Positions 1-64,000 of a stretch of 64,000 bases of DNA are shown here, piece after piece. The position numbers and the translations under genes are program-made. The notes under the pieces were generated by a model that made no database searches, had not been told where the DNA came from, and was given only the letters and a program-made list of their open reading frames with translations. Positions within the stretch are counted from its first letter, which is position 1, and the number at the start of each line of letters is the position of its first letter. Source of the DNA: Nitrospirota bacterium (GTDB taxonomy: Bacteria > Nitrospirota > Thermodesulfovibrionia > Thermodesulfovibrionales > JdFR-88); assembly GCA_014874185.1 (NCBI GenBank), contig JACWAF010000032.1, positions 1 through 64,000 on the forward strand, written 5' to 3'.

Positions 1-352
1 CGGTTGATGTCCCTTAAACACCACCATAGCGGGTCTCCAGCACTGGGCTGCCTATCTTCCGCAACATGCCGCCCCTGCTACCCCGGAAGACCACGCCGGC
101 TGCTTCCGTTTTCCCAAGCCCGCGTGCATCGGCCTTCCCCATGTGTCCACTGGGTCGGCGTCTCCAAAGAGTTTAACGAGGCTACATATAGGTTCACTTG
201 CGTTACGGCCTGCTGCTTTGCCATTTGGGAACTTACGACCCCTGATTGCTCAGACGCCGCTCCCTTGCACTACCGGGATGCACGGACAACTTCCCGGACG
301 GGACTTTAACCCGTTAGATAGAACAACGGTTACCGCGTACGGACACCATTCT
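1..352 (-). ncRNA. Probable 5' part (domain I region) of a group II intron; the rest, including any RT ORF, lies left of the window
   Basis: Reverse complement contains TCTAACGGGTTAAAGTCCCGTC and CGTAACGCAAGTGAACC, resembling group II intron domain I motifs; no convincing protein in any frame; possible GTG-type 5' boundary near 350. Confidence 0.5.
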
Positions 353-384
353 TAATTATATCGATAAAAAAACGGCAAAGTCGC

Positions 385-411
385 TGGATTCCGTGTCGTG
401 GCACGGAATGA
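385..411. repeat. Small palindrome GGATTCCGTGTCGTGGCACGGAATGAC
   Basis: Inverted repeat; related GGATTCC..GGAATGAC palindromes at 34511-34533 and 61578-61613. Confidence 0.6.
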
Positions 412-450
412 CGGCAAAAACAAAAAGGCGGGCCGCGCACCCCTCCTACG

Positions 451-574
451 TACTTTTTCTTGTAAAAAAAAGTAACCAAAAAGAACTTTTGGATTTTTTC
501 CGCTCCATGGAGCGGAAAAAATAGTAAGAGTTTTTTCTTTGGCTACCTTTCTTTTTTGCAAAAAAGAAAGGTAG
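451..574 (-). repeat. Triple-hairpin AT-rich dispersed element, copy 1
   Basis: Three consecutive inverted repeats: TACTTTTTCTTGTAAAAAAAAGTA, TTTTTTCCGCTCCATGGAGCGGAAAAAA, CTACCTTTCTTTTTTGCAAAAAAGAAAGGTAG. Confidence 0.85.
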
Positions 575-578
575 TCCT

Positions 579-1610
579 TTATTCTTGCCTCTTAAGTGAG
601 CTTAGTCTTACGCCCACAAGGCGGACGCGCTTTTCAATCCTGATGCGGCCCAGGCACTCGAAGGCGGCGCGCCTCAAGGTTTCGAGGGAGTCGGATTCTT
701 CGGGGAGAGTTTTTGCCCTGGTCAGGGTCTTGAAGTCCTCGAATCTTATCTTCACGGTCACGGTCTTTGCCTTGCAGGACTCATCTTTCAGCGAGTCAAC
801 CACTTCGCTGGTGAGCCAGGCCAGGGTCTTGGCTATGGCCTGCCAGTTAGCGGTATCAATTTCATAGGTCTCCTCGCGGCTTATTGATTTAGGTTCCCAC
901 GAGGTCACGATGGGGCTTTCGTGGATGCCCCTCGATGCCTCGTAGAGATAATGCCCGTAGGACTGGCCGAACTCGGCCTGAAGCCATTCGATAGATTTCG
1001 CCGCCACTCCGCCGATTGTGTTTATCCCCAGGCCTTTCAGGTGTTCCTCCGTCTTCGGTCCTATGCCGGGAAGCTTTCTTGCCGCAAGGGGCCATATAAG
1101 CCGGGCCACGTCGTCCATACCGACAACCGTAAGCCCGTCAGGCTTGTTCATGTCGGAGGCTATCTTAGCGAGGAGCTTGTTCGGGGCGAGCCCGATGGAG
1201 CAGGTAAGGCCGGTGGCCCCAAGGATGCGCTTTTTAATAAATGAGGCGGTGGTCTCCGGGGCTTCGGGCCTGTTTGTTATATCCAGATAGGCTTCGTCTA
1301 TGCCCACGTCTTCCATCAAGGGGCTGAATTCAAGGAATATCTTTTTTATTATCGCTGAAACCCTGGAGTATTCCCGGTAGTCCACGGGCAGGAAGATGCA
1401 GTTGGGGCAGAGCTTCAAGGCCGTGCGGAGGGGCATGGCCGAGTGCACGCCGAACTTCCGGGCCTCGTAAGAGGCCGTGGAGACCACGCCCCTCTTCGTG
1501 GGGTCTCCGGAGCCGCCGATGACGACCGGCTTGCCCCTCAGTTCCGGGCGGCGCAGCACCTCGACCGAGGCGAAGAAGGCGTCCATGTCTATGTGAAGGA
1601 TTACGGGCAT
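579..1610 (-). CDS. dinB: DNA polymerase IV (Y family)
   Basis: MPVILHIDMDAFFASVEVLRRPELRGKPVVIGG; full length. Confidence 0.96.
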   Translation of the reverse strand: MPVILHIDMDAFFASVEVLRRPELRGKPVVIGGSGDPTKRGVVSTASYEARKFGVHSAMPLRTALKLCPNCIFLPVDYREYSRVSAIIKKIFLEFSPLMEDVGIDEAYLDITNRPEAPETTASFIKKRILGATGLTCSIGLAPNKLLAKIASDMNKPDGLTVVGMDDVARLIWPLAARKLPGIGPKTEEHLKGLGINTIGGVAAKSIEWLQAEFGQSYGHYLYEASRGIHESPIVTSWEPKSISREETYEIDTANWQAIAKTLAWLTSEVVDSLKDESCKAKTVTVKIRFEDFKTLTRAKTLPEESDSLETLRRAAFECLGRIRIEKRVRLVGVRLSSLKRQE

Positions 1611-1653
1611 TTGGAATTACGGCTCTTCCAGGATTCCTGTGGTCTCCTTTATT

Positions 1654-1692
1654 TCCCCCCTCCCTTGAGGGAGGGGATTAAGGGGGAGGGAT
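1654..1692. repeat. GC-rich palindromic dispersed element
   Basis: CCCCCCTCCCTTGAGGGAGGGGATTAAGGGGGAGGG. Confidence 0.7.
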
Positions 1693-1741
1693 AGATAGCA
1701 TTTTATGCCAAAAGCCCAGAGAGTGCTTGAGCGTTTGACCG

Positions 1742-1833
1742 GAAAATCTCCCCTCACCCCTCTTTTCCAAAGAGGGATAGTCCCTCCCTTTGGAAAAGGC
1801 CCTTTGACAAAGGGAAGCCAGGAGGGATTTTCT
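1742..1833. repeat. GC-rich palindromic dispersed element (double module)
   Basis: AAATCTCCCCTCACCCCTCTTTTCCAAAGAGGG...CCTTTGACAAAGGG...GGAGGGATTTT. Confidence 0.8.
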
Positions 1834-1883
1834 CATATTTTTACGTCCGGTTTTCAAGACCTTAATAAAGTATACAATATGGG

Positions 1884-2507
1884 ATGAAGGAGATTATCTA
1901 CACGGCCCTGCTGTTCATCGGATTCGCGGCTGTCCATAGCCTGCTTGTCCTTTCACCTATAAAAGAGTCTGCCGCCAGGCTGTTCGGCCCCCGATTCGTG
2001 AAGGCGTTTTACAGGCTGATTTATTCCACGATAAGCGGAATCCTCTTCCTGATAACAGTTTACATCTTCTTTAATATCCCGGACGTGCGGCTCTGGCGGC
2101 AGCCCCCGCTCGTTGCACTTGCCATGGCCGCGATCCAGATTACAGGTCTCCTGCTCGGGTTGCTCTCTTTCAGGGATATAGACGCCTGGGAGTTCATTGG
2201 GGTGCGCCAGGCCTGGAGGCATCTGAAAAAACGCGAGCTTGCGGGCGAGGCGGAAGGGCTTACCGGAGGGCTGGCCACAACCGGGATATACGGCAGGGTG
2301 CGCCACCCGCTTTATATAGCCGGGATCCTCATCTTTACCTTCCAGCCCTATATCACCCGGAACATGCTGGTCATCTCCGCCCTGGCGGATGTCTATTTTA
2401 TTCTTGGCGCGTTCATAGAGGAGAAAAGGCTTTTAAAGGCATTCGGGGAAGAATACAGGGACTATATGAAAAGAGTGCCCAGGTTTTTGCCCAGGATTCG
2501 AGCCTGA
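1884..2507 (+). CDS. NnrU / isoprenylcysteine methyltransferase-like integral membrane protein
   Basis: Multi-TM protein with GRVRHPLYIAGIL motif typical of phospholipid/ICMT-type methyltransferases and NnrU. Confidence 0.75.
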   Translation: MKEIIYTALLFIGFAAVHSLLVLSPIKESAARLFGPRFVKAFYRLIYSTISGILFLITVYIFFNIPDVRLWRQPPLVALAMAAIQITGLLLGLLSFRDIDAWEFIGVRQAWRHLKKRELAGEAEGLTGGLATTGIYGRVRHPLYIAGILIFTFQPYITRNMLVISALADVYFILGAFIEEKRLLKAFGEEYRDYMKRVPRFLPRIRA

Positions 2508-2559
2508 GATTGAGGGAATGTTTTGGATGCCCTGCGATCCCTGCCGCAGGATAGTTCAA

Positions 2560-3396
2560 TTAAAGGAAAAGAGGCAAGCCGCAGGGTTTGATAAGCCCGG
2601 CCCTTTCGGCCCGGTTAAAGAGAACCCGCAGGGCACCTTCGCCCGCGGCGCTTATCCCTACGGTATCGTCATTCACGTAAAGGCCGATATGGCTTTGGAT
2701 GACGGAGTCGTCCATCTCCTGCGCATGGCTTTTTATATACCCCGACGCCTCTTCCGGATTGCGCCGGGAGTAGAGGATGCTCTCTCTTACAAGGTCCTCT
2801 ATCCGCTTTAATAAAGACTCCCCCAGCGAGCGTTTACCCACAATGCCCCCAAGCGGGATGGGAAGCCCGGTTTCACCTTCCCACCATTCGCCCAGGTCCC
2901 GGACAAGGGAGAGGCCGTAAGCCGGGTATGTGAACCGCCCTTCGTGTATCACAAGCCCCGCGTCCACTTTGCCGTCCCTGATGGCGGGCATTATATCCGA
3001 AAAGAGCATGGGGACGGGATTGTTTTTCGCCCCCGGAAGATAGAGGGCCAGCAGGAGGTTGGCCGTAGTGTACCCGCCGGGGATTGCGATCCTTTTACCT
3101 TCCAGTTCTGAAGACGACATGGGTTCCCGGGACAGAAGGAGCGGGCCGCAGCCCTTTCCCAGGGCCGCGCCGGAGCGCAGGACCACATAGCTTTCCCTGA
3201 AATGCCCGAGTGCGTGAAAGGATATTTTTGTGATGTCCAGTTCGCCCCGGAGGGCCATCAGGTTCAGGGCCTCGACATCCTCGATATGCTCCCTGAAACG
3301 GATGTCTCCGGCATTCAGTTTCCCATGCACCAGCGCGTAGAAGATGAAGGTGTCGTTGGGACATGGGGAAAACCCGAGAGTAAGCTCATCCGGCAT
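2560..3396 (-). CDS. mqnD: 1,4-dihydroxy-6-naphthoate synthase (futalosine menaquinone pathway)
   Basis: N-terminus LTLGFSPCPNDTFIFYALVHGKL characteristic of MqnD. Confidence 0.92.
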   Translation of the reverse strand: MPDELTLGFSPCPNDTFIFYALVHGKLNAGDIRFREHIEDVEALNLMALRGELDITKISFHALGHFRESYVVLRSGAALGKGCGPLLLSREPMSSSELEGKRIAIPGGYTTANLLLALYLPGAKNNPVPMLFSDIMPAIRDGKVDAGLVIHEGRFTYPAYGLSLVRDLGEWWEGETGLPIPLGGIVGKRSLGESLLKRIEDLVRESILYSRRNPEEASGYIKSHAQEMDDSVIQSHIGLYVNDDTVGISAAGEGALRVLFNRAERAGLIKPCGLPLFL

Positions 3397-3464
3397 GGTC
3401 TATTATAAAAGACAGTTCCCTAGTAAAACCACATTCAGGGTTTCGCACGGAAGTTTCCTTACTT

Positions 3465-3553
3465 TCCCCTCCCCCTTTGACGGGGGAGGGCGAGGGTGGG
3501 GGTGATAACGTTCACCCTCCCCTAACCCCTCCCGTCAAGGGAGGGGGAGATTA
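3465..3553. repeat. GC-rich palindromic dispersed element
   Basis: CCCCTCCCCCTTTGACGGGGGAGGG ... CCCCTCCCGTCAAGGGAGGGGG. Confidence 0.75.
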
Positions 3554-3649
3554 TAGGGAATTACGAAATGATAGAGGACGAAAAAAGGATTCCACGGCCT
3601 GTACACATGGCCTTTTTCTTGTGGTAATATTAGCACGCGGGAGGGTTCC

Positions 3650-4090
3650 ATGAACAAGTTCAGGCTGGCTTTCAAACTGGTAAGGGACAGGCGGGGTTTC
3701 ACCCTTGCCGAATTAATGGTAGTGGTGCTCATAATCGGGCTGCTTGCGGGGCTGGTGCTGCCAAAGCTCTTCCCGAAGGTGGCAAAAGGGAAAGAGGCCG
3801 CGGCGAAGGCGCAGATAGAGCTTTTCGGGCAGGCACTGGACAGCCTCAGGCTGGATACCGGCAGGTATCCAACCACCCAGGAAGGCCTCGCCTCTCTTAT
3901 TCAGAACCCCGGCATAGACGGCTGGCACGGTCCTTACCTGAAAAAGCAGATCATCCCCAAAGACCCCTGGAACAAGGAATACCAATATACGTGTCCAGGC
4001 ACTCATGGGGATTACGACCTGGCCTCTTTTGGCAGGGACGGTCAGCCGGGCGGCGAGGACGAGGACAAGGACATAACAAGCTGGGAGTAG
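3650..4090 (+). CDS. gspG: Type II secretion major pseudopilin GspG-like
   Basis: Prepilin cleavage motif RRGFTLAELMVVVLIIGLLAGLVLP and C-terminal KDPWNKEYQYTCPGTHGDYDLASFGRDGQPGGEDEDKDITSW. Confidence 0.93.
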   Translation: MNKFRLAFKLVRDRRGFTLAELMVVVLIIGLLAGLVLPKLFPKVAKGKEAAAKAQIELFGQALDSLRLDTGRYPTTQEGLASLIQNPGIDGWHGPYLKKQIIPKDPWNKEYQYTCPGTHGDYDLASFGRDGQPGGEDEDKDITSWE

Positions 4091-4091
4091 G

Positions 4092-5015
4092 CTAGCGGCC
4101 TTCCCCAGTCTTAAGCAGCGCGGACTGCGGGATGGGACCCGCTTCACCCACCCTCTTCCATCTTTTATGAAGCCATAGCCATTCGGCGGGGTTGGCCTTT
4201 ATGTGCGCCTCGACGGCCGCATTGAAACGCCCGAGGACTTCCTCCTCCGTGCCGCTTATATCGACCTCCGGATAAATCGTGATCTCATGCCCTTTGTCCG
4301 TCCTCCTTATGAAGGCGGGGATCACGGCCGCACCGGTGCGCTTTGCCAGTAGATACGGCATCCTGCTGGTCCATGCCCCCCTGCCCATGAACTTGATTAT
4401 CAGCCCCTCTTCCTTGATAACGGCCTGGTCCACCAGGACACCGGCCGTGCCGCCCTGCTTAAGAAGCCTGAGGAGCTTTTTTAACGCGCCGCCTTTGGGG
4501 ATTATCTCGTTGCCGAATTTTTCCCGCGAATTTTCCACAACCCTGTTCAGGAAGGGGTTGTTAAGCGGTCTGGCCACAACGCCCGCCTTTTCAACGTCTC
4601 TTGAGTACTTCAGCGCCATAAGCTCCCAGTTGCCCGCATGGGCGGTAAGCAGGATCACCCCCCTGCCCGCCTCTTTTGCCCTTTTCAGGTTTTCAAGTCC
4701 ATGCATTTCAATCCGGTCCAGGATAGTCCCGCCCAAACCGTAATAGACCTTGACAAGCTCGGTTGCGGATATGCCAAGGTTCTCGAAGCTCTTTCGCGCC
4801 GTTCCCTCTGGTTGAAGCTCAGCGCCCAGTGCCCCAAGCCTCCGGGATTCGCGGATGTTCTCTATGGCGACACGTCTCCGCTGGCCCCAGAGCCAAAAAA
4901 GAAGGAGGCCGGATATTTTCCCGGCCCCCTTCGCCATCCTTTGAGGCAGCAGGGCTATCAGTGATGCGAGAAACAATACCGCGACAAGCTCCGCCGCCCG
5001 GAAGACTTTCTTCAT
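4092..5015 (-). CDS. Lysophospholipid / lipid A biosynthesis acyltransferase (LpxL/HtrB family)
   Basis: LTAHAGNWE motif, GVLVDQ and KRTGAAVIPAFIRR, typical of LpxL/HtrB. Confidence 0.92.
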   Translation of the reverse strand: MKKVFRAAELVAVLFLASLIALLPQRMAKGAGKISGLLLFWLWGQRRRVAIENIRESRRLGALGAELQPEGTARKSFENLGISATELVKVYYGLGGTILDRIEMHGLENLKRAKEAGRGVILLTAHAGNWELMALKYSRDVEKAGVVARPLNNPFLNRVVENSREKFGNEIIPKGGALKKLLRLLKQGGTAGVLVDQAVIKEEGLIIKFMGRGAWTSRMPYLLAKRTGAAVIPAFIRRTDKGHEITIYPEVDISGTEEEVLGRFNAAVEAHIKANPAEWLWLHKRWKRVGEAGPIPQSALLKTGEGR

Positions 5016-5029
5016 TTTCCTGATAGAAT

Positions 5030-5072
5030 TCCCCTCTTTGGCAAAGAGGGGACAGGGGAGATTTTAGAGGTC
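5030..5072. repeat. GC-rich palindromic dispersed element
   Basis: CCCCTCTTTGGCAAAGAGGGGACAGGGGAGATTTTA. Confidence 0.8.
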
Positions 5073-5124
5073 ATAAATTCTCATTTTTCTGAGTACTTCT
5101 TTCATAATCTTATGAATCCCCATC

Positions 5125-5165
5125 TTATAAATCCCCCCTCACCCCCCTTTTTCAAAGGGGGGCTG
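5125..5165. repeat. GC-rich palindromic dispersed element
   Basis: ATCCCCCCTCACCCCCCTTTTTCAAAGGGGGG. Confidence 0.75.
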
Positions 5166-5229
5166 CCGACGCGAATTCCAAGAAGAGCCCCTCATTTATT
5201 GAAGAGCCTCTCATTTATTGAAGAGCCCC

Positions 5230-7668
5230 TCACTTGTTATTGTTCGTCTGGGCCGGTTTCACGGCCTCCACGATGGGCTCTTCCTTCCTGGCCTTTATGG
5301 CCTCGCTTATCTCTTCGAGGCGCTTCACTACAAGATAATTCAGCGTGCCTTCCGGGTAGTTGCCCTTCTCGTCCTGCTGCCCGGCGGGCAGGCCCATCAA
5401 AAGCTCTATCCCGTCGTCCAGGTAGTCTATCGGGTAAATAGTGAACTTGCCCTCGCGCACGGCGTCCACCACGTCTGTACGCAGCATCAGGTGCCGGATG
5501 TTCCTGGAAGGTATTATAACCCCCTGCCTGCCATCCAGACCGCGGAATTTGCAAAGCTCGAAGAAACCTTCTATTTTTTCATTCACGCCGCCTATGGGCT
5601 GGACATCGCCGTTCTGGTCCATCGAACCGGTTATGGCCAGGTCCTGCCTGATGGGCACCTGGGCTATGCTGCTCAGGATGGTGTAAAGCTCCGCGCAGGA
5701 GGCGCTGTCGCCCTCTATCCCCTCGTAAAGCTGCTCGAAGGTGAGCGAGGCCGAGAGCGAGATGGGTTTCCTGAAAGCGTACCTGCTCCAGAGGTAATTC
5801 GTTATGATGAGGACGGCCTTGTCGTGTATCCTGCCGCTCATCTTGCTCTCGCGCTCTATGTTTATAACGCCGGCCCTGCCCGCGTAGGTGCGCGCGGTTA
5901 TGCGCGAGGGCTTTCCGAACATGTAATCGCCCATCCCCATCACGGCGAGCCCGTTTATCTGCCCCACAACCGCCCCCGTGGTCTGCACTATCAATGTGTC
6001 TTCAAGCATCATCTCCCTCAGACGGTCGCTTATCCTGCCGTGGCGGTATATCTTTTCGTCCAGGGCCTTCTCCACGTGCTCCAGCCTGACCACATCGCTT
6101 CCAGCCTTCTTGGCCCAGTAGAAAGACTCGCGCATCAGGTCGGCCACGGCGCTGAAGCGGGCGGTGAGCTTGTTCTGGTCGTCTGCAAGCCTTGAGGCGT
6201 ACTCGATTACCTTTGCAACCCCGCTTCTATCGAATGGCAGCAGGTTTTCCTCACGGGACTTGAGGGCTATGAACTCGGTATATCTCCGGACGTTCTCGTC
6301 CGTCCTGTCCATGATCGAGCTGAAATCGGCCTTCACCTTGAATATCTCCCTGTATTCCTCGTCCAGGTTATAAAGGAGATAATAAATATTGGGATTGCCC
6401 ATCAGGACCACTTTGACGTCCAGCGGTATGCCTTCCGGACGCAGCATGGCCGTGGATATGGCCCTGTACTGCTCCCAGAGGTCTTCCATCTTCACTTCCC
6501 TGTTCTTCAAGGCCCTCTTTACGGATTCATAGGAGAAGAGGTTCCGCAGGAGGTCCAGCGCCTCCACAATCAGGTAGCCGCCGTTTGCCCGGTGCAGGGC
6601 GCCGGCCTTAATCATCGAGAAGTCCGTCACGGCGACCCCGTACTGGAACTTGTGCTCTATGCGGCCAAAGAGGTTGTTGTACGTTGGGTTGCTCTCGAAT
6701 ATAACGGGGGCGCCCTTCAGCCCCGCGTTGTTGACCAGGACATTGACCGCGTACCTGGTGAATGAGGGTTCCATCCTGGGCTGGCGCATGAAGGGGAGCG
6801 CCGGCTGCTGCTCCCCCCCCTCGGGTTTAAAGTCTTCAAGGTGTTCAAGGATGTCCTCCTGCACGTCCTGCAGGTAGACGGTAATCTTCGGGTAAGCGGC
6901 GTATTTCTCTTTCAGGTCCTCTATCATGTGGCCCACCTGGCTGAGGGCCGCCTCGCGCTCGAGGCGCGCGAGCATCTCCTTGACGAATTTCTCCGCCTCG
7001 CGGATGCCCCGGACCACGTCGTCAAGCTTCTCCTGGAGCTCTTTTCCTATCTGCTCCACCTTCTTTTTGACCTTGTCCTCAAGGGCCTCGAACTCCTCCT
7101 CGGTGAGGGGCTCGCCGCTTTTCTTTACGGGCACTATCACGAGGCCGGCTATCGTCCTTTTTATGGCGAAGCCCTTCTGGTGGGCCTCCTCCTCAAGGCT
7201 CCCCAGCAGCTCCTTCTGCTTCTTCTGGAAATCCTCCATTATGTTGTTTCGCTGTTTTTCGTATTCCTTGGACTCGAAGACCTTCGGTATCTCCGCGCGC
7301 AGGTTCTTTATGAGCTCGTCCATGTCCTTCTGGAACTCCTGCACCTTGCCGGGTTCCATGGCTATCGCGCGAGGCATGTCGGGGTCCTTGAAGTTGTATA
7401 CATAGCACCAGTCCGAGGGGACAGGCTTTTTAGCCGCCAGTTCCGTAAGGAGCGTCTTGATCGTGGTGCGCTTTCCCGTGCCGGAATCCCCAAGGACGAA
7501 GATATTGAAGCCCGAGTTCTCGAAATTGAGCCCGAAATCCAGCGCGTGCATCGCGCGGTCCTGCCCCATAGTGCCCTCAAGGGGCCTTATGTCCAGCGTG
7601 GTATTGAAGTCCAGCACCTTGGGGTCGCAGCATTTATAAAGCTCATCCGGCGAAAGCTTTCTAAGCAT
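5230..7668 (-). CDS. Lon-related ATP-dependent protease (AAA + S16 peptidase)
   Basis: Walker A GDSGTGKRTT; S16-like GDSASCAELYTILSSIAQVPIRQDLAITGSMDQNGDVQPIGGVNEKIEGFF. Confidence 0.93.
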   Translation of the reverse strand: MLRKLSPDELYKCCDPKVLDFNTTLDIRPLEGTMGQDRAMHALDFGLNFENSGFNIFVLGDSGTGKRTTIKTLLTELAAKKPVPSDWCYVYNFKDPDMPRAIAMEPGKVQEFQKDMDELIKNLRAEIPKVFESKEYEKQRNNIMEDFQKKQKELLGSLEEEAHQKGFAIKRTIAGLVIVPVKKSGEPLTEEEFEALEDKVKKKVEQIGKELQEKLDDVVRGIREAEKFVKEMLARLEREAALSQVGHMIEDLKEKYAAYPKITVYLQDVQEDILEHLEDFKPEGGEQQPALPFMRQPRMEPSFTRYAVNVLVNNAGLKGAPVIFESNPTYNNLFGRIEHKFQYGVAVTDFSMIKAGALHRANGGYLIVEALDLLRNLFSYESVKRALKNREVKMEDLWEQYRAISTAMLRPEGIPLDVKVVLMGNPNIYYLLYNLDEEYREIFKVKADFSSIMDRTDENVRRYTEFIALKSREENLLPFDRSGVAKVIEYASRLADDQNKLTARFSAVADLMRESFYWAKKAGSDVVRLEHVEKALDEKIYRHGRISDRLREMMLEDTLIVQTTGAVVGQINGLAVMGMGDYMFGKPSRITARTYAGRAGVINIERESKMSGRIHDKAVLIITNYLWSRYAFRKPISLSASLTFEQLYEGIEGDSASCAELYTILSSIAQVPIRQDLAITGSMDQNGDVQPIGGVNEKIEGFFELCKFRGLDGRQGVIIPSRNIRHLMLRTDVVDAVREGKFTIYPIDYLDDGIELLMGLPAGQQDEKGNYPEGTLNYLVVKRLEEISEAIKARKEEPIVEAVKPAQTNNNK

Positions 7669-7728
7669 CTAAAGCCTCCTTTCAGAGTGGATAGTAAACA
7701 GTCTCGCGATGACAAATTTTAATTTCTA

Positions 7729-7873
7729 AAATCCCTCCTGACCTACCCTTTGTCAAAGGGCCTTTGCCAAAGGGAGGAATATTCCCCTCTTTGGAAAAGA
7801 GATCCGATATCAAACCCTTCCGCACCATCGCGAGGGAACCGAGCGACAGGGGTGAGGGGAGATTTTCTGATAA
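7729..7873. repeat. GC-rich palindromic element, composite
   Basis: AAATCCCTCCTGACCTACCCTTTGTCAAAGGGCCTTTGCCAAAGGGAGG...CCCCTCTTTGGAAAAGAG...GGGGTGAGGGGAGATTTT. Confidence 0.75.
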
Positions 7874-7888
7874 TCCCTCCCGTTTCTA

Positions 7889-8773
7889 TCAAGCCCTTGG
7901 GTGGTGCTCTTTATAGACCTTTCTTGCCCTGTCCTGAGAGACCTTCGTGTACACCTGGGTGGTCGATATATCGGAATGCCCCAGCATCTTCTGAAGGCTG
8001 CGGAGGTCCGCCCCGCCTTCCAGCAGGTGCGTTGCGAATGAGTGCCTCATCATGTGCGGGCTCAAGGCAACACCCGCCTCTCTGCCGTAGATTTTCAGGG
8101 CCTGCCAGAGCCTCTGCCTGCTCATGGGCTTTCCCCTTCCGGTAATGAACAGGTAATCTGACTGCCTGCCCCTGAGGAGCTTAGTCCTCAGCCCGGAGAT
8201 GTATTCCTTGATGCTCTTTGCGGCCTTTTGGGCCATCGGCACCACTCGCTCCTTGGAGCCCTTGCCCATTATCCTCAGGAACCCGGCCTCCAGGTTCACG
8301 TCAGAGAGCTTGAGAGTTGTCAGCTCGGTCGCCCTCAGGCCGGATGAGTACATAAGCTCCAGCATCGCCCTGTCCCGCGCGAGACAGCGCGCACCGGCCC
8401 CTGCCTTGAGGACGTTTTTTATCTCATCACGGGCAAGCGCCTTCGGGAGCCGCTGCCAGAGCCTGGGGTTCTCCAGGTTCTCAGATGGGTCGTCCTCACG
8501 AATTTTTTCCAGCACCATGTACCGGCAGAACGCCCTTATAGAGGAAAGATGCCGGCCCAGAGTGGCCGGGGACAAGCCGGTGCCCCTCAGTTCATCCAGG
8601 AAGTCGATGATGTGTTCCTTGCTGAACCCGAGCGGCCCGATGCCTTTCTGCTCAAGAAAGCCAATCAGCTTTCCCAAATCCCGCCCGTATGATTCGACCG
8701 TATTTTTCGAGAGCCCCTTTTCCACGGCAAGATAGACCAGGAAGCTGGATAACGGAGTGGTTTTGGCGCTCAA
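7889..8773 (-). CDS. xerD: Tyrosine recombinase XerC/XerD
   Basis: SAM-like N-domain and catalytic HMMRHSFATHLLEGGADLRSLQKMLGHSDISTTQVYTKV. Confidence 0.95.
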   Translation of the reverse strand: MSAKTTPLSSFLVYLAVEKGLSKNTVESYGRDLGKLIGFLEQKGIGPLGFSKEHIIDFLDELRGTGLSPATLGRHLSSIRAFCRYMVLEKIREDDPSENLENPRLWQRLPKALARDEIKNVLKAGAGARCLARDRAMLELMYSSGLRATELTTLKLSDVNLEAGFLRIMGKGSKERVVPMAQKAAKSIKEYISGLRTKLLRGRQSDYLFITGRGKPMSRQRLWQALKIYGREAGVALSPHMMRHSFATHLLEGGADLRSLQKMLGHSDISTTQVYTKVSQDRARKVYKEHHPRA

Positions 8774-9537
8774 TTCAGGTATTCCTTTATCCCGGTGCGC
8801 ACCTTGAGCATCTCATACAGGGTGCTGGCAAGCCCGTACAGGTTCACGGTGTCATACCGGTTATAGGTAATAAGGAGTTCGCGGGCCGCCAGGTTGCCGC
8901 GCCTGGCCTCGCGCCAGAGTTTTACGGCATCATAGCCGTCCAGGCCCTTCACGCTGGCATCTCTTTCCAGTCCCATGCGCTCCTCAAGCCTTTTAAGCCC
9001 GCCCGAGAGGCCCAGCTTCTTCGCCCCGAAGCAGAGGTCGAAGTGCGCGCCCCTGAACTTCACGCCAAGCGCGTCCTTTAAAAATGGCATATCGAAACCC
9101 GTCCCGAAGAAGGTTATCAGGTAACGGTATCTTGAAAGCTCCCGCTCCAGGGCCTCCGCGTTAAGGTTCTCGCCCCTTACGAGGGCCTTGTAGTCGAAGC
9201 CGTCATAAAGCCCTACCACGGTCACATAGCCCCCGCCCCAGGCGGGATAGCCGTTGGACTCTATGTCCAGGCAGACGGCATTGCCTTTGAAATTCTCGTA
9301 AAGCCGCCAGTGGTCCCTCTGCTTCAGGGCGCGCGCGAAGAAGCAGGAATCCCCTTGGGCAAGCCGCTCCCCGGCCTCTACCAGAGACCTGTCGAAGGAC
9401 TGCTTTCTCTCCTGGTTTATGAAGCCTATCTCCGGGGTCTTCAGGAAGTCCCCCCAGTCCAGGATGCCTTTCTTCCAGAGCTTTTTTTCGAACTTCTCGC
9501 CTATCCCCCTGAGAATACTAAAGGTATTTCTTATCAT
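8770..9537 (-). CDS. RNase H-like / YprB-type 3'-5' exonuclease domain protein
   Basis: CLDIESNGYPAWGGGYVTVVGLYDG ... YNRYDTVNLYGLASTLY; ATGA overlap with the downstream xer gene. Confidence 0.82.
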   Translation of the reverse strand: MIRNTFSILRGIGEKFEKKLWKKGILDWGDFLKTPEIGFINQERKQSFDRSLVEAGERLAQGDSCFFARALKQRDHWRLYENFKGNAVCLDIESNGYPAWGGGYVTVVGLYDGFDYKALVRGENLNAEALERELSRYRYLITFFGTGFDMPFLKDALGVKFRGAHFDLCFGAKKLGLSGGLKRLEERMGLERDASVKGLDGYDAVKLWREARRGNLAARELLITYNRYDTVNLYGLASTLYEMLKVRTGIKEYLN

Positions 9538-9620
9538 ATGCCAGTCTTTATTATAGCTAGCGGCGCGGGGTTTGACTATACGGGTGCCGAAAGGAACGGC
9601 AATTTTAGATAGATAGGGAC

Positions 9621-9649
9621 CGGGTCACCCGTGGGCGGGTGACTCCCAC
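9621..9649 (-). repeat. 29-bp palindromic repeat, second copy at 61632-61660 in opposite orientation
   Basis: CGGGTCACCCGTGGGCGGGTGACTCCCAC is the exact reverse complement of 61632-61660. Confidence 0.85.
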
Positions 9650-9652
9650 ACC

Positions 9653-9826
9653 AAAAAAATCCCTCCTAACCTCCCTTTGCCAAAGGGAGGGATTTACCCC
9701 TCTTTGGCGAAGAGGGGCAAGGGGAGATTTAAGGGAGGGATTTACCCCTCTTTGGCAAAGAGGGCAAGGGGAGATTTAAGGGAGGGATTTACCCCTCTTT
9801 GGCAAAGAGGGGCAAGGGGAGATTTT
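9653..9826. repeat. Tandemly amplified GC-rich palindromic element (three ~48-bp units)
   Basis: Three near-identical units AAGGGAGGGATTTACCCCTCTTTGGCaAAGAGGGGCAAGGGGAGATTT. Confidence 0.9.
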
Positions 9827-9865
9827 CCGGTCAAAATGCCCATTCAATTTGAGCCTCTTGAAAAT

Positions 9866-10582
9866 TCATATTTCATATATGGAGCGGACATCAGGAGTGT
9901 AACTCCCGTCCTCTTCATAAACGAAGAGGGGCGGTTCCACCTCCACGCCCGGCCTGCCGCCCTTTACAGACTCTATCAGGGCTATCTTGGCGGGAAGCCC
10001 CCGCCTGCCGTGGACGAACCGCACTCGCTTTGGCTCGAACCTTTCAGACCTTAATCTCTCAAACACCTCGGGCAGTCTTCCGGGGTGGTAGACCATTGAG
10101 AACCGGCCCCCATTTTTCAAAAGGTAACCAGCCGCATGAATGAGGTCGTCCAGTCGCATACCGATCTCGTGGCGGGCAATGGCGCGCTCTTCCCCGATGG
10201 CGAGTTTGCCGGTGGCGGGCCTTCTGAAAGGCGGGTTCGAGACGCAGAGGTCGAAGCCCCCGGCGGGAAGCCCGGAGGCCTTTATCTCCTTGATATCTCC
10301 CTTTACCGCGCGCACCCGGTCGGCAAGCCCGTTAAGTTCGATATTCCTTTCCGCCAGCCTGAACAGCGATTCCTGCAATTCAAAGAGCACAACCCGTGAC
10401 CTTTTGTACCTTCTTGCCAGCAGGATGCCTATGATGCCTGAGCCCGCCCCAAGGTCCACTATATCCGCCGCCTGGGGCTGCCTGACGAAATCAAACAGTA
10501 GAAGGGCATCCAGCGAAAAGCGGTATCCGCTTTTGCGCTGATAGATTTGAATATCTCTAACGCTGTCTAAAGTAAGTTCCAT
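9866..10582 (-). CDS. tRNA1(Val) (adenine37-N6)-methyltransferase-like SAM methyltransferase
   Basis: VDLGAGSGIIGILLARR and CVSNPPFRRP motifs. Confidence 0.85.
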   Translation of the reverse strand: MELTLDSVRDIQIYQRKSGYRFSLDALLLFDFVRQPQAADIVDLGAGSGIIGILLARRYKRSRVVLFELQESLFRLAERNIELNGLADRVRAVKGDIKEIKASGLPAGGFDLCVSNPPFRRPATGKLAIGEERAIARHEIGMRLDDLIHAAGYLLKNGGRFSMVYHPGRLPEVFERLRSERFEPKRVRFVHGRRGLPAKIALIESVKGGRPGVEVEPPLFVYEEDGSYTPDVRSIYEI

Positions 10583-10586
10583 AACC

Positions 10587-10672
10587 CACCCCTACACCCC
10601 TCCAAGGAGGGGACCCCGGCTTAAGACCTGTCGGGGCATGCTTTAAAATCCCCTTTCACAAAGGGGAGGGAT
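10587..10672. repeat. GC-rich palindromic dispersed element
   Basis: ACCCCTCCAAGGAGGGGA ... CCCCTTTCACAAAGGGGAGGGATTT. Confidence 0.7.
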
Positions 10673-10755
10673 TTCGTCCTATTCTTGCACGCAAGAGGGG
10701 CAATCAGGGCAAAAATCCTTGAATTTGTGCCGCCTTATATATAATCTAATCCGTC

Positions 10756-12282
10756 ATGCTCTCAAAAGTCCAAAGCGCGAGCCTCTTCGGGATTGAGGCG
10801 TACCTGGTGGAGGTGGAGGTGGACATTGCAAGCCGGGGGCTTCCGCACTTCTCGATAGTGGGCCTGCCCGACGCCTCGGTGAAGGAGAGCCGGGACAGGG
10901 TGCGGGCCGCCCTCAAAAATAACGGCTACAACTTCCCGTTCCGCCCGGTCACGATAAACCTTGCCCCCGCCGATCTGAAGAAAGAAGGCTCCTCGTTCGA
11001 CCTGCCCATGGCCGTGGGGCTCTGCGCCTCGGAGCGCCTCCTGGAGCCGGACTCGGTAAGTGGTTATCTCATAACGGGCGAACTCTCTCTTGACGGCAGG
11101 ATAAAGCCCATAAAAGGCGCCCTCTCGGTGGCGCTCCTTGCCAGGGAGAAGGGGCTGAAGCTGGTACTTCCAGCCGAGAACGCCCCCGAGGCGGCAGTAG
11201 TTGGCAGCGTGGCCGTGTACGGGGCCCAAAGCCTGCCGGAGGTGATAGACTTCCTGCGCGGGCAGGGAGAGCTGAAACGGTTTACCGCCGACATAGAGAA
11301 CTCGATGCGGGTGGGGAGCCGTTACGAGGAGGATTTCAGCGAGGTCAAAGGGCAGGAGCACGCGAAGAGGGCGCTTGAGGTGGCGGCCTCGGGGGCGCAC
11401 AACGCGCTTATGATAGGCCCTCCGGGTTCCGGGAAGACGATGCTCTCAAGGAGGCTCCCCTCGATACTTCCGCCGATGACCTTCGAGGAGGCGCTTGAGA
11501 CCACACGGATACACAGTGTTGCCGGGCTTCTGAACAACGGCCGGGCGCTCCTTGCCATACGCAGTTTCCGCGCCCCGCACCATACGATTTCGGACATCGC
11601 CTTGATCGGCGGCGGGCAGATCCCACGCCCCGGCGAGGTGAGCCTGTCCCATAACGGGGTCTTGTTTCTGGATGAGCTTCCGGAGTTCAAGAGGAATGTC
11701 CTGGAAGTCCTGCGCCAGCCGCTTGAAAACGGGGAGGTCACGATCTCGCGGGCCGCGGCCTCCGTGGCCTATCCGGCGCGGTTCATGCTGGTTGCCGCCA
11801 TGAACCCATGCCCGTGCGGCTACCTGGGCGACGACCGCAGGCAGTGCGCCTGCAGCCCGTTTCAGGTATCGCGGTACAGGGCGCGGGTCTCAGGCCCCCT
11901 TCTGGACAGGATAGATATACACATAGAGGTGCCCGCCGTGCCATATAAGGACCTGCGCGAGGAGCACTCCGGCGAGCGCTCTGAGACCATAAAGGCCAGG
12001 GTGGTGGAGGCCAGGGGCAGGCAATTAAAAAGATTTTCGGGCGAGGGCATCTACGCGAACGGGCAGATGAAGTCCAGGCACATAAAGAAGTTCTGCAGGC
12101 TGAAGCCCGACGCCCAGGGCCTTCTTGAGACCGCCGCGCAGAGGCTGGCGTTATCTGCAAGGGCCTATACGCGGATTTTAAAACTCTCGCGCACCATCGC
12201 GGACATGGAAGGCTCCGATGACATCCATGCCCACCACCTGTCAGAGGCAATTCAGTACCGGAGCCTGGACAAAAACCTCTGA
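10756..12282 (+). CDS. comM: YifB/ComM family Mg-chelatase-like AAA ATPase
   Basis: MIGPPGSGKTMLSRRLPSILPPM; RPGEVSLSHNGVLFLDELPEFKRNVLEVLRQPLE. Confidence 0.96.
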   Translation: MLSKVQSASLFGIEAYLVEVEVDIASRGLPHFSIVGLPDASVKESRDRVRAALKNNGYNFPFRPVTINLAPADLKKEGSSFDLPMAVGLCASERLLEPDSVSGYLITGELSLDGRIKPIKGALSVALLAREKGLKLVLPAENAPEAAVVGSVAVYGAQSLPEVIDFLRGQGELKRFTADIENSMRVGSRYEEDFSEVKGQEHAKRALEVAASGAHNALMIGPPGSGKTMLSRRLPSILPPMTFEEALETTRIHSVAGLLNNGRALLAIRSFRAPHHTISDIALIGGGQIPRPGEVSLSHNGVLFLDELPEFKRNVLEVLRQPLENGEVTISRAAASVAYPARFMLVAAMNPCPCGYLGDDRRQCACSPFQVSRYRARVSGPLLDRIDIHIEVPAVPYKDLREEHSGERSETIKARVVEARGRQLKRFSGEGIYANGQMKSRHIKKFCRLKPDAQGLLETAAQRLALSARAYTRILKLSRTIADMEGSDDIHAHHLSEAIQYRSLDKNL

Positions 12283-12295
12283 TCCGGCGCTAACG

Positions 12296-13897
12296 CTATA
12301 TCCGCCATAGCAGTTTTCCCTCGACCATATAGGATTTAAACCCGCTTACGGTGGCAAGCGAGAAATTGCCGCCCCCGGCGTTAAGCTCGAATGTGAGCCT
12401 GTCCAGGAGATGCAGCCCCAGAGTGCCCGCCCCGCCGATCAGCACCGTATGATTGTCTTCGCCGAACCTCCTGTATGATTCGTAACCGGTATATGGCTCC
12501 ACATAGGTATAGAATTTCCCTTTTTCGTAATAGAGGGACGCGAAGACCTCGCTTGAAAAAAAGGTGTCGGGATCGAAATAGGCGTGCTCCGTCTGAGTAT
12601 TGAAGCTCAGGTGCCTGAAACGGTATCCCAGCCTGACCACAGGCTTACCCGCAAGTATCTTGTAATTGGCTTCCGCCCTCCAGTCGCGGGAATCGTTATG
12701 GTCCGAATAGTTCTTATAAGCAAACCCCAGATAAAGGTCCAGCCTGCGCCATAATGTCTGCGCGATATAGGCCCGCGCACTGGAATACCTGATCCTGAAC
12801 CTGATAAGATCGGCCGTCTCGGTAAAGACGTCACGGGAGACACTTACGCCGGCCTTTCCCTTCAAAAGACTGATATCGGTCCTGGCCATCCATGTCGGGT
12901 ATAACCCGTCCGAGCTGTTCTCCATCTGGGTAGCCCCTATCGCCGCCGCCCCCCAGATCCTGTCGGCCAGCTTGCCTGCCGCTCTTGCGGAGCCCTCCTC
13001 GGCGTTTACATGCCCTTCGGTGTCTCCGGCCAGTGTATGACTATAGACCGTATCGAATTTTACATCCCCGGCCAGGAAGCCGAAACCGGCATAATACACG
13101 TTTATATTATTATGGTCGGTGTCCCAGTAATGCAGATACCCGGTATTCAGGACCGGGTCCGTGGCCTTTTTGTAGGCCTCTTTCAATTTCTTCAGATCTT
13201 CGGCCTGCGAGGGGGATGCAGGTTTCGCGGAATCGATCTCTGCCTTCGATTCCGAGTAATTTTCAGCCAGAATATCTGTGCGGGCCAAGCCGGTCCTGGC
13301 GTAGAAATCATCATCTTTTTCCAGGATCTTCAGGTAACATTTCCGGGCGGCAGAGTAATCGCCTGCCCAGCGCAGGCAGTCGGCCTTGAGCAAAAGGGCA
13401 TTCGTCTCGCCGGGCCTCGCGGCCAGTATGATATCGGTCTCCCGGACGGCCTCCTTCAGTCTGTCTTCTTTTGAGAGCACCCGGGCCAGGGCAAACCTGG
13501 CCTCCATGTTTTTGGGGGCTTCCACCAGGACCAGCCGAAGCTCGTGTTCAGCCTTTTTCAGCCGCCCGGCCCAGGAGATCCGGATCGCCATCTGGAGGCG
13601 CTCGCCAATGGTGAACCTTTTTCTGTCCAGCTTCAGCGCCTCAAGATAAAAGCCCGCCGCTTTGGCATACTGCCTCCGCGAGGAGTAGAAATCGCCCGTC
13701 TTCCTGCTGATGTCGACCGCGTCCGTATCGTCCTTGAGTATCGCCTGCAATTCCTCGGGCATACGCTGGCTCCCGGCCGCATACGAGACAGCATTCAGGT
13801 GATCAAACACAAAAAACGCGATCGAGAGGGCAAGGAAGGCCGTCAGCTTCTTCAAGCTCCACCTCCGGTTCGCCGGATTAAATCGTCTTCCGTTCAC
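12296..13897 (-). CDS. TPR-repeat protein with C-terminal outer-membrane beta-barrel-like region (YaiO-like)
   Basis: N-terminal signal/TM, TPR-like repeats, then aromatic-rich alternating segments to the C-terminus. Confidence 0.7.
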   Translation of the reverse strand: MNGRRFNPANRRWSLKKLTAFLALSIAFFVFDHLNAVSYAAGSQRMPEELQAILKDDTDAVDISRKTGDFYSSRRQYAKAAGFYLEALKLDRKRFTIGERLQMAIRISWAGRLKKAEHELRLVLVEAPKNMEARFALARVLSKEDRLKEAVRETDIILAARPGETNALLLKADCLRWAGDYSAARKCYLKILEKDDDFYARTGLARTDILAENYSESKAEIDSAKPASPSQAEDLKKLKEAYKKATDPVLNTGYLHYWDTDHNNINVYYAGFGFLAGDVKFDTVYSHTLAGDTEGHVNAEEGSARAAGKLADRIWGAAAIGATQMENSSDGLYPTWMARTDISLLKGKAGVSVSRDVFTETADLIRFRIRYSSARAYIAQTLWRRLDLYLGFAYKNYSDHNDSRDWRAEANYKILAGKPVVRLGYRFRHLSFNTQTEHAYFDPDTFFSSEVFASLYYEKGKFYTYVEPYTGYESYRRFGEDNHTVLIGGAGTLGLHLLDRLTFELNAGGGNFSLATVSGFKSYMVEGKLLWRI

Positions 13898-14000
13898 ATT
13901 TGACAGACCGGAAGGAACTCTGCCCCTTCCGGTCTATTTCAGATGCCTTCGACAGGTGTATATCTACTTTTCTGTCGCCGCATCCACGGCTGTTTTTATG

Positions 14001-14534
14001 CTAGTTCCTGCCGTGGTCCGAGCCATGATTATGGCCCCCGTTGCTGTCATGGCGGTCATTGTCGTTATGGCCCCTGTTGCCGCTGTGGCGATCATTGTCG
14101 TTATGGCCCCTGTTGCCGCTGTGGCGGTCATTGTCGTTATGGCCCCCATTGCCGCTGTGGCGGTCGTTGCCGTTATGGCCCCCGTTGCCGCTGTGGCGGT
14201 CGTTGTCGTTATGGCCCCCGTTGCCGCTGTGGCGGTCATTGTCGTTATGGCCCCCATTGCTGTCGTGGCGGTCATTGCCGTTATGGCCCCCGTTGCCGCT
14301 GTGGCGGTCGTTGTCGTTATGGCCCCCGTTGCCGCTGTGGCGGTCATTGTCATTATGGCCCCCGTTGCGGTCGTGGCGGTCGTTGTCATTATGGCCGCGG
14401 TCACGGTCATTGCTGTAATGCTTGTCAGAATTCTTGTGATCGTGTCCGTTTATCCCCGCCTGCGCAATCCCGTTGACGCCGAAAAGCAGCACTGCCGTCG
14501 CGGCAATTGCCAGAATGTTATATATCCTTCTCAT
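14001..14534 (-). CDS. Secreted 12-residue tandem-repeat protein rich in Asn/Asp/His/Gly
   Basis: Signal peptide MRRIYNILAIAATAVLLFGVNGIAQAG followed by ~10-11 copies of GGHNDNDRHSGN encoded by a 36-bp tandem repeat. Confidence 0.75.
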   Translation of the reverse strand: MRRIYNILAIAATAVLLFGVNGIAQAGINGHDHKNSDKHYSNDRDRGHNDNDRHDRNGGHNDNDRHSGNGGHNDNDRHSGNGGHNGNDRHDSNGGHNDNDRHSGNGGHNDNDRHSGNGGHNGNDRHSGNGGHNDNDRHSGNRGHNDNDRHSGNRGHNDNDRHDSNGGHNHGSDHGRN

Positions 14535-14830
14535 TTGTTCCCTCCAATTTACCGTTGATTGCCTGGTGAGACCTTTCCCGCCTGTTTCCCTTCCGGACAG
14601 GAAACAGGTTTTCGGCGCGCCATAATTGGTTCCGATTAGACGCTTTTCAGCTTGCGCCTGGAAAAACCTGAGAGTTTACTCCGAATGAGACCTATAGGAA
14701 AAAACGGATGGCTGCTTAAGTTAATTTTTATCAAAATGTTCCCTGGCTGTCAAGTTGTTTTTTGGAGGTGGCAGCTCAATTCATCCCATGGCAGTTGTGA
14801 TGCTTCTCCTTTTCTGAAACGGCAGGGGCC

Positions 14831-16654
14831 TCACTTTTGCAGATGGAACGGCACGCTGGTTGAGACAACGCCCTTTTTAAACAGCAGCACGCCTTTTATG
14901 AACAGTGCGGACTGGTTGTGCAGGAAGTGGTGCCACCACTTGGAGGGGACGAACTCCGGCAGCACAACCGTTATTATCCCTTCCGGGTATCTCTCCTTGA
15001 TGCCCTCGATGTACTTCATCAGCGGCTCGATTATCGAGCGATAAGGGGTATCCAGCACGACCAGCGGCACGCCCATGCAGAAGCGGTCCCACTTGGCCCT
15101 GACCTTCTCCGTCTCAGCCGGGTTTATGTTTATATATATCGCGGCCACGTCGTCCGAGAGGGCCTTGGCGTATTTTATCGCTCCTATGGCCGCCTGCTGC
15201 ATCCCTGAGACAGGCACTACAACCGAATGGTGCTTGAACGGGACCTCCTCCGTAATGCACTTTTCCAGGGACAGTTGCTCGGCCACGGAGACGTAATGGG
15301 CGTGGACCTTCCTTGTCAGGAGGACGAGGCTGGGGATGGCAAGCAGCACTATCCAGGCTCCGCGGGTGAACTTCTCGGCCGCGATTATCACGAGGACTAC
15401 GGCGGTGACCACCATCCCCACTCCGTTTATTATCGCCCCCTTTTGCCATCCCTCGCCTTTTCTCGCAATCCAGCGCTTTACCATGCCGGCCTGCGAGAGG
15501 GTGAAGGCCGTAAAGACGCCCACCGCGTACAGCGGTATCAGGGCATGGGTGTCCCCCCTGAATATCACAAGCAGTATGGCCGAAAGGACGCCCAGAATTA
15601 CTATCCCGTTTGAGAAGACCAGCTTGTCTCCCCGGTTGGCAAGCTGGCGGGGCAGGTAGCGGTCCCTGGCCATAATGGACGAGAGCCTCGGGAAATCCGC
15701 AAAGGAGGTGTTGGCGGCAAGCACCAGTATGAGGGTCGTGGAAAACTGGATTATGTAGTAAATTACGCCCTTTGAGAAGACGAACCTGGCAAGCTGGGAC
15801 AATATGGTCTCGTTCTCTTTTGGCAGGATGCGGAAATAATCGGCCGAATAGGCTATGCCAAGAGTAAGGGCGCTCAGGATTATGGCCATCCAGGCCAGGG
15901 TAATGCCTGCGTTCCTTGCCTCCCTGGGCTTGAACGCGGGCACCCCGTTCGAGACCGCCTCGATCCCTGTCAGCGTGGCGCACCCGGAGGCAAACGCCTT
16001 AAGTATCAGGAAGAGGGGGACCGCCTGGTCCAGCACCGGGACAGCGGCCATATGCCTGACCGGGGGACGGGCGAAATGATAGGATTTCAGGAGGGCCTCC
16101 GCTATTAGAAGCGCCAGGCCCCCTACGAAGATATAAACGGGTACGGAGAAAAGTTTTCCCGATTCGCGCAGGCCCCTCAGGTTCACCAGCATTATGAAAA
16201 CCGTGGCTATAAGGCACAGGAGCACGGTATGTGCGCTGAGGGCCGGGAATGCCGATGTGATCGCGGCTATCCCCGCCGAGATGCTGACGGTGACCGTCAG
16301 CACATAATCGATAAGGAGCGCCGCCCCGGCTATCAGCCCCGGGTAGGTGCCCAGGTTGTCCTTGGCCACTATATACGCCCCGCCACCCGAGGGATAGGCG
16401 TGTATGGTCTGGAAATAGGATGTGGCCACGATAGCTATCAGGGCCACGATGCCGATCACTATCGGCATCGTGTAATTCAGAAGCGCTATGCCGCCCCCGG
16501 CGGTAAGGGCCAGTATGACTTCCTCCGGGCCGTATGCCACGGAGGAGAGGGCGTCGGACGAAAACACGGCAAGCCCCATGAGCTTTGTAAGGCGTTCGTG
16601 ACTTTCTCTGTAGGTCTCAAGAGGGGTCCCCAGAAGAAACCGTTTAATAGACAT
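14831..16654 (-). CDS. APC-superfamily permease
   Basis: GLAVFSSDALSSVAYGPEEVILAL...YPSGGGAYIVAKDNLG; multi-TM. Confidence 0.93.
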   Translation of the reverse strand: MSIKRFLLGTPLETYRESHERLTKLMGLAVFSSDALSSVAYGPEEVILALTAGGGIALLNYTMPIVIGIVALIAIVATSYFQTIHAYPSGGGAYIVAKDNLGTYPGLIAGAALLIDYVLTVTVSISAGIAAITSAFPALSAHTVLLCLIATVFIMLVNLRGLRESGKLFSVPVYIFVGGLALLIAEALLKSYHFARPPVRHMAAVPVLDQAVPLFLILKAFASGCATLTGIEAVSNGVPAFKPREARNAGITLAWMAIILSALTLGIAYSADYFRILPKENETILSQLARFVFSKGVIYYIIQFSTTLILVLAANTSFADFPRLSSIMARDRYLPRQLANRGDKLVFSNGIVILGVLSAILLVIFRGDTHALIPLYAVGVFTAFTLSQAGMVKRWIARKGEGWQKGAIINGVGMVVTAVVLVIIAAEKFTRGAWIVLLAIPSLVLLTRKVHAHYVSVAEQLSLEKCITEEVPFKHHSVVVPVSGMQQAAIGAIKYAKALSDDVAAIYININPAETEKVRAKWDRFCMGVPLVVLDTPYRSIIEPLMKYIEGIKERYPEGIITVVLPEFVPSKWWHHFLHNQSALFIKGVLLFKKGVVSTSVPFHLQK

Positions 16655-17062
16655 TCAATCCCTCCAAGGCAGGGCATGGCAAGGAGGAAACGGCTGGATT
16701 TCCCGTCCGCTGCCCTTCCAAAAGCCTACGAGGTTAGCTGCCGGGCTCGGGCTTGGAAGTGCCCTATCCAGGGGGCAAGGGACAAGGGACAAGCAACAAG
16801 CGGAAAAGAAGATAAAAACCAACCCGTTGCCGGTCCAGTGCCAGCCCCGCGGAATGCGCCCCGAATTACGGGTCCCCCGCATCCGCCCCTGGGTCAATGA
16901 CCCGTAGGGCGGATTTCGGCTGAATCTGCCTCTATATTAATCCCATCGGGCATCGGATTGTCAAGAAGAGAAGAAATGGACTTCAAGATGGGGGGTTTCA
17001 CTTGACTTGCCCGCTGAAGTATACTAGTTGACACCCGATTGTTCTGAAAGGAGAGTTCCCGA

Positions 17063-17506
17063 ATGAAAGTCATTCTAAAAGAGGATATTAAAAATCTTGG
17101 CAGAATGGGCGATACAGTGAACGTGAAGGACGGCTATGCGAGGAACTTCCTCTTCCCGAAGGGGCTGGCGATGGAGGCCACCGAGCAGAACCGGAAAGCG
17201 GTCGAGCGGCTGAGGCGGGAGCACGCGATGCATGAGATAAAGGAGAAAGAGGACGCCCAGATAGTTAAAGACAAACTCTCCCAGGTCACGCTCACCTTCA
17301 CGGCCAAGGCCGGCGAGGAAGGCAAGCTCTTCGGCTCTATAACCTCGATGAACATCGAAGAGGCATTGAAGGCCCAGGGGGTGGAGATAGACAGGAAGAA
17401 GATAACCCTGGAAGAGCCCATCAAGCGCCTTGGCGAGTATACGGTAACGATAAAGCTCCATCCCGAGGTAAGCGCGGAGATAAAGGTCAACGTAGTCCCC
17501 GAATAG
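17063..17506 (+). CDS. rplI: 50S ribosomal protein L9
   Basis: [36 protein letters not shown]. Confidence 0.98.
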
Positions 17507-17515
17507 GGGGGGTGA

Positions 17516-18922
17516 ATGAGAAGCGAGCCTCAGAATATAAAGCTCCCGCCGCAGAACATAGAGGCGGAGCAGGCCGTGCTGGGCGCCATCCTCCTTCAGG
17601 GCGAGCCGATACTTAAAGCCATAGAGATTTTAAAGGAACAGGACTTCTACCGCGGCGTCCACCAGAAGATATACAGGGCCATGCTGGCCCTCTTCGAGGC
17701 GAGCGAGGCGATAGACATCGTGACGGTCTCCGAACAGCTGAAGCGCGTTGGGGATTACGACGCGGTTGGAGGGCTTGAGTACCTGAAGACCCTGGCGGAT
17801 TCCACGCCGTCCGCGGCAAATGTCGCCTATCACTCGGAGATAGTCAAGGAGAGATCCATTCTCCGGGGGCTCCTCAATGCCACCACCGAGATAGCGGAGC
17901 AGATATATTCCTCAAGCGGGCTCAGGGCCGACGACATCCTGGATGAATCAGAGAAGAAGATATTCGAGATCGCACAGAACCGCATACGTTCTTCCTTCAC
18001 CCCGATAAATATCGCGACCAAAGACGCTATCAAGATGATAGAGGGCCTCTACGAGAGGAAGGAAGCGATAACGGGCATACCATCCGGGTTCAAGGACCTC
18101 GATGAGTATACCGCCGGTTTCCAGAAAGGCGACCTGATAATACTTGGGGGCAGGCCTTCGGCCGGGAAGACCGCCTTCGGCCTGAACATAGCCCAGCACG
18201 TGGCGCTGGAGCTTAAAGAGCCCGTAGCGATATTCAGCCTGGAGATGTCCACGCGCCAGTTGATCATCAGGATGCTCTGCTCGGACTCGATGGTGGACGC
18301 AAGCTCGGTGCGCAGGGGCTACATAAAAAACAACTTCCACAAGCTCACCCGGTCGGCCGGGAGGCTGCACGAGGCGCCCGTCTGGATTGACGACACCTCC
18401 GGCATCTCGGCCCTTGAGATGCGCGCAAAGGCAAGGAGGCTGAAAAGGGAGCAGAAGGGCCGAGGGCTCTCGCTTATCCTGGTCGATTACCTCCAGTTGA
18501 TGAAGGGAAGCGGCAACTACGAGCAGAGGGTGCAGGAGATATCCGAGATATCCCGCTCGCTGAAGTCCCTGGCAAAAGAACTTGATTTGCCCGTGCTTGC
18601 CTTGAGCCAGTTGAACCGTTCCGTCGAGCGGGAGAGAAGGAAACCCAACATGAGCGACCTCCGCGAGTCCGGCGCTATCGAACAGGACGCCGATGTGATA
18701 CTCTTTTTATATAAGGACGACAAGGAAAAGGAAAAAGACAAGGAAAGGGCCGGCTTCCCCGGCGAAGAAGGCATAAGGAGAGCAGAGGTAGTACATTTGG
18801 ACATCGCAAAACAGAGGAACGGCCCCACGGGCAGCCTGAAGCTCACGTTCCTTCCGCAGTACACCAAATTCACCGACCACTCGCCGGAAGACTACGTCTA
18901 TCGGGAAGAAGAGGCGTTTTAA
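17516..18922 (+). CDS. dnaB: Replicative DNA helicase
   Basis: DnaB N-domain, GGRPSAGKTAFGLNIA Walker A, LSQLNRSVERE..DLRESGAIEQDAD. Confidence 0.98.
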   Translation: MRSEPQNIKLPPQNIEAEQAVLGAILLQGEPILKAIEILKEQDFYRGVHQKIYRAMLALFEASEAIDIVTVSEQLKRVGDYDAVGGLEYLKTLADSTPSAANVAYHSEIVKERSILRGLLNATTEIAEQIYSSSGLRADDILDESEKKIFEIAQNRIRSSFTPINIATKDAIKMIEGLYERKEAITGIPSGFKDLDEYTAGFQKGDLIILGGRPSAGKTAFGLNIAQHVALELKEPVAIFSLEMSTRQLIIRMLCSDSMVDASSVRRGYIKNNFHKLTRSAGRLHEAPVWIDDTSGISALEMRAKARRLKREQKGRGLSLILVDYLQLMKGSGNYEQRVQEISEISRSLKSLAKELDLPVLALSQLNRSVERERRKPNMSDLRESGAIEQDADVILFLYKDDKEKEKDKERAGFPGEEGIRRAEVVHLDIAKQRNGPTGSLKLTFLPQYTKFTDHSPEDYVYREEEAF

Positions 18923-18933
18923 AATGGCCAAGG

Positions 18934-19086
18934 ACTACTTCTCTTTTTTACAAAAAAGAGGGACAAATACGGCGGATTTCATCCGCCTTGGGGCAAGAGA
19001 AAAAACTCCTGTATTTTTTCCGCTTCAACGAAGCGGAAAAAATCAAAAAATTCTCTTTGCTTCTTTCTCTTACAAGAGAAAGAAGA
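18934..19086 (+). repeat. Triple-hairpin AT-rich dispersed element, copy 2
   Basis: CTCTTTTTTACAAAAAAGAG ... TTTTTTCCGCTTCAACGAAGCGGAAAAAA ... CTTCTTTCTCTTACAAGAGAAAGAAG. Confidence 0.85.
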
Positions 19087-19099
19087 AGCTTTTATTAAC

Positions 19100-19903
19100 A
19101 TGATAAGGCCGCCGGTCGTTGCGGGACAGTTCTATCCCGCGCGCAGGGAAGCCCTCGAAGCCGAACTGCGGGACTATACCGAACCCGGGCTGGAGAAGGA
19201 AAAGGCAATAGGCATTCTTTGCCCTCATGCGGGTTTCATGTACTCGGGCGCCGTGGCCGGGGCCGTTTACTCGCGGATCGAAATACCCCGGCAGGTCGTC
19301 CTCATCGGCCCCAACCATACGGGCTACGGCCCGGCGTTCTCCATAATGGCCGAGGGCGAGTGGCCGGTGCCGAACGCCAAATTCGAAATAGATGTCCTGC
19401 TTGCGGACAGGATTGCCTCGGAAATACCCCTCCTTGAGCGCGACCAGTCGGCCCATATGTTCGAGCACTCGCTGGAGGTTCAGCTGCCCTTCATAGCCTG
19501 GTTCAGCCAGGACGTGAAGATCGTGCCCATAGTGATAATGAACGCCAAACTGGGCGAACTGGAGGAGGCCGGAAAGGGCCTTGCCCGCGCGATAAAGTCA
19601 TCGGTGAAAGGCGTCCTCATGGTGGCAAGCTCCGACATGAGCCACTACATCCCGGACGGGCTTGCCAGGGAGAAGGACGGGCTTGCGATAGAGCGGATAC
19701 TGGCCCTGGACCCGGACGGGCTTTACAGCGTAATCCATGCCGAACGGATCACCATGTGCGGCTACATGCCCGCCGTGATGATGCTGTTTGCCGCTCGCGA
19801 GCTTGGGGCCAGAGAGGCCCGGCTTGTGAAATATGCCACCAGCGCCGAGGTGAGCGGAGACTTCCTTCAGGTCGTGGGCTACGCGGGAATCATCATAAAA
19901 TAA
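19100..19903 (+). CDS. amrB: AmmeMemoRadiSam system protein B (MEMO1 family)
   Basis: MIRPPVVAGQFYPARREALEAEL ... CPHAGFMYSG. Confidence 0.95.
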   Translation: MIRPPVVAGQFYPARREALEAELRDYTEPGLEKEKAIGILCPHAGFMYSGAVAGAVYSRIEIPRQVVLIGPNHTGYGPAFSIMAEGEWPVPNAKFEIDVLLADRIASEIPLLERDQSAHMFEHSLEVQLPFIAWFSQDVKIVPIVIMNAKLGELEEAGKGLARAIKSSVKGVLMVASSDMSHYIPDGLAREKDGLAIERILALDPDGLYSVIHAERITMCGYMPAVMMLFAARELGAREARLVKYATSAEVSGDFLQVVGYAGIIIK

Positions 19904-19927
19904 GGTTCCTCAGATTTTTCCATGCAT

Positions 19928-19962
19928 TCCCCTCTTTGGAAAAGAGGGGATAGGGGAGATTT
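19928..19962. repeat. GC-rich palindromic dispersed element
   Basis: CCCCTCTTTGGAAAAGAGGGGATAGGGGAGATTTT. Confidence 0.8.
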
Positions 19963-19995
19963 TATCAATCATAAATTCTCATGCATTTCCCCCCC

Positions 19996-20601
19996 CTAGC
20001 CCAATCCCATCCTGCTTACCCATTTGCCATATCTCCGCCTGGCCCAGTCCAGCGGCACCTTCCCAGAGAGCATGATCCTCAATGTGCCGGGGTTGGCAAA
20101 GGTGCCAAGGTAAATATGGACCGGGATGGCGACCATAAAGAAGACGAAGAACAGATTATGTGCGAAATAGGACAGAAGCACCAGTCCCTTATTGCCGAGA
20201 AGCCAAATGGTGAATCCTGACGCGGACATGACCGCCCCCATGCCGAGCAGGACCAGATAATAGAGTTTCTGCCCGGTATTGAGCTTGTCCTGGGGCGGCA
20301 GCTCCTTTTTATTTCTGGACAGGTACCCGCCCCCCATCGAAAGCCATTTCATGTCGTCCGCGCTGAAACTGAGTGAGACCGGAAGATAGCTGAAGACGGT
20401 AAGAAAGAGTGAGACCGCAAACACCACCCCGGATATGTTGTGCCAGGCGCGCATCGGCGGGAACCCCCCGAAGAGGGCCGCAACCCCGTCCAGGTGAAAT
20501 ACAAAAGCAAAACCGCTCAGGGCAAGAACAAGGCAGCTTCCCGCGAGCATCCAATGGTTCACTATCTCGAAGGCCCCGGCCTTCTTCACCATTCTACTCA
20601 T
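19996..20601 (-). CDS. fdnI: Formate dehydrogenase gamma subunit (cytochrome b)
   Basis: Four-TM cytochrome b protein; FEIVNHWMLAGSCLVLALSGFAF; located directly after FDH alpha and beta. Confidence 0.9.
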   Translation of the reverse strand: MSRMVKKAGAFEIVNHWMLAGSCLVLALSGFAFVFHLDGVAALFGGFPPMRAWHNISGVVFAVSLFLTVFSYLPVSLSFSADDMKWLSMGGGYLSRNKKELPPQDKLNTGQKLYYLVLLGMGAVMSASGFTIWLLGNKGLVLLSYFAHNLFFVFFMVAIPVHIYLGTFANPGTLRIMLSGKVPLDWARRRYGKWVSRMGLG

Positions 20602-21358
20602 CTTTCTTTACCTCCTCCCCTTCCTCCTTGTGCGGGCCTATAACCAGGTAATGCAAGGCTGAGGCGGCCACTGTGGCGCCCAGGCCAAGATAGGCCAGGG
20701 ACTTTATGCCGCTCCAGAAATGCACTTCCGCCGGAAAGGCCGGGTTTTGCAGCATCCCGTATACTTTCGGGGAATCCTTGAAGGCGTAAAGCACGCCCGT
20801 GCCGCCCAGATCGGCCTCGCCGTAAAGGTTCGAGTAACCGGCGGCGGAGGCCTCCGCGGCAAGCTTATCCCTGTCCCCGTATTTCAGGGCCCCGCTCGGG
20901 CAGGTCTTTACGCATGCGGGCGTCAGCCCGGCTTCGGTCCTGTCGTGGCATAGATGACATTTAGAGACTTTGTTGGCCTGATCGAATCTTATCAGGCCGT
21001 AAGGGCAGGCGGAGCCGCAGAGTTTGCAGCCTATGCACTTGCCCTTATCGAAGACGACCGCGCCGTTTTTGGCGCGGAAGAGGGCCCCGGAGGATGGGCA
21101 TATCTTCATGCAGGCCGCATCCCCGCAGTGCATGCACCGCTGGCTAACGAAGAGCCACCGCTGGGCATCCTGAGCGGAGGGGACTTCCATGAACCTGATC
21201 CTGTTATAGTCCGCGCCGGTGAGGTCCGGGGGGTTTTCGAATGTCCCCCTGTTGACAGTCTTCACCGCGGGCAGCCCGTTCCATTCCTTGCAGGCGCTCT
21301 GGCAGCCCCTGCACCCGATGCACAGCTCGGGCGAAACCAGCAAGGCCATTCTAGCCAT
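20594..21358 (-). CDS. fdnH: Formate dehydrogenase iron-sulfur (beta) subunit
   Basis: Multiple 4Fe-4S motifs (CIGCRGCQSACKEWN, CMHCGDAACMKICPS, CIGCKLCGSACPYG). Confidence 0.94.
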   Translation of the reverse strand: MARMALLVSPELCIGCRGCQSACKEWNGLPAVKTVNRGTFENPPDLTGADYNRIRFMEVPSAQDAQRWLFVSQRCMHCGDAACMKICPSSGALFRAKNGAVVFDKGKCIGCKLCGSACPYGLIRFDQANKVSKCHLCHDRTEAGLTPACVKTCPSGALKYGDRDKLAAEASAAGYSNLYGEADLGGTGVLYAFKDSPKVYGMLQNPAFPAEVHFWSGIKSLAYLGLGATVAASALHYLVIGPHKEEGEEVKKDE

Positions 21359-21373
21359 CTTCTTCAGCCTCCC

Positions 21374-24300
21374 CTATGCCTTCTGGACGTTGACCATGAA
21401 GGCCTTCGTCTCAGGTATCAGAGTATTGGCATCCCCGATGGTAGGTGTGAGCAGGTTAGAGCTGTCCCCCCCGCTTCCGTCCGTGGGATACTGCCAGCCG
21501 TAGCACCAGGGCAGTCCCACCTGATGCACCACCTTGCCCATGACCATAACGGGCCTGAACCTCTCCGTCACGATGGCAACGGCCCAGACCTTGCCGCGGG
21601 CGGAACTGACCGTCACCTTGTCGCCGCTTTTTATGTCCTTTTGCCCCGCAAGCTCCGTACTAAGCTCCACGAACTGCTGGGGCTGAAGCTCCATCTGCCA
21701 GGGCAGGTGCCGGGTCAGGACGCCCGTCTGCCAGTGCTCGGTCACCCTGTAAGTGGTGCCCACGATGGGGAACCTGGGGTCGGCGTTGGCGAAGACGTCT
21801 TCGGGCAGGCCGCCCTGTGCCGTGTAGAACATCCTGGCGGCGGGGTTTATCCTGACCTTCGCGGACATCGGATTGGCCTGAAGGGGGGATTCCAGGGGCT
21901 CGTAGTGCTCCGGGAAGGGCCCGTCCACAAGGCCGGGGCCAAAGATGGCCCCCATGCCGTCAGGCTTCATTATAAAAGGATACTTGCCGCCTTTGGCCGC
22001 CAACGGCGGGGCCGGCCCGTCCGGGACGTCGCCCTTCCACAGGCCGGGCTTGCCGGTAACTTTATCGATCGCGAGGGCCTCCCATTTTATAACGGCCCTT
22101 TTAGGGTCCCAGGGGCTGCCGTTCGGGTCCACCCCCGCCCGGTTGTAGAGTATCCTCCTGTTTACGGGCCATGCCCATGCCCAGCCCGCAAAGAGGCCTA
22201 GCCCGGTGGGGTCCTCCTTCGAGCGGCGGGCCATCATGTTTACGGCCTTTCCGTCTTTTTGCGTATAGCTCTGGCTGTAGATCCAGTTGCCGCAGGAGGT
22301 GCTGCCGTCCGCCTGAAGGGTCACGAAGGACGCGCAGAGAGCGCCTTTTTTGCCAAGCTGTTTTGGCGGGACCGCCTTTTTGTCCCAGACGTCTTCCAGG
22401 TAATAGCCGTTTATCTCCATGGCCACACGGCTGATGTCCACCTTCTCTATCTTCCCGTCCGGCCCCGGCGCGCCATAGTCCCAAGCCAGTTCCAGGATGG
22501 GAGCGGGGGACTTCCCACCTTCCTTGCGGTAAAGGCCCTTTACTCTGAAATAAAGCTCGTTCATTATCTCGGCGTCCGGCCTGGACTGGCCGATGGGTTC
22601 TATCGCCTTCCGCCTCCATTGGGCCAGGCGGCCGGAGTTTGTGATGCTGCCCTCTTTCTCCACGGAGGAACAGGCCGGAAGCAGGAAGACCTCCGTCTGG
22701 ATATCGGCGGGGTTTACGCCGGGGCCCCTCCAGAAAGAGCCCGTCTCGTTGTCGAAGAGGTTTACGTTGACCATCCATTCGAGCTTCGCCAGCCCCTTGC
22801 GCACCTTGTTGGAGTTTGCGCCCGAGCAGGCCGGGTTCTGCCCCCAGGCGAAGAACCCCTCGTACCTGCCCTTTATCATGTTGTCGAAGATCATCAGCCA
22901 GGAGGCGTTCATGCCCTCGTCCAGCTTGGGCAGCCAGGCATAGCAGAAGTCGTTCTCCTTCTTCGCGTGCGCCCCGTAGATGGCCTTCAGGTAGCTCACC
23001 ATGTACTTGGGCTTGTTGCTCCACCAGTTCACGCTCTTTGCGTCCTTGCTCTTCGGGGTGTTCTTGTCGTTGTACGCGGCGAGGTCGGCCATGCTGGCCG
23101 TGGGCACGGAGAGATATCCCGGAAGCGAGTTGAAGAGCAGCCCGTGATCGGTGGAACCCTGCACGTTGGACTCCCCCCTCAGGGCGTTTATGCCGCCGCC
23201 CGCGATCCCGACATTGCCAAGAAGTAGCTGGATTATGCTCATGGCCCTTATGTTCTGGGTGCCTACCGTATGCTGTGTCCAGCCCATCGCGTAAAGTTCC
23301 GTGCCCGCCCGGCCGGGCCTGCCCGTTGAGGCATAGGCCTGGTAGACCGCGGCAAGCTTGTCAGCGGGTGTTCCCGTGATGGCGGAGACGCGCTCCAGTG
23401 AATAGCGGGAATATTGCTGCTTCATGAGCTGGAATACGCTATGCGGGTCCCTCAGAGAGGGGTCTTTCCTGGGCACCCCGGCCGCCTCGTCCATCTGGAA
23501 CGACCAGGTCTTCTTGTCATACTGCCTTGCCTTTTCGTTGTAGCCGGAGAAGAGGCCCTCAAGCTGGCCGGGGCCCTTGAACTCCGGGTTCACCAGGTAG
23601 CTGGCGTTGGTATAGTTTACGACGTATTCCCTGAAATATAGCCCTTTTTGAAGGATGTAATTTATCAGGCCCCCCAGGAAGGCAATGTCCGTGCCGGGGC
23701 GGATAGGCGCGTAGAGGTCGGCCTTGGAGGCTGTCTTGGTGAACCGGGGGTCCACCACGACGAGCTTCGCCCCGCGCTCCCTCGCCCGCGCTATCCACTT
23801 CATTGCTATGGGATGGTTTTCGGCCGGGTTGGCCCCCATCACCAGGATTACGTCAGCGTTCCTGAAGTCTATCCAGTGGTTTGTCATCGCGCCGCGTCCG
23901 AACGACTCTGCCAGAGCCGCTACAGTGGCGCTGTGTCAAATCCGGGCCTGGTGCTCTATTGCCGCAATGCCCCAGGAGCGCATGAGCTTCTGGAGCATGT
24001 AGCATTCCTCGTTGTCCAGGGCGGCGCTGCCCACATGGGCGATGCCGTCCGTGCGGTTTACGACAAATTCCTTTTCGACCCCGGCCTCTTTGCCGCCGGG
24101 GCCTTTCTCTTTGACCTTGGATTTTGATTTGACCTTGAAAGTCCTGTCGCGGGTGTCCTTTACGCGGCGGGCTATCTGGTCCAGGGCCCAGTCCCAGTCC
24201 ACCTCTTTCCAATCGGAGGCTCCGGGTGCGCGATAAAGCGGCCTGGTGAGCCTCTGGGGATTGTTTACGAGCTGGACCAGAGAGGCCCCCTTGGAGCACA

Positions 24301-24541
24301 GGGCGCCCTCATTTATCGGGTGCTCCGGGTCGCCCTCGATATTGATTACCTTGCCGCCCTTTTCATAGACGGTGATCCCGCAGCCAACAGAGCAGTACGG
24401 ACAGATTGAAGCGGTCTGCCTGGCCCCCTTGATATCCAGTTCGGCCGCTTTTGCCTCATCAGGCAAAATGGCCGGCGCCAGCCCGCCAAGCAGGGCCGAA
24501 CCGGCCGAGAGCTTCATGAAATCCCTTCGCGACAGATCCAT
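21374..24541 (-). CDS. fdnG: Selenocysteine-containing formate dehydrogenase alpha subunit (UGA at 23936-23938 read as Sec)
   Basis: ORFs 21374..23887 and 23936..24598 are in the same frame, separated by one TGA: ...AIEHQARI-U-HSATVAALAESFGRGAMTNHWIDFRNADVI..., matching the FdnG Sec context; Tat signal MDLSRRDFMKLSAG at the likely start 24541. Confidence 0.95.
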
Positions 24542-24660
24542 GGAAAAACCTCCCCCAAAAAAACGGTTGCCGTTTTTAAAAGAACCTTTACGAACCAAAG
24601 TACAAAAACACTTTAATTGAATGGATGCCGAAAGTCAAATCATCCCGTGAAATTGCGCTG

Positions 24661-24984
24661 CTACGCCCGGCTGATTCGCAGCACGGGCTTAATGGCGCGG
24701 CCGTGCCTCATCGCGGATGGCCCGGTTGATTTCCCTGAAGCCGTAGAACTTCACGAGGCGGTCAAAGGGGAACTGCCCTGCCTGATATTTCTCTATCAGC
24801 CTGGGGATAAAGCGCTGTGGTACGGCATCGCTATATCGGTATGGCAGATGCCGCTGGCGGCGATGCGCACCAGGACCTCGTCGTCCCGCGGGCCTTCGAG
24901 TTCGAGCGGTTCGATCCTCAAGGGCCCTCCCTTCCTGCGCAGAACGGCCGCCTCTATCCTGTGCACCTGTACGCCTGAAGGCAA
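24661..24984 (-). pseudogene. Zn-dependent alcohol dehydrogenase remnant: N-terminus fused to C-terminus by internal deletion, plus a frameshift
   Basis: [44 protein letters not shown] followed, in another frame, by [40 protein letters not shown], then [10 protein letters not shown] in a further frame. Confidence 0.85.
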
Positions 24985-25022
24985 TGTATGTCCCCGTCCT
25001 TTCCAGGGCCTGCGGGTCCCCT

Positions 25023-26444
25023 CTAGTTATAAACCCCGTCCAGTGTCTTCCAGAGGCCGCCCTTTGCCTCCCAGGTAACGCTTACGCCGGTCTCGCGCAT
25101 TATCCTGTCCTCCATCGGCCAGGGCCAGAGAGGGGTCTTCGTGAGCACGCCGTTTTCGTACCTGTACAGTACGGAGGCGCCCACCTGCCCGCCGTCCTTT
25201 CCAGACTTTTTTAAAGGAGAGTTGCCGGGGACGAAAAGGTATCCGCCCCTGCCGTATCTGGCCGTATCGAAGCGGGGGCTCTCTTTTATGTCCCTCCTGC
25301 CTTTTGCAAGCATGCCGGCATAAGGCCGTTTCAGTTTATAGAACGCGTTGTTTTCGCTTTTGAAGCCCCGTATGCGCCCCCCTGACGAGATGGAGAACCC
25401 CGACTGACCGGACAGGAGGATGGAGTTTTTCACATATCCTTTTATGGCGAAGTCCGGCTCCTTGGGCTCGTACGGGTCCTCGGCAAGCCCGTAGAGCATA
25501 TCGGAGCCCACGATGGTCATCCTGTCCACCTTCAGGTCCGCGTCCCCTTTCTGCAGAAATCCATACCGGTTGTCAATGGAGACATTGTCCACAAAGCGGT
25601 TGCCGTAAATGCGGTATTTGACGCTGCTGTCTATATAGGCCCAGAAGTTCAGGCCGTAGATGACGTTCCCGAAGAACTTGTTGTAATTTGCCGAGGGGTT
25701 ATAGTAATTGGCCCATATGGCCGCGCCCTGCACCTCGTCCGTAACGGAGGGGTCCATGGTGCCGATGCAGTTTTCCACGATGGAGTGGTTGCTGCCGTAA
25801 ATCTGCATGAAGCCGTTCGGGCCGCCCCCGCCCGAGTGGCCCTGCCATCTGCCCCAGCACCTCCTGAGGGTGGAGCGCTCCGAGGACATGATGTTGTACA
25901 TCTGCCTCCCGGAGCCCGAGGCCGCGCAGTCCTCCAGGAGCACGTCATTGGTCATGTTCACGCTGAATACATGTTGGTTTCCGGATCCGGCGTTATAGCC
26001 CGAAACCCTTCGAAGCCTTATCCGGTCCGCGCCGTAGATGTAAAACACCTCGCCGGAGGAATTCCTGCACTGGATGCCGCTTACCTCTATGTCGTGCCTC
26101 GGGGCGGAATCGGGGGTGCCGTAAATCCGGCAGGCCGGTCGGACGTTCTGCCCGTCTATTACCGCGCCGCCGTCGTTTTCCGCCCTGACGGAAACCGGGG
26201 CGGACGGGGTGCCGGAAGCCGTGATATCAAGGGTCTGGTAATAGGTGCCGTCCTTTAATATCAAGGTGTCCCCCGGGCCCAGCATCCCCATGGCCTTTTG
26301 AAATGTGACAAGGGGCAGTCCGCTGGAGCCGTCGTTCGAGTCGCTCCCGGAGGGCGAGACGTAAAGCTCCCGCGCAGGCGCACCCGCCGGGAAAATCCAG
26401 GCCGTCAGGACGAAAAAGCACACCGCCAACAGGGTCAGTCTCAT
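25023..26444 (-). CDS. Secreted right-handed parallel beta-helix repeat protein
   Basis: Signal peptide; [17 protein letters not shown]-type N-terminus with [17 protein letters not shown] and repeated Asn-rich beta-helix segments. Confidence 0.75.
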
Positions 26445-26583
26445 TTCCCCCCCCGCTTAAAAAAAAATTTTTACAACTCAAAGCATATAGAAAAAAGCAG
26501 GCGTTTCAAACAAAAAAGCCTTATGGTACAGTTTGAATTTCCTCCTCCTGTTTTATGCTTGACCGCTTTGGTATAATAGGATC

Positions 26584-26817
26584 ATGGAAAAGAAGAAACA
26601 ACCTACCGATGTTAATCAGCCTGCCAAGTCTATTGTTGACCAAGTTACAGCGGAACCAGAAAGCCCGAAACCCGAAAAGAACCCTGCCGCCGTTGCTCTA
26701 GGTAGGTTAGGGGGATTAAAAGGCGGGAAGGCACGAGCGGAAAAGCTTACGGCTGAAAAGCGTAAGAAGATAGCGCAAAAGGCCGCACAATCCCGCTGGA
26801 AGAAGAGTAAAAGTTAA
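26584..26817 (+). CDS. Small basic conserved protein (ALGRLGGLKGGKARAEKL type)
   Basis: 77 aa, Lys/Ala-rich C-terminus. Confidence 0.65.
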   Translation: MEKKKQPTDVNQPAKSIVDQVTAEPESPKPEKNPAAVALGRLGGLKGGKARAEKLTAEKRKKIAQKAAQSRWKKSKS

Positions 26818-26986
26818 ACGCCCTCCACACTATGTGCCCCGGTTAGCAATCCTTTGCGTAGTGTGCCAACCTCCTGTTTTAAAGGTATTTTATAAAGCGT
26901 GTGATGTAATTAATATCAATATTATTTCTCCATGCATTTTTAAGTCACACCATATATACTCAATTATCACTTGAGGAGGTGTGATA

Positions 26987-27415
26987 ATGGGCGTTCGGGA
27001 CAAGTTCGAAAAAAGACTTCGAGAGAAGGAGCAGGAGATCGCAGAGCTTGAAAATAAAATTCGTGAAGCGCGGATTTACGTGCAGGCGCTTCAAGATTCA
27101 ATGAGGTTCCTACCCAAAGAGGAAAGCGGCGGCGTTGAAAAGCCTACTTTTAGACACGGGAGCATTACTCAAAAAACTTACGAGGTTCTAAAAGGCTCTA
27201 ATAAACCGATGCACTCAAAAGAAATCTTAAGTGCGCTTGATTTGGAAATAAATAGGCACAATCTTTCTACACTCCGGGGTTCAATTGGCGCTTATATTCG
27301 AGAGGGGAAAATATTTTTTAGCCCATCCCCGGGAACAATCGGGCTTATAGGGGTGCCTTACAGCCAAACTGAAGAATCTAAAAAGAAAGAGGAATGCAAC
27401 ATGATGAGTAAATAA
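26987..27415 (+). CDS. Coiled-coil plus winged-helix-like protein of unknown function
   Basis: AGGAGGTG Shine-Dalgarno before ATG at 26987; HGSITQKTYEVLKGSNKPMHSKEILSALDLEINRHNLSTLRGSIGAYIREG resembles a HARE-HTH/wHTH fold. Confidence 0.65.
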   Translation: MGVRDKFEKRLREKEQEIAELENKIREARIYVQALQDSMRFLPKEESGGVEKPTFRHGSITQKTYEVLKGSNKPMHSKEILSALDLEINRHNLSTLRGSIGAYIREGKIFFSPSPGTIGLIGVPYSQTEESKKKEECNMMSK

Positions 27416-27419
27416 AAAA

Positions 27420-27442
27420 GGCGGGAATTGCGAGTTCCCGTT
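27420..27442. terminator. Hairpin between convergent genes
   Basis: CGGGAATTGCGAGTTCCCG followed by TTT. Confidence 0.5.
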
Positions 27443-27448
27443 TACAGA

Positions 27449-27943
27449 TTATGCATATTCACATGCAGGATTTTTTCTGTAACACATTTGTTCAAGCAAT
27501 ACTGCTACCAATTTTTTGCCACTTTGTGGTGTAACGGAAGAAATTGCATCTATAATATCAATATATGAATGATGTGACAGTTCTATTCTGTTTGCTAATG
27601 TAAATTCACCATCGGAACGATGTATCTTAGCGCCATGCAAAGAATCTATGGCAATCTCTAAGGCAAAAATAGCATTTTGATGGTTTTCTATTTTTTTGAA
27701 TTTTTCTATAGGCAACGGAGACAATATTGGTTTTTCAGCAACAAAATAAGCAACAAATGCTGCAAGTTTCTTAAATGGGCTAGCTTTTGCAACAGAATAA
27801 TCACCATCAAATACAGCACCATTGATAATCCCGCTTATGCGTCGCGTATCGATATTAAGATCCCTTACGCCAATAGTCTTAGAAAAGTCGTTTATAAATC
27901 TCAAGACATTCAGGAGGTCGGTGTGAGGATCTATAAAAATCAC
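27449..27943 (-). CDS. Hypothetical protein (GTG start)
   Basis: 164-aa ORF in AT-rich island; 6-bp gap to the upstream ORF. Confidence 0.6.
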   Translation of the reverse strand: MIFIDPHTDLLNVLRFINDFSKTIGVRDLNIDTRRISGIINGAVFDGDYSVAKASPFKKLAAFVAYFVAEKPILSPLPIEKFKKIENHQNAIFALEIAIDSLHGAKIHRSDGEFTLANRIELSHHSYIDIIDAISSVTPQSGKKLVAVLLEQMCYRKNPACEYA

Positions 27944-27949
27944 TTCTAA

Positions 27950-28204
27950 TTAATTCGCCGTTTCAGTATTGAAAAGAACATTAAAGCGCTCACCTGCCCT
28001 GATGGCACGATCTTTAACGTCGTCGAGGTCCGTTGGCCGATATGGCTCGCCGCTAGCATTTTCCTGCGCATACTTGTTTTCTTTTCCAGTTTCTTTTCTG
28101 GCTCTCACGGGCTGATTATCCCCTGCGATATCACTGGCAGCCTGCACCAGATTATCAAATACTATAAAATCATCTTCTCTAGGCTCCGCCATTTTAACCC
28201 TCAC
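27950..28204 (-). CDS. Hypothetical small charged protein
   Basis: 84-aa ORF directly upstream of 27449..27943, apparently co-transcribed. Confidence 0.55.
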   Translation of the reverse strand: MRVKMAEPREDDFIVFDNLVQAASDIAGDNQPVRARKETGKENKYAQENASGEPYRPTDLDDVKDRAIRAGERFNVLFNTETAN

Positions 28205-28656
28205 CTTATTTAAAGGTTATTATCAATAATAATCGCCATAATAGCAGAGAAGTTCTTTGATGTCAAGATAAAAAACTCTCCACCCTGCTATTCCTATTTC
28301 GGGATAAGAGATTTCTTCTTTTAATCATAGCGGTTGGAATAGGGTTGTCAATCTGCGCCGCTCATTATCAACAGGATTTATTTTAATTCACGCAAACGAT
28401 AAATATTACGGTGATCTTCTTCGGGGTCCTGCTCGTATGCTATTTTAGTATAGTCGCAAGGCTTAAAAACAATCCAAACTGAGACACTACCAAAAAAGCC
28501 TTATGGTTGCATAAACCCCGTTTTCTTCCTAAAATGTATAACAAACCGTCTCAGCCTGCAAAAATTTCTTTCATTTTTTAACAAAATTTTTTATTATTTA
28601 CCTGCAAGGTTTGTAGCAGGATCTTTTATCAACGGCTTTTTAAGAAAGGAGCTGGT

Positions 28657-29811
28657 TTGGCAGAGCACGATCCGGGTCCGGGGAAGGTTGTAAAGCCGCT
28701 TTTTTCAGCCATCGTCCTCCTTCTTCTGCTTCTTGTTTCCTCCGGTGCGCAGGCGGTCGATGTCTCGGCAAAGGCCGCGGTCGTAATGGATTCGCAGACC
28801 GGGCGGATACTCTATGCCAAAAACCCGGAGCTGAAGCTCCTGCCGGCAAGCACTACAAAGCTGGTTACGGCGATGGTGACGCTGGACCATCTTAACCCGG
28901 AAAGCGTTGTGGTCGTAAGCAGGCATGCCGCCGAGACGCCTTCCATCAGCCCGCACCTGAGGCCCGGCCAGAAGGTGCTCGTCAAGGACCTGCTTTATTT
29001 CGCCCTCATGCGCTCGATAAACGGCGCGGCGGTGGCCCTTGCGGAGGCTACCGCAGGTTCCGAGCAGGCCTTTGCCGGCCTGATGAACCAGAAAGCGGCC
29101 CAGATAGGCACAGAGAATACAAGGTTTGTAAACGCCTCGGGCCTGCCCGCCCCTGGCCAGTACATCACAGCGCACGACCTTGCACGGATAATGAAAGCCT
29201 CCCTCGGTTACCCGGTGATCAGACGGATAATAAGCACCCGGGAGAAGGTCGTGGACGCCGGCGGCAGAAGCTATTACCTGAGGAATACCAATAAGCTCCT
29301 CTGGACCGATGGCGAAGTAATAGGCGGCAAGACGGGCTATACCAGGGCCGCGCACCATTGCCTCACCTTCGCCGCTGAAAAAAACAATACCATCTACGTC
29401 GGGGCCCTTCTGGGCGAGCCTTACAGGGACAAGCTCTGGCCGAATGCCGAAAGCCTGCTCGCAAAAAGCTATCAGGTGAGCGCCGGCACGTCAGAGCCGG
29501 AAATATACGTAAACGATACAAACGATAGGCCCGTAGTGCTTGCCTCTTATGTCAGGCACCACCGTGCCAGAAGGGTACTGCACCGGCCGGGAAAGCTAAG
29601 GCGCCGGTATCACCATATTGTAAGGCATAATATTGTAAGGCATAGACCTCACCGCGTCATGACAGCCTCCGCCAGGAAGTACAAAAGGGTCGCCTTGCAT
29701 GTCAGGCATCACCGCCACATCAAAAAGCCCAGGCATTTCATGGCCAGGCGGCTGCACAAAAAGCGCAGGCGCGTCCAGGTGGCCAGGAACGATGCGGCGC
29801 ATAACCTCTAA
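28657..29811 (+). CDS. D-alanyl-D-alanine carboxypeptidase (S11) with basic His/Arg-rich C-terminal tail
   Basis: LPASTTKLVTAMVTLDHL (SxxK), RSINGAAVALAEATAGS, KTGYT; about 85-residue tail RHHRARRVLHRPGKLRRRYHHIVRHNIVRHR... Confidence 0.9.
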   Translation: MAEHDPGPGKVVKPLFSAIVLLLLLLVSSGAQAVDVSAKAAVVMDSQTGRILYAKNPELKLLPASTTKLVTAMVTLDHLNPESVVVVSRHAAETPSISPHLRPGQKVLVKDLLYFALMRSINGAAVALAEATAGSEQAFAGLMNQKAAQIGTENTRFVNASGLPAPGQYITAHDLARIMKASLGYPVIRRIISTREKVVDAGGRSYYLRNTNKLLWTDGEVIGGKTGYTRAAHHCLTFAAEKNNTIYVGALLGEPYRDKLWPNAESLLAKSYQVSAGTSEPEIYVNDTNDRPVVLASYVRHHRARRVLHRPGKLRRRYHHIVRHNIVRHRPHRVMTASARKYKRVALHVRHHRHIKKPRHFMARRLHKKRRRVQVARNDAAHNL

Positions 29812-29854
29812 GGCGCTGGCCTGAACGCTTCCCGGGCCGTTTGCAGCCGTAAAA

Positions 29855-32131
29855 TTACCACCATTCAAGGGCCTCTATCAGGCACACAGCCCGGCTTGCG
29901 CGCTCCACTTTCTCTATGAAGAGCTTTCTGCCGCCAAAGAGCGGGCTGTCTATCTGCACCGTATCTCCCGGATCGAGGTCAAAGTGCTCCCAGAAGACCG
30001 GAAATACTGCCGTTATGTGCAGCTCTTTCCTTTCCAGGAGGATATGGTCCAGCACGCTCTGGGCCGTGGCGGTGTCCCTCACGCATTCAAAATCCAGTGT
30101 CCTTGAAAGCTCGCCATATTTGGCTATGGAAGCGGGATCGCTGGCGGAGAGCGTCTGCAGCCATGGGGACCTGGTGCCGGGGACCGTGTAGGCGCTGCCG
30201 AACCTGAGGATAATCGAGTTCATCATCTCCTGGATGTCGCGCTTCCTGAAGACGAACCCGCCGGCCCCCTTCGCAAGCTCCCCGCCGGAGATCGTCTTCA
30301 CCGGGGCGGGCGAGGCGTCGGGCACAGCGGTCAAACGCCAGAGGCCCCCCGTGCAGCTGAGCGCGGACCTGCACTCGAATGCCGCTTCCTGAAGGAATTC
30401 CCAGGGGCTTATCTCCCGGTTTATAGAGAAGGCCAGCTTGTAGCCGGCCGGGACATAGCCTGCATAAGCGGCGCCGGCCTGCGAGAAAGAGGCAAGGTCG
30501 ATGTCCGCGCCGGCAAAGATGCTCCGGGTCTTCAGGAAATGCCTTATCACGTGGTCCGGGCGCTCGATCACGGTGCCCTGTCCCCCGTAGGAGCCGTCCG
30601 GGTCCTTGTATCCGCTCACCACCGCGTGGAACCGGTCTATGAACCTCGTGGCGGCAAGCCCGCCCGTCTTGCTCACGCCTGACAGGGCGCTGCCGGTCGA
30701 GTCGGATTCTATCTCCAGCCAGACCTCGAATATCTGGCAGGTCACGACGTGGCTGTCCGAGGAGAAACTTATCACCGCGCTGGCGGGCACCGACGAACCG
30801 ATCGTCACATCGAATTTCTGGGTGGTGCGGCTTGAATCCCCCACCTGGTAATAGTAGAGCGTATTCTGGACGGAGTTGGCCGATGCCTTTACGTACTCGT
30901 TCACGCCTGGGTAATTGAGCTCGACATGATGAGAAACGCAGAGGTAGACACGCGCGGCCTGCGGGCCTGTGTAGGCCGGGAAATTTACCGTGACCGAGCC
31001 CGAATAAAGCCCAACGCTGGATGTGACCGCCTTCAGGTAAGTGGAATCAGACTGGTCTATGACGTTGGAATCCGTTCCGCTCCACGTCACGTTGCCCAGA
31101 GAGTTATGAGAGGCGCTGGCCGGCCTGTATACCTTGGTAGTGGAAGATCCATGGGTATGGCTGGCTTCGGCCAGCCCGATATTGTCTTTCACCGGCTTGA
31201 GTCCCACCTGCCTTGTGGCGCGCAGCTTCTGCTTTCCGCCTTCAAGGACGGAGGTCACCCCGGATGTGACCCTCAGGAGATGCCCGTCGAGTTCGGCGAA
31301 TATGTCGCCCACGGACTGAAGCTCATGCCCGGCAAGGAGCGAATCGTATCGGGAGCGCTTCTCGCCCGTGTCTGCCCCGGCCCTGTGCGGGCTGGCAGCC
31401 GTGGCGTTCGCCCCGCGCACGCAGCCGGAGACCATGTTTCCATTCTTGAAGGCGTAGTTTATCTCCTCGTCATCCACGATCAGCGTGCCTGAGGCGGGGA
31501 AGCGCGAGGCGTCCGACAGCTCGATGGAGGTGACCAGTGCGTCTATGTCCGCCACCAGTGTGGTCTTTGCGCCCCAGTCTATGCGCAGCGCCGGCACCAG
31601 GATATCGGAGCCGTATATGACCGGCTCTGTCTTTCCCAGGTCCTCGCAGGCGTTCGGATAGTCCGAGAGGTTTATCACCCCCTGCCTCCAGAAGCTCTCC
31701 ATCGCAAACGGCATGGAGACCGCTTCGCACGTGAACTCCGAAAGCCCTATCTCCCGCACCGCTGTTATTATGCCCTTGAAGAGGACTACGCTGTCCGACG
31801 CCGAACCCGAGTCATCCATGTAAGCCTCTTTTATTACGCAGCCCGCACCCTCGAAGGGGTAGGTGTCCCCTATCCCGGCCAGGTAATTGTAAGTCTTGAA
31901 TTCATCATTCAGCAGGATGATCTGCACCGGGGAGGCGGGGATTTTCCGCGTGCTCCTTCCGGCCTGGTTCGATATCCCGGAGAGGTCTTTCAGATATGCC
32001 TCGTACAACTGTCCGCCTGCGGAGATGTTGCGTTCGGAGAGATAAAGCGTGGGGCCGGAGTTGCCCAGCGTGATCTCCACCAGATAGACCGGCTCCAGAT
32101 AAGGGCGCGAGCGCGCCTCGCCGATGTTCAT
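29855..32131 (-). CDS. Phage tail hub/baseplate-type protein
   Basis: 758 aa; YLVEITLGNSGPTLYLSERNISAGGQLYEAYL start and a C-terminus with FDLDPGDTVQIDSPLFGGRKLFIEKVER; within late-gene cassette. Confidence 0.65.
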   Translation of the reverse strand: MNIGEARSRPYLEPVYLVEITLGNSGPTLYLSERNISAGGQLYEAYLKDLSGISNQAGRSTRKIPASPVQIILLNDEFKTYNYLAGIGDTYPFEGAGCVIKEAYMDDSGSASDSVVLFKGIITAVREIGLSEFTCEAVSMPFAMESFWRQGVINLSDYPNACEDLGKTEPVIYGSDILVPALRIDWGAKTTLVADIDALVTSIELSDASRFPASGTLIVDDEEINYAFKNGNMVSGCVRGANATAASPHRAGADTGEKRSRYDSLLAGHELQSVGDIFAELDGHLLRVTSGVTSVLEGGKQKLRATRQVGLKPVKDNIGLAEASHTHGSSTTKVYRPASASHNSLGNVTWSGTDSNVIDQSDSTYLKAVTSSVGLYSGSVTVNFPAYTGPQAARVYLCVSHHVELNYPGVNEYVKASANSVQNTLYYYQVGDSSRTTQKFDVTIGSSVPASAVISFSSDSHVVTCQIFEVWLEIESDSTGSALSGVSKTGGLAATRFIDRFHAVVSGYKDPDGSYGGQGTVIERPDHVIRHFLKTRSIFAGADIDLASFSQAGAAYAGYVPAGYKLAFSINREISPWEFLQEAAFECRSALSCTGGLWRLTAVPDASPAPVKTISGGELAKGAGGFVFRKRDIQEMMNSIILRFGSAYTVPGTRSPWLQTLSASDPASIAKYGELSRTLDFECVRDTATAQSVLDHILLERKELHITAVFPVFWEHFDLDPGDTVQIDSPLFGGRKLFIEKVERASRAVCLIEALEWW

Positions 32132-32865
32132 CCAAGCACCTCGACGAAATCGAATTTATATGAATAGCTTGAATAGGCGTCCTCGATGAGCGCCAGCGGC
32201 GACCTGAGCCGCCCATAAATCCAGTTGCCCTCGTGGTCATAAAGCCAGAATGGCTTGGCCCCCTGCCACGCGGAATTCAGGCCGAGTATGTCCGCCTTCT
32301 GCGCTTCCCCCGCATCCTTCATGTTATAGACCCTCTGGCGCTTCGGGCCGCCGCATATGAGGGACCTGTCAAGGCCGGATACGGTCTCGCCCGCAATTAC
32401 ATTGAAAACGTCCTCGAACGGCCCGCCCGGCCGGGCCGGAAGTTTCTGCCACTCGTGCGTCTCCGTTAGAAAGAGTTCCGGCATCTGCGGGACCACGGCA
32501 GGGTTTGTGATTGTGAACTTCCAGAAGCGGGAGGCGCGGGCCGTCCAGGATTTCTCGATAAGCCCATCTCCCATTTGGGTAAACTGGGGCGTAATATTTG
32601 TATATGAGATGTCGTCATCCGAATACTGGATGTCCATAAGCATCCCGTCCAGGTTGTGCCCCGCGGGGATGAGCAGCCTGTCCGCGGCGCCGATAAGGTT
32701 GGGGCCCTGATCTATCTTTATTGATAATGTGGACGCGGTCTGCGCCTTGAAGGGTTTGCCTATGTCGCGGTCATACAGCCTGTAAAGGGGAAAAGCGGGG
32801 TCTTCCGCCCCGGCCGCCAGCGTGACCGTGGAGGTCTCCAGGATGTTCTTGAAGCAGTGTTTCAT
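32128..32865 (-). CDS. Phage tail-associated protein
   Basis: 245-aa ORF with ATGA overlap to the tail hub gene. Confidence 0.6.
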   Translation of the reverse strand: MKHCFKNILETSTVTLAAGAEDPAFPLYRLYDRDIGKPFKAQTASTLSIKIDQGPNLIGAADRLLIPAGHNLDGMLMDIQYSDDDISYTNITPQFTQMGDGLIEKSWTARASRFWKFTITNPAVVPQMPELFLTETHEWQKLPARPGGPFEDVFNVIAGETVSGLDRSLICGGPKRQRVYNMKDAGEAQKADILGLNSAWQGAKPFWLYDHEGNWIYGRLRSPLALIEDAYSSYSYKFDFVEVLG

Positions 32866-32885
32866 AATAGCGTCCTCTTTTTCAA

Positions 32886-33047
32886 CTCCCCTTTAATTCC
32901 CCCTTAATTAAGGGGGAACGGAGGGGGGGGTTATGGTTTGGCTCTTTAGAAATTTCCGTGGGTCTTATCCCCCCTCTTAAGGTAAGAGGGGGCAAGGGGG
33001 AGTTAACCCCTCCTAACCTCCCCTTTAGCAAAGGGGAGGGATAAGAC
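32886..33047. repeat. GC-rich palindromic elements, composite
   Basis: CCCCCTTAATTAAGGGGG; CCCCCCTCTTAAGGTAAGAGGGGGC; CTCCCCTTTAGCAAAGGGGAGGGAT. Confidence 0.8.
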
Positions 33048-33090
33048 ACTGCTTCCACGCAATCCCCGGAAGAACCTTGATTTATTCCTC

Positions 33091-34131
33091 TTACCCCAGA
33101 ACATTCGCAGCCCTGCGGTTTACCACGTCTATCTGGAACGGCTTTACCGTATTCATCCCTGGCGGGGCGGTGTCCACGGCAAGACAGTCGAACTCCACCG
33201 TGGTCTGAAGAATCCCCTCCCTGGCGGATGTCTTCACATCGGAGGCTGCCAGGTTCGGGAAACTCAGTTTGAAACTTCTCCTTACAGGGCTCCCTATCGC
33301 CGTGCCCGTAAAGGTCATGTCCAGTTTTTTTGCCGCACCTTGTTCCCAGTCATTGAAATAGCCCTCCTCCACGCTTGAATATCGCGGGAATAGGAGTTTC
33401 AGCTTTATCTCCGGGTCTCCCGTTTGGGAGGGCTCGTCAATCTGGTCCGACGCGCTCCCCACCCCGCGCACCCCTTCCATCCGCCGCATGAACGAGAAGG
33501 AAAACCCGGATGGAAATATCGCATCGATATCCGCCAGCGCAGGCCCGTCCTGCGCGTTCATTCGGAATGCGCCCTGTGAGAAGAGCACCCGGTTCGCTAT
33601 CTCAAACCAGGTCACGTTATTAAAAGAAGCGGCCGTATTCACTGCCGAATCCGTGTTTATCCGGTCGGCCAGGATATGAAAACCGATCCTCAAGGGCGCG
33701 CCCGCCACGCCCCCAATATCGAAGCCGGTAATCTTTGCGCTGGTCACCTCGTCTATATTGACCGCGTTCTGAAGGCATATTGTGGCAAAAAGCCCGTCCG
33801 TGCCCTCCTGCGGAATGAACGACTGCGCGTATGCGGAGGCGTCGCCCTGCTTCACCGGAGCGCCCGCCGTCCCGCCCACGGCAAGGGCCAGAAGAATATC
33901 CAGCGAGTCGTACCGGAGAAACGCGGGAAGTACCCCGCCGCAGTTTAACGCTCCGTTTGAGCGGGTCTTCTGGAAGAGTGCGCCCAGGGCGTCTTCGGGT
34001 GCGCCTTTGATAGACCTCTCTATGGAATTTGGGAGAGCCAATATCCCGTCCTCCACCCCGCACAAGGCCGCAGTACCCCAGGCTGACGCCCTCTTTACGG
34101 CCGCTTTGATTTCCAGTGCTGATGCTCGCAT
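33091..34131 (-). CDS. Putative phage tail tube / major tail protein
   Basis: 346 aa, position between connector and hub genes; beta-rich C-terminus. Confidence 0.55.
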   Translation of the reverse strand: MRASALEIKAAVKRASAWGTAALCGVEDGILALPNSIERSIKGAPEDALGALFQKTRSNGALNCGGVLPAFLRYDSLDILLALAVGGTAGAPVKQGDASAYAQSFIPQEGTDGLFATICLQNAVNIDEVTSAKITGFDIGGVAGAPLRIGFHILADRINTDSAVNTAASFNNVTWFEIANRVLFSQGAFRMNAQDGPALADIDAIFPSGFSFSFMRRMEGVRGVGSASDQIDEPSQTGDPEIKLKLLFPRYSSVEEGYFNDWEQGAAKKLDMTFTGTAIGSPVRRSFKLSFPNLAASDVKTSAREGILQTTVEFDCLAVDTAPPGMNTVKPFQIDVVNRRAANVLG

Positions 34132-34149
34132 GAAAGGACTCCTTTATAA

Positions 34150-34405
34150 ATGGTCTCAAAATAGAATTGACATTAGTCATGAAATCTCCCCTATCCCCTC
34201 TTTTCCAAAGAGGGGGACCAAAACAGAGGCGCTCCTTAGAGGGGGACCCAAAACAGAGGCGCTCCTTAGAGGGGGACCCAAAACAGAGGCGCTCCTTAGA
34301 GGGGGACCAAAACAGAGGCGCTCCTTCATGGGTTCCTCCCTTTGGCAAAGGGAGGTTAGGAGGGATTTTTCGAAAAATTATGTTCATACTATGAGACCAT
34401 TATTA
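34150..34405. repeat. Composite palindromic element containing a ~30-bp tandem repeat (4 units), flanked by GGTCTCA / TGAGACC ends
   Basis: AGAGGGGGACC(C)AAAACAGAGGCGCTCCTT x4 between CCCCTCTTTTCCAAAGAGG and CCTCCCTTTGGCAAAGGGAGG. Confidence 0.9.
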
Positions 34406-34558
34406 AGATGAGCGCTTTATAAATTGTCATTCCTGCAACCTGGCACTCAGGATCCGGGCGTCGGGAACCCACCCCAGTCCCCTCCCCCGGAGGGGATAAA
34501 GGGGTGGGTAGATTCCGGACAAGCCGGAATGACAAAACGGCCAAAAGACATTTCAAAG

Positions 34559-34888
34559 TCAAGAGTAGATGTCCTCTATGACCAATATCTGCGACCCCCC
34601 GGCCGGAGTGAGCGTTGTCCTTGCGCCCGAAGGATCGAACATCGAGACCTCATAAACCCCGGTGAAGACCGCCCCCGTATCCGCAGCCGAGAGCGTTATG
34701 GAGAACTTCCCGTTCACGGCATCGTCCACCACGCCCGCGACCGGGCCGATCACGGCTGCCGCGTCTTCCTTCTTCTCCCGCGCGGTGAACTTGAAGCCCA
34801 TGCCGGTTATGTCTTTGGGCTGGCCGTTCCCGGTCAGCTGGTATTTGAGGGTGACCGTGTCCCCCTTCACGATCTTAAGCGCGTTCAT
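34559..34888 (-). CDS. Small Ig-like/BppU-N-like phage protein, paralog of 37960..38277
   Basis: KGDTVTLKYQLTGNGQPKDITGMGFKFTAREK ... VYEVSMFDPSGARTTLTPAGG. Confidence 0.7.
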   Translation of the reverse strand: MNALKIVKGDTVTLKYQLTGNGQPKDITGMGFKFTAREKKEDAAAVIGPVAGVVDDAVNGKFSITLSAADTGAVFTGVYEVSMFDPSGARTTLTPAGGSQILVIEDIYS

Positions 34889-35088
34889 TGCTGTATCACC
34901 TCGCTTTGGGATGTCTCATTTACTGCGGAGACGGACAAGACATCCGACACATCAATTCCCATGATCTCGACAGCCTCAACCTGAGGCGTTACATCCAATG
35001 CCTCGCGGCCCCCGGTCTCGACTGTAATGAGGGGCAGGCTGAATGTGGTCCCTCCACCCGTCCCGTAGCCCTTCGTGATTATGCTCAT
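34885..35088 (-). CDS. Small phage protein, start reassigned to MSIITKGYGTGGG
   Basis: ATGA overlap with the stop of 35085..35588. Confidence 0.6.
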   Translation of the reverse strand: MSIITKGYGTGGGTTFSLPLITVETGGREALDVTPQVEAVEIMGIDVSDVLSVSAVNETSQSEVIQQ

Positions 35089-35588
35089 GCCGGTGTCCTC
35101 GATATGTATGCCGGGCAGGGCCCCGATGCCGCGCCCAGGTTGAATTTTTTGAGGACGGCAACGCCGTCCTCGCGGTAGAGGGTGAGCGTGCCCGCCGCTG
35201 CGTCCAGCACCCATCTGCCGAATGCCTCGTCCGTGAGATCGCTTAAAAGCCCATGCAGGCCCTCATCCACCAGCTTGCCGCCCTTTACAAGCCCCTCGAA
35301 TATGCCGTTCCGGACCAAGGAACCGGACTGGCAGCGCGCGACCACCTGGTAATAGCCGTCCTGCCAAAGGGACTCGTCAACTAACGTTTCGTACATGCCC
35401 GGAAGGAAGGCCCCATCCACTTCGGCCATGTTGGAAGAGACATTCGCCCACCCGGAAGGCTTGAAGGCAAGGTCGCTCCAGTCCAGGAGGAAGCCGTCCG
35501 ATGCGCGCCGTAGCTTCAGGGCAATAGCCGAAGCGGCCCCTGTGACCGGATTGTTCGAGTCGTCAAAGATGCTCCATAACAGCTCCAT
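35085..35588 (-). CDS. Phage structural accessory protein, unknown function
   Basis: 167-aa ORF in tightly packed late operon. Confidence 0.6.
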   Translation of the reverse strand: MELLWSIFDDSNNPVTGAASAIALKLRRASDGFLLDWSDLAFKPSGWANVSSNMAEVDGAFLPGMYETLVDESLWQDGYYQVVARCQSGSLVRNGIFEGLVKGGKLVDEGLHGLLSDLTDEAFGRWVLDAAAGTLTLYREDGVAVLKKFNLGAASGPCPAYISRTPA

Positions 35589-35719
35589 CAGCTCACCCCC
35601 AGTTTCTTTAGTATCAGTGCCAGCATCTCCCTCAATTCGGCATCGGAGAGCTTTTGCTTTCCGTTCAGTTCACAAAGCCTTTTCTTTACCGGGCACTGCG
35701 CCACATTAACCTTGCTCAT
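35588..35719 (-). CDS. 43-aa small phage ORF (MSKVNVAQCPVKKRLCELNGKQKLSDAELREMLALILKKLGVS)
   Basis: Not in the ORF track (too short); start overlaps the end of 35706..35978, and stop abuts the next start. Confidence 0.5.
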   Translation of the reverse strand: MSKVNVAQCPVKKRLCELNGKQKLSDAELREMLALILKKLGVS

Positions 35720-35978
35720 CCATCTCCTCCCAGCCGTCCCTCTGATGAAGCTCCCATCCGTTTGCGCCCTGCGTGAGAAAATATTTCCCCTGACCGCTTG
35801 CGTCCTTCCTGCCCTGCACCTTATATAAATCCAGGCAGATGCCCTTGTTGTCCGGCAGAAGCTCGTCTACCAAAAACTCGGCAAGCGGGATATTCGTCTT
35901 GTGATCGAACATGAACCAGTCACGGTCAGGCACCGTGTAAAAGACCTCGCCGTCATCCGGATTGAATAGAACTCTCAT
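35706..35978 (-). CDS. Small phage protein (start reassigned to MRVLFNPDDGEVFYTVPDRDWF)
   Basis: AGGAGG Shine-Dalgarno upstream of ATG at 35978. Confidence 0.6.
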   Translation of the reverse strand: MRVLFNPDDGEVFYTVPDRDWFMFDHKTNIPLAEFLVDELLPDNKGICLDLYKVQGRKDASGQGKYFLTQGANGWELHQRDGWEEMDEQG

Positions 35979-35986
35979 CCGTCCTC

Positions 35987-37498
35987 CTAGTCGATATAGC
36001 CGTAAGTGGCCGCATTCGCGCTTTCGTCCGTGGTGTTGCCCGAATACTGGTTTGTAGAGGTGAACGTTATCGAGCTTTGGAATTCGGCATACAATCCGTT
36101 TCCCTGGTTGAAGTTCCTTATCCTCGGGTACCCCCAGGCCGCGGCCGTCCAGAGGCTTATGGATGTCTTGTCGCTTGCGTAGAGCCCGGTCGTCCACCTG
36201 TAAACGCCGGAGTCAAAGACGCAGCCCGCGCGCACGAAAAGGCCGCAGCTCATCGTGGCCCGAAGGTTGGGGGTGGAGTCCTTTCCGTTTACCACCTTCG
36301 TCCTCTCGAATGCCGCCGTAGAGCCCTTCTCAAGGTAGACAACCGGGTTCACCGCCGACTGGCCCATATAAGATATTTGCACGAAGATGCTCGACTGGTC
36401 TGAAAGGCTTACCTTTCCCGTGAGCTTGCAGACTGCGGGCGTGGCCTGCGCGTTCGTGAGGTTCAGGGCCGTTCCGCTTGCAGTGCTGTTCAAAAAGATA
36501 AAGTTCAGATTTACGCCCCTCTGCCCGGGGTTTATGGACAGCGGAGTCCCTGAGTTCTGTATCACTGTGCCCCAGTCGTAAACGGTATAAGCGCCCGCTG
36601 GAACGGAATCGAATGTGCCCACGATCGCCAGCTTGTCCGCCGTATTCCAGTCGATTATCCGGTAGGCCCCGTTTACATATAAAATCCTGTTCGCGTACGC
36701 GCCCTGCACCACCTGGTCGGCATCCGCTGCAAGGTGGGCGTATTGGAGCGCGCCGTTTACGGTAAGCTGCGTGCCGGACGGGATGGAGAGTATATGGCGC
36801 ACCTCTTCCCTGGGCCCGCCGGGGTTGATCACCACCTGGCCGCCAACGGTGAAACTGGCCGTGCCGGCCACGTTCAGGGCCGTGCCGCCCGCGGCGGAAT
36901 CGGCATTCACGCTGGAGGAGGCCGTAACGGGAAAGGCCCCGGCGTTTGCAATAGAGCCCTGTGTCGCGCCCGTGCCCTGCACCGCCGAAGTGAGAGTGCC
37001 CGCCGCAAGCTGAGTAAGCCCGCCGTTTATTGAAAGGCTATACGCCCCTGTAAAGGACTTGCCCTGTATGGTGACCGCCTCGCTGTAAGCGCCCGCGGCA
37101 AGGTCCACGGTGATGTTGCCGGAGTTCATGGGAGGAATCTGGTTAATGGCGAACTGCACCGTGCGGAAGGCGTCCGCTCCAGAGCCAAAGCCCTTGTTCT
37201 GGTCATCCGTCCCAAGCGCCCCGTCCACATAGATGGTCATCTGGATAAAGGAAAATATCGGCACCCAGGCATGGCCGTTATATTGAAAAAGTATCTGCCG
37301 TCCGGCGGGAGTGTGCAGGAACCACTGGCCCAGTGCGGGCGATGAAGGAAGGGCGGGCCCGTTGTCGCATGAAAGGGCCACTGCCCTGAACCCGTTCAAG
37401 TTCAAATCCCCGTTCAGGCTGAGGCCCGAAAAATTAGGCGTTGCGCCTGCGCCAAGGGCCTGCGGCGCGGGCTGTTCTATCGTATCAATCAGCGGCAT
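35987..37498 (-). CDS. Phage tail fibre / beta-helix-like adhesin
   Basis: 503 aa; repetitive beta-rich composition (GLSLNGDLNLNGFRAVALSCDNGP ... ITVDLAAGAYSEAVTIQGKSFTGAYSLSINGG). Confidence 0.65.
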   Translation of the reverse strand: MPLIDTIEQPAPQALGAGATPNFSGLSLNGDLNLNGFRAVALSCDNGPALPSSPALGQWFLHTPAGRQILFQYNGHAWVPIFSFIQMTIYVDGALGTDDQNKGFGSGADAFRTVQFAINQIPPMNSGNITVDLAAGAYSEAVTIQGKSFTGAYSLSINGGLTQLAAGTLTSAVQGTGATQGSIANAGAFPVTASSSVNADSAAGGTALNVAGTASFTVGGQVVINPGGPREEVRHILSIPSGTQLTVNGALQYAHLAADADQVVQGAYANRILYVNGAYRIIDWNTADKLAIVGTFDSVPAGAYTVYDWGTVIQNSGTPLSINPGQRGVNLNFIFLNSTASGTALNLTNAQATPAVCKLTGKVSLSDQSSIFVQISYMGQSAVNPVVYLEKGSTAAFERTKVVNGKDSTPNLRATMSCGLFVRAGCVFDSGVYRWTTGLYASDKTSISLWTAAAWGYPRIRNFNQGNGLYAEFQSSITFTSTNQYSGNTTDESANAATYGYID

Positions 37499-37949
37499 AT
37501 GTCCTGTCGAACCTCGTCTGAAAATCTATAGTGTAGACGGCGTAAGCGCCAGAAAGCTCCACAATCGAAATCCTCTTCGGAGCAAGCTTCTCCATATCCA
37601 GGCCCAGGTCCTGATTGGCAAACGCGGTGAGCAGGTCTTCTATCATCCTGTAGGCCCCGTACTCTGTGGAGTTGGCCTGCCCGCGCCCGGCAAGATTTTT
37701 GGCGGCCGCGTAAACCGTGAACCCGAGCGTCTCCTGCAAGGTGAGATTATCCAGCTTCTCGAACTCCGAGCCGCCATACGCGATGAATACCGCCGGGAAG
37801 CCCGTTGCAAGCGTCTTCAGGCTCTCCTTCATCTGCCCGCTCGACATGAATACGGGGCTAAAGCCCCCCGGGGCCTGCACCGCCTTCAGATACGGCATCG
37901 CCGTCTTCAGCTTTTCGGCGATCTTCTTTTCTATGTCCTCGAACCTCAT
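37485..37949 (-). CDS. Mu gp37-like (DUF1834) protein
   Basis: Start MRFEDIEKKIAEKLKTAMPYLKAV, AVFIAYGG; gene order after gp36-like. Confidence 0.65.
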   Translation of the reverse strand: MRFEDIEKKIAEKLKTAMPYLKAVQAPGGFSPVFMSSGQMKESLKTLATGFPAVFIAYGGSEFEKLDNLTLQETLGFTVYAAAKNLAGRGQANSTEYGAYRMIEDLLTAFANQDLGLDMEKLAPKRISIVELSGAYAVYTIDFQTRFDRTYAAD

Positions 37950-37959
37950 CGGGCCTCCT

Positions 37960-38277
37960 TCAGACGATCTCTATCCCGATCCCGCCGGGCGGCGTAAGCG
38001 TTATCTCCGCGCCATCTCCGCTTCGCATGAATACCTCGTAAATCCCCTTTAAAGGGTCCTCCGTGTCCAGAACGGTGAAAAAGAACCTGCCCTTCTTCTC
38101 ATCCTCTATTACGCCTTCAACGGGCCGGAATCCCGCTTTAAGCGGGACTTTGGCAGGGCCTTTGGTCTTTACCCGGAAGCTGAAATTTTTCCCCCTTATA
38201 TTGACGGGGCTTCCGTTTTCAGTGAGTTGATAACGCAAAAGGACCTTCTCGCCTCTTCGGATATTGAGGGGCTCCAC
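37960..38277 (-). CDS. Small Ig-like/BppU-N-like phage protein, paralog of 34559..34888
   Basis: RRGEKVLLRYQLTENGSPVNIRGKNFSFRVKTK ... IYEVFMRSGDGAEITLTPPGG. Confidence 0.65.
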   Translation of the reverse strand: MEPLNIRRGEKVLLRYQLTENGSPVNIRGKNFSFRVKTKGPAKVPLKAGFRPVEGVIEDEKKGRFFFTVLDTEDPLKGIYEVFMRSGDGAEITLTPPGGIGIEIV

Positions 38278-38694
38278 TCAGAATTCCTCCATGCCTTCCA
38301 TAGTCAGGATCCTGTTATTCACGTCCGAATTGGTGGCGGGCTTCCCTCCCGCTGTCTGGATCCCAAGCGAAAGCGCGCCAGCCCCGATGGCCTCCAGTTT
38401 CTGGACCGCCTCTTTTCTCCTTTCGGCAAGCGTGTCGGGCAGTACGTCCGCCTTTCTCTCGAAGAGGCTGCAGATGGCAAGCTCCGCCGAAAGCTCCTGT
38501 ATCAGCGCCGGTACGCTCGTGAACGGCACGTCGTAAAGCCCGCCGCAATATCCGTCTATCAGCGAATCGGCCCCGGATATGGCCTGGTCCATGCGCGGCT
38601 GGTTCACAACGCCAAGCCCCTCGTCATCCGTAAGCTGTATAAGCTCCGCCTCGGGCAGCATGTTTTCCAGGTCGTCCAATGTGCAGTAAGGCAT
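38278..38694 (-). CDS. Mu gp36-like (DUF1320) protein
   Basis: MPYCTLDDLENMLPEAELIQLTDDEGLG...RMDQAISGADSLIDGYCGGLY. Confidence 0.8.
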   Translation of the reverse strand: MPYCTLDDLENMLPEAELIQLTDDEGLGVVNQPRMDQAISGADSLIDGYCGGLYDVPFTSVPALIQELSAELAICSLFERKADVLPDTLAERRKEAVQKLEAIGAGALSLGIQTAGGKPATNSDVNNRILTMEGMEEF

Positions 38695-38779
38695 TTGGTC
38701 CCTCCTTTTCGGGGCGGCAGTATTCTACCGCCGCCCCTTTAAGGTTTATATCTCTTCGATTTGCTGTGGCATTCCAGTC

Positions 38780-38815
38780 CCCCTCTTTAGCAAAGAGGGG
38801 ATAGGGGAGATTTTC
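38780..38815. repeat. GC-rich palindromic dispersed element
   Basis: CCCCCTCTTTAGCAAAGAGGGGATAGGGGAGATTTT. Confidence 0.8.
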
Positions 38816-38948
38816 CGAATATTCCAAGCATTCTCCATATCCGCATCCGATGCCCTCTAGCGAGAATTCATTTTAAAATCCCTCCTCACCCCCTTTTCCA
38901 AAGGGGGGATTGCCTAAACAATTCTCCAGAAGAGAGATAAAAGTTTTC

Positions 38949-39878
38949 TTACACTATGGCGTTCTGGATGAGGTAGCCAAGCTCCGGCGCTATCACCTTC
39001 TCGTCGGAGTTCCAGGCGGCCTTTATGTAATGCGCCCCTTTCACGCCGCGCTTCGGGTCGAAGTCCCTCTGCACCTGCCGCGGCATCTCGCAGAACGTAG
39101 TGCCGAATGTGATGCTCCTTATGCCGGGGTTCTTCGCCACGTACAAAGCGGCGCAGTGCTTGCCCCACAGGCGGGCGTAAGAGGCGGTCTGCCCCTCCCT
39201 GCTGGTAATGTACCGGGCCCTTCCGATAAGCACGCTCTCCACCTCGAAGAGGGCGGCCACTTCGGAAGGTGTTGCGAAACCCGCCGTCTGGCTGCCAAAA
39301 GGCTTTACCGCGTCCAGCACCTCAGGGAGCTGCCTGAACTTGGCCCACGCCTCCGCCCCGAAGACCAGCGTGTTGGCCCTCATGAAACAGCCCTCGACGG
39401 CGCTCATCAGGTCCCCGATGGGGTCGTCCGCACTCCCGCCCCACTGGCCGGTCCCCGAAAGCGCCACCTTGTTGCCCGCGGGATAGGTATTGGCATTGAA
39501 GACCACGTCCGCAACCCTCTTCTCCTCTGCCACGTCCAGCAGCAGGTTCAGAAACAGCGCGGTGTCCGCTTCGGGCGAAAGCGGGTTGTCCGCATTATCA
39601 ATCACCTCCTGCGGCACCCAGTCCCCCAGGGCGTGGTCCACCACCGAATAGCTGTCCTCCAGCACGCCCCAGGTGATCTCGTTGGGAAGCCCCTTCGCTA
39701 TCACAGCGTCATCGGCCAGCCTATAGCTGTCTTCTTTCTTGTAGATGAAGTATTTGTCCGAGCGCTTCGCTACCTTCACAAGCGGCAAAACCAGCGGCCA
39801 GATCATGGCCTCATTCGTGTACTTCACCGAAAGGTCCGTCAGGACCGTGTCAACATGAAGCGTTTTGGTCTCCGGCAT
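38949..39878 (-). CDS. Phage major capsid protein
   Basis: 309 aa; VLTDLSVKYTNEAMIWPLVLPLVKVAKRSDKYFIYKKED typical of HK97-fold capsids following a decoration protein. Confidence 0.75.
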   Translation of the reverse strand: MPETKTLHVDTVLTDLSVKYTNEAMIWPLVLPLVKVAKRSDKYFIYKKEDSYRLADDAVIAKGLPNEITWGVLEDSYSVVDHALGDWVPQEVIDNADNPLSPEADTALFLNLLLDVAEEKRVADVVFNANTYPAGNKVALSGTGQWGGSADDPIGDLMSAVEGCFMRANTLVFGAEAWAKFRQLPEVLDAVKPFGSQTAGFATPSEVAALFEVESVLIGRARYITSREGQTASYARLWGKHCAALYVAKNPGIRSITFGTTFCEMPRQVQRDFDPKRGVKGAHYIKAAWNSDEKVIAPELGYLIQNAIV

Positions 39879-39893
39879 CTTCTTCCTCCTTTC

Positions 39894-40325
39894 CTAAACA
39901 AGTGCCGGCGCTATCAGCACCGGGATTATGTCTCCGGCAGAGCCGCTTGCAAGCGCAATGCCGATCGTGTTCACGGTCCCCGCCGCGCCAGTAACAGCGT
40001 TCTGCGTGTAGGCCGCCGCCGTGTTCTCAGTGTGCGTGTGCCTGGCTGCGGCCACGCCGCTCCCGCTCGCGTCCGATGTGAGCCTGTCCCCCCTGCTGAC
40101 GGGACCTCCCAGCACCACCCGCGAAACACCCGAGAGCATCACCCTCACCGCGTCCCCGGCGTTGTCCGTCGTGTGCTGGAAAACCCCCACCAGCACATCG
40201 GTTGCCGCCCCGGCAACCGCCAGCGTGTCATCGTCCGCGCCGAATGCGGCCAGCGTGTAGGCCGCCCCTATCGCGGCCGCGCACTTCGCGCTCTTTTCAA
40301 TACCACTCGTCTGTCCTATCATCAA
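39894..40325 (-). CDS. Capsid decoration protein (DUF2190-like)
   Basis: Ala/Gly/Val-rich 143 aa; VLVGVFQHTTDNAGDAVRVMLSGVSRVVLGGPVSRGDRLTSDA. Confidence 0.7.
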   Translation of the reverse strand: MMIGQTSGIEKSAKCAAAIGAAYTLAAFGADDDTLAVAGAATDVLVGVFQHTTDNAGDAVRVMLSGVSRVVLGGPVSRGDRLTSDASGSGVAAARHTHTENTAAAYTQNAVTGAAGTVNTIGIALASGSAGDIIPVLIAPALV

Positions 40326-40346
40326 AAGACCTCCTTTCTTTTCTAT

Positions 40347-40448
40347 CTACTTTCTCTTTTTTGCAAAAAAGAGAAAGTAGCAAAGAGAAAAAATTCTTAC
40401 TTTAAGTAAAAGTTCTCTTTGGTTCTTTCTCTTACAAGAGAAAGAACC
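40347..40448 (+). repeat. Triple-hairpin AT-rich dispersed element, copy 3
   Basis: CTACTTTCTCTTTTTTGCAAAAAAGAGAAAGTAG ... TTACTTTAAGTAA ... GGTTCTTTCTCTTACAAGAGAAAGAACC. Confidence 0.85.
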
Positions 40449-40472
40449 GGGGGTGAGGGGCGGAGCCCCTCC

Positions 40473-41360
40473 CTATCTGAACATCTCCGGGTTTTCCGCG
40501 GAGAGGGCCATGAGGGCGTCCCGGTAGGTTGAGCCGCCGTTTGCGTTCATGTACTGGTCCAGGAGTTTCTGCCTCTTCGTCTCCGGGTCCCCGTCGGGTT
40601 TTGCCAGTTCGGAGTAGCTGACGATATCGGGCAGGGCTTCGAGGAATTCGTGTAAAAAAACTGCCGGGGTCTTTTCGCCCTGGCCTTCGGCGAAGGAATA
40701 GGCCTCTTCCATTCGGGAGATGGCCTCGATGAATTTCGGCAGGCCGGCCTTCATCATGGCGGGTGTGACCTTGCCCCTTTTGAGGAGCCCTTCGCAGAAC
40801 TCCGCGGCCTCTTTCGCCCTCAGGGCGCGCTCCTTCTCCTGGAGTTCGCGCTCGCGCCTCTCAAGCTCTTCTGAGAATGCGTGCTCCTCGTTGAACTCCT
40901 CGCTTATAAGGCTTTTGAGCCTCGAAAGAAAATTCTTCATCCTTTCTACCTCCTTTCTTTCCGGATTTAATTCGATCTCCACCAGAGGGCCCGCGTCCTT
41001 GAACTCGAACTCCGGCAGCCCCTTCACGGCGGGCGGCATCGCGCCAAGGAATCCTATGTGCCGCAGCGTGAGGTCCGGGTAGAGCGAGATGGAGCGCTTT
41101 TTAAAAAGGCCCTTCCTGATGATCTCAGCGAACTCCGGCACCAGTTTGAGCTTGGCCAAAAGCACGCCGCCTTCTCTTTTAAGCCCCTCCACCCAGCCCC
41201 AGGCCGGGGCGTTGTCCATTGGATGGCCGATCACCACGGGGGCCTCGTGCCGCGCGGGTTCGTAGCTCTGGGCGATTTTCTCCAAATCCGCCTCCGTCCA
41301 GTTTTTTTCATTCCCCTGTGAATCCGTATGCGTTCCAGCCTTAAAGACAGCAGTCCACAT
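40473..41360 (-). CDS. Mu gpI-like phage protease/scaffold
   Basis: MWTAVFKAGTHTDSQGNEKNWTEADLEKIAQSYEP...APVVIGHPMDNAPAWGWV. Confidence 0.8.
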   Translation of the reverse strand: MWTAVFKAGTHTDSQGNEKNWTEADLEKIAQSYEPARHEAPVVIGHPMDNAPAWGWVEGLKREGGVLLAKLKLVPEFAEIIRKGLFKKRSISLYPDLTLRHIGFLGAMPPAVKGLPEFEFKDAGPLVEIELNPERKEVERMKNFLSRLKSLISEEFNEEHAFSEELERRERELQEKERALRAKEAAEFCEGLLKRGKVTPAMMKAGLPKFIEAISRMEEAYSFAEGQGEKTPAVFLHEFLEALPDIVSYSELAKPDGDPETKRQKLLDQYMNANGGSTYRDALMALSAENPEMFR

Positions 41361-41370
41361 GTCAGTCCTC

Positions 41371-42555
41371 CTAAACCTGGCCCGTTATCGGCTCGTCCTT
41401 CATGGGCTCCGGTATCCCGTAAGTGGAATAAAAATACTTTTTCGGAATGCGGACGCCCATGCGGAGGAGCGCCTCGTCTATGCGCACGCGTGATTCCAGG
41501 TTCTCCTGCTCGTCGAACTTGATCCACACCTTCGGATACCGCTTCACGCCGGGATAGTTGAAATCCACAAGCCACCGGATGAGCCCCTTGTTCAGTGCGT
41601 TTGACAGCAGGTCCGCATCGGCCTTCACGTAATCCTGCCGCACTCCATCGTGCACCTTCGACGCCGCGTAGGAGCCAGTGTCGCCCACCTGGGTCGTGAG
41701 CGTCTGCCCCAGGATTGTCTTCGATATCTCCTCATTCATGAACGAGCAGAGGGCCTCGTAAGTATTCACCGTGCCGGTGCGCTGGGCCTCCAACAACTCC
41801 ACCCGCATGGTCTCGGGGATCTTTATCGCGGTCTCCTGCTGGATGGCCTCCAGCGCGGACAAGAGCGCGTCCTGGTGCTCCTTTGGCGTGCCGGGCGGGT
41901 ACTTGCCGATTACTGTCGGCGAGCCGAATTTCTCGGCGAAGATCATCCAGAACTTTATCGCGTTCTTCTTGAACCAGCAGGGCCAGTAAAGGCTTGCGCC
42001 CAGCCCGTCGCCATAAAGCGATCCGTTCTCGCCCCCATACCGGAATATCTGGAACTTTTTATCCGGCACCGGCTCTCCAAAGGCCATCTCCTTTGGCGTA
42101 AGCAGCCTCAAACTTCCGTCCGTACCGAAGACAAACCTTCCAGCCGACCTGCCCGGCATATCCTTCACCCAGACAGAGCCCTCGGAGTACTCCCACAAGA
42201 CCTCGCACACCTTGAATCCCGTGAGTATGCCCCCAAGGAGCGCATATCTAGACGAATCGAAGTCGAAGGCCAGGAACGCGTCCTTGATGAACGCGGCGAT
42301 CTCCAAGTCCTGCTGGTCTTCACCTCCGGGCACCACCTCCCATTCCTTCCCGATCACTGCCAATCGCCTGGACTGAAGACACGCCCTCACCTGCGGGTCG
42401 CGCGCCAGGTCTTCATACAGCCCTATCCCCCGCCCCTCCGAACGCAAAAGCCTGTCAGGGTTAAGCACCACCTTGCCCAGATAATCCCCGAAGAGCGAAA
42501 AATCCCTCTCCGCCCCAGCTATCTCGTCAAGAACGGGTCTTTCAATAGTGCTCAA
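41371..42555 (-). CDS. Mu gp29-like portal protein (DUF935)
   Basis: GIGLYEDLARDPQVRACLQSRRLAVIGKEWEV ... SKTILGQTLTTQVGDTGSYAASKVHDGVRQDYVKADADLL. Confidence 0.9.
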   Translation of the reverse strand: MSTIERPVLDEIAGAERDFSLFGDYLGKVVLNPDRLLRSEGRGIGLYEDLARDPQVRACLQSRRLAVIGKEWEVVPGGEDQQDLEIAAFIKDAFLAFDFDSSRYALLGGILTGFKVCEVLWEYSEGSVWVKDMPGRSAGRFVFGTDGSLRLLTPKEMAFGEPVPDKKFQIFRYGGENGSLYGDGLGASLYWPCWFKKNAIKFWMIFAEKFGSPTVIGKYPPGTPKEHQDALLSALEAIQQETAIKIPETMRVELLEAQRTGTVNTYEALCSFMNEEISKTILGQTLTTQVGDTGSYAASKVHDGVRQDYVKADADLLSNALNKGLIRWLVDFNYPGVKRYPKVWIKFDEQENLESRVRIDEALLRMGVRIPKKYFYSTYGIPEPMKDEPITGQV

Positions 42556-42590
42556 TATCTCTCGCCTCCTTTCTTTTTAGAGTCCAAGTC

Positions 42591-42716
42591 CTACTTCTCT
42601 TTTTTGCAAAAAAGAGAAGTAGCAAGAGAAAAAATTCTTGTATTTTTTCGCTTCCGGACGGGAGCGAAAAAATCTAAAAATTCTCTTTGCTTCTTTCTCT
42701 TACAAGAGAAAGAAGT
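42591..42716 (+). repeat. Triple-hairpin AT-rich dispersed element, copy 4
   Basis: CTACTTCTCTTTTTTGCAAAAAAGAGAAGTAG ... TTTTTTCGCTTCCGGACGGGAGCGAAAAAAT ... CTTCTTTCTCTTACAAGAGAAAGAAG. Confidence 0.85.
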
Positions 42717-42732
42717 CAGTTCTCTTTTCATT

Positions 42733-44244
42733 TCAAAACCCCCTCAGTGAGCTAAACGCCCTGTGGCCGGCGGATTCGTATTCGAAGAGGGCGGTGGGGG
42801 CCTTGCCTGCGTATATGCCAAGGGCGGCGGCCCAGAACCTGTCCGCGTGGCCGTCCCCGTCCCGTTCGGCCAGGAAGCGGGAGTGCCCGGCGTATGTGGC
42901 CTCGCGGCGTATGCGGTAAAAATCCTCGCGTATGGAATTGGAAATGGGAATTCGCACCCTGCGCTCTTCGAGTGCCCGCCTCATGTCGAGGGCGAGCCTT
43001 TCTTTGACGGGCAGGCTGAATGTGACCGCCTCCACCTGCGGGCCGAACTTTGCAGTCGTTTCTTCGGCAAGCTGCGCGCCAAGCCCGGTGGAGTCTATGG
43101 CCGTGCGGGTTATGCGGATGCCGAAAGAGCCGTCAAGAAGGGCGTATAGGAAATCGCGCTGGATGGAAAACGGCGTGTCCCGAAGCTCGCGCACCATGCG
43201 GGTCCGGAAGACGTCGCCTTCTTTTTGCCAAAGCCAGAAGACCGTGAGGTCATGCTTTCTTCCGATATCCACGCCCAGGTAGAAATCACGACAAATCCCC
43301 CCCTGCCCCCCTTTTCCAAAGGGGGGGACCAAAAACCCCGGCGCGTTTGAAAGTCCTGTTCCATCCGAATTTCTATCCGGGTTTGGATATTCCCCCTTGG
43401 CCCCGCTTAACTTAAGTGGGGAGACATCTGGTAACAATAAGGGGGAACGAAACGGGGCATTTCCATTAAATGAGGGATCTGCCATGCTCCCCCCCTTTTC
43501 TAAAGGGGGGTGAGGGGGAATTACCAAATCGCAGCTGGCCTCTTCGCTCTCGCATGAGGCGATGAGTTCGTAGCTGATGAATGCCCCGGCGCTGTCCAGA
43601 AAGACGCACTCGTACTCCTGCGCCCATGAATCAGGGTCGAAGATGCCTTTTTTGAGTTCGTCAATAGAGATGGGCAGGCCTTCGTTTACGGCGTCGTAAA
43701 TGGTGGTCTTGTGCTGACTGTAGCCGGACTGACTCCAGAGGGTATGGAAAAGGCTCCCTGCTTTTCCGTTGGGGGTCGAGGAGACGCGGAGCTTGTAGCC
43801 CCGTGTTACGGCGGGATACATCGCCCGCCATATCTCTCCTGCGTCCTTGTGGAAGGCGAACTCATCCAGGTACACGTTTCCGGAAAAGCCGCGGACCGTG
43901 TCCGGATTAGCCGGGAGGGAGATTATACGGGAGCCGTTTGGCAGGCGCACTTCTTCCCGTGTATCGTCGAACACAATGCGTTCTTCGCGGGAGGAGAAGT
44001 GCCTGAGGTGGGCGAGAACCTTTTCCATTACCTCTCTGGACTGCCTCTCGGAGGCAGATAGTATGAGGTTTGCCGAGCGGGCCTCGAGGCCTTCGGCAAC
44101 AGCCTCAAGCGCGATAGTGAAAGACTTCCCCGTCTGCCGCGCGGCAAGCCATATCTTGCGCGGGCCGCGGTCTGCAAGCCACCGCCTCTGATAGGGAAGC
44201 AGTATCGTCTTATCCATCAATGCCGACGCCATAGTCCGTTTCAA
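42733..44244 (-). CDS. Mu gp28-like terminase large subunit
   Basis: LAARQTGKSFTIALEAVAEGL (Walker A-like), VYLDEFAFHKDAGEIWRAM, nuclease LGVDIGRKHDLTVFW. Confidence 0.87.
   Translation of the reverse strand: MKRTMASALMDKTILLPYQRRWLADRGPRKIWLAARQTGKSFTIALEAVAEGLEARSANLILSASERQSREVMEKVLAHLRHFSSREERIVFDDTREEVRLPNGSRIISLPANPDTVRGFSGNVYLDEFAFHKDAGEIWRAMYPAVTRGYKLRVSSTPNGKAGSLFHTLWSQSGYSQHKTTIYDAVNEGLPISIDELKKGIFDPDSWAQEYECVFLDSAGAFISYELIASCESEEASCDLVIPPHPPLEKGGSMADPSFNGNAPFRSPLLLPDVSPLKLSGAKGEYPNPDRNSDGTGLSNAPGFLVPPFGKGGQGGICRDFYLGVDIGRKHDLTVFWLWQKEGDVFRTRMVRELRDTPFSIQRDFLYALLDGSFGIRITRTAIDSTGLGAQLAEETTAKFGPQVEAVTFSLPVKERLALDMRRALEERRVRIPISNSIREDFYRIRREATYAGHSRFLAERDGDGHADRFWAAALGIYAGKAPTALFEYESAGHRAFSSLRGF
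43286..43533. repeat. GC-rich palindromic modules inside the terminase ORF (three modules)
   Basis: CCCCCCTGCCCCCCTTTTCCAAAGGGGGGG; CCCCGCTTAACTTAAGTGGGG; CCCCCCCTTTTCTAAAGGGGGGTGAGGGGG; frame stays open. Confidence 0.85.
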
Positions 44245-44485
44245 GGATGTCCCTGGTTATCTCTTTCAGCTCGTCAGGGGTAAGCCTGCCCTTCGATTCG
44301 GCCTTCATCTTTCTTAGCAATTCGACGGCGGTCTTCACCATGCCCGTGTAGGCGCTCATGGCCTGGTTCTCGATCTTCTCCGGTTTGGACTCGAAGTATT
44401 TTTCATAGCGTTTCTTCTGATTGAGCAGGTCTTTTATCAACTCAAGCTCCAGGTCTTTTTCCTTTTTTTCCTTTGCCGGACTCAT
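44210..44485 (-). CDS. Putative terminase small subunit-like / helical phage protein
   Basis: 91 aa, lysine-rich helical, immediately upstream of the large terminase. Confidence 0.5.
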   Translation of the reverse strand: MSPAKEKKEKDLELELIKDLLNQKKRYEKYFESKPEKIENQAMSAYTGMVKTAVELLRKMKAESKGRLTPDELKEITRDILETDYGVGIDG

Positions 44486-44784
44486 AGGGATTCGTCCACG
44501 CCGGTCTCCGCGATATTGCCGTCCAGCAGGTCCCAGCCTTTGGCGGTGAGGCTTGCGTAGACCAGCCTGAAGCCCGCGCCTTTTTTGGTCTCGGCCCGCA
44601 GAAGGCCCTTCTCCTGCAAATACTTGAGGTGGGCCGAAAGGGAGCTTTCAGTCATCGGGAAACCCAGGTTGTCCAGGGTGAACCTCAGCACTTTCAGATC
44701 GAGCGCGCCGGGGTATTGGGTCTTCAGTATCTCCAGGACGGCGGCCCTTATCCGCTTGTTCTTCTCAGCCCCTATTGATCTCAT
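44482..44784 (-). CDS. Winged-helix phage protein
   Basis: ALDLKVLRFTLDNLGFPMTESSLSAHLKYLQEKGLLRAETKKGAGFRLVYASLTAKGWDLL. Confidence 0.65.
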   Translation of the reverse strand: MRSIGAEKNKRIRAAVLEILKTQYPGALDLKVLRFTLDNLGFPMTESSLSAHLKYLQEKGLLRAETKKGAGFRLVYASLTAKGWDLLDGNIAETGVDESL

Positions 44785-45107
44785 CGGCTCTCCTTTTTGT
44801 GTATGAGGTCGTGTTCGCGCCTTACCCGTTCAAGTTCCGTATGGTCCTGGGCTATGTACCGGAGGAGCACAAGCATCTCCCTGTGCTCGGAATTGTCCTT
44901 TGTCACAAGCTCTCGGACGCTGTCCTTCAGCATCTCCATGCTCTGGGCCTGCCTGCCAAGCGCGTCTGCCTGGGCCTGCTGGGCGCGCACAAACTCCAGG
45001 CCCAGACGGTTGGCTATGCGGTAAAGGCCGATAAGCACGATGAAGGCTATTGCGGCGCCCACGCCCGCGTTGGCCAGGGCCTTCGCAAGGTCCCCCTCGA
45101 AACTCAT
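44781..45107 (-). CDS. Single-TM lysis accessory / holin-like phage protein
   Basis: One TM segment AGVGAAIAFIVLIGLYRIA, then a coiled coil; next to lysis genes. Confidence 0.5.
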   Translation of the reverse strand: MSFEGDLAKALANAGVGAAIAFIVLIGLYRIANRLGLEFVRAQQAQADALGRQAQSMEMLKDSVRELVTKDNSEHREMLVLLRYIAQDHTELERVRREHDLIHKKESR

Positions 45108-45493
45108 TTAAGCCTTCCGCCAAACCAGCTTGCCACTATGAAGAGGAGAGCAGCGCGGGTGGAGGCGTCCAGCGGAAGGGTGCCAAGCGTCTGGAAACCT
45201 ATGAAAAGCATGGAGAGGCATACGGTGGCAGGCCTTATCGTGGCCCTCAGGTCAGAGACCCACGGGCTCACCGTGCCCACCACGTCCCGGTTGAACCACT
45301 GGGTCTTTGCCTCCATCAGCTTGGCCGAGGCCTCCGTGTAGGCCGGAAGCACGTCTGGCTTTGTTGTGGCCAAAGAGCTTATCGTCTGCTCCGGCGTGTC
45401 GTCCTCTTTTTTGACAAATATCTTTTTGATAAGGTCCAGGACTGGCGGAAGGACGAGCCCCCCGATGGTGGATATCGCCTCGATTGGGAACAT
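45104..45493 (-). CDS. Putative holin (3TM-type) membrane protein
   Basis: 129 aa with amphipathic segment and TM helices; next to endolysin. Confidence 0.55.
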   Translation of the reverse strand: MFPIEAISTIGGLVLPPVLDLIKKIFVKKEDDTPEQTISSLATTKPDVLPAYTEASAKLMEAKTQWFNRDVVGTVSPWVSDLRATIRPATVCLSMLFIGFQTLGTLPLDASTRAALLFIVASWFGGRLK

Positions 45494-45568
45494 GAAAAAA
45501 CCTCCTTTTAAAAAGGGATTGGAATCAATATTCCGGTAAAAAGAACCAATAAGGAGAGCAAATCAATT

Positions 45569-45686
45569 TGTAATCTCCCCTCACCCCTCTTTACAAAAGA
45601 GGGGGACTTTAACCCACCCCTGCACCCCTCCAAGGAGGGGACTTTAAAATCCCCCTTTCCTAAAGGGGGACGGAGGGGGATTACCG
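45569..45686. repeat. GC-rich palindromic elements, composite
   Basis: CCCCTCTTTACAAAAGAGGGGG; CACCCCTCCAAGGAGGGG; CCCCCTTTCCTAAAGGGGG. Confidence 0.8.
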
Positions 45687-45726
45687 ATTTATTTTCATCT
45701 CCGCCTTTTCTTCCAAATCTTCCGGC

Positions 45727-46458
45727 CTACCCTGCCGGCCTTTTGCCAGCCTTGAGGTCCGCAAGACTGAGCCCGCCAGTGTACTCGAAGTGCCCGTAAT
45801 CCCTGAACCTGAACCTGCCGCCCCATCTGAGGCCAAGTGATTCGCCAATCTTTCCCAGCTCTTCGTAATCGGGGAGATGGTTGTCGTTCAGGTCAGCCTT
45901 CGTGTCCCAAACGATCTCTTCGCCACTTAACCCCGCTTGATCCCCCCTTGAATTACCCTCCACTGAGTCACCCCTTAAGATAACCCCCCCAGCCCCCCTT
46001 AAATTAAGGGGGGCTGGGGGGGTTATCAATGCCACGTCGAAGGCCAGCCCGAACTGGTGGATGGAGGTCAGGTTCCGGGTGACCACCCTGTTCTCCTTCC
46101 CGGCTATCGGGGCAAGCCCGGCCTCCGCCCTCAACCTGTTCACCTCTGCAAGGGGCTTTCTGCCCTGCGCAAAATACGCCAGCTGTTCCTTCTCCGTTCT
46201 CAATGTGCTTATGACCTTGAACTCCAGGCCCCTTTGGGCGGCAAGCTTTTCAAGCTCGCCGAGCTTCGCTCTAGCAAGGGGATTTAGCGCCTGTGGGTCT
46301 CTCAATCCGGTCACCTCCTTTTCAATTTCCCCGTTGAAGCAGCCAAAACAAATCTCGTCATCCGGGAGGGGGATGCAGCGGAGGCTCTTCTCCACCCGGC
46401 ATCTTGCCCTCTCTTTCAGTCTCCTTCTGCTCCAGCTAATGAACCCGGCGTTCATCAT
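45727..46458 (-). CDS. M15-family peptidase endolysin
   Basis: SIHQFGLAFDVALI ... WDTKADLNDNHLPDYEELGKIGESLGLRWGGRFRFRDYGHFEYTGGLS. Confidence 0.88.
   Translation of the reverse strand: MMNAGFISWSRRRLKERARCRVEKSLRCIPLPDDEICFGCFNGEIEKEVTGLRDPQALNPLARAKLGELEKLAAQRGLEFKVISTLRTEKEQLAYFAQGRKPLAEVNRLRAEAGLAPIAGKENRVVTRNLTSIHQFGLAFDVALITPPAPLNLRGAGGVILRGDSVEGNSRGDQAGLSGEEIVWDTKADLNDNHLPDYEELGKIGESLGLRWGGRFRFRDYGHFEYTGGLSLADLKAGKRPAG
45943..46028. repeat. GC-rich palindromic module inside the endolysin ORF
   Basis: CCCCCCCAGCCCCCCTTAAATTAAGGGGGGCTGGGGGGGTTAT perfect inverted repeat; frame stays open. Confidence 0.85.
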
Positions 46459-46583
46459 GCAAAGAGGATAAAGCCGCTGGATTGAAGGAGTCCATATGAC
46501 AGGCTACATGAACTCGGTGTCCGGAGATGGATATAGAGATGTCCTGAAGGGAAAAATATTTCAGAGGGGAAAGATGCGGGGCG

Positions 46584-46952
46584 TCAGCAGCCGGTCAGCT
46601 CCTGTATGGCCTCCCTCAGCCTGCTGATGGAATACGGTTTTCTCAGGAAGACTTTCACGCCCAGCGCGCCCAGTTCGGAGATATCCTCATCGGTTATGAA
46701 GGCCGAAGAGATGATCACCTTGAGACCCGGCAGGGCCTCCCTCAGGCTGGCGCATAGTTCCGTTCCGCTCATTCCGGGCATCTTCAGGTCCAGCACGGCC
46801 AGGTCGATATCCTTATGCGTTCCCGTGATCTCCAGGGCTTGCCGGCCGTCCTCCGCCTCAAACACCTGGGCCGGAATTCCGCGCAAAACCTGTCCCAGTA
46901 TAAACCTTATCGTGGGCTCGTCTTCGGCTATCAATATCTTCGGTATTGACAT
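46584..46952 (-). CDS. Single-domain response regulator (CheY-like)
   Basis: ILIAEDEPTIRFILGQVLR ... LAVLDLKMPGMSG ... FLRKPYS. Confidence 0.92.
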   Translation of the reverse strand: MSIPKILIAEDEPTIRFILGQVLRGIPAQVFEAEDGRQALEITGTHKDIDLAVLDLKMPGMSGTELCASLREALPGLKVIISSAFITDEDISELGALGVKVFLRKPYSISRLREAIQELTGC

Positions 46953-47182
46953 TTGATCCCTAAAATTGACACTTTATCTTATATGTAAACCTGAATTTTG
47001 CCAACCATTCGGGGGCGAATATGCATCCCGGCGGTTGCACCGGGGCGGTTTTTCTTGAAATAAGGGGCCGCTTTGTTAATATAAGTACTCGGGTAACCCG
47101 GATGGGAGATGTTATTTTTTGAGGAAATAGGTTTTTATATTAGAGGTAAAGAAGGCTGGTTCAAAGGCAGGAGGAAAAATCT

Positions 47183-47728
47183 TTGAGCAGGGGCTACGAG
47201 TTAAAGGGCAGGGCTAAAAAATCTTTGAGGCTCATGGAGCGGATGCTCGACGATGAGCCGGTGATGCTTGTGTCTGCTGACGGCAGGCATTGGACGAACC
47301 TGAGGGCCAGGGACTTCCTCAAGGAAAGGGGCATCGCTTCACAGGACCTTTTCGAGCTCCTCAATGCCGGGACCTCCTGGAGCGGCAGGATCTACTACGG
47401 GGGGATAGCCCTGAATTCGCTGAGGCTGCCGGGCGGGGACTTCTTCGTTCACCTTACGGAGGAAGAAGATCAGGCTGGCAGGCTTACGGCCAAGGAGAAA
47501 GAGGTGCTCGGTTTTCTGGTAAGGGGGTGCTCGAACAAGGAGATCGCGGGTCTCCTTGAAGTGAGCCCCGGCACCATAAACACGCACCTGGACAACATCT
47601 ACCGGAAATTCGGGTGCTCAAGCCGCCTTGAGGCATGTTTCATAGCCATGAGGGACGGCTTTCCCGTGCCCGCCCTGAAAAAGAAAAACATCAAGAGCTT
47701 CGGTAAAAAGCCCGGCCTTCCCCTCTAA
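47183..47728 (+). CDS. LuxR-type HTH transcriptional regulator
   Basis: LTAKEKEVLGFLVRGCSNKEIAGLLEVSPGTINTHLDNIYRKFGCSSR. Confidence 0.9.
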   Translation: MSRGYELKGRAKKSLRLMERMLDDEPVMLVSADGRHWTNLRARDFLKERGIASQDLFELLNAGTSWSGRIYYGGIALNSLRLPGGDFFVHLTEEEDQAGRLTAKEKEVLGFLVRGCSNKEIAGLLEVSPGTINTHLDNIYRKFGCSSRLEACFIAMRDGFPVPALKKKNIKSFGKKPGLPL

Positions 47729-47874
47729 CAGGCTGCCGAAAATCCCTGGCCACAGGGCATAACGGGCTTGGTATAAAAAGGCCGCCCCAGGCGCGGGCCG
47801 CGTAGATCAGCAGGAAACAAAAGGACGAGGCGGGCGCAAGCCGCAGTGCCCGCGCCCGCCTGTCTTCCTTCCGC

Positions 47875-48402
47875 CTACATGACCTTGACCTTCCCCGTGA
47901 AGACGTAATCGTTATTCTTCCGTCCGGCATGGCAGCTCAGACACGAGGGCAGCTTCCCGGATTCCAGCGTCTTCCGTCCGTCGGGACTGAACGTGGCCCA
48001 GAACCAGTCGCCTCCGGCGGGGTTATAGTCCCTCAGCAGATACATCACCTGCACCGAGGTGAGCAACTTCCCGGGGGAATAGTTCTCTATCACCATCATC
48101 GAGCCCTCGCGCATGCCGTTCTGGTCTTTTACGGATTGCGCTGCGTCCTCGTTCAGGTACACGGCAACAAAGGCGCCGTGCGGCCGGGTCCCCTTTTTAT
48201 ACCTCTCCTCGCCGGGCCATAACTGCCACTTTGAATACGGGCTTGTCCTGAATATGTATTCCCTTACAGCCTTCCCCTCCGCGGGCGGGGGCGCTTTCAT
48301 GCAGGTCTCATCCGTTACCGTAAGACTGCCCGCCACGGCCGTCCCGTAGAGGACGGCAAGGGCAAGCACGGCCAGCGCCGCAATGCCGATCGCCTTTCTC
48401 AT
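47875..48402 (-). CDS. Cytochrome P460 family c-type cytochrome
   Basis: Signal peptide from MRKAIGIAAL; single CLSCH haem motif near C-terminus; WPGEERYKKGTRPHGAFVAVYLNEDA. Confidence 0.8.
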   Translation of the reverse strand: MRKAIGIAALAVLALAVLYGTAVAGSLTVTDETCMKAPPPAEGKAVREYIFRTSPYSKWQLWPGEERYKKGTRPHGAFVAVYLNEDAAQSVKDQNGMREGSMMVIENYSPGKLLTSVQVMYLLRDYNPAGGDWFWATFSPDGRKTLESGKLPSCLSCHAGRKNNDYVFTGKVKVM

Positions 48403-48594
48403 GGTTCCTCCCTTTTTGCGGTTCAATCCGAAACTTCCACTGCTCCCCTTCGTTCCGCCTTTTACCAATAAGCGCATTAGATACGGCTACCCGGGCAAGC
48501 CGGGATGACAAATGAGATAATCATACCTGCCTCCTGGCAACATTATCCCATTTGTTATAATAGATTTCATAAAGCTTTTTCCGGGAGGTTGAGG

Positions 48595-49230
48595 ATGGAC
48601 AGGTCTCCCGTCAACAAATCTCTTTCCTATAAGCCTTTCAAGGATTTGAAGGCCAAACCGGCCAGGCCCGCAAAAAGGCCCGCGAGCGAGGCCCCGGATC
48701 CGGAGGCCGATCTGGAGTTTTTCAAAAATGCCATGGCCGATGTGAAGGAGATCCGCGAATTCAGGCGGATGGACTCCGGAAAGCCCGGCCCAGCGCCCCG
48801 CAGGGCCGTTCCCGAATGGCAGGAGGCCCTGATAGAGCTGAGGAAGATCGTAGCCGGGCAGGCCGGCATAACCCTCTCCGACACCGATGAGTACATCGAG
48901 TGGGCAAGCCCCAAGGCGGCCGCGGACATAGCCAAAAGGCTGCACGGGGGCGAATTCGCCGTCCAGGACACGCTGGACCTGCACGGCTTCACGCTTGCCG
49001 ACGCTGAAAATGCGTTCGCGGATTTCTTCAGGGATGCCCTCAGAAGAAGGCTCTTCTGCATAAAGGTGATTCACGGCAGGGGGCTCCGCTCCCCCAATGG
49101 GCCGGTCCTCAAGGAGGCCGTGCTTGGCTGGCTTAAGGGCCCATACAGGAAAAAGATCTGGGCTTACAGCACCGCCAAAGGCTCCGACGGCGGGCTTGGC
49201 GCCACATATATAATCCTCAAAAAGGGCTAA
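48595..49230 (+). CDS. Smr-domain protein (MutS2 C-terminal type)
   Basis: TLDLHGFTLADAENAFADFF ... IKVIHGRGLRS ... VLKEAVLGWL; start preceded by GGGAGG. Confidence 0.9.
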   Translation: MDRSPVNKSLSYKPFKDLKAKPARPAKRPASEAPDPEADLEFFKNAMADVKEIREFRRMDSGKPGPAPRRAVPEWQEALIELRKIVAGQAGITLSDTDEYIEWASPKAAADIAKRLHGGEFAVQDTLDLHGFTLADAENAFADFFRDALRRRLFCIKVIHGRGLRSPNGPVLKEAVLGWLKGPYRKKIWAYSTAKGSDGGLGATYIILKKG

Positions 49231-49241
49231 TAAAAGAAAAT

Positions 49242-49375
49242 TGTTCTTTTTCTTATAAGAAAAAGAACCAAAAAGAATTTTTACTAAAGTCCCGACGGCC
49301 TCTTCTATTTTTTTGCCCCGAAAGGGGCAAAAAAATCCAGAAGTTCTTTTGCTTCTTTTCTTACAAGAAAAGAAG
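49242..49375 (+). repeat. Triple-hairpin AT-rich dispersed element, copy 5
   Basis: GTTCTTTTTCTTATAAGAAAAAGAAC ... TTTTTTTGCCCCGAAAGGGGCAAAAAAA ... CTTCTTTTCTTACAAGAAAAGAAG. Confidence 0.85.
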
Positions 49376-49450
49376 TCCTTTTCGTCCTTTTTGCCTGCCC
49401 CCCTTTTTGGCTGTATAATTTTAAAAAAAGAAGCCAAGGAGGGTATTTTG

Positions 49451-50131
49451 ATGAAGAAATTAGGCATAGGCGTCTTCTCCGTGCTGGTCACGCTGCTTCT
49501 GGTCCTGCCGGCGTTCGCCCAGATGGACGGGGACACGACAGGCGACAACGATATGGCTGTTCAGGGCGCAACTGATCCCGGTCCCTGCGGCTGCCAGTGC
49601 TGTGGCGGCATGATGGGCGGGGGGATGATGGGAGGAGGAATGATGCGGGGCGGCATGGGCAGAGGCATGATGGGCATGGGTATGATGAAGCACGGGATGA
49701 TGGGCGAAGGCATGTGGATGGAGCACGAATGGATGCATATCTGGCAGCTGGACCTCAGCGACACCCAGAAAACCCGGATAAGAGACGTAAAGATGAAGAC
49801 CGCCAAGGAAGTGATAAAAAAGTCGGCCGATCTGAAGATAGCCGGGCTGGAGCTTAAGGACCTTCTGGAGAAGGAGCCGGTGGACATGAAGGCCGTAGAG
49901 GCGAAGCTCCGCCAGATAGAGGGGCTTCGCACGGAGATAAAGCTTGCTCATATCCAGGCCCGCGAGCAGGTCAGGCAGATACTCACCCCGGAACAGATAA
50001 AGAAGCTTAAACAGTCCCTTGAGGAATGCCGCATGGGAATGGCCTGCGGGCAGGGCTGCCGGATGATGCAGGGGGGCGGCATGATGAACGCACCCTATGG
50101 CGGCCCGCCGCGCATGCGGCCGGGTATGTAG
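49451..50131 (+). CDS. Spy/CpxP-like periplasmic protein, Met/His/Cys-rich
   Basis: Signal peptide MKKLGIGVFSVLVTLLLVLPAFAQ; CGCQCCGGMMGGGMMGGGMMRGGMGRGMM; LTPEQIKKLKQ helical region. Confidence 0.8.
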   Translation: MKKLGIGVFSVLVTLLLVLPAFAQMDGDTTGDNDMAVQGATDPGPCGCQCCGGMMGGGMMGGGMMRGGMGRGMMGMGMMKHGMMGEGMWMEHEWMHIWQLDLSDTQKTRIRDVKMKTAKEVIKKSADLKIAGLELKDLLEKEPVDMKAVEAKLRQIEGLRTEIKLAHIQAREQVRQILTPEQIKKLKQSLEECRMGMACGQGCRMMQGGGMMNAPYGGPPRMRPGM

Positions 50132-50160
50132 GCGCGCCGGTTTACCGGATAATGAAAAGG

Positions 50161-50197
50161 CCGGCGGGGACTTGAGGTCTCCGCCGGTCTTGTTTTC
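50161..50197 (+). terminator. Rho-independent terminator
   Basis: CCGGCGGGGAC-loop-GTCTCCGCCGG followed by TCTTGTTTT. Confidence 0.75.
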
Positions 50198-50212
50198 TTT
50201 CGGGACCAGGAG

Positions 50213-51526
50213 CTACTTCGCCTGTCTTTTCAGGTTCAGCACGGACTCCGCCATGCCAGCCTGCCCGGTCACGTGCACAACTTCCGGCACGCAGGGGAGC
50301 ACTTTGTTGATGAAGTAGAAGAATATGAAGGGCAGCGCCCCCGTCGTGAGCGCCCCGAACAGCCCTTCCTTGTATGTCTCTATGTTGTGCGGGATAATGG
50401 GCAGATTGTACTCCATGAAGCCCGCGAAGGTGAGCGAAAAGGACTGCCCGCCTATGACGACGTTATACCTCATCATGAACACGCCGAAGAGCACCAGCGC
50501 CGTAGCCAGGGCCGCCCTGCGAATAGTGAGCCGCGGCCAGAGGAGCAATATGAAAGGCAATATGTTGCCGATCAGGTACTGCTTTACGAAGATGTTGATG
50601 AAGTCCCTGTGGTAGATGACCTGCCTCAGGATCTCCCAGTTCTTCACGGCCGTGTAGCCCCTGAAGATGAGGTCCAAGAGCTCCAGCGTGAAGGCCGCGA
50701 TCATGAAGGCCACCAGGTAGCGCGAGGTCTTCCTTATGACATCGACCTCGGCGCCCCTCAGTTCCTCGTAGGTAGCGTCTATGCCGCGCGCCTTGGCCCT
50801 TTCCTTCTTCTTTACATGCTTCTTGTACTCCATGATTATTATGTAGGTGAGTATGCAGAGGGCAACGCCCGAGACTATCGCGCTCATTATGAAGATGACC
50901 GGCATGAGGGGGGTCATCCACAAGGCGTTGGCCTTGACCGAGCCGAATATGAAGCCCGCATAGCCGTGAAGGAACATCGCCACCGGCACGCCGATTCCAG
51001 CCAATACCTTGATGGCCTTGTGGTCGACCTCCTGCGCCTTCTCGCTGGTGTCCCATGCCCCAAGTGTCCAGACGCTGTAAAGGAGCCAGCGGAAGCGGTT
51101 CCAGAGCCCTTCCTTGCCCTTGAGGGCCCGCGCCTGCTCTATGAAGAAGAGCCTGTAGACAAACCATACCTCCGCTATGACTATCAGCATATAGCTCAGG
51201 AAGACTATTCCGAAGGCCGATATCGCCGACGTGAAATGCGGGGTGAAGAAGATGTAGAAGCCCCTGTTCCAATGCTGAAGGTGAAGCATCAGCGGTATCG
51301 GCGCGCCGAAGAGGAGCGCCAGAGAGAAGACCAGGGCGAACTTGGCCATGTCCTTCAGGTCCTTCTGGCCGAACACATGGTAGAGGGAGCTGAGGACGAA
51401 GGCCCCGGCAACCAGACCCGTCATGAGCGGGTACATGACAATCTGTATCGACCAGTAGATGAATTCGTTAGGATAAACAAACAGCTGCTTTGTAGTCCAT
51501 TCTAAGCCGTGTACGTAACCTTCCAT
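50213..51526 (-). CDS. NrfD/PsrC-family quinone-interacting membrane subunit
   Basis: Multi-TM protein following an FeS subunit; FGSVKANALWMTPLMPVIFIMSAIVSGVAL. Confidence 0.88.
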   Translation of the reverse strand: MEGYVHGLEWTTKQLFVYPNEFIYWSIQIVMYPLMTGLVAGAFVLSSLYHVFGQKDLKDMAKFALVFSLALLFGAPIPLMLHLQHWNRGFYIFFTPHFTSAISAFGIVFLSYMLIVIAEVWFVYRLFFIEQARALKGKEGLWNRFRWLLYSVWTLGAWDTSEKAQEVDHKAIKVLAGIGVPVAMFLHGYAGFIFGSVKANALWMTPLMPVIFIMSAIVSGVALCILTYIIIMEYKKHVKKKERAKARGIDATYEELRGAEVDVIRKTSRYLVAFMIAAFTLELLDLIFRGYTAVKNWEILRQVIYHRDFINIFVKQYLIGNILPFILLLWPRLTIRRAALATALVLFGVFMMRYNVVIGGQSFSLTFAGFMEYNLPIIPHNIETYKEGLFGALTTGALPFIFFYFINKVLPCVPEVVHVTGQAGMAESVLNLKRQAK

Positions 51527-51528
51527 CC

Positions 51529-52299
51529 CTACCTCACATTCTCATCGAGACCCAGGTAGAAGACCTGCGGGCTCGTTCCATATTCGCTTTTCAGTACGGA
51601 GACCCTCTCTGTAAGGACTATCTTTGTGACCGGATCGTTAGGGTCCTTTTTGTCGCCTATGTTCCTGGCCCCGAAGGGGCACGCAAACACACAGGCCGGC
51701 TGTAATCCCTTGCTTATCCTGTGATAGCAGAAAGTGCATTTCTCGGCCGTGTGGTATATGGGGTGGAAGAACCTTGCGCCGTAGGGGCAGGCCATTATGC
51801 AGTAGCCGCACCCTATGCACCAGGTGCGGTCCACAAGCACTACGCCGTCCGCGGTCTGGAAGGTGGCCCCCACCGGGCAGACCTGCACGCAGGGCGGCTT
51901 TTCGCACTGGTTGCAGAGCTTGGGGACGAAGAAGGCCTTTGCTATGTCGTCGGAATTAATCTTCTGCCCCTGCGGGTCGTCGGCCGTATAGCCGTTCAGC
52001 CCCCCCATGGGGGTGTCCTGAATGGCCTTGCCGCTTTTCAGTATGACGTACCTCTCCACCCATGTGCGGGTCACAGGGTCGTTGTAGGGCACCTCGTTCT
52101 CCAGCTTGCAGGCCCTCACGCACATCCCGCAGCCCACGCACTTATGGGTGTCCACCAGGAATATCCATCTCTTCTTGTTTGTGGCGTAAACGGCGGCCCG
52201 CGCCTCTTTGGGCGTGAGCGTGCGGAAGAGCCCGCCCACGGTGGCCCCCGCCGCGGCGGCCCCCATTACCCTTAAAAAGTCTCTTCTCTTAATTTCCAT
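51529..52299 (-). CDS. Tat-exported 4Fe-4S ferredoxin subunit (NrfC/DmsB type)
   Basis: RRDFLRVMGAAAAGATVGG; CVGCGMCVRACKLEN, CNQCEKPPCVQVCP, CIGCGYCIMACPYG, CTFC. Confidence 0.93.
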   Translation of the reverse strand: MEIKRRDFLRVMGAAAAGATVGGLFRTLTPKEARAAVYATNKKRWIFLVDTHKCVGCGMCVRACKLENEVPYNDPVTRTWVERYVILKSGKAIQDTPMGGLNGYTADDPQGQKINSDDIAKAFFVPKLCNQCEKPPCVQVCPVGATFQTADGVVLVDRTWCIGCGYCIMACPYGARFFHPIYHTAEKCTFCYHRISKGLQPACVFACPFGARNIGDKKDPNDPVTKIVLTERVSVLKSEYGTSPQVFYLGLDENVR

Positions 52300-52834
52300 C
52301 GTAACGCTCCGTAATGTCCTTCACCTTCAAGACTTCCTTGTTGAGGTCGGGTTTGCTGAAGTCCGGGCTGTGGGGGTTATGACAGTTAACGCACGCGATC
52401 CCCGGGTTATGCTCGTCGGGGTTCGGCCAGCCCGCGATCTTGCTCCTCAGAGAGGTCGGATATGGCAGATAAGCATGGCACCGGAGGCAGAGGCCCCTGT
52501 CCTTGATTATCGCCAGCTTCGGCGGATTGTCCGGGTGGTCAATCGCCGGCCCGTGGCAATCCTCGCACTGGATGTTCTTATGACTGGATGCTAAAATGGA
52601 TGAAACTTTGTCAGGATGACAGTTGTTGCAGTAATCCCTTCCCTTGTACTTGACCTTGAACTGATCCTTCCAGAAGAGTTCGGCCGAGTGCCTGTGCCAA
52701 CCATACATGTACCCGCGGTCCCATATCCCGAAATCCGGCGGAACGATTATGAACCGCAGGCCCAGGATTATGCCGACTATCGCGAGCACTACCCATACCG
52801 GTTTCCAGACATGACTCATATTCACGTTCTCCAA
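52289..52834 (-). CDS. Membrane-anchored tetrahaem cytochrome c
   Basis: One N-terminal TM and four CxxCH motifs (CNNCH, CEDCH, CLRCH, CVNCH). Confidence 0.9.
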   Translation of the reverse strand: MENVNMSHVWKPVWVVLAIVGIILGLRFIIVPPDFGIWDRGYMYGWHRHSAELFWKDQFKVKYKGRDYCNNCHPDKVSSILASSHKNIQCEDCHGPAIDHPDNPPKLAIIKDRGLCLRCHAYLPYPTSLRSKIAGWPNPDEHNPGIACVNCHNPHSPDFSKPDLNKEVLKVKDITERYDGN

Positions 52835-53090
52835 ACATGCTCGAAATGTCCTGCTCGGTGATTATAAAACCAAAAGCCCCAAAAAATCCTCAATTGACAA
52901 TTTTAGACTATCTGTAAAAAATTGCGCAAGTGAACCCAAAAATTTTCTGCACGGGAAATTTGCAAATTCTTTCTTTCAAAATCGCACCCTTTTCCAGACC
53001 GCCTTGAAAATGCGCCCTTTCGCGCAATCCAGGGGACAACCATAACGCGCTTTCACCCTTTTGGGAAATTAATTGCCCTCCCGCCGGGGA

Positions 53091-53118
53091 TTGACAACCG
53101 CGAAAACTGTAGTAATTT
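53091..53118 (+). promoter_or_regulatory. Candidate sigma70-type promoter
   Basis: TTGACA-N16-TAATTT upstream of the lipoprotein gene. Confidence 0.4.
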
Positions 53119-53379
53119 TTTAATCATCAGGCACCCCGTTGCCACCCATTTGCAATAAAGAGAGATTGCGATTTGAGCAGAGTGCTTTTAATCAGAAGGA
53201 AGCGTCTGCCCGGGCCCGGGCAGACAACAAGAAGATATATAAGGAAAATCCTGGGCCTGAGGAGAAGGCCCCCTTTTGCCTTTTTCCGGGAGAAATCCCG
53301 CAAATAGCATCCCCCCCGGCCACCTCCTGGCTGCTTTTCTATTGACAGGCAATTTACGATCTGATAAAAGAAAATTGTT

Positions 53380-54285
53380 TTGCGGGAGGGTGAGATCAGA
53401 AAAAAAATCCTGGTCCCGTTGTTTTTTCTTGTGGCCTCGCCGATCTTCGTCTCCTGCGGGGGCGATTACGGCTCTCCGGGGACCACTGGGGTGAAGGAGA
53501 CCAATGTCGACTGGCGGCAGGTGGCGGTCGTTCCAAGGGACATCTCCACCATCACCTCCGACGTGGACATCTCAAACGCCACTGACGTGGCGGATATCTG
53601 CCCCGGCGAAATGCCCCCCGTAACCAGGGACCATTTCGCGGACATCTCAGCCCAGGCCGTTCAGGTGCTTGATACCCGCCCGGCTGGCGCCCAGCAGATA
53701 ACGGGCTACACGATCCAGTATATTCCCGTTACACCCGGCGCCCCCGGGGTCCCAGGCATCACGAACAATTTTTTTGCGAGCGTCTTCCTCAATAACGGGG
53801 TTGGCAGCGCGTCCATTACAAACACAATCCTGATGAGCGCGGACCGGAAGGCAAGCCTTTTTGATCACAACGCCATAAAGGCATCCGGCCCTGTCAGCTA
53901 CACCGCCGTTTACACCGTCTCCGGGCAGGATTCGTTCGGCAACCCCTTCAGCTTTAAAGGGCAGGCCGGTTTCAGAGTCGGCATATTTAACGCATGCAGC
54001 GGCAGCCTGAAGCCAACCCTCCCCGTGCCCACCGGACTGGCTGCGAACGCGGCCGGCGCCAGCCAGATAAACCTGCACTGGGACAATATGCAGCTCACCA
54101 ACCCCGTTGTCACCGGATACAGAATTTACAGAGACAACGTTTTCATTACCGCGCTCATAGCGAATGCCTTTGCGGACGTGGGCCTCCATAACGGCACCAC
54201 TTACAATTATCAGGTCAGCACCTACGATTCCGCAGGGAACGAATCGGACAGGTCAGACCCGGTCTCCGCCACCACCCTCCCCTGA
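53380..54285 (+). CDS. Fibronectin type III domain lipoprotein
   Basis: Lipobox-like IFVSCGG; C-terminal PTGLAANAAGASQINLHWDN...GTTYNYQVSTYDSAGNESDRSDPVSATT. Confidence 0.8.
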   Translation: MREGEIRKKILVPLFFLVASPIFVSCGGDYGSPGTTGVKETNVDWRQVAVVPRDISTITSDVDISNATDVADICPGEMPPVTRDHFADISAQAVQVLDTRPAGAQQITGYTIQYIPVTPGAPGVPGITNNFFASVFLNNGVGSASITNTILMSADRKASLFDHNAIKASGPVSYTAVYTVSGQDSFGNPFSFKGQAGFRVGIFNACSGSLKPTLPVPTGLAANAAGASQINLHWDNMQLTNPVVTGYRIYRDNVFITALIANAFADVGLHNGTTYNYQVSTYDSAGNESDRSDPVSATTLP

Positions 54286-54342
54286 AAGGGAAACTAGAGA
54301 CTTGTACCTGTTTCAAAATAGGAATTTTAAAACGTGAATTGG

Positions 54343-54455
54343 TAATCCCCCCCTCATCCATCCCCCTTCAGGAAAGGGGGATTTTTAAAGTCCTGGGAGG
54401 GGTGCAGGGGTGGGTTGTCCCCCTCTTTTCTAAAGAGGGGCGAGGGGAGATTACA
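54343..54455. repeat. GC-rich palindromic elements, composite
   Basis: CCCCCTTCAGGAAAGGGGG ... CCCCCTCTTTTCTAAAGAGGGGCGAGGGGAGATT. Confidence 0.8.
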
Positions 54456-54645
54456 GATGTATCATTCTCATCCATACGATATTTTAATTTTTGAGAGGTT
54501 CCGTTTCCCCATTGACATATTTTGCCATCTCGTTTACCTTATCCTGATTCAGGAGAGGCGCGGTTTTTTGAAAGAGAACAATACAGATTGCCCATGTTGC
54601 GGCTTCGGGCCGCGGGGTAATCCCATTTATCAGTCCGGCACAGGA

Positions 54646-55686
54646 ATGGATTTAAAAAAATTCGGCCCGTTCAAAAAGGAAGGCCCGCCGGAAGGAGGCC
54701 CGACGCCTCCGGAAGCCGGCGAACCCCGTCCCCCGGAAGTCCTGCCGGAACGGCAGGCACAGGGGCAGGGCCGGCCGGAACCCGCTCAAAAAGCGCCTGG
54801 GCCAGCCCCTGCCGGTCCCCGTATGGAAGGGCTTTCCGGCTTCGGCAAGCTCCTTTCTCAGTCCTGGGAGGTTTACAGGCGGCGGTTCCAGGTATTCATG
54901 CTGATACTTTTAATTGCAAGCATACCTTTTGTATTGCTGGCCGTAGTTGGCAGTCTTTCCCAGTCCATATCGAAATCAAACCCCATGGTGGCCGCCCCCT
55001 TTGCCCTGCTTGCCTTTATAAGCTCCGCGGCGGCGATAATCTTCTCAATATGGGGGCAGGCGTCACTTGTCTTCTCTATCACGGACACCGGCCTGGACTT
55101 GAAAGGAGTGCTTGGAAAAGGCTGGCGCGGTGTCCTGCCCTTCTTCTGGATCTCCGTGCTCTTCCTGTTCATCGCCCTCTCCGGCTTCGTCCTGTTTATA
55201 GTTCCGGGGATCGTCTTCCTGGTATGGTTCTCCTTCTCTTTCTTCGTCTTCGCGGCGGAGGGGGACAGGGGGATTCACGCGCTGCTCAAAAGCAAGGAAT
55301 ACGTGCGGGGGCTCTGGCTGCCGGTCTTCTCAAGGCTCCTGGGGCTTTGGGCGATATCGCTGGTCTTAAGCTGGGTGCCCATGGCGGGCCCGTTTCTCTC
55401 GGTCCTGTTCATGCCCTTCGTGCTCGCATTCACGTATTTTCTTTATCTGGATTTGAAGAGGGTGAAAGAGAAGATGACCTTCGCGCCCTCCCCTTCAGAC
55501 AGGAAAAGCTGGCTTATAATCTGGGCCCTGGGTTTTGTGATAGCCATCCTGATTATCGCGCTTGTGATAAAGATCGGCCCGGAAAAATTACAGCAGTTAA
55601 GCCCGGATTTCGCCCCGGGGAAAAAGGGCGGCACCGAGCAGATAAGGTCTATCCCAGGTCCCCAAACAGGAACTGAGCAAGTGTAA
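54646..55686 (+). CDS. Proline-rich N-terminus plus multi-TM membrane protein of unknown function
   Basis: Start assigned to MDLKKFGPFKKEGPPEGG; the earlier start in the ORF track lies in the repeat element. Confidence 0.65.
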   Translation: MDLKKFGPFKKEGPPEGGPTPPEAGEPRPPEVLPERQAQGQGRPEPAQKAPGPAPAGPRMEGLSGFGKLLSQSWEVYRRRFQVFMLILLIASIPFVLLAVVGSLSQSISKSNPMVAAPFALLAFISSAAAIIFSIWGQASLVFSITDTGLDLKGVLGKGWRGVLPFFWISVLFLFIALSGFVLFIVPGIVFLVWFSFSFFVFAAEGDRGIHALLKSKEYVRGLWLPVFSRLLGLWAISLVLSWVPMAGPFLSVLFMPFVLAFTYFLYLDLKRVKEKMTFAPSPSDRKSWLIIWALGFVIAILIIALVIKIGPEKLQQLSPDFAPGKKGGTEQIRSIPGPQTGTEQV

Positions 55687-56359
55687 TAGCGGCCATGGCC
55701 GCCGTCTCCGCACGCAATATCCGCGGCCCCAAATAGGAAACCAGAAAACCCTTTCCCGTTAAAAGGGAGATTTCCCCCGGCTCAAGCCCGCCCTCCGGCC
55801 CGATCAGGATGGACAGCGAGCGGACATCTTTCAGCTCTCCAGAGAGTTCAGAGAGCCCCCTGCCCCCTTCCTCCCAGAAGACGATTCCCTGCCCTTCAAA
55901 TCCCGATAAAAAATTTTCAAGCGAAACGGGCCCGTCAACATCGGGCACCACGGCCCTTCCGCACTGCCTGGCCGCCTCCTGCGCTATCTTCCGCCACCTG
56001 TCCACCTTGCGGGTCTCGCGCACCTCGGAGCGGGCCGTAATGACCGGCTGAATTTGAGAAACCCCAAGCTCTACTGATTTCTGGATCACCAGATCCATTT
56101 TTTGGGCCTTAAGGACCCCCTGTAAAAGGGTAATCCGGATGGGAGATTCGGTGGCAGGCGAGAGTTCTTCCTCAAGTTCTACGGACAGGCTCGATCTCCC
56201 GATCTCCGTAATCTTTCCCCTTAAAAGGCGGCCTTTGCCGTCGAAGACTGAAACGCTGTCGCCTGTTTTCGCCCGCAGGACGTTCTTCAGGTAGTTGAAA
56301 TCCTCGCCTTTTATCGTTACGGGACCGGACTGCGGAAGAGAAGGAAAGTAGAGGCGCAT
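55649..56359 (-). CDS. rsmE: 16S rRNA (uracil1498-N3)-methyltransferase
   Basis: LIGPEGGLEPGEISLL ... LGPRILRAETAAMAAITLAQ. Confidence 0.95.
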   Translation of the reverse strand: MRLYFPSLPQSGPVTIKGEDFNYLKNVLRAKTGDSVSVFDGKGRLLRGKITEIGRSSLSVELEEELSPATESPIRITLLQGVLKAQKMDLVIQKSVELGVSQIQPVITARSEVRETRKVDRWRKIAQEAARQCGRAVVPDVDGPVSLENFLSGFEGQGIVFWEEGGRGLSELSGELKDVRSLSILIGPEGGLEPGEISLLTGKGFLVSYLGPRILRAETAAMAAITLAQFLFGDLG

Positions 56360-57465
56360 CAGGCAAACATGCCGCGGATCTTTTCCTTGAAGGTTTCCTT
56401 GTGGGCCTCTTCGCCGCTTATCTTCGCGAACTCCTCAAGGATCTCTTTCTGCCTCTCGTTGAGCTTTTTGGGGATTACCACTTTTGCGATCACAATCTGG
56501 TCGCCGCGCCTCGTCTTGCCCATGCGGGGCATTCCGCGCCCTTTCAGTTTGAAGCTCTGCCCCGGCTGGGTGCCGGGCGGGATGACCAGTTTTTCCTCGC
56601 CCCAGAGGGTGTTCACATCTATCTCGGTGCCCAGGGCCGCCTGCGTGAACGAAAGCGGGGCCTCATAGATGACGTCGTCATTGACCCGCCTGAATTCCGG
56701 GTGCTCCTGCACGGTTATGAAGATATAGAGGTCGCCGGGAGGGCCGCCGTAAGAGCCGGACTCGCCCTCGCCCGTCACCCTGAACCGCTGTCCGGAGTCC
56801 ACCCCGGCCGGTATATTCATAGTGAGTTCCCGCTCGGTCTTTACCCTGCCGCTCCCGTTGCACCGCTCGCAGGGCTCGGTGATTATCTGCCCGGTGCCGC
56901 CGCAGCGCGCGCACGCGCGGCTTATCGTGAAGAAGCCCTGCTGGTAGCGCATGCTGCCCGTGCCGCGGCAGTCCTGGCATTGGGTCTTCTTTTTGCTTTT
57001 GCTCCCCGTGCCGTCGCACTGGCCGCAGTTGACCGAGCGCGGGATCTTTATGGATTTTTTTATCCCGTGCGCCGCCTCTTCCAGGGTGATATCCATATCG
57101 AAGCGCAAGTCCTCGCCCTGCTCGGGACGGGGGCCCCTTCGCCCGGCCCCGGTAAATCCGCCGAAGAATTCTCCAAAGATGTCTCCAAAGATGTCCCCAA
57201 AATTGCCGAATCCGCCCATCCCGGCGGCCCCCATGCCTGCGCCGAACCCGGTGCGGCAGGAGCCGGTATTGTCATATTCGGCGCGCTTATCGGGGTCGCC
57301 AACGCAGCAGTAGGCCTCGTTGATCTCCTTGAACTTGTCCTCGGCCTCTTTGTTGCCGTGGTTCCTGTCCGGGTGGTACTTCAGGGCAAGCTGCCTGAAG
57401 GCCCTTTTTATCTCTTCCTGCGAGGCGTCCCTGGACACCCCGAGTATCTCGTAATAGTCTCTCAT
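56359..57465 (-). CDS. dnaJ: Chaperone protein DnaJ
   Basis: J domain with HPD, Gly/Phe region, CxxCxGxG zinc-finger repeats. Confidence 0.98.
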
Positions 57466-57507
57466 TGACGGTTATTAGCAGTCCCATAATAGCATGCACA
57501 TCCAAAT

Positions 57508-57617
57508 AAATCCCTCCTAACCTCCCTTTGCCAAAGGGAGGGATTTACCCCTCTTTGGCAAAGAGGGGCGAGGGGAGATTTTTCGCCAAAATGTCTATTC
57601 ATTATGAGACCTTAATA
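57508..57617. repeat. GC-rich palindromic element inside the dnaK-dnaJ intergenic region, with a TGAGACC-type end
   Basis: CCCTCCCTTTGCCAAAGGGAGGGATTTACCCCTCTTTGGCAAAGAGGGGCGAGGGGAGATTTTTCGCCAAAATGTCTATTCATTATGAGACC. Confidence 0.85.
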
Positions 57618-57632
57618 TTTTAACTTTTCGGT

Positions 57633-59564
57633 CTACTTTTTGTCCTCTTCCTCGAACTCGGCCTCAACCACCTTCTCCTCGGGGCCGCCCTGCCCCTCTT
57701 TTGCCCCGGCCTGGCCCGCTTGTGCCCCGGCGCCAGCACCTGCCGCCGTGCCGGCCTGTGCCGCGCGGTAGATGTGCTCCGCAATCTTGTGGGAGGCCGT
57801 GGTCAGCTTCTCTATTGCGGAACGGATGGGTGCCGCCTCGGTGGCCTCGTCCTTTGCCTTCTTGCAGGCCTCAAGGGCGCTCTCTATGTCCTTGCGCTCG
57901 TCCGCTGTAAGCTTGTCGCCGTACTCCTTCAGGCTCTTCTCCACGGAATAGACCAGTGTGTCGGCCTCGTTCCTTGCCTCGGCAAGCTCCTTCTTCCGCT
58001 TGTCTTCGGCGGCATGGGATTCGGCGTCGCGGGTCATGTTCTTTATCTCGTCCTCCGAGAGGCCGCTGGAGGCCGTTATCCTTATGGACTGCTCCTTGCC
58101 CGTCCCCAGGTCCTTTGCCGAGACGTGCAGGATGCCGTTTGCGTCAATATCGAAGGCAACCTCTATCTGCGGCACGCCTCTGGGGGCCGGGGGTATGCCA
58201 AGAAGCTCGAAAACTCCCAGCAGCTTGTTGTCGGCCGCCATCTCGCGTTCGCCCTGGTGGACCTTTATGGTCACGGCGGGCTGGCTGTCGGATGCGGTGG
58301 AGAAGATCTGGCCCTTCTTTATCGGGATAGTGGTATTCCTTTCGATGAGCTTTGTGAAGATGCCACCCAGTGTCTCTATCCCCAGTGAGAGCGGGGTAAC
58401 GTCCAACAGCAGGACCTCCCTCACCTCGCCCTTAAGCACAGCGCCCTGTATGGCCGCGCCCACCGCCACGACCTCGTCCGGATTCACGGTCTTGTTGGGC
58501 TCTTTGCCAAAGAAAGTCTGTACGGATTGCTGCACCTTGGGCGTGCGGGTCTGGCCGCCCACCAGCAGCACCTCGTCTATCTGCTGCTGGCTGAGCCCGG
58601 CGTCTTCCAGCGCCCTCTTGCAGGGGCCCAGGGTCTTTTCAACAAGATCGGCCGTAAGCTGGTCGAATTTGGCCCTGCTGAGCTTCATTAACAGGTGCTT
58701 GGGCCCGGTTGCGTCAGCCGTTACGAAGGGCAGGTTTATCTCGGTCTCGGTGGCGGTGGAAAGTTCTATCTTCGCGCGCTCCGCCGCCTCTTTAAGCCTC
58801 TGGAGGGCCATCCTGTCCTGGTGCAGGTCTATCCCGGCGTCCTTCTTGAACTCGGCCACCATCCAGTCCATTATTCTTATATCGAAGTCGTCTCCGCCAA
58901 GGTAAGTATCGCCGTTAGTGGATTTGACGGCCGTGACGCCCTCGCCTATCTCCAGGATGGATATGTCGAATGTGCCGCCGCCAAGGTCGTAGACCGCGAC
59001 CTTCTCTTCTTTCTTCTTCTCAAGCCCGTAGGCCAGCGCGGCCGCCGTGGGCTCGTTTATTATCCTCAGCACGTTCAGGCCCGCTATCTTTCCCGCGTCC
59101 TTTGTGGCCTGCCTCTGGCTGTCGTCGAAGTAGGCGGGCACGGTTATCACCGCGTCCGTTACGGGCTCGCCAAGATAGTCTTCCGCGGCCTGCTTCAGCT
59201 TCTGCAATATCATCGCCGATATCTCGGGCGGGGAGTAGTGTTTCCCCCTGACCTCCACCTGGGCGTCCCCGTTCGAGGCCTCCACTATCCTGTATGGGAG
59301 GCGCTTCATCGCGTGCTGCGCCTCAGGGGAATTGAACTTCCGGCCCATCAGCCTCTTTATCGAAAATATGGTATTTTCCGGGTTCGTGATGGCCTGCCGC
59401 TTCGCGATCTGGCCGACCAGCCGCTCGCCCTTCTCCGTGAACGCCACGACGGAGGGGGTAAGCCTGCTGCCTTCCTGGTTGGGAATGACCACGGCATCGC
59501 CGCCCACCATCACTGAGACCACCGAGTTCGTGGTCCCGAGGTCTATCCCTATAGCCTTTGCCAT
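57633..59564 (-). CDS. dnaK: Chaperone protein DnaK (Hsp70)
   Basis: [19 protein letters not shown]...; full length. Confidence 0.99.
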
Positions 59565-59591
59565 TTATGATTCCTCCTTGAAAAAATGTGT

Positions 59592-60170
59592 TTATCCTCT
59601 TTTTATCTTCACTTCGTCCGCGGATTCTTCCTTTTTTGGCCTTCTGGAGACCGCGACGAGCGTAGCCCTTATGACCTTGCCGTTATATGAATAGCCTCTC
59701 CTGAACTCCTCGACCACGGTATTGTCCTCAACGTCCTCTCGTTCCACCTGGCTGATGGCGTGGTGGTACTCCGGGTTGAACGGAAGCCCCAGGGCGGGCA
59801 CCTGCTTGAGGCCGAATTTGTCCAGCACCCTCAGAAGCTCGCGCAGGGTCATCTCGACGCCTTCCCGCAGACCGTCCGCGCCTTCCTTTGCGTGCTTCAA
59901 TGCCGTCTCAAGATTGTCCAGGCTGGGCAGGATATCTTTCATTATGTCTTCGTTCGCGTATTTGAGGGACTCCTCTTTCTCCTTCTGCCAGTGGCGCTTG
60001 AATGTCTCGAAATCGGAGTACAGGCGAAGGTACTTGTCCTTCTGCCGGCTTATCTCCTCTTCCAGCGAGCGGACGACCTCCTCCCTTGGCGCTTCCTCAA
60101 GAAGGGGCTCTTCGGGAGGGCCCTGCCCCGCCTCCGCCCCTTCTCCTTCAAATATCTTCCCTTCTTCCAT
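59592..60170 (-). CDS. grpE: Nucleotide exchange factor GrpE
   Basis: LRLYSDFETFKRHWQKEKEE ... NPEYHHAISQVE. Confidence 0.96.
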   Translation of the reverse strand: MEEGKIFEGEGAEAGQGPPEEPLLEEAPREEVVRSLEEEISRQKDKYLRLYSDFETFKRHWQKEKEESLKYANEDIMKDILPSLDNLETALKHAKEGADGLREGVEMTLRELLRVLDKFGLKQVPALGLPFNPEYHHAISQVEREDVEDNTVVEEFRRGYSYNGKVIRATLVAVSRRPKKEESADEVKIKRG

Positions 60171-60200
60171 ATCCCTGAACTCCTTTAAGTTTTTTTATCT

Positions 60201-61247
60201 TCAGTCTATTTCACGGTCCCGGATGCGCTTCTCGGCGAGCGTGTCCGTCAGAAACTGGGCGGTGGCGCGCACCATCTCGATGGCCTTGGGATAATCCATC
60301 CGGGTAGGGCCGATAACGCCGACGGTGCCCGCGCTCCGTTCGCCGTGCCTGTAAGAGGCGACCACCATGCTGAGGTCTTTCAGTTCCCTCACCGGGTTCT
60401 CGGAGCCTATAAGGACGCTTATCTCGCCCTCGCTCTCGGCGCAGATCTTTTCGAGGAGCTTCATCATCAGGTGTTTGTCTTCCACGGCCCGCGCTATGGC
60501 CTTTATCCTGTCCGAAAAATCCGGGAGGCCTATCAGGTCCGAGAGCCCGTAGATATAAATCTCGCCCGTGGGGAATGTGAGGGCCTCGCGGCAGATGCTT
60601 ACCGCCTTTGAGATAAGGAGGTCGCAGAGGGCCTTCTCCCTGGACATTTCTTTTATAAGTTTAAGTCTTATTTCATCTATCGTATAGCCGGAAAATTCCG
60701 AATTCAGGTACTCGGAAATCCTGCGGAGCGTGCGCGGGGTTATCTCCTGCTCCATCGGGAGGACCTTGTGTTTTATAATCCCTTCATCAGTCAGAAGGAG
60801 CACCGCTATCCGGTTCCCCCTGTAGCCGAAGAGCTCTATCCTGTTCAGCGTGGCCCTCTCGCTGGTGAGGGGCGCGGCCAACCCAAGGTAATTGAGGTTC
60901 TCCGAGAGGGTCCTTGCCGCCCCGTCCAGAAGGCCGTTCAGGTCTTCCCTGAGCACCTCCAGCTTCGAGATGAAACTGTTTATATATCTGGTCTCCATGT
61001 CCTTGAGCTTTTGAACGTAGTCCACATATAAGCGGTATCCCCTGTCCGTTGGCACCCTTCCAGCCGAGGTATGGGGCTGCCAGACAAAGCCCAGGTCCTC
61101 CAGGTCGGCCATGATGTTCCTGATAGTGGCCGGAGACAGATTGAAGACATACTTCTTCGTGATCAGCCTGGAACCCACCGGCTCGGCCGTCTCTATGAAG
61201 CTCCGGACTATCGAGAACAGGACCTTTTCCGCGCGATCGTTAAGCAT
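60201..61247 (-). CDS. hrcA: Heat-inducible transcription repressor HrcA
   Basis: SFIETAEPVGSRLITKKYVFNLSPATIRNIMADLEDLGF ... GVIGPTRMDYPKAI. Confidence 0.97.
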   Translation of the reverse strand: MLNDRAEKVLFSIVRSFIETAEPVGSRLITKKYVFNLSPATIRNIMADLEDLGFVWQPHTSAGRVPTDRGYRLYVDYVQKLKDMETRYINSFISKLEVLREDLNGLLDGAARTLSENLNYLGLAAPLTSERATLNRIELFGYRGNRIAVLLLTDEGIIKHKVLPMEQEITPRTLRRISEYLNSEFSGYTIDEIRLKLIKEMSREKALCDLLISKAVSICREALTFPTGEIYIYGLSDLIGLPDFSDRIKAIARAVEDKHLMMKLLEKICAESEGEISVLIGSENPVRELKDLSMVVASYRHGERSAGTVGVIGPTRMDYPKAIEMVRATAQFLTDTLAEKRIRDREID

Positions 61248-61257
61248 CCTTACTCCT

Positions 61258-61284
61258 TTAGCACTCTCGGAGCGAGAGTGCTAA
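61258..61284 (-). promoter_or_regulatory. CIRCE operator (HrcA binding site)
   Basis: TTAGCACTC-N9-GAGTGCTAA, perfect match, 10 bp upstream of hrcA. Confidence 0.97.
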
Positions 61285-61362
61285 AATAGATTAGCAATTG
61301 ACAGGGGATGGTGTCAAGACCCGTGCCTTCAAGTGACAAGCTGGCAAGTAACAAGAGACAGT

Positions 61363-61478
61363 ACCCCTCACCTCTCTCCCCCAAGGGGCGAGGGGACAAC
61401 CCACCCTGCACCCCTCCCAAGAGGGGACTGAATTTCCTCCCCCCTTTGCGAAAGGGGAGGTTAGGAGGGGTTAGTCCG
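61363..61478. repeat. GC-rich palindromic elements, composite
   Basis: CTCCCCCAAGGGGCGAGGGG ... CACCCCTCCCAAGAGGGG ... CCCCCCTTTGCGAAAGGGGAGGTTAGGAGGGG. Confidence 0.75.
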
Positions 61479-61504
61479 GTTCTGATTCATAACTCCTTTT
61501 GGCG

Positions 61505-61726
61505 GGTTCAAGTTTGCAACCAGACCTGTCCAAGATAAATTTTTTGGACAGCATTTCAATTAAGGGAAAAAGTGAAAATAGTTTGTCATTCCGCAGGTAG
61601 TAAGCGGGAATCCAGTCTGTAGGCCTTTTTCGTGGGAGTCACCCGCCCACGGGTGACCCGATCCGCTTTGGAACAGAAAGGTCCTTTTCAGATATCTTGG
61701 ACAGCTGTGGTTTGCAAACCTGAACC
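61505..61726. mobile_element. Candidate MITE-like element, ~222 bp with imperfect ~33-bp terminal inverted repeats
   Basis: GGTTCAAGTTTGCAACCAGACCTGTCCAAGATA (61505-61537) versus TATCTTGGACAGCTGTGGTTTGCAAACCTGAACC (61693-61726). Confidence 0.65.
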
Positions 61727-61846
61727 AGCAAGAGAATCCAATTTTTAAGTTGTTCTTTCAAAGACATTTTAAACCTGGATTCCCGTTTAAAGCAGTCCGC
61801 GGGAATGACGGACAAGAACTCGCTGATTTGAAGGCGAGCAGAATCA

Positions 61847-61870
61847 AAAAGGGGCCTTTCGGCCCCTTTT
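61847..61870 (-). terminator. Rho-independent terminator downstream of nuoG
   Basis: AAAAGGGGCC TTTC GGCCCCTTTT. Confidence 0.85.
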
Positions 61871-61890
61871 CTCTTAAATGGGATATTTCT

Positions 61891-64000
61891 TTACGCCCCT
61901 TCTATCTTCACCGCCACGGTCGGGGCCTCGCCGTTTGCAGAGGGCTTGGTCAGGAGGTTCACCCTGGCGTGGGCGAAGTGCGCGGGCACGAAGAGCATCC
62001 CTTCCGGCACCTCGTCCGTCACCTTGGCTTTCACATAGATGGACGCGCCGTCTTTTGCCGTTATCTTGGTGAATTTCTCGTCAACCACCCCGTAAGTCTT
62101 TGCGTCCCTGGGGTTCACCTGGATATAGGCGTCCGCTATGGCGGAGCTTATGTTCTTGGATATGGTGGTCAGGCTGCCCGAATGCTGCATCAGTATGCCC
62201 GTGGCAAGTATAAGCGGGTGGCCGCTGTCCGGCATCTCCATCTCGGCCTGCTCGACCGGGACAAACGATGCCGCAGCCTGCTCCCTGAAGCAGAGGGAGA
62301 GGTGATTGGCTATTTCCGCGTCCAGGCCCTCTTCGTCCTTTGCCCCCATATCAAGCTGCATCAGGCGCCCAAGGTTCCTCAGTATCTGCCAGTCGGGCAT
62401 GGAGGAGCCGGTCTCGGGCAGGCACTTTATGAACTTCTGCGGCTTTCCGGTGGCCCCCACGAAGAAGCCTTCCTTCTCGGCCCAGCTTGCGGCAGGAAGC
62501 ACCACATGGGCCATCTGCGCCGTCTCGGTGAGCAGAATATCCTGGACAACCAGGAATTCGATGCCTTTAAGGACCTCTTCCGCCTTCGCCGCATCAGGGA
62601 ATGTGACGGCCGGGTTCTCTCCCATGATATAGAGGGCCCTGAGATTGGGCCTGTAGAGCATGTCTTCCACATTGAGGCCGCCTTCGGGCCTTACTCCCGC
62701 CTCAAGCATTCCAAGCGTGTCGGCGAACTCCGCCGGAAGCCCCAGCGCCTCCGGCCCCCTGCCAAGCAGCAGGCAGAGGTCCATCAGGGCAAGCATGGTG
62801 CCCGTGCCCTTGGTGTTCTCCGAGCTGCCTATAGAGGCGAACAGCATCGGGTTCCTGGCCGAGGCAAGCGTCTTCGCTGCGTTCCTGATCTCATCGGCGC
62901 TGATGCCGGTGATCTCCGAAACCTTTTCAGGCGTGTATTTGGCAAGGGCCTCTTTCAGGGCGTCGAAGCCGTGTGTGCCCTCGGCCTTTTTGTCGTATAT
63001 GCCCTCATCCAGCATGGCCTTCATTATGCCGTTTACCAGAGCGGCGCCGGTTGCTGGTTTTATCCTCATCCACCTTGTGGCCCAGCGGGCCAGCTTGGTC
63101 TGCTTGGGATCGGCCACTAAAAGCGTGGCGCCAAGATCGCGCTTTGCGGCAAGCACCTTTAATCCATAAATCGGATGCGTTGAAGTCAAATCGCTCTCAA
63201 GCACGAAGAGAACGTCGGCCTTTAAAGGCGCGTTCAGCTCCACAGGAAGCGCCCTTATGTTGAAGGCCTTTTTGAGGGCCTCCGATATCTTCCCGTATCC
63301 GAAGTGGGCGCGCGAATCGATGTTCTTCGACCCCAGGGCGTCCATGAATTTTTTCAGCATGTAGTTGTCTTCTACCGAGCACCTCTCGGAGCCTATCGCC
63401 CCGATGGTCTCCGCGCCGAAGCGGGATTTAATCTCCGACAACCTTTCGGAGATATACCCCAGGGCCTCTTCCCATGTGGCGGGCTGCAGGTTCCCCTCTT
63501 TTCTGATAAGCGGGGTGGTGAGCCTGTGCTCGCTTTCTATGTAGTCGAAGCCGAACCTTCCGCGCGGGCAGAGGTCGCCCTCGTTAATTCCCGTGCCGTC
63601 GATGCCCCTGGCGCGCACGATCTTGCCCTCCCTAAGGGAAAGGGTCGTGGTGCAGCCCACGCCGCAATAGGGGCAGATGTTTTCCTTGTCTTCAAGGAAC
63701 CATACCCTTGAGCGGTATCTGAAGGGCTTCGTCCCAAGCGCCCCCACCGGGCAGGCGTCAACGCACTGCCCGCAGAACTCGCAGTCCAAAGTCTCCTCGA
63801 ACGCCGGGCTCACCTTCGATTTGAACCCCCTGCCAAGAAGGTTTATCGCGCCCACGCCCTGGTGCTCGCGGCAGACGCGCACACACTTGCCGCACAGGAT
63901 GCAGCGGTTCGGGTTGCGCTCTATGAGCGGGGCCGCGAGGGACTCCGGGTCGTGCTTCCTCTCGGCCGCGAACCGGCTCTCCGCCGGGCCGTACTTGAAG
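61891..64000 (-). CDS. nuoG: NADH-quinone oxidoreductase subunit G-like molybdopterin protein (5' end beyond window)
   Basis: Frame stays open to 64000 (...NPNRCILCGKCVRVCREHQGVGAINLLGRG); CEFCGQCVDACPVGAL, CPYCGVGCTTTLSLREG; no Cys/Sec ligand evident in SRAHFGYGKISEAL. Confidence 0.85.
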   Translation of the reverse strand, partial: FKYGPAESRFAAERKHDPESLAAPLIERNPNRCILCGKCVRVCREHQGVGAINLLGRGFKSKVSPAFEETLDCEFCGQCVDACPVGALGTKPFRYRSRVWFLEDKENICPYCGVGCTTTLSLREGKIVRARGIDGTGINEGDLCPRGRFGFDYIESEHRLTTPLIRKEGNLQPATWEEALGYISERLSEIKSRFGAETIGAIGSERCSVEDNYMLKKFMDALGSKNIDSRAHFGYGKISEALKKAFNIRALPVELNAPLKADVLFVLESDLTSTHPIYGLKVLAAKRDLGATLLVADPKQTKLARWATRWMRIKPATGAALVNGIMKAMLDEGIYDKKAEGTHGFDALKEALAKYTPEKVSEITGISADEIRNAAKTLASARNPMLFASIGSSENTKGTGTMLALMDLCLLLGRGPEALGLPAEFADTLGMLEAGVRPEGGLNVEDMLYRPNLRALYIMGENPAVTFPDAAKAEEVLKGIEFLVVQDILLTETAQMAHVVLPAASWAEKEGFFVGATGKPQKFIKCLPETGSSMPDWQILRNLGRLMQLDMGAKDEEGLDAEIANHLSLCFREQAAASFVPVEQAEMEMPDSGHPLILATGILMQHSGSLTTISKNISSAIADAYIQVNPRDAKTYGVVDEKFTKITAKDGASIYVKAKVTDEVPEGMLFVPAHFAHARVNLLTKPSANGEAPTVAVKIEGA

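Follow-up and report, generated by a model that had tools for sequence, protein, structure and literature searches.

The terminase locus and its insert

The window, a stretch of 64,000 nt from the 2.43-Mb draft genome of a member of the Thermodesulfovibrionales (Nitrospirota; hereafter G000), contains a compact phage-type gene cluster in which two genes are interrupted in frame by repeat-derived DNA. The features of interest are as follows.

29855..46458, minus strand: structural phage-type cluster (tail, adaptor, capsid, protease, Mu-type portal, terminase, endolysin)
42733..44244, minus strand: open reading frame (ORF) of the terminase large subunit (TerL), 503 aa, carrying an insert; identified by Terminase_6N and Terminase_6C, PHROG terminase families and a fold match to solved large terminases
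43294..43524, minus strand: 77-codon insert, in frame, in the ATPase-nuclease linker (site A); missing from homologs, open in one of six frames, pLDDT <50
43294..43331, no strand assigned: outer repeat unit made up of a tail and the hairpin 43304-43328; inverted partner of 43485-43522, with 91-92% identity to copies elsewhere in the genome
43380..43421, no strand assigned: middle, divergent repeat unit, hairpin 43401-43421
43485..43522, no strand assigned: outer repeat unit, hairpin 43490-43510; 94% identity over 36 nt to G000:C30:163403-163438
45730..46458, minus strand: endolysin of the M15 peptidase type (Peptidase_M15_4) with a second in-frame insert, defined by alignment with ten insert-free relatives
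45979..46027, no strand assigned: 49-nt near-perfect palindrome in the endolysin gene, encoding TPPAPLNLRGAGGVI

TerL has the ATPase and RNase H-like nuclease domains of a large terminase together with their catalytic residues. In a domain profile search Terminase_6N spans residues 33-228 and Terminase_6C spans 324-474, and structure comparison of an AlphaFold model recovers the two-domain fold of the P74-26, T4 gp17, Sf6 and HK97 large terminases. Positions invariant in an alignment of 60 homologs are retained, including G35, D123/E124, D322 and D380, which we take to be Walker A, Walker B and, for the last two, the nuclease aspartates.

The insert (VIPPHPP...GQGGI) comprises codons 43524-43294 of the minus strand, or residues 237-313 counted from the ATG at 44232, and is flanked by CESEEASCDL before and CRDFYLG after. 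It falls between the two domains, directly ahead of DFYLGVDIGRKHDLTVFW. The initial annotation had reported about 75 extra residues at this linker, just before the nuclease motif, with coordinates that prove right to a few bases. It had also counted three copies of a palindromic module; three hairpin units are indeed present, although the middle one is a divergent copy (TTGGCCCCGCTTAACTTAAGTGGGG) with a different tail. The outer two form an inverted pair with 38-nt arms, 79% complementary and 153 nt apart, which together make one large hairpin as in a REPIN, and the insert RNA is predicted to fold strongly as a single large stem (z -3.2). Of the six frames, that of TerL alone is open through the insert; the initial annotation had noted that the frame stays open. 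A copy of a dispersed palindromic repeat lies here inside a conserved protein gene with the frame kept.

Inspection by eye found no target-site duplication at the insert: GATTTG occurs on both sides, but we do not take it for one because its right-hand copy runs into the tail of the element. We also discarded translational bypassing of the insert, since the GATTTG copies are read in different frames and the insert frame is open.

The AlphaFold model, built on the 60 homologs, is confident everywhere but in the insert; pLDDT is below 50 at residues 247-252, 254-301 and 308-312, with no secondary structure there. The 77 residues are thus modelled as a disordered spacer between two intact domains. 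The insert is probably translated, and we infer that TerL retains packaging activity with it in place.

A repeat family essentially private to one genome

With one mismatch allowed, the repeat core CCCCNCTTNNNNNAAGNGGGG occurs at 138 places in the genome and at none for a reversed control; looser matches within the window number 48, against 0.09 expected. From 47 copies listed in register (consensus by eye), the unit has a tail of ~12 nt, AATCYCCCCTCR, and then the hairpin CCCCYCTTTNNNAAAGRGGGG; in the hairpin, T/C changes on one arm are paired with A/G on the other, and the copies carry this tail rather than a GTAG or CGTC tag. The units in the TerL insert share 85-94% identity with other genomic copies.

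Across 392 kb of the 2.43 Mb, picked for holding elements, called genes account for five core matches, of which TerL holds three, the endolysin gene one and a doubtful 5' end the last, and the other 60 fall outside, in agreement with the earlier description of the module as otherwise intergenic. A search of the genome for other ORFs containing the insert peptide returned weak, short matches only. In eleven other members of the family we found 0-7 matches to the repeat, mostly near control counts. The repeat is therefore essentially private to its genome, and its insertion into TerL is lineage-specific. When repeats inside genes of other genomes were counted automatically, the method failed to pick up the window insert and returned tandem repeats as false positives; its results serve as leads only.

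A separate dispersed repeat, in which inverted runs surround ctcttttttgcaaaaaagagaag, adjoins TerL at 42575-42720 of the window and is found again at 49233-49375, within a minus-strand ORF.

Empty and filled sites in related terminases

Counting that of the window, 15 of 61 searched genomes carry the terminase. Alignment reveals empty linker sites in relatives, for example ENEKATADPGDLAGGEFYLG and EDPNASVSGNVLGPYDYYLG. Homologs free of inserts mostly have 7-22 linker residues, a distinct group having a conserved linker of 35-43 residues, and those without the repeat family do not carry the linker sequence seen in the window. Two positions have been filled repeatedly in the Thermodesulfovibrionales: the ATPase-nuclease linker (site A) and a loop of the nuclease domain ahead of the second catalytic aspartate (site B).

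Site A, G000: window repeat family
Site A, G039: similar CCCCC hairpin
Site A, G001: CGTC-type
Site A, G002: GGATACCGG repeat
Site A, G004 and probably G005/G008: GAGGGTG-type
Site A, G011: GTAG-type
Site B, G001: CGTC-type, more than one unit
Site B, G011, G007 and G004: GTAG pairs
Site B, G039: GGATTCCCG-type
Site B, G048: GGGGA-type, three copies

Site B measures 27-74 residues in its six filled terminases, compared with 4-15 in all other aligned homologs. Distinct palindromic families thus occupy the same two sites in at least six relatives, whose inserts include ones with GTAG or CGTC ends, unlike the window family. Compared with dinucleotide shuffles, folding is more stable for all 12 inserts tested, though by a modest margin for the shortest (G005), and in a model of the G001 terminase both inserts lie in low-confidence segments (about residues 251-273 and 341-396). 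Most filled sites match repeats found elsewhere in their own genome: CGTC-type repeats have 39 such matches in G001 and 22 in G039, and GTAG-type repeats 14 in G011, nine in G007 and four in G004. The copies of G048, a small sample, were found solely within its cluster contig.

G001 and G011 belong to one genus and have sister terminases, yet carry different elements at both sites, which places the arrival of the elements, or their replacement, later than the split between the two lineages. Because relatives have entirely different repeats in the same two loops, TerL seems to be a gene in which translated selfish DNA lands recurrently. The initial annotation had read repeated insertion from the three units of a single insert, which alone are no proof of three events; repetition is instead borne out by other genomes and by the endolysin.

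In-frame inserts in other genes

The endolysin insert consists of the 49-nt palindrome and an additional stretch up to a conserved KAD, both absent from the ten relatives. The head-protease homologs of G001 and G011 (L219:2383-3924, minus strand, and L273:12032-13465, plus strand) contain in-frame DSRLRGND-type REP peptides beside their DUF6582 domain, a domain that the window homolog does not have. In the window's own genome, insertion within genes extends beyond those of phage type: a host Mur ligase gene (L214:6722-8155, minus strand) contains, in frame, the short repeat-derived segment SPLPGGDKGVGS.

Elements are concentrated in the phage-type clusters, which hold 9 of 39 in G001, 6 of 14 in G011 and 6 of 22 in G039, each far above uniform expectation, with p-values that are indicative only since the counts were made after the clusters had drawn attention. 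Enrichment in the G000 cluster is partly regional, the remaining window also being above the genome mean.

Prophage or resident gene cluster

No integrase, transposase or replication genes, and no Mu-type transposition or Gam genes, were found among the scanned genes of the cluster (29855-46458) and its neighbors, which sets it apart from a Mu-like prophage. The G007 copy (L258), by comparison, is a Mu-like prophage with a MuB-like ATPase and Gam, and its terminase is closely related to those of the structural-only clusters. The terminases of G000, G002, G003, G005 and G008 form one supported clade (100/99), and the clusters of this clade share host neighbors in varying order and number: a LuxR regulator, a response regulator, an Smr protein, NrfD and ferredoxin genes and an S11 peptidase. 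For the window cluster and its flanks to 52.3 kb, terminase clade and host neighbors are thus common to four genomes of three other genera. This sharing fits vertical inheritance and, together with the structural-only gene content, suggests that the cluster may be vertically inherited and phage-derived rather than a mobile prophage. The "phage" gene of the initial annotation may accordingly belong to a resident cluster of phage origin.

An alternative is that the cluster is a decaying prophage and the insert a step of pseudogenization that chanced to keep the frame. We consider this unlikely. The lack of mobility genes found near the cluster and its density of repeats speak for it, but every structural gene of the cluster is open, the syntenic G003 cluster is complete too, and the separate inserts in several genomes all keep the frame. 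Pairwise dN/dS is also low, 0.12-0.16, between divergent terminase relatives and 0.31, from few changes, for one very close pair, values that reflect mainly the time before insertion. With its one open frame and its invariant positions kept, TerL is not the frameshifted pseudogene that had been named as a reason to reject the initial reading.

The cluster is perhaps a domesticated element resembling a gene transfer agent; given its frequent rearrangements, we regard this as a lead, not a result. Like gene transfer agents, it is a compact set of structural, packaging and lysis genes with no mobility genes among those scanned, seemingly vertical in part of the family; it differs from them in its Mu-type portal and capsid module. 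As a syntenic structural cluster it may lead to an undescribed gene-transfer-agent-like element in the Nitrospirota.

Origin of the insert

We conclude, with a probability of roughly 0.8, that the TerL insert arose when a short palindromic repeat confined to this lineage was copied in as a REPIN-like cluster and tolerated, like events having been repeated in the clusters of relatives. Short palindromic elements would copy around the genome and survive mostly between genes; a REPIN-like cluster of AATCYCCCCTCR-tailed hairpins would have been copied into the terminase gene in this way. In-gene copies would survive where a disordered loop and an open frame coincide, and the TerL insert presumably did so because it lies in an unstructured linker, has a length divisible by three and contains no stop in that frame. 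By the same route, many times over, the palindromic repeats of each lineage would have reached sites A and B of TerL, the endolysin (in the window) and the head-protease homologs. Random transposition filtered by the tolerance of disordered loops is the likely process, with transposition the presumed route of copying for the window repeat and the TerL insert apparently neutral. The spread of inserts over several proteins argues for tolerance.

A broader reading joins the two questions: in a domesticated, vertically inherited cluster of the gene-transfer-agent kind in the Thermodesulfovibrionales, REP-type elements of the host would recurrently refill the two TerL loops with the host's own palindromic family, and the changing linker would alter motor behavior or expression. 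We find this improbable. Also improbable is that a longer linker is adaptive in itself, the spacer or the mRNA hairpin altering motor behavior or expression. Unrelated sequences do fill the same two loops again and again, and the insert RNA is predicted to fold strongly; against this, the endolysin and head-protease homologs have inserts too, insert sequence and length vary freely, and several relatives do without an insert. That the insert is an ordinary terminase linker resembling the repeat by chance can be dismissed. In its favor, some distant homologs have a natural linker, conserved at 35-43 residues and of another kind; but near relatives have short or unrelated linkers, and the idea is already contradicted by the shared repeat units, which match other genomic copies at 91-94% over some 36 nt, with no control matches.

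Relation to known repeat systems

Insertion and tolerance of a palindromic repeat in frame recall the Rickettsia palindromic elements (RPEs), which are ~105-150 bp long and lie in frame in many genes, where the added peptide is tolerated (PMC2229807, PMC10969869). The likeness is one of behavior, a palindromic repeat adding a peptide in frame, and the parallel drawn in the initial annotation, with a different host and repeat family, is borne out. The host here is of another phylum, the repeat is a short tail with a GC-rich hairpin, the target is a phage-type packaging motor, and several families strike the same two loops.

Intragenic REPs tagged GTAG or CGTC have been described as units and pairs within ORFs of many genomes, adding 20-82 residues, often to DNA-processing genes (PMC3733652). 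The inserts of G001, G007 and G011 resemble these two tag types, whereas the window family has neither tag. In that study recB was struck at about the same site in two Xanthomonas species, and the text mentions no prophage (PMC3733652); in the present case two sites recur across genera and families. A partial literature search turned up no report of such repeats within terminase genes. The novelty lies in the target, a phage-type packaging motor, in the phylum, and in several repeat families having used the same two loops across genera. Translated selfish repeats, best known from Rickettsia, are thereby extended to another phylum and to such a motor. One protein with two loops, several unrelated repeat families and both filled and empty relatives forms a natural replicate series, through which the question of whether in-frame insertion is tolerated or selected can be asked directly.

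The inverted pair of outer units and the presence of a RAYT gene in the genome recall REPIN/RAYT systems. In this draft assembly no transposase was tied to the window repeat family: the sole clear RAYT (NF047646; L215:9221-9778, region 9139-9810) has GTCACCCGC (GTCACCCGCNNGCGGGTGAC-type) repeats on both sides rather than those of the window family, and a copy of the window (CCCC) family lies just beyond one of these bordering repeats.

Follow-up and report, generated by a model that had tools for sequence, protein, structure and literature searches.

The window (the whole stretch of DNA analysed, 64,000 nt) contains a phage cassette in which comparison with PHROG placed an endolysin gene together with genes for the terminase large subunit (TerL), portal, head maturation protease and major head protein (Table 1). 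The endolysin ORF matched PF13539 (Peptidase_M15_4, E=1e-10) in the Pfam search and phrog_2649 and phrog_465, both endolysin, in the PHROG search; with the structural model of the protein as a query, the top Foldseek match was the Ply500 endolysin domain 2vo9. The M15 catalytic motifs SxHxxGxAxD ... HxE are kept, and alignment of 20 M15 sequences showed that H134, D141, D220, H223 and their neighbours are invariant. The codon usage of the gene is also kept. Residues 1 to ~50 (window 46300-46458, MMNAGFISWSRRRLKERARCRVEKSLRC...CFGCFNG) are homologous to a small ORF that in relatives stands on its own directly before M15; in the present gene both parts are joined in a single frame, and translation may actually begin at a TTG or GTG near LRDPQALNPLA.

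Table 1. Features of the endolysin locus and in-frame copies of the palindromic element
Feature	Position in window	Strand	Basis
M15 (VanY/Ply500-like) endolysin gene with insert	45730..46458	-	Pfam, PHROG, Foldseek, 86 homologs
Inserted coding segment, residues ~146-178 (TPPAPLNLRGAGGVILRGDSVEGNSRGDQAGLS)	45925..46023	-	absent from homologs; disordered in AlphaFold2 model
Perfect 49-nt palindrome GATAACCCCCCCAGCCCCCCTTAAATTAAGGGGGGCTGGGGGGGTTATC, TTAA-type	45979..46027	.	matches other genomic copies
Degraded right half-copy of element (AATTCAAGGGGGGATCAAGCGGGGTTAA)	45929..45954	-	local alignment to element half, P=0.0005 vs shuffles
Possible second degraded half-copy (TTAAGGGGTGACTCAGTGGAGGGTAA), uncertain	45953..45978	-	P=0.07 vs shuffles
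TerL, compound in-frame insert in ATPase-nuclease linker	42736..44256	-	homolog comparison, PHROG
In-frame copies, this genome: M15, HypF, SAM hydroxide adenosyltransferase (SAM-HAT)			
In-frame copies, NifE: G187, G201			
In-frame copy, MutL: G035			
In-frame copies, TPR membrane proteins: G079, G196 (twice), G062			
In-frame copy, P-type ATPase: G168			
In-frame copies, CbiC and CbiA (twice): G221			
In-frame copy, short ORF without identity: G187 (weakest case)			

A sequence-only reading of this DNA had proposed that about 30 extra residues lie between SIHQFGLAFDVALI and EEIVWDTKADLND, motifs said to be normally close together in M15 lysins, and that they are encoded by a strong palindrome. 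Both the extra residues and the usual closeness of the motifs were borne out by comparison with 86 homologs found in Nitrospirota, in Bacteroidota and on viral contigs, a set without any same-genus genome in which some loci overlap, the distinct genes being fewer. The AFD-to-WGG spacing is 73 residues here and 32-43 in these homologs. The net insert amounts to 30-32 residues and is in frame, and every homolog has a gap in its place in the alignment. In the search of 297 relatives, homolog matches ended at residue ~146 and restarted at ~183, with few nucleotides between. The reading had named the same loop in close homologs as the observation that would speak against it; the alignment revealed it in none of the 86, and a normal loop of the M15 family was rejected on this ground. 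In the AlphaFold2 model (20 sequences) the M15 core is intact with pLDDT >90, and the insert (pLDDT ~50) forms a disordered coil or turn joining strands 139-146 and 181-183. Comparison with PDB sequences was too weak for placing the insert, which was positioned with this model; the disordered turn suggests a location at the protein surface, off the active site.

The palindrome itself consists of two arms of 24 nt (45979-46002 and 46004-46027), 100% complementary and separated by 1 nt. As RNA the insert is predicted to form a hairpin of -64.5 kcal/mol (z=-7.2). The proposal that the palindrome encodes the insert was correct in part: it is strong, indeed perfect over 49 nt, but it codes for only ~16 of the inserted residues (TPPAPLNLRGAGGVI), about half of the total. 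The rest (LRGDSVEGNSRGDQAGLSG) comes from the adjacent degraded half-copy and, more doubtfully, from a second one, both without any stop codon. Similarly, the range first given, 45943-46028, contains the palindrome, but the insert runs on to ~45925. Matches to the palindrome were found at C4:50021, C24:26883, C30:127475 and C30:127935, and the right half-copy matches C30:127482-127509. A chance palindrome was rejected, as 2.4 Mb of sequence should not yield a perfect one of 49 nt at random. Mis-assembly was considered as well, given the accumulation of hairpins at contig ends, but the reading frame of the gene runs on to both sides of the insert, with homology on each.

The element consensus, derived from C30:127475 and C4:50021, is TAACCCCCCTTCATCCCCCCTTAAATTAAGGGGGGATGAAGGGGGGTTA. 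It is a nested inverted repeat in which outer C/G runs, a spacer and inner C/G runs surround a TTAA core. The exact core CCCCCTTRAWTYAAGGGGG occurs in six copies, plus degraded ones, at unlinked sites of this genome, in agreement with the earlier assignment of the palindrome to a dispersed family. The genome is a Nitrospirota MAG whose close relatives are Nitrospirae/Thermodesulfovibrionales MAGs; among 297 Nitrospirota genomes, 41 exact copies were found in 21, with ~0 for a reversed control pattern and none in 11 family mates. A relaxed pattern (<=5 mismatches) also picked up numerous hairpins of the TTT type; they belong to a sister family and were treated separately from the TTAA type. This sister type makes up most of the ~197 loosely defined C/T-rich hairpins in the genome. 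Within 700 nt of contig ends there are 19 hairpins where 3.2 would be expected (the window lies in C27), and the assembly therefore probably gives too low a copy number. When IMG/VR was scanned for the core, seven contigs matched, none with a palindrome clearly within a conserved gene; on this evidence the family does not seem to be carried by phages. Other repeats were noted in the window: a 30-nt unit (GGGGGACCAAAACAGAGGCGCTCCTTAGA) repeated four times in tandem and adjoining C/G hairpins at 34212-34341, a long 18/36-nt tandem repeat array with several frames open at 13957-14460, and a Met/Gly-rich repeat coding region (GMMGGG-type, 15-nt spacing) at 49592-49714.

The sequence-only reading had further suggested that the element is compatible with translation in at least one frame. 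The TTAAATTAA core has exactly one open frame on each strand, the other two of the three containing stops, and this frame encodes the Pro/Gly-rich NPPLSPLNLRGDRGG. Each in-frame copy must consequently read ...PL(N/K)LRG..., and the common frame of the copies, being forced by stop codons, is not independent evidence. All 41 exact copies were inspected individually and ~15 of them are in frame inside genes (Table 1). A single Pfam match spans the insert in M15, HypF, SAM-HAT (SAM_HAT_N), NifE, MutL and the ATPase, and in CbiC two matched stretches flank it. CbiA of this genome contains a degraded copy, likewise spanned by one CbiA/GATase_3 match. The remaining copies are intergenic or ambiguous near gene ends (N-terminal in FeoB of G193, L282 and L292; C-terminal in L181). 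No broken gene was found among the 41 exact copies, with Pfam applied to the flanking ORFs at five loci: two different, complete genes flank the copy at L184, L190 and L191, one side was scanned at L291, and one neighbour at L185 has no Pfam match.

In several genes other than the endolysin gene the net gain was smaller than the element: +2 aa in MutL (against a 96%-identical neighbour), +7 in NifE, ~+9 in HypF and ~0 in SAM-HAT (against solved homologs in the PDB). This means that residues of the native loops were lost too and that a model of simple insertion is incomplete; insertion may come with deletion, or later deletions may have restored the frames. A target-site duplication was sought in the MutL comparison and none was resolved.

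The NifE loop between DYVIGTG and INLIGEYN is short and uninserted in G184, and is filled in six other genomes of the same genus and in G187 of another family. Each of these seven genomes has an in-frame insert of its own (L312-L317, L193, L196); most of the inserts are palindromic, and at least three element types are represented among them. The phage cassette of the window, in which the earlier reading counted the endolysin as an independent second in-frame case, also has the compound insert of TerL, where residues ~245-323 are without homology to relatives and hairpins near 43306, 43401 and 43490 comprise two of the TTT type and one degraded TTAA. The length of the TerL linker varies among relatives, and that of G001 includes what appears to be another dispersed repeat (SRLRHAGMTN). 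The same reading had held that coincidence was made less likely by the second case; recurrence of the pattern in many conserved genes of other Nitrospirota strengthens this point.

Six DUF559 loci, some of them partial, are present in this genome. By inspection five of the six are bracketed by hairpins; a strict automatic test gave three bracketed on both sides, where the random expectation is 6e-5, and one on one side. Neither of the two Y1_Tnp genes of this genome is bracketed (nearest hairpins ~24.6 kb and 0.33 kb away). The stop codon of a DUF559 gene is provided, in both G097 and G225, by the core of a TTAA palindrome within which the gene ends. The counts cover one genome and these two loci, and the link is one of association. 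DUF559 proteins belong to a family with an established Vsr-like PD-(D/E)XK nuclease fold. In the literature searched, which included few subscription journals, no paper ties DUF559 to such palindromes. Near a contig end of this genome (G000, C31:15929-17133, L058) a DUF559 gene is surrounded by a cluster of nine hairpins, and part of this array has a tandem spacing of ~66 nt.

Taken together, the insertion in the endolysin gene is real, in frame and part of a recurrent phenomenon. Very probably a short mobile palindromic element with a 49-nt TTAA-type unit was inserted in this gene, its sequence now being translated within the protein. A copy landing in an open frame, with a net length of 3n and in a surface loop, would add a flexible Pro/Gly-rich peptide that can be tolerated, and copies breaking essential genes would be lost. 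Lying at a turn between two M15 strands, the endolysin insert leaves the catalytic core intact, and the product may be an active enzyme. In-frame insertion is well supported; as to mobilisation, DUF559 proteins may move copies in trans, their genes lying between such palindromes. The bare palindromes might then be non-autonomous, MITE-like terminal remnants of a DUF559 element. It is plausible, if somewhat short of probable, that DUF559 proteins and nested C/G palindromes form a new minimal mobile element, with an autonomous unit (palindrome - gene - palindrome, stop codon inside the palindrome), bare palindromes as its non-autonomous offspring, and in-frame loop inserts across Nitrospirota.

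The insertion could instead have inactivated the lysin of a decaying prophage remnant, the frame being intact by chance or recency. The cassette looks partial, TerL also has a large insert, and the endolysin is fused to a small upstream ORF that is separate in relatives. Yet the codon usage and catalytic residues of the gene are kept, the older half-copies are degraded but stop-free, TerL and M15 occur together in most family mates, which suggests a maintained cassette, and the same element resides in housekeeping and metabolic genes (MutL, HypF, NifE); we regard decay as rather unlikely. Another idea is that the palindrome is kept in the mRNA and bypassed by ribosomes, giving a mature protein without the insert. 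The hairpin is very stable, as calculated above, and bypassed coding palindromes do exist, such as the untranslated palindromic byps of Magnusiomyces mitochondria (cited in PMC6649704). Bypassing, however, needs neither a length of 3n nor an open frame, and yet all in-gene copies found are open and in frame, which makes it very improbable here.

Two other explanations concern the origin of the copies. Hairpin-templated duplication in situ or slippage in C/G runs, with no mobility involved, would agree with the slippage-prone nature of C/G-rich hairpins, with the adjacent half-copies, which suggest local duplication, and with net gains that are in some cases far below the element size. It is highly doubtful nevertheless, since the same 21-nt core with two-sided outer arms is found at unlinked genomic sites and in distant genomes, which local slippage cannot give. 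Alternatively, these could be REP-like repeats moved not by DUF559 proteins but by Y1 (RAYT-type) transposases. REP and RAYT are a classic pairing, this genome has two Y1_Tnp genes, and the Y1_Tnp family is common in relatives; the hairpins, however, bracket DUF559 genes and neither of the Y1_Tnp genes, and we consider such mobilisation unlikely.

To our knowledge, in-frame coding palindromes have so far been known mainly from Rickettsia and Wolbachia, the Rickettsia palindromic elements (RPE) reportedly going back to Ogata 2000. The element described here is unrelated to theirs and comes from another phylum; it shows the same habit, its insertions lying in phage genes and in genes of nitrogenase, repair, cofactors and transport. 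Repeated growth of protein loops by selfish DNA becomes directly testable, with the NifE loop as a hotspot. The literature compared names no mobiliser for in-frame coding palindromes, and the DUF559 association provides a candidate enzyme for moving them.

Several known systems share features with the mobile palindromic element proposed here. Those bacterial MITEs that contain open frames (ERIC/RU-1, Correia 107-bp; PMC2229807, PMC2759123) are similarly small non-autonomous repeats capable of in-frame gene fusion. The terminal repeats of MITEs are flanked by TA/TSD, and a cognate IS transposase usually goes with them; for the present element no TSD or IS parent came to light, and its palindromes are shared with DUF559 loci. 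REP/REPIN sequences with RAYT (PMC3733652, PMC3116915) are also short dispersed palindromes presumed to be mobilised in trans, but REPs are extragenic, while in our case copies are also found in genes and none of the two Y1 transposase genes is bracketed. Perfect inverted repeats within protein-coding genes are known from Nematomorpha mitochondria (PMC6649704); these are <=284 bp long, mitochondrial, described as distinct from the Rickettsia elements, and do not make up a family of short, dispersed copies like the present one.

The closest parallel is with RPE and the Wolbachia palindromic elements, which are dispersed palindromes located in intergenic stretches and also, in frame, inside conserved genes (PMC2229807, PMC10969869, PMC3767692). 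RPE are 105-146 bp long, and guanylate kinase is still active with the one that it carries (PMC2229807); a 2024 review finds similar events in other prokaryotes conceivable (PMC10969869). The Nitrospirota family likewise is dispersed in and between genes, with in-frame inserts in genes that are conserved insert-free elsewhere; a conserved peptide is encoded, insertions probably lie in solvent-exposed regions, judging from the M15 model, and the same gene sites are struck in several species, as in RPE. In contrast to RPE, the unit is a 49-nt core and not ~100-150 nt (PMC2229807, PMC3767692), its hosts are Nitrospirota and not Rickettsiales, and it is a nested, C/G-rich repeat built on a TTAA core, for which no relation to RPE in sequence is recognised; the association with DUF559 has no counterpart mentioned in the RPE literature consulted. 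The Nitrospirota element works like RPE and is not RPE by sequence, length or host.
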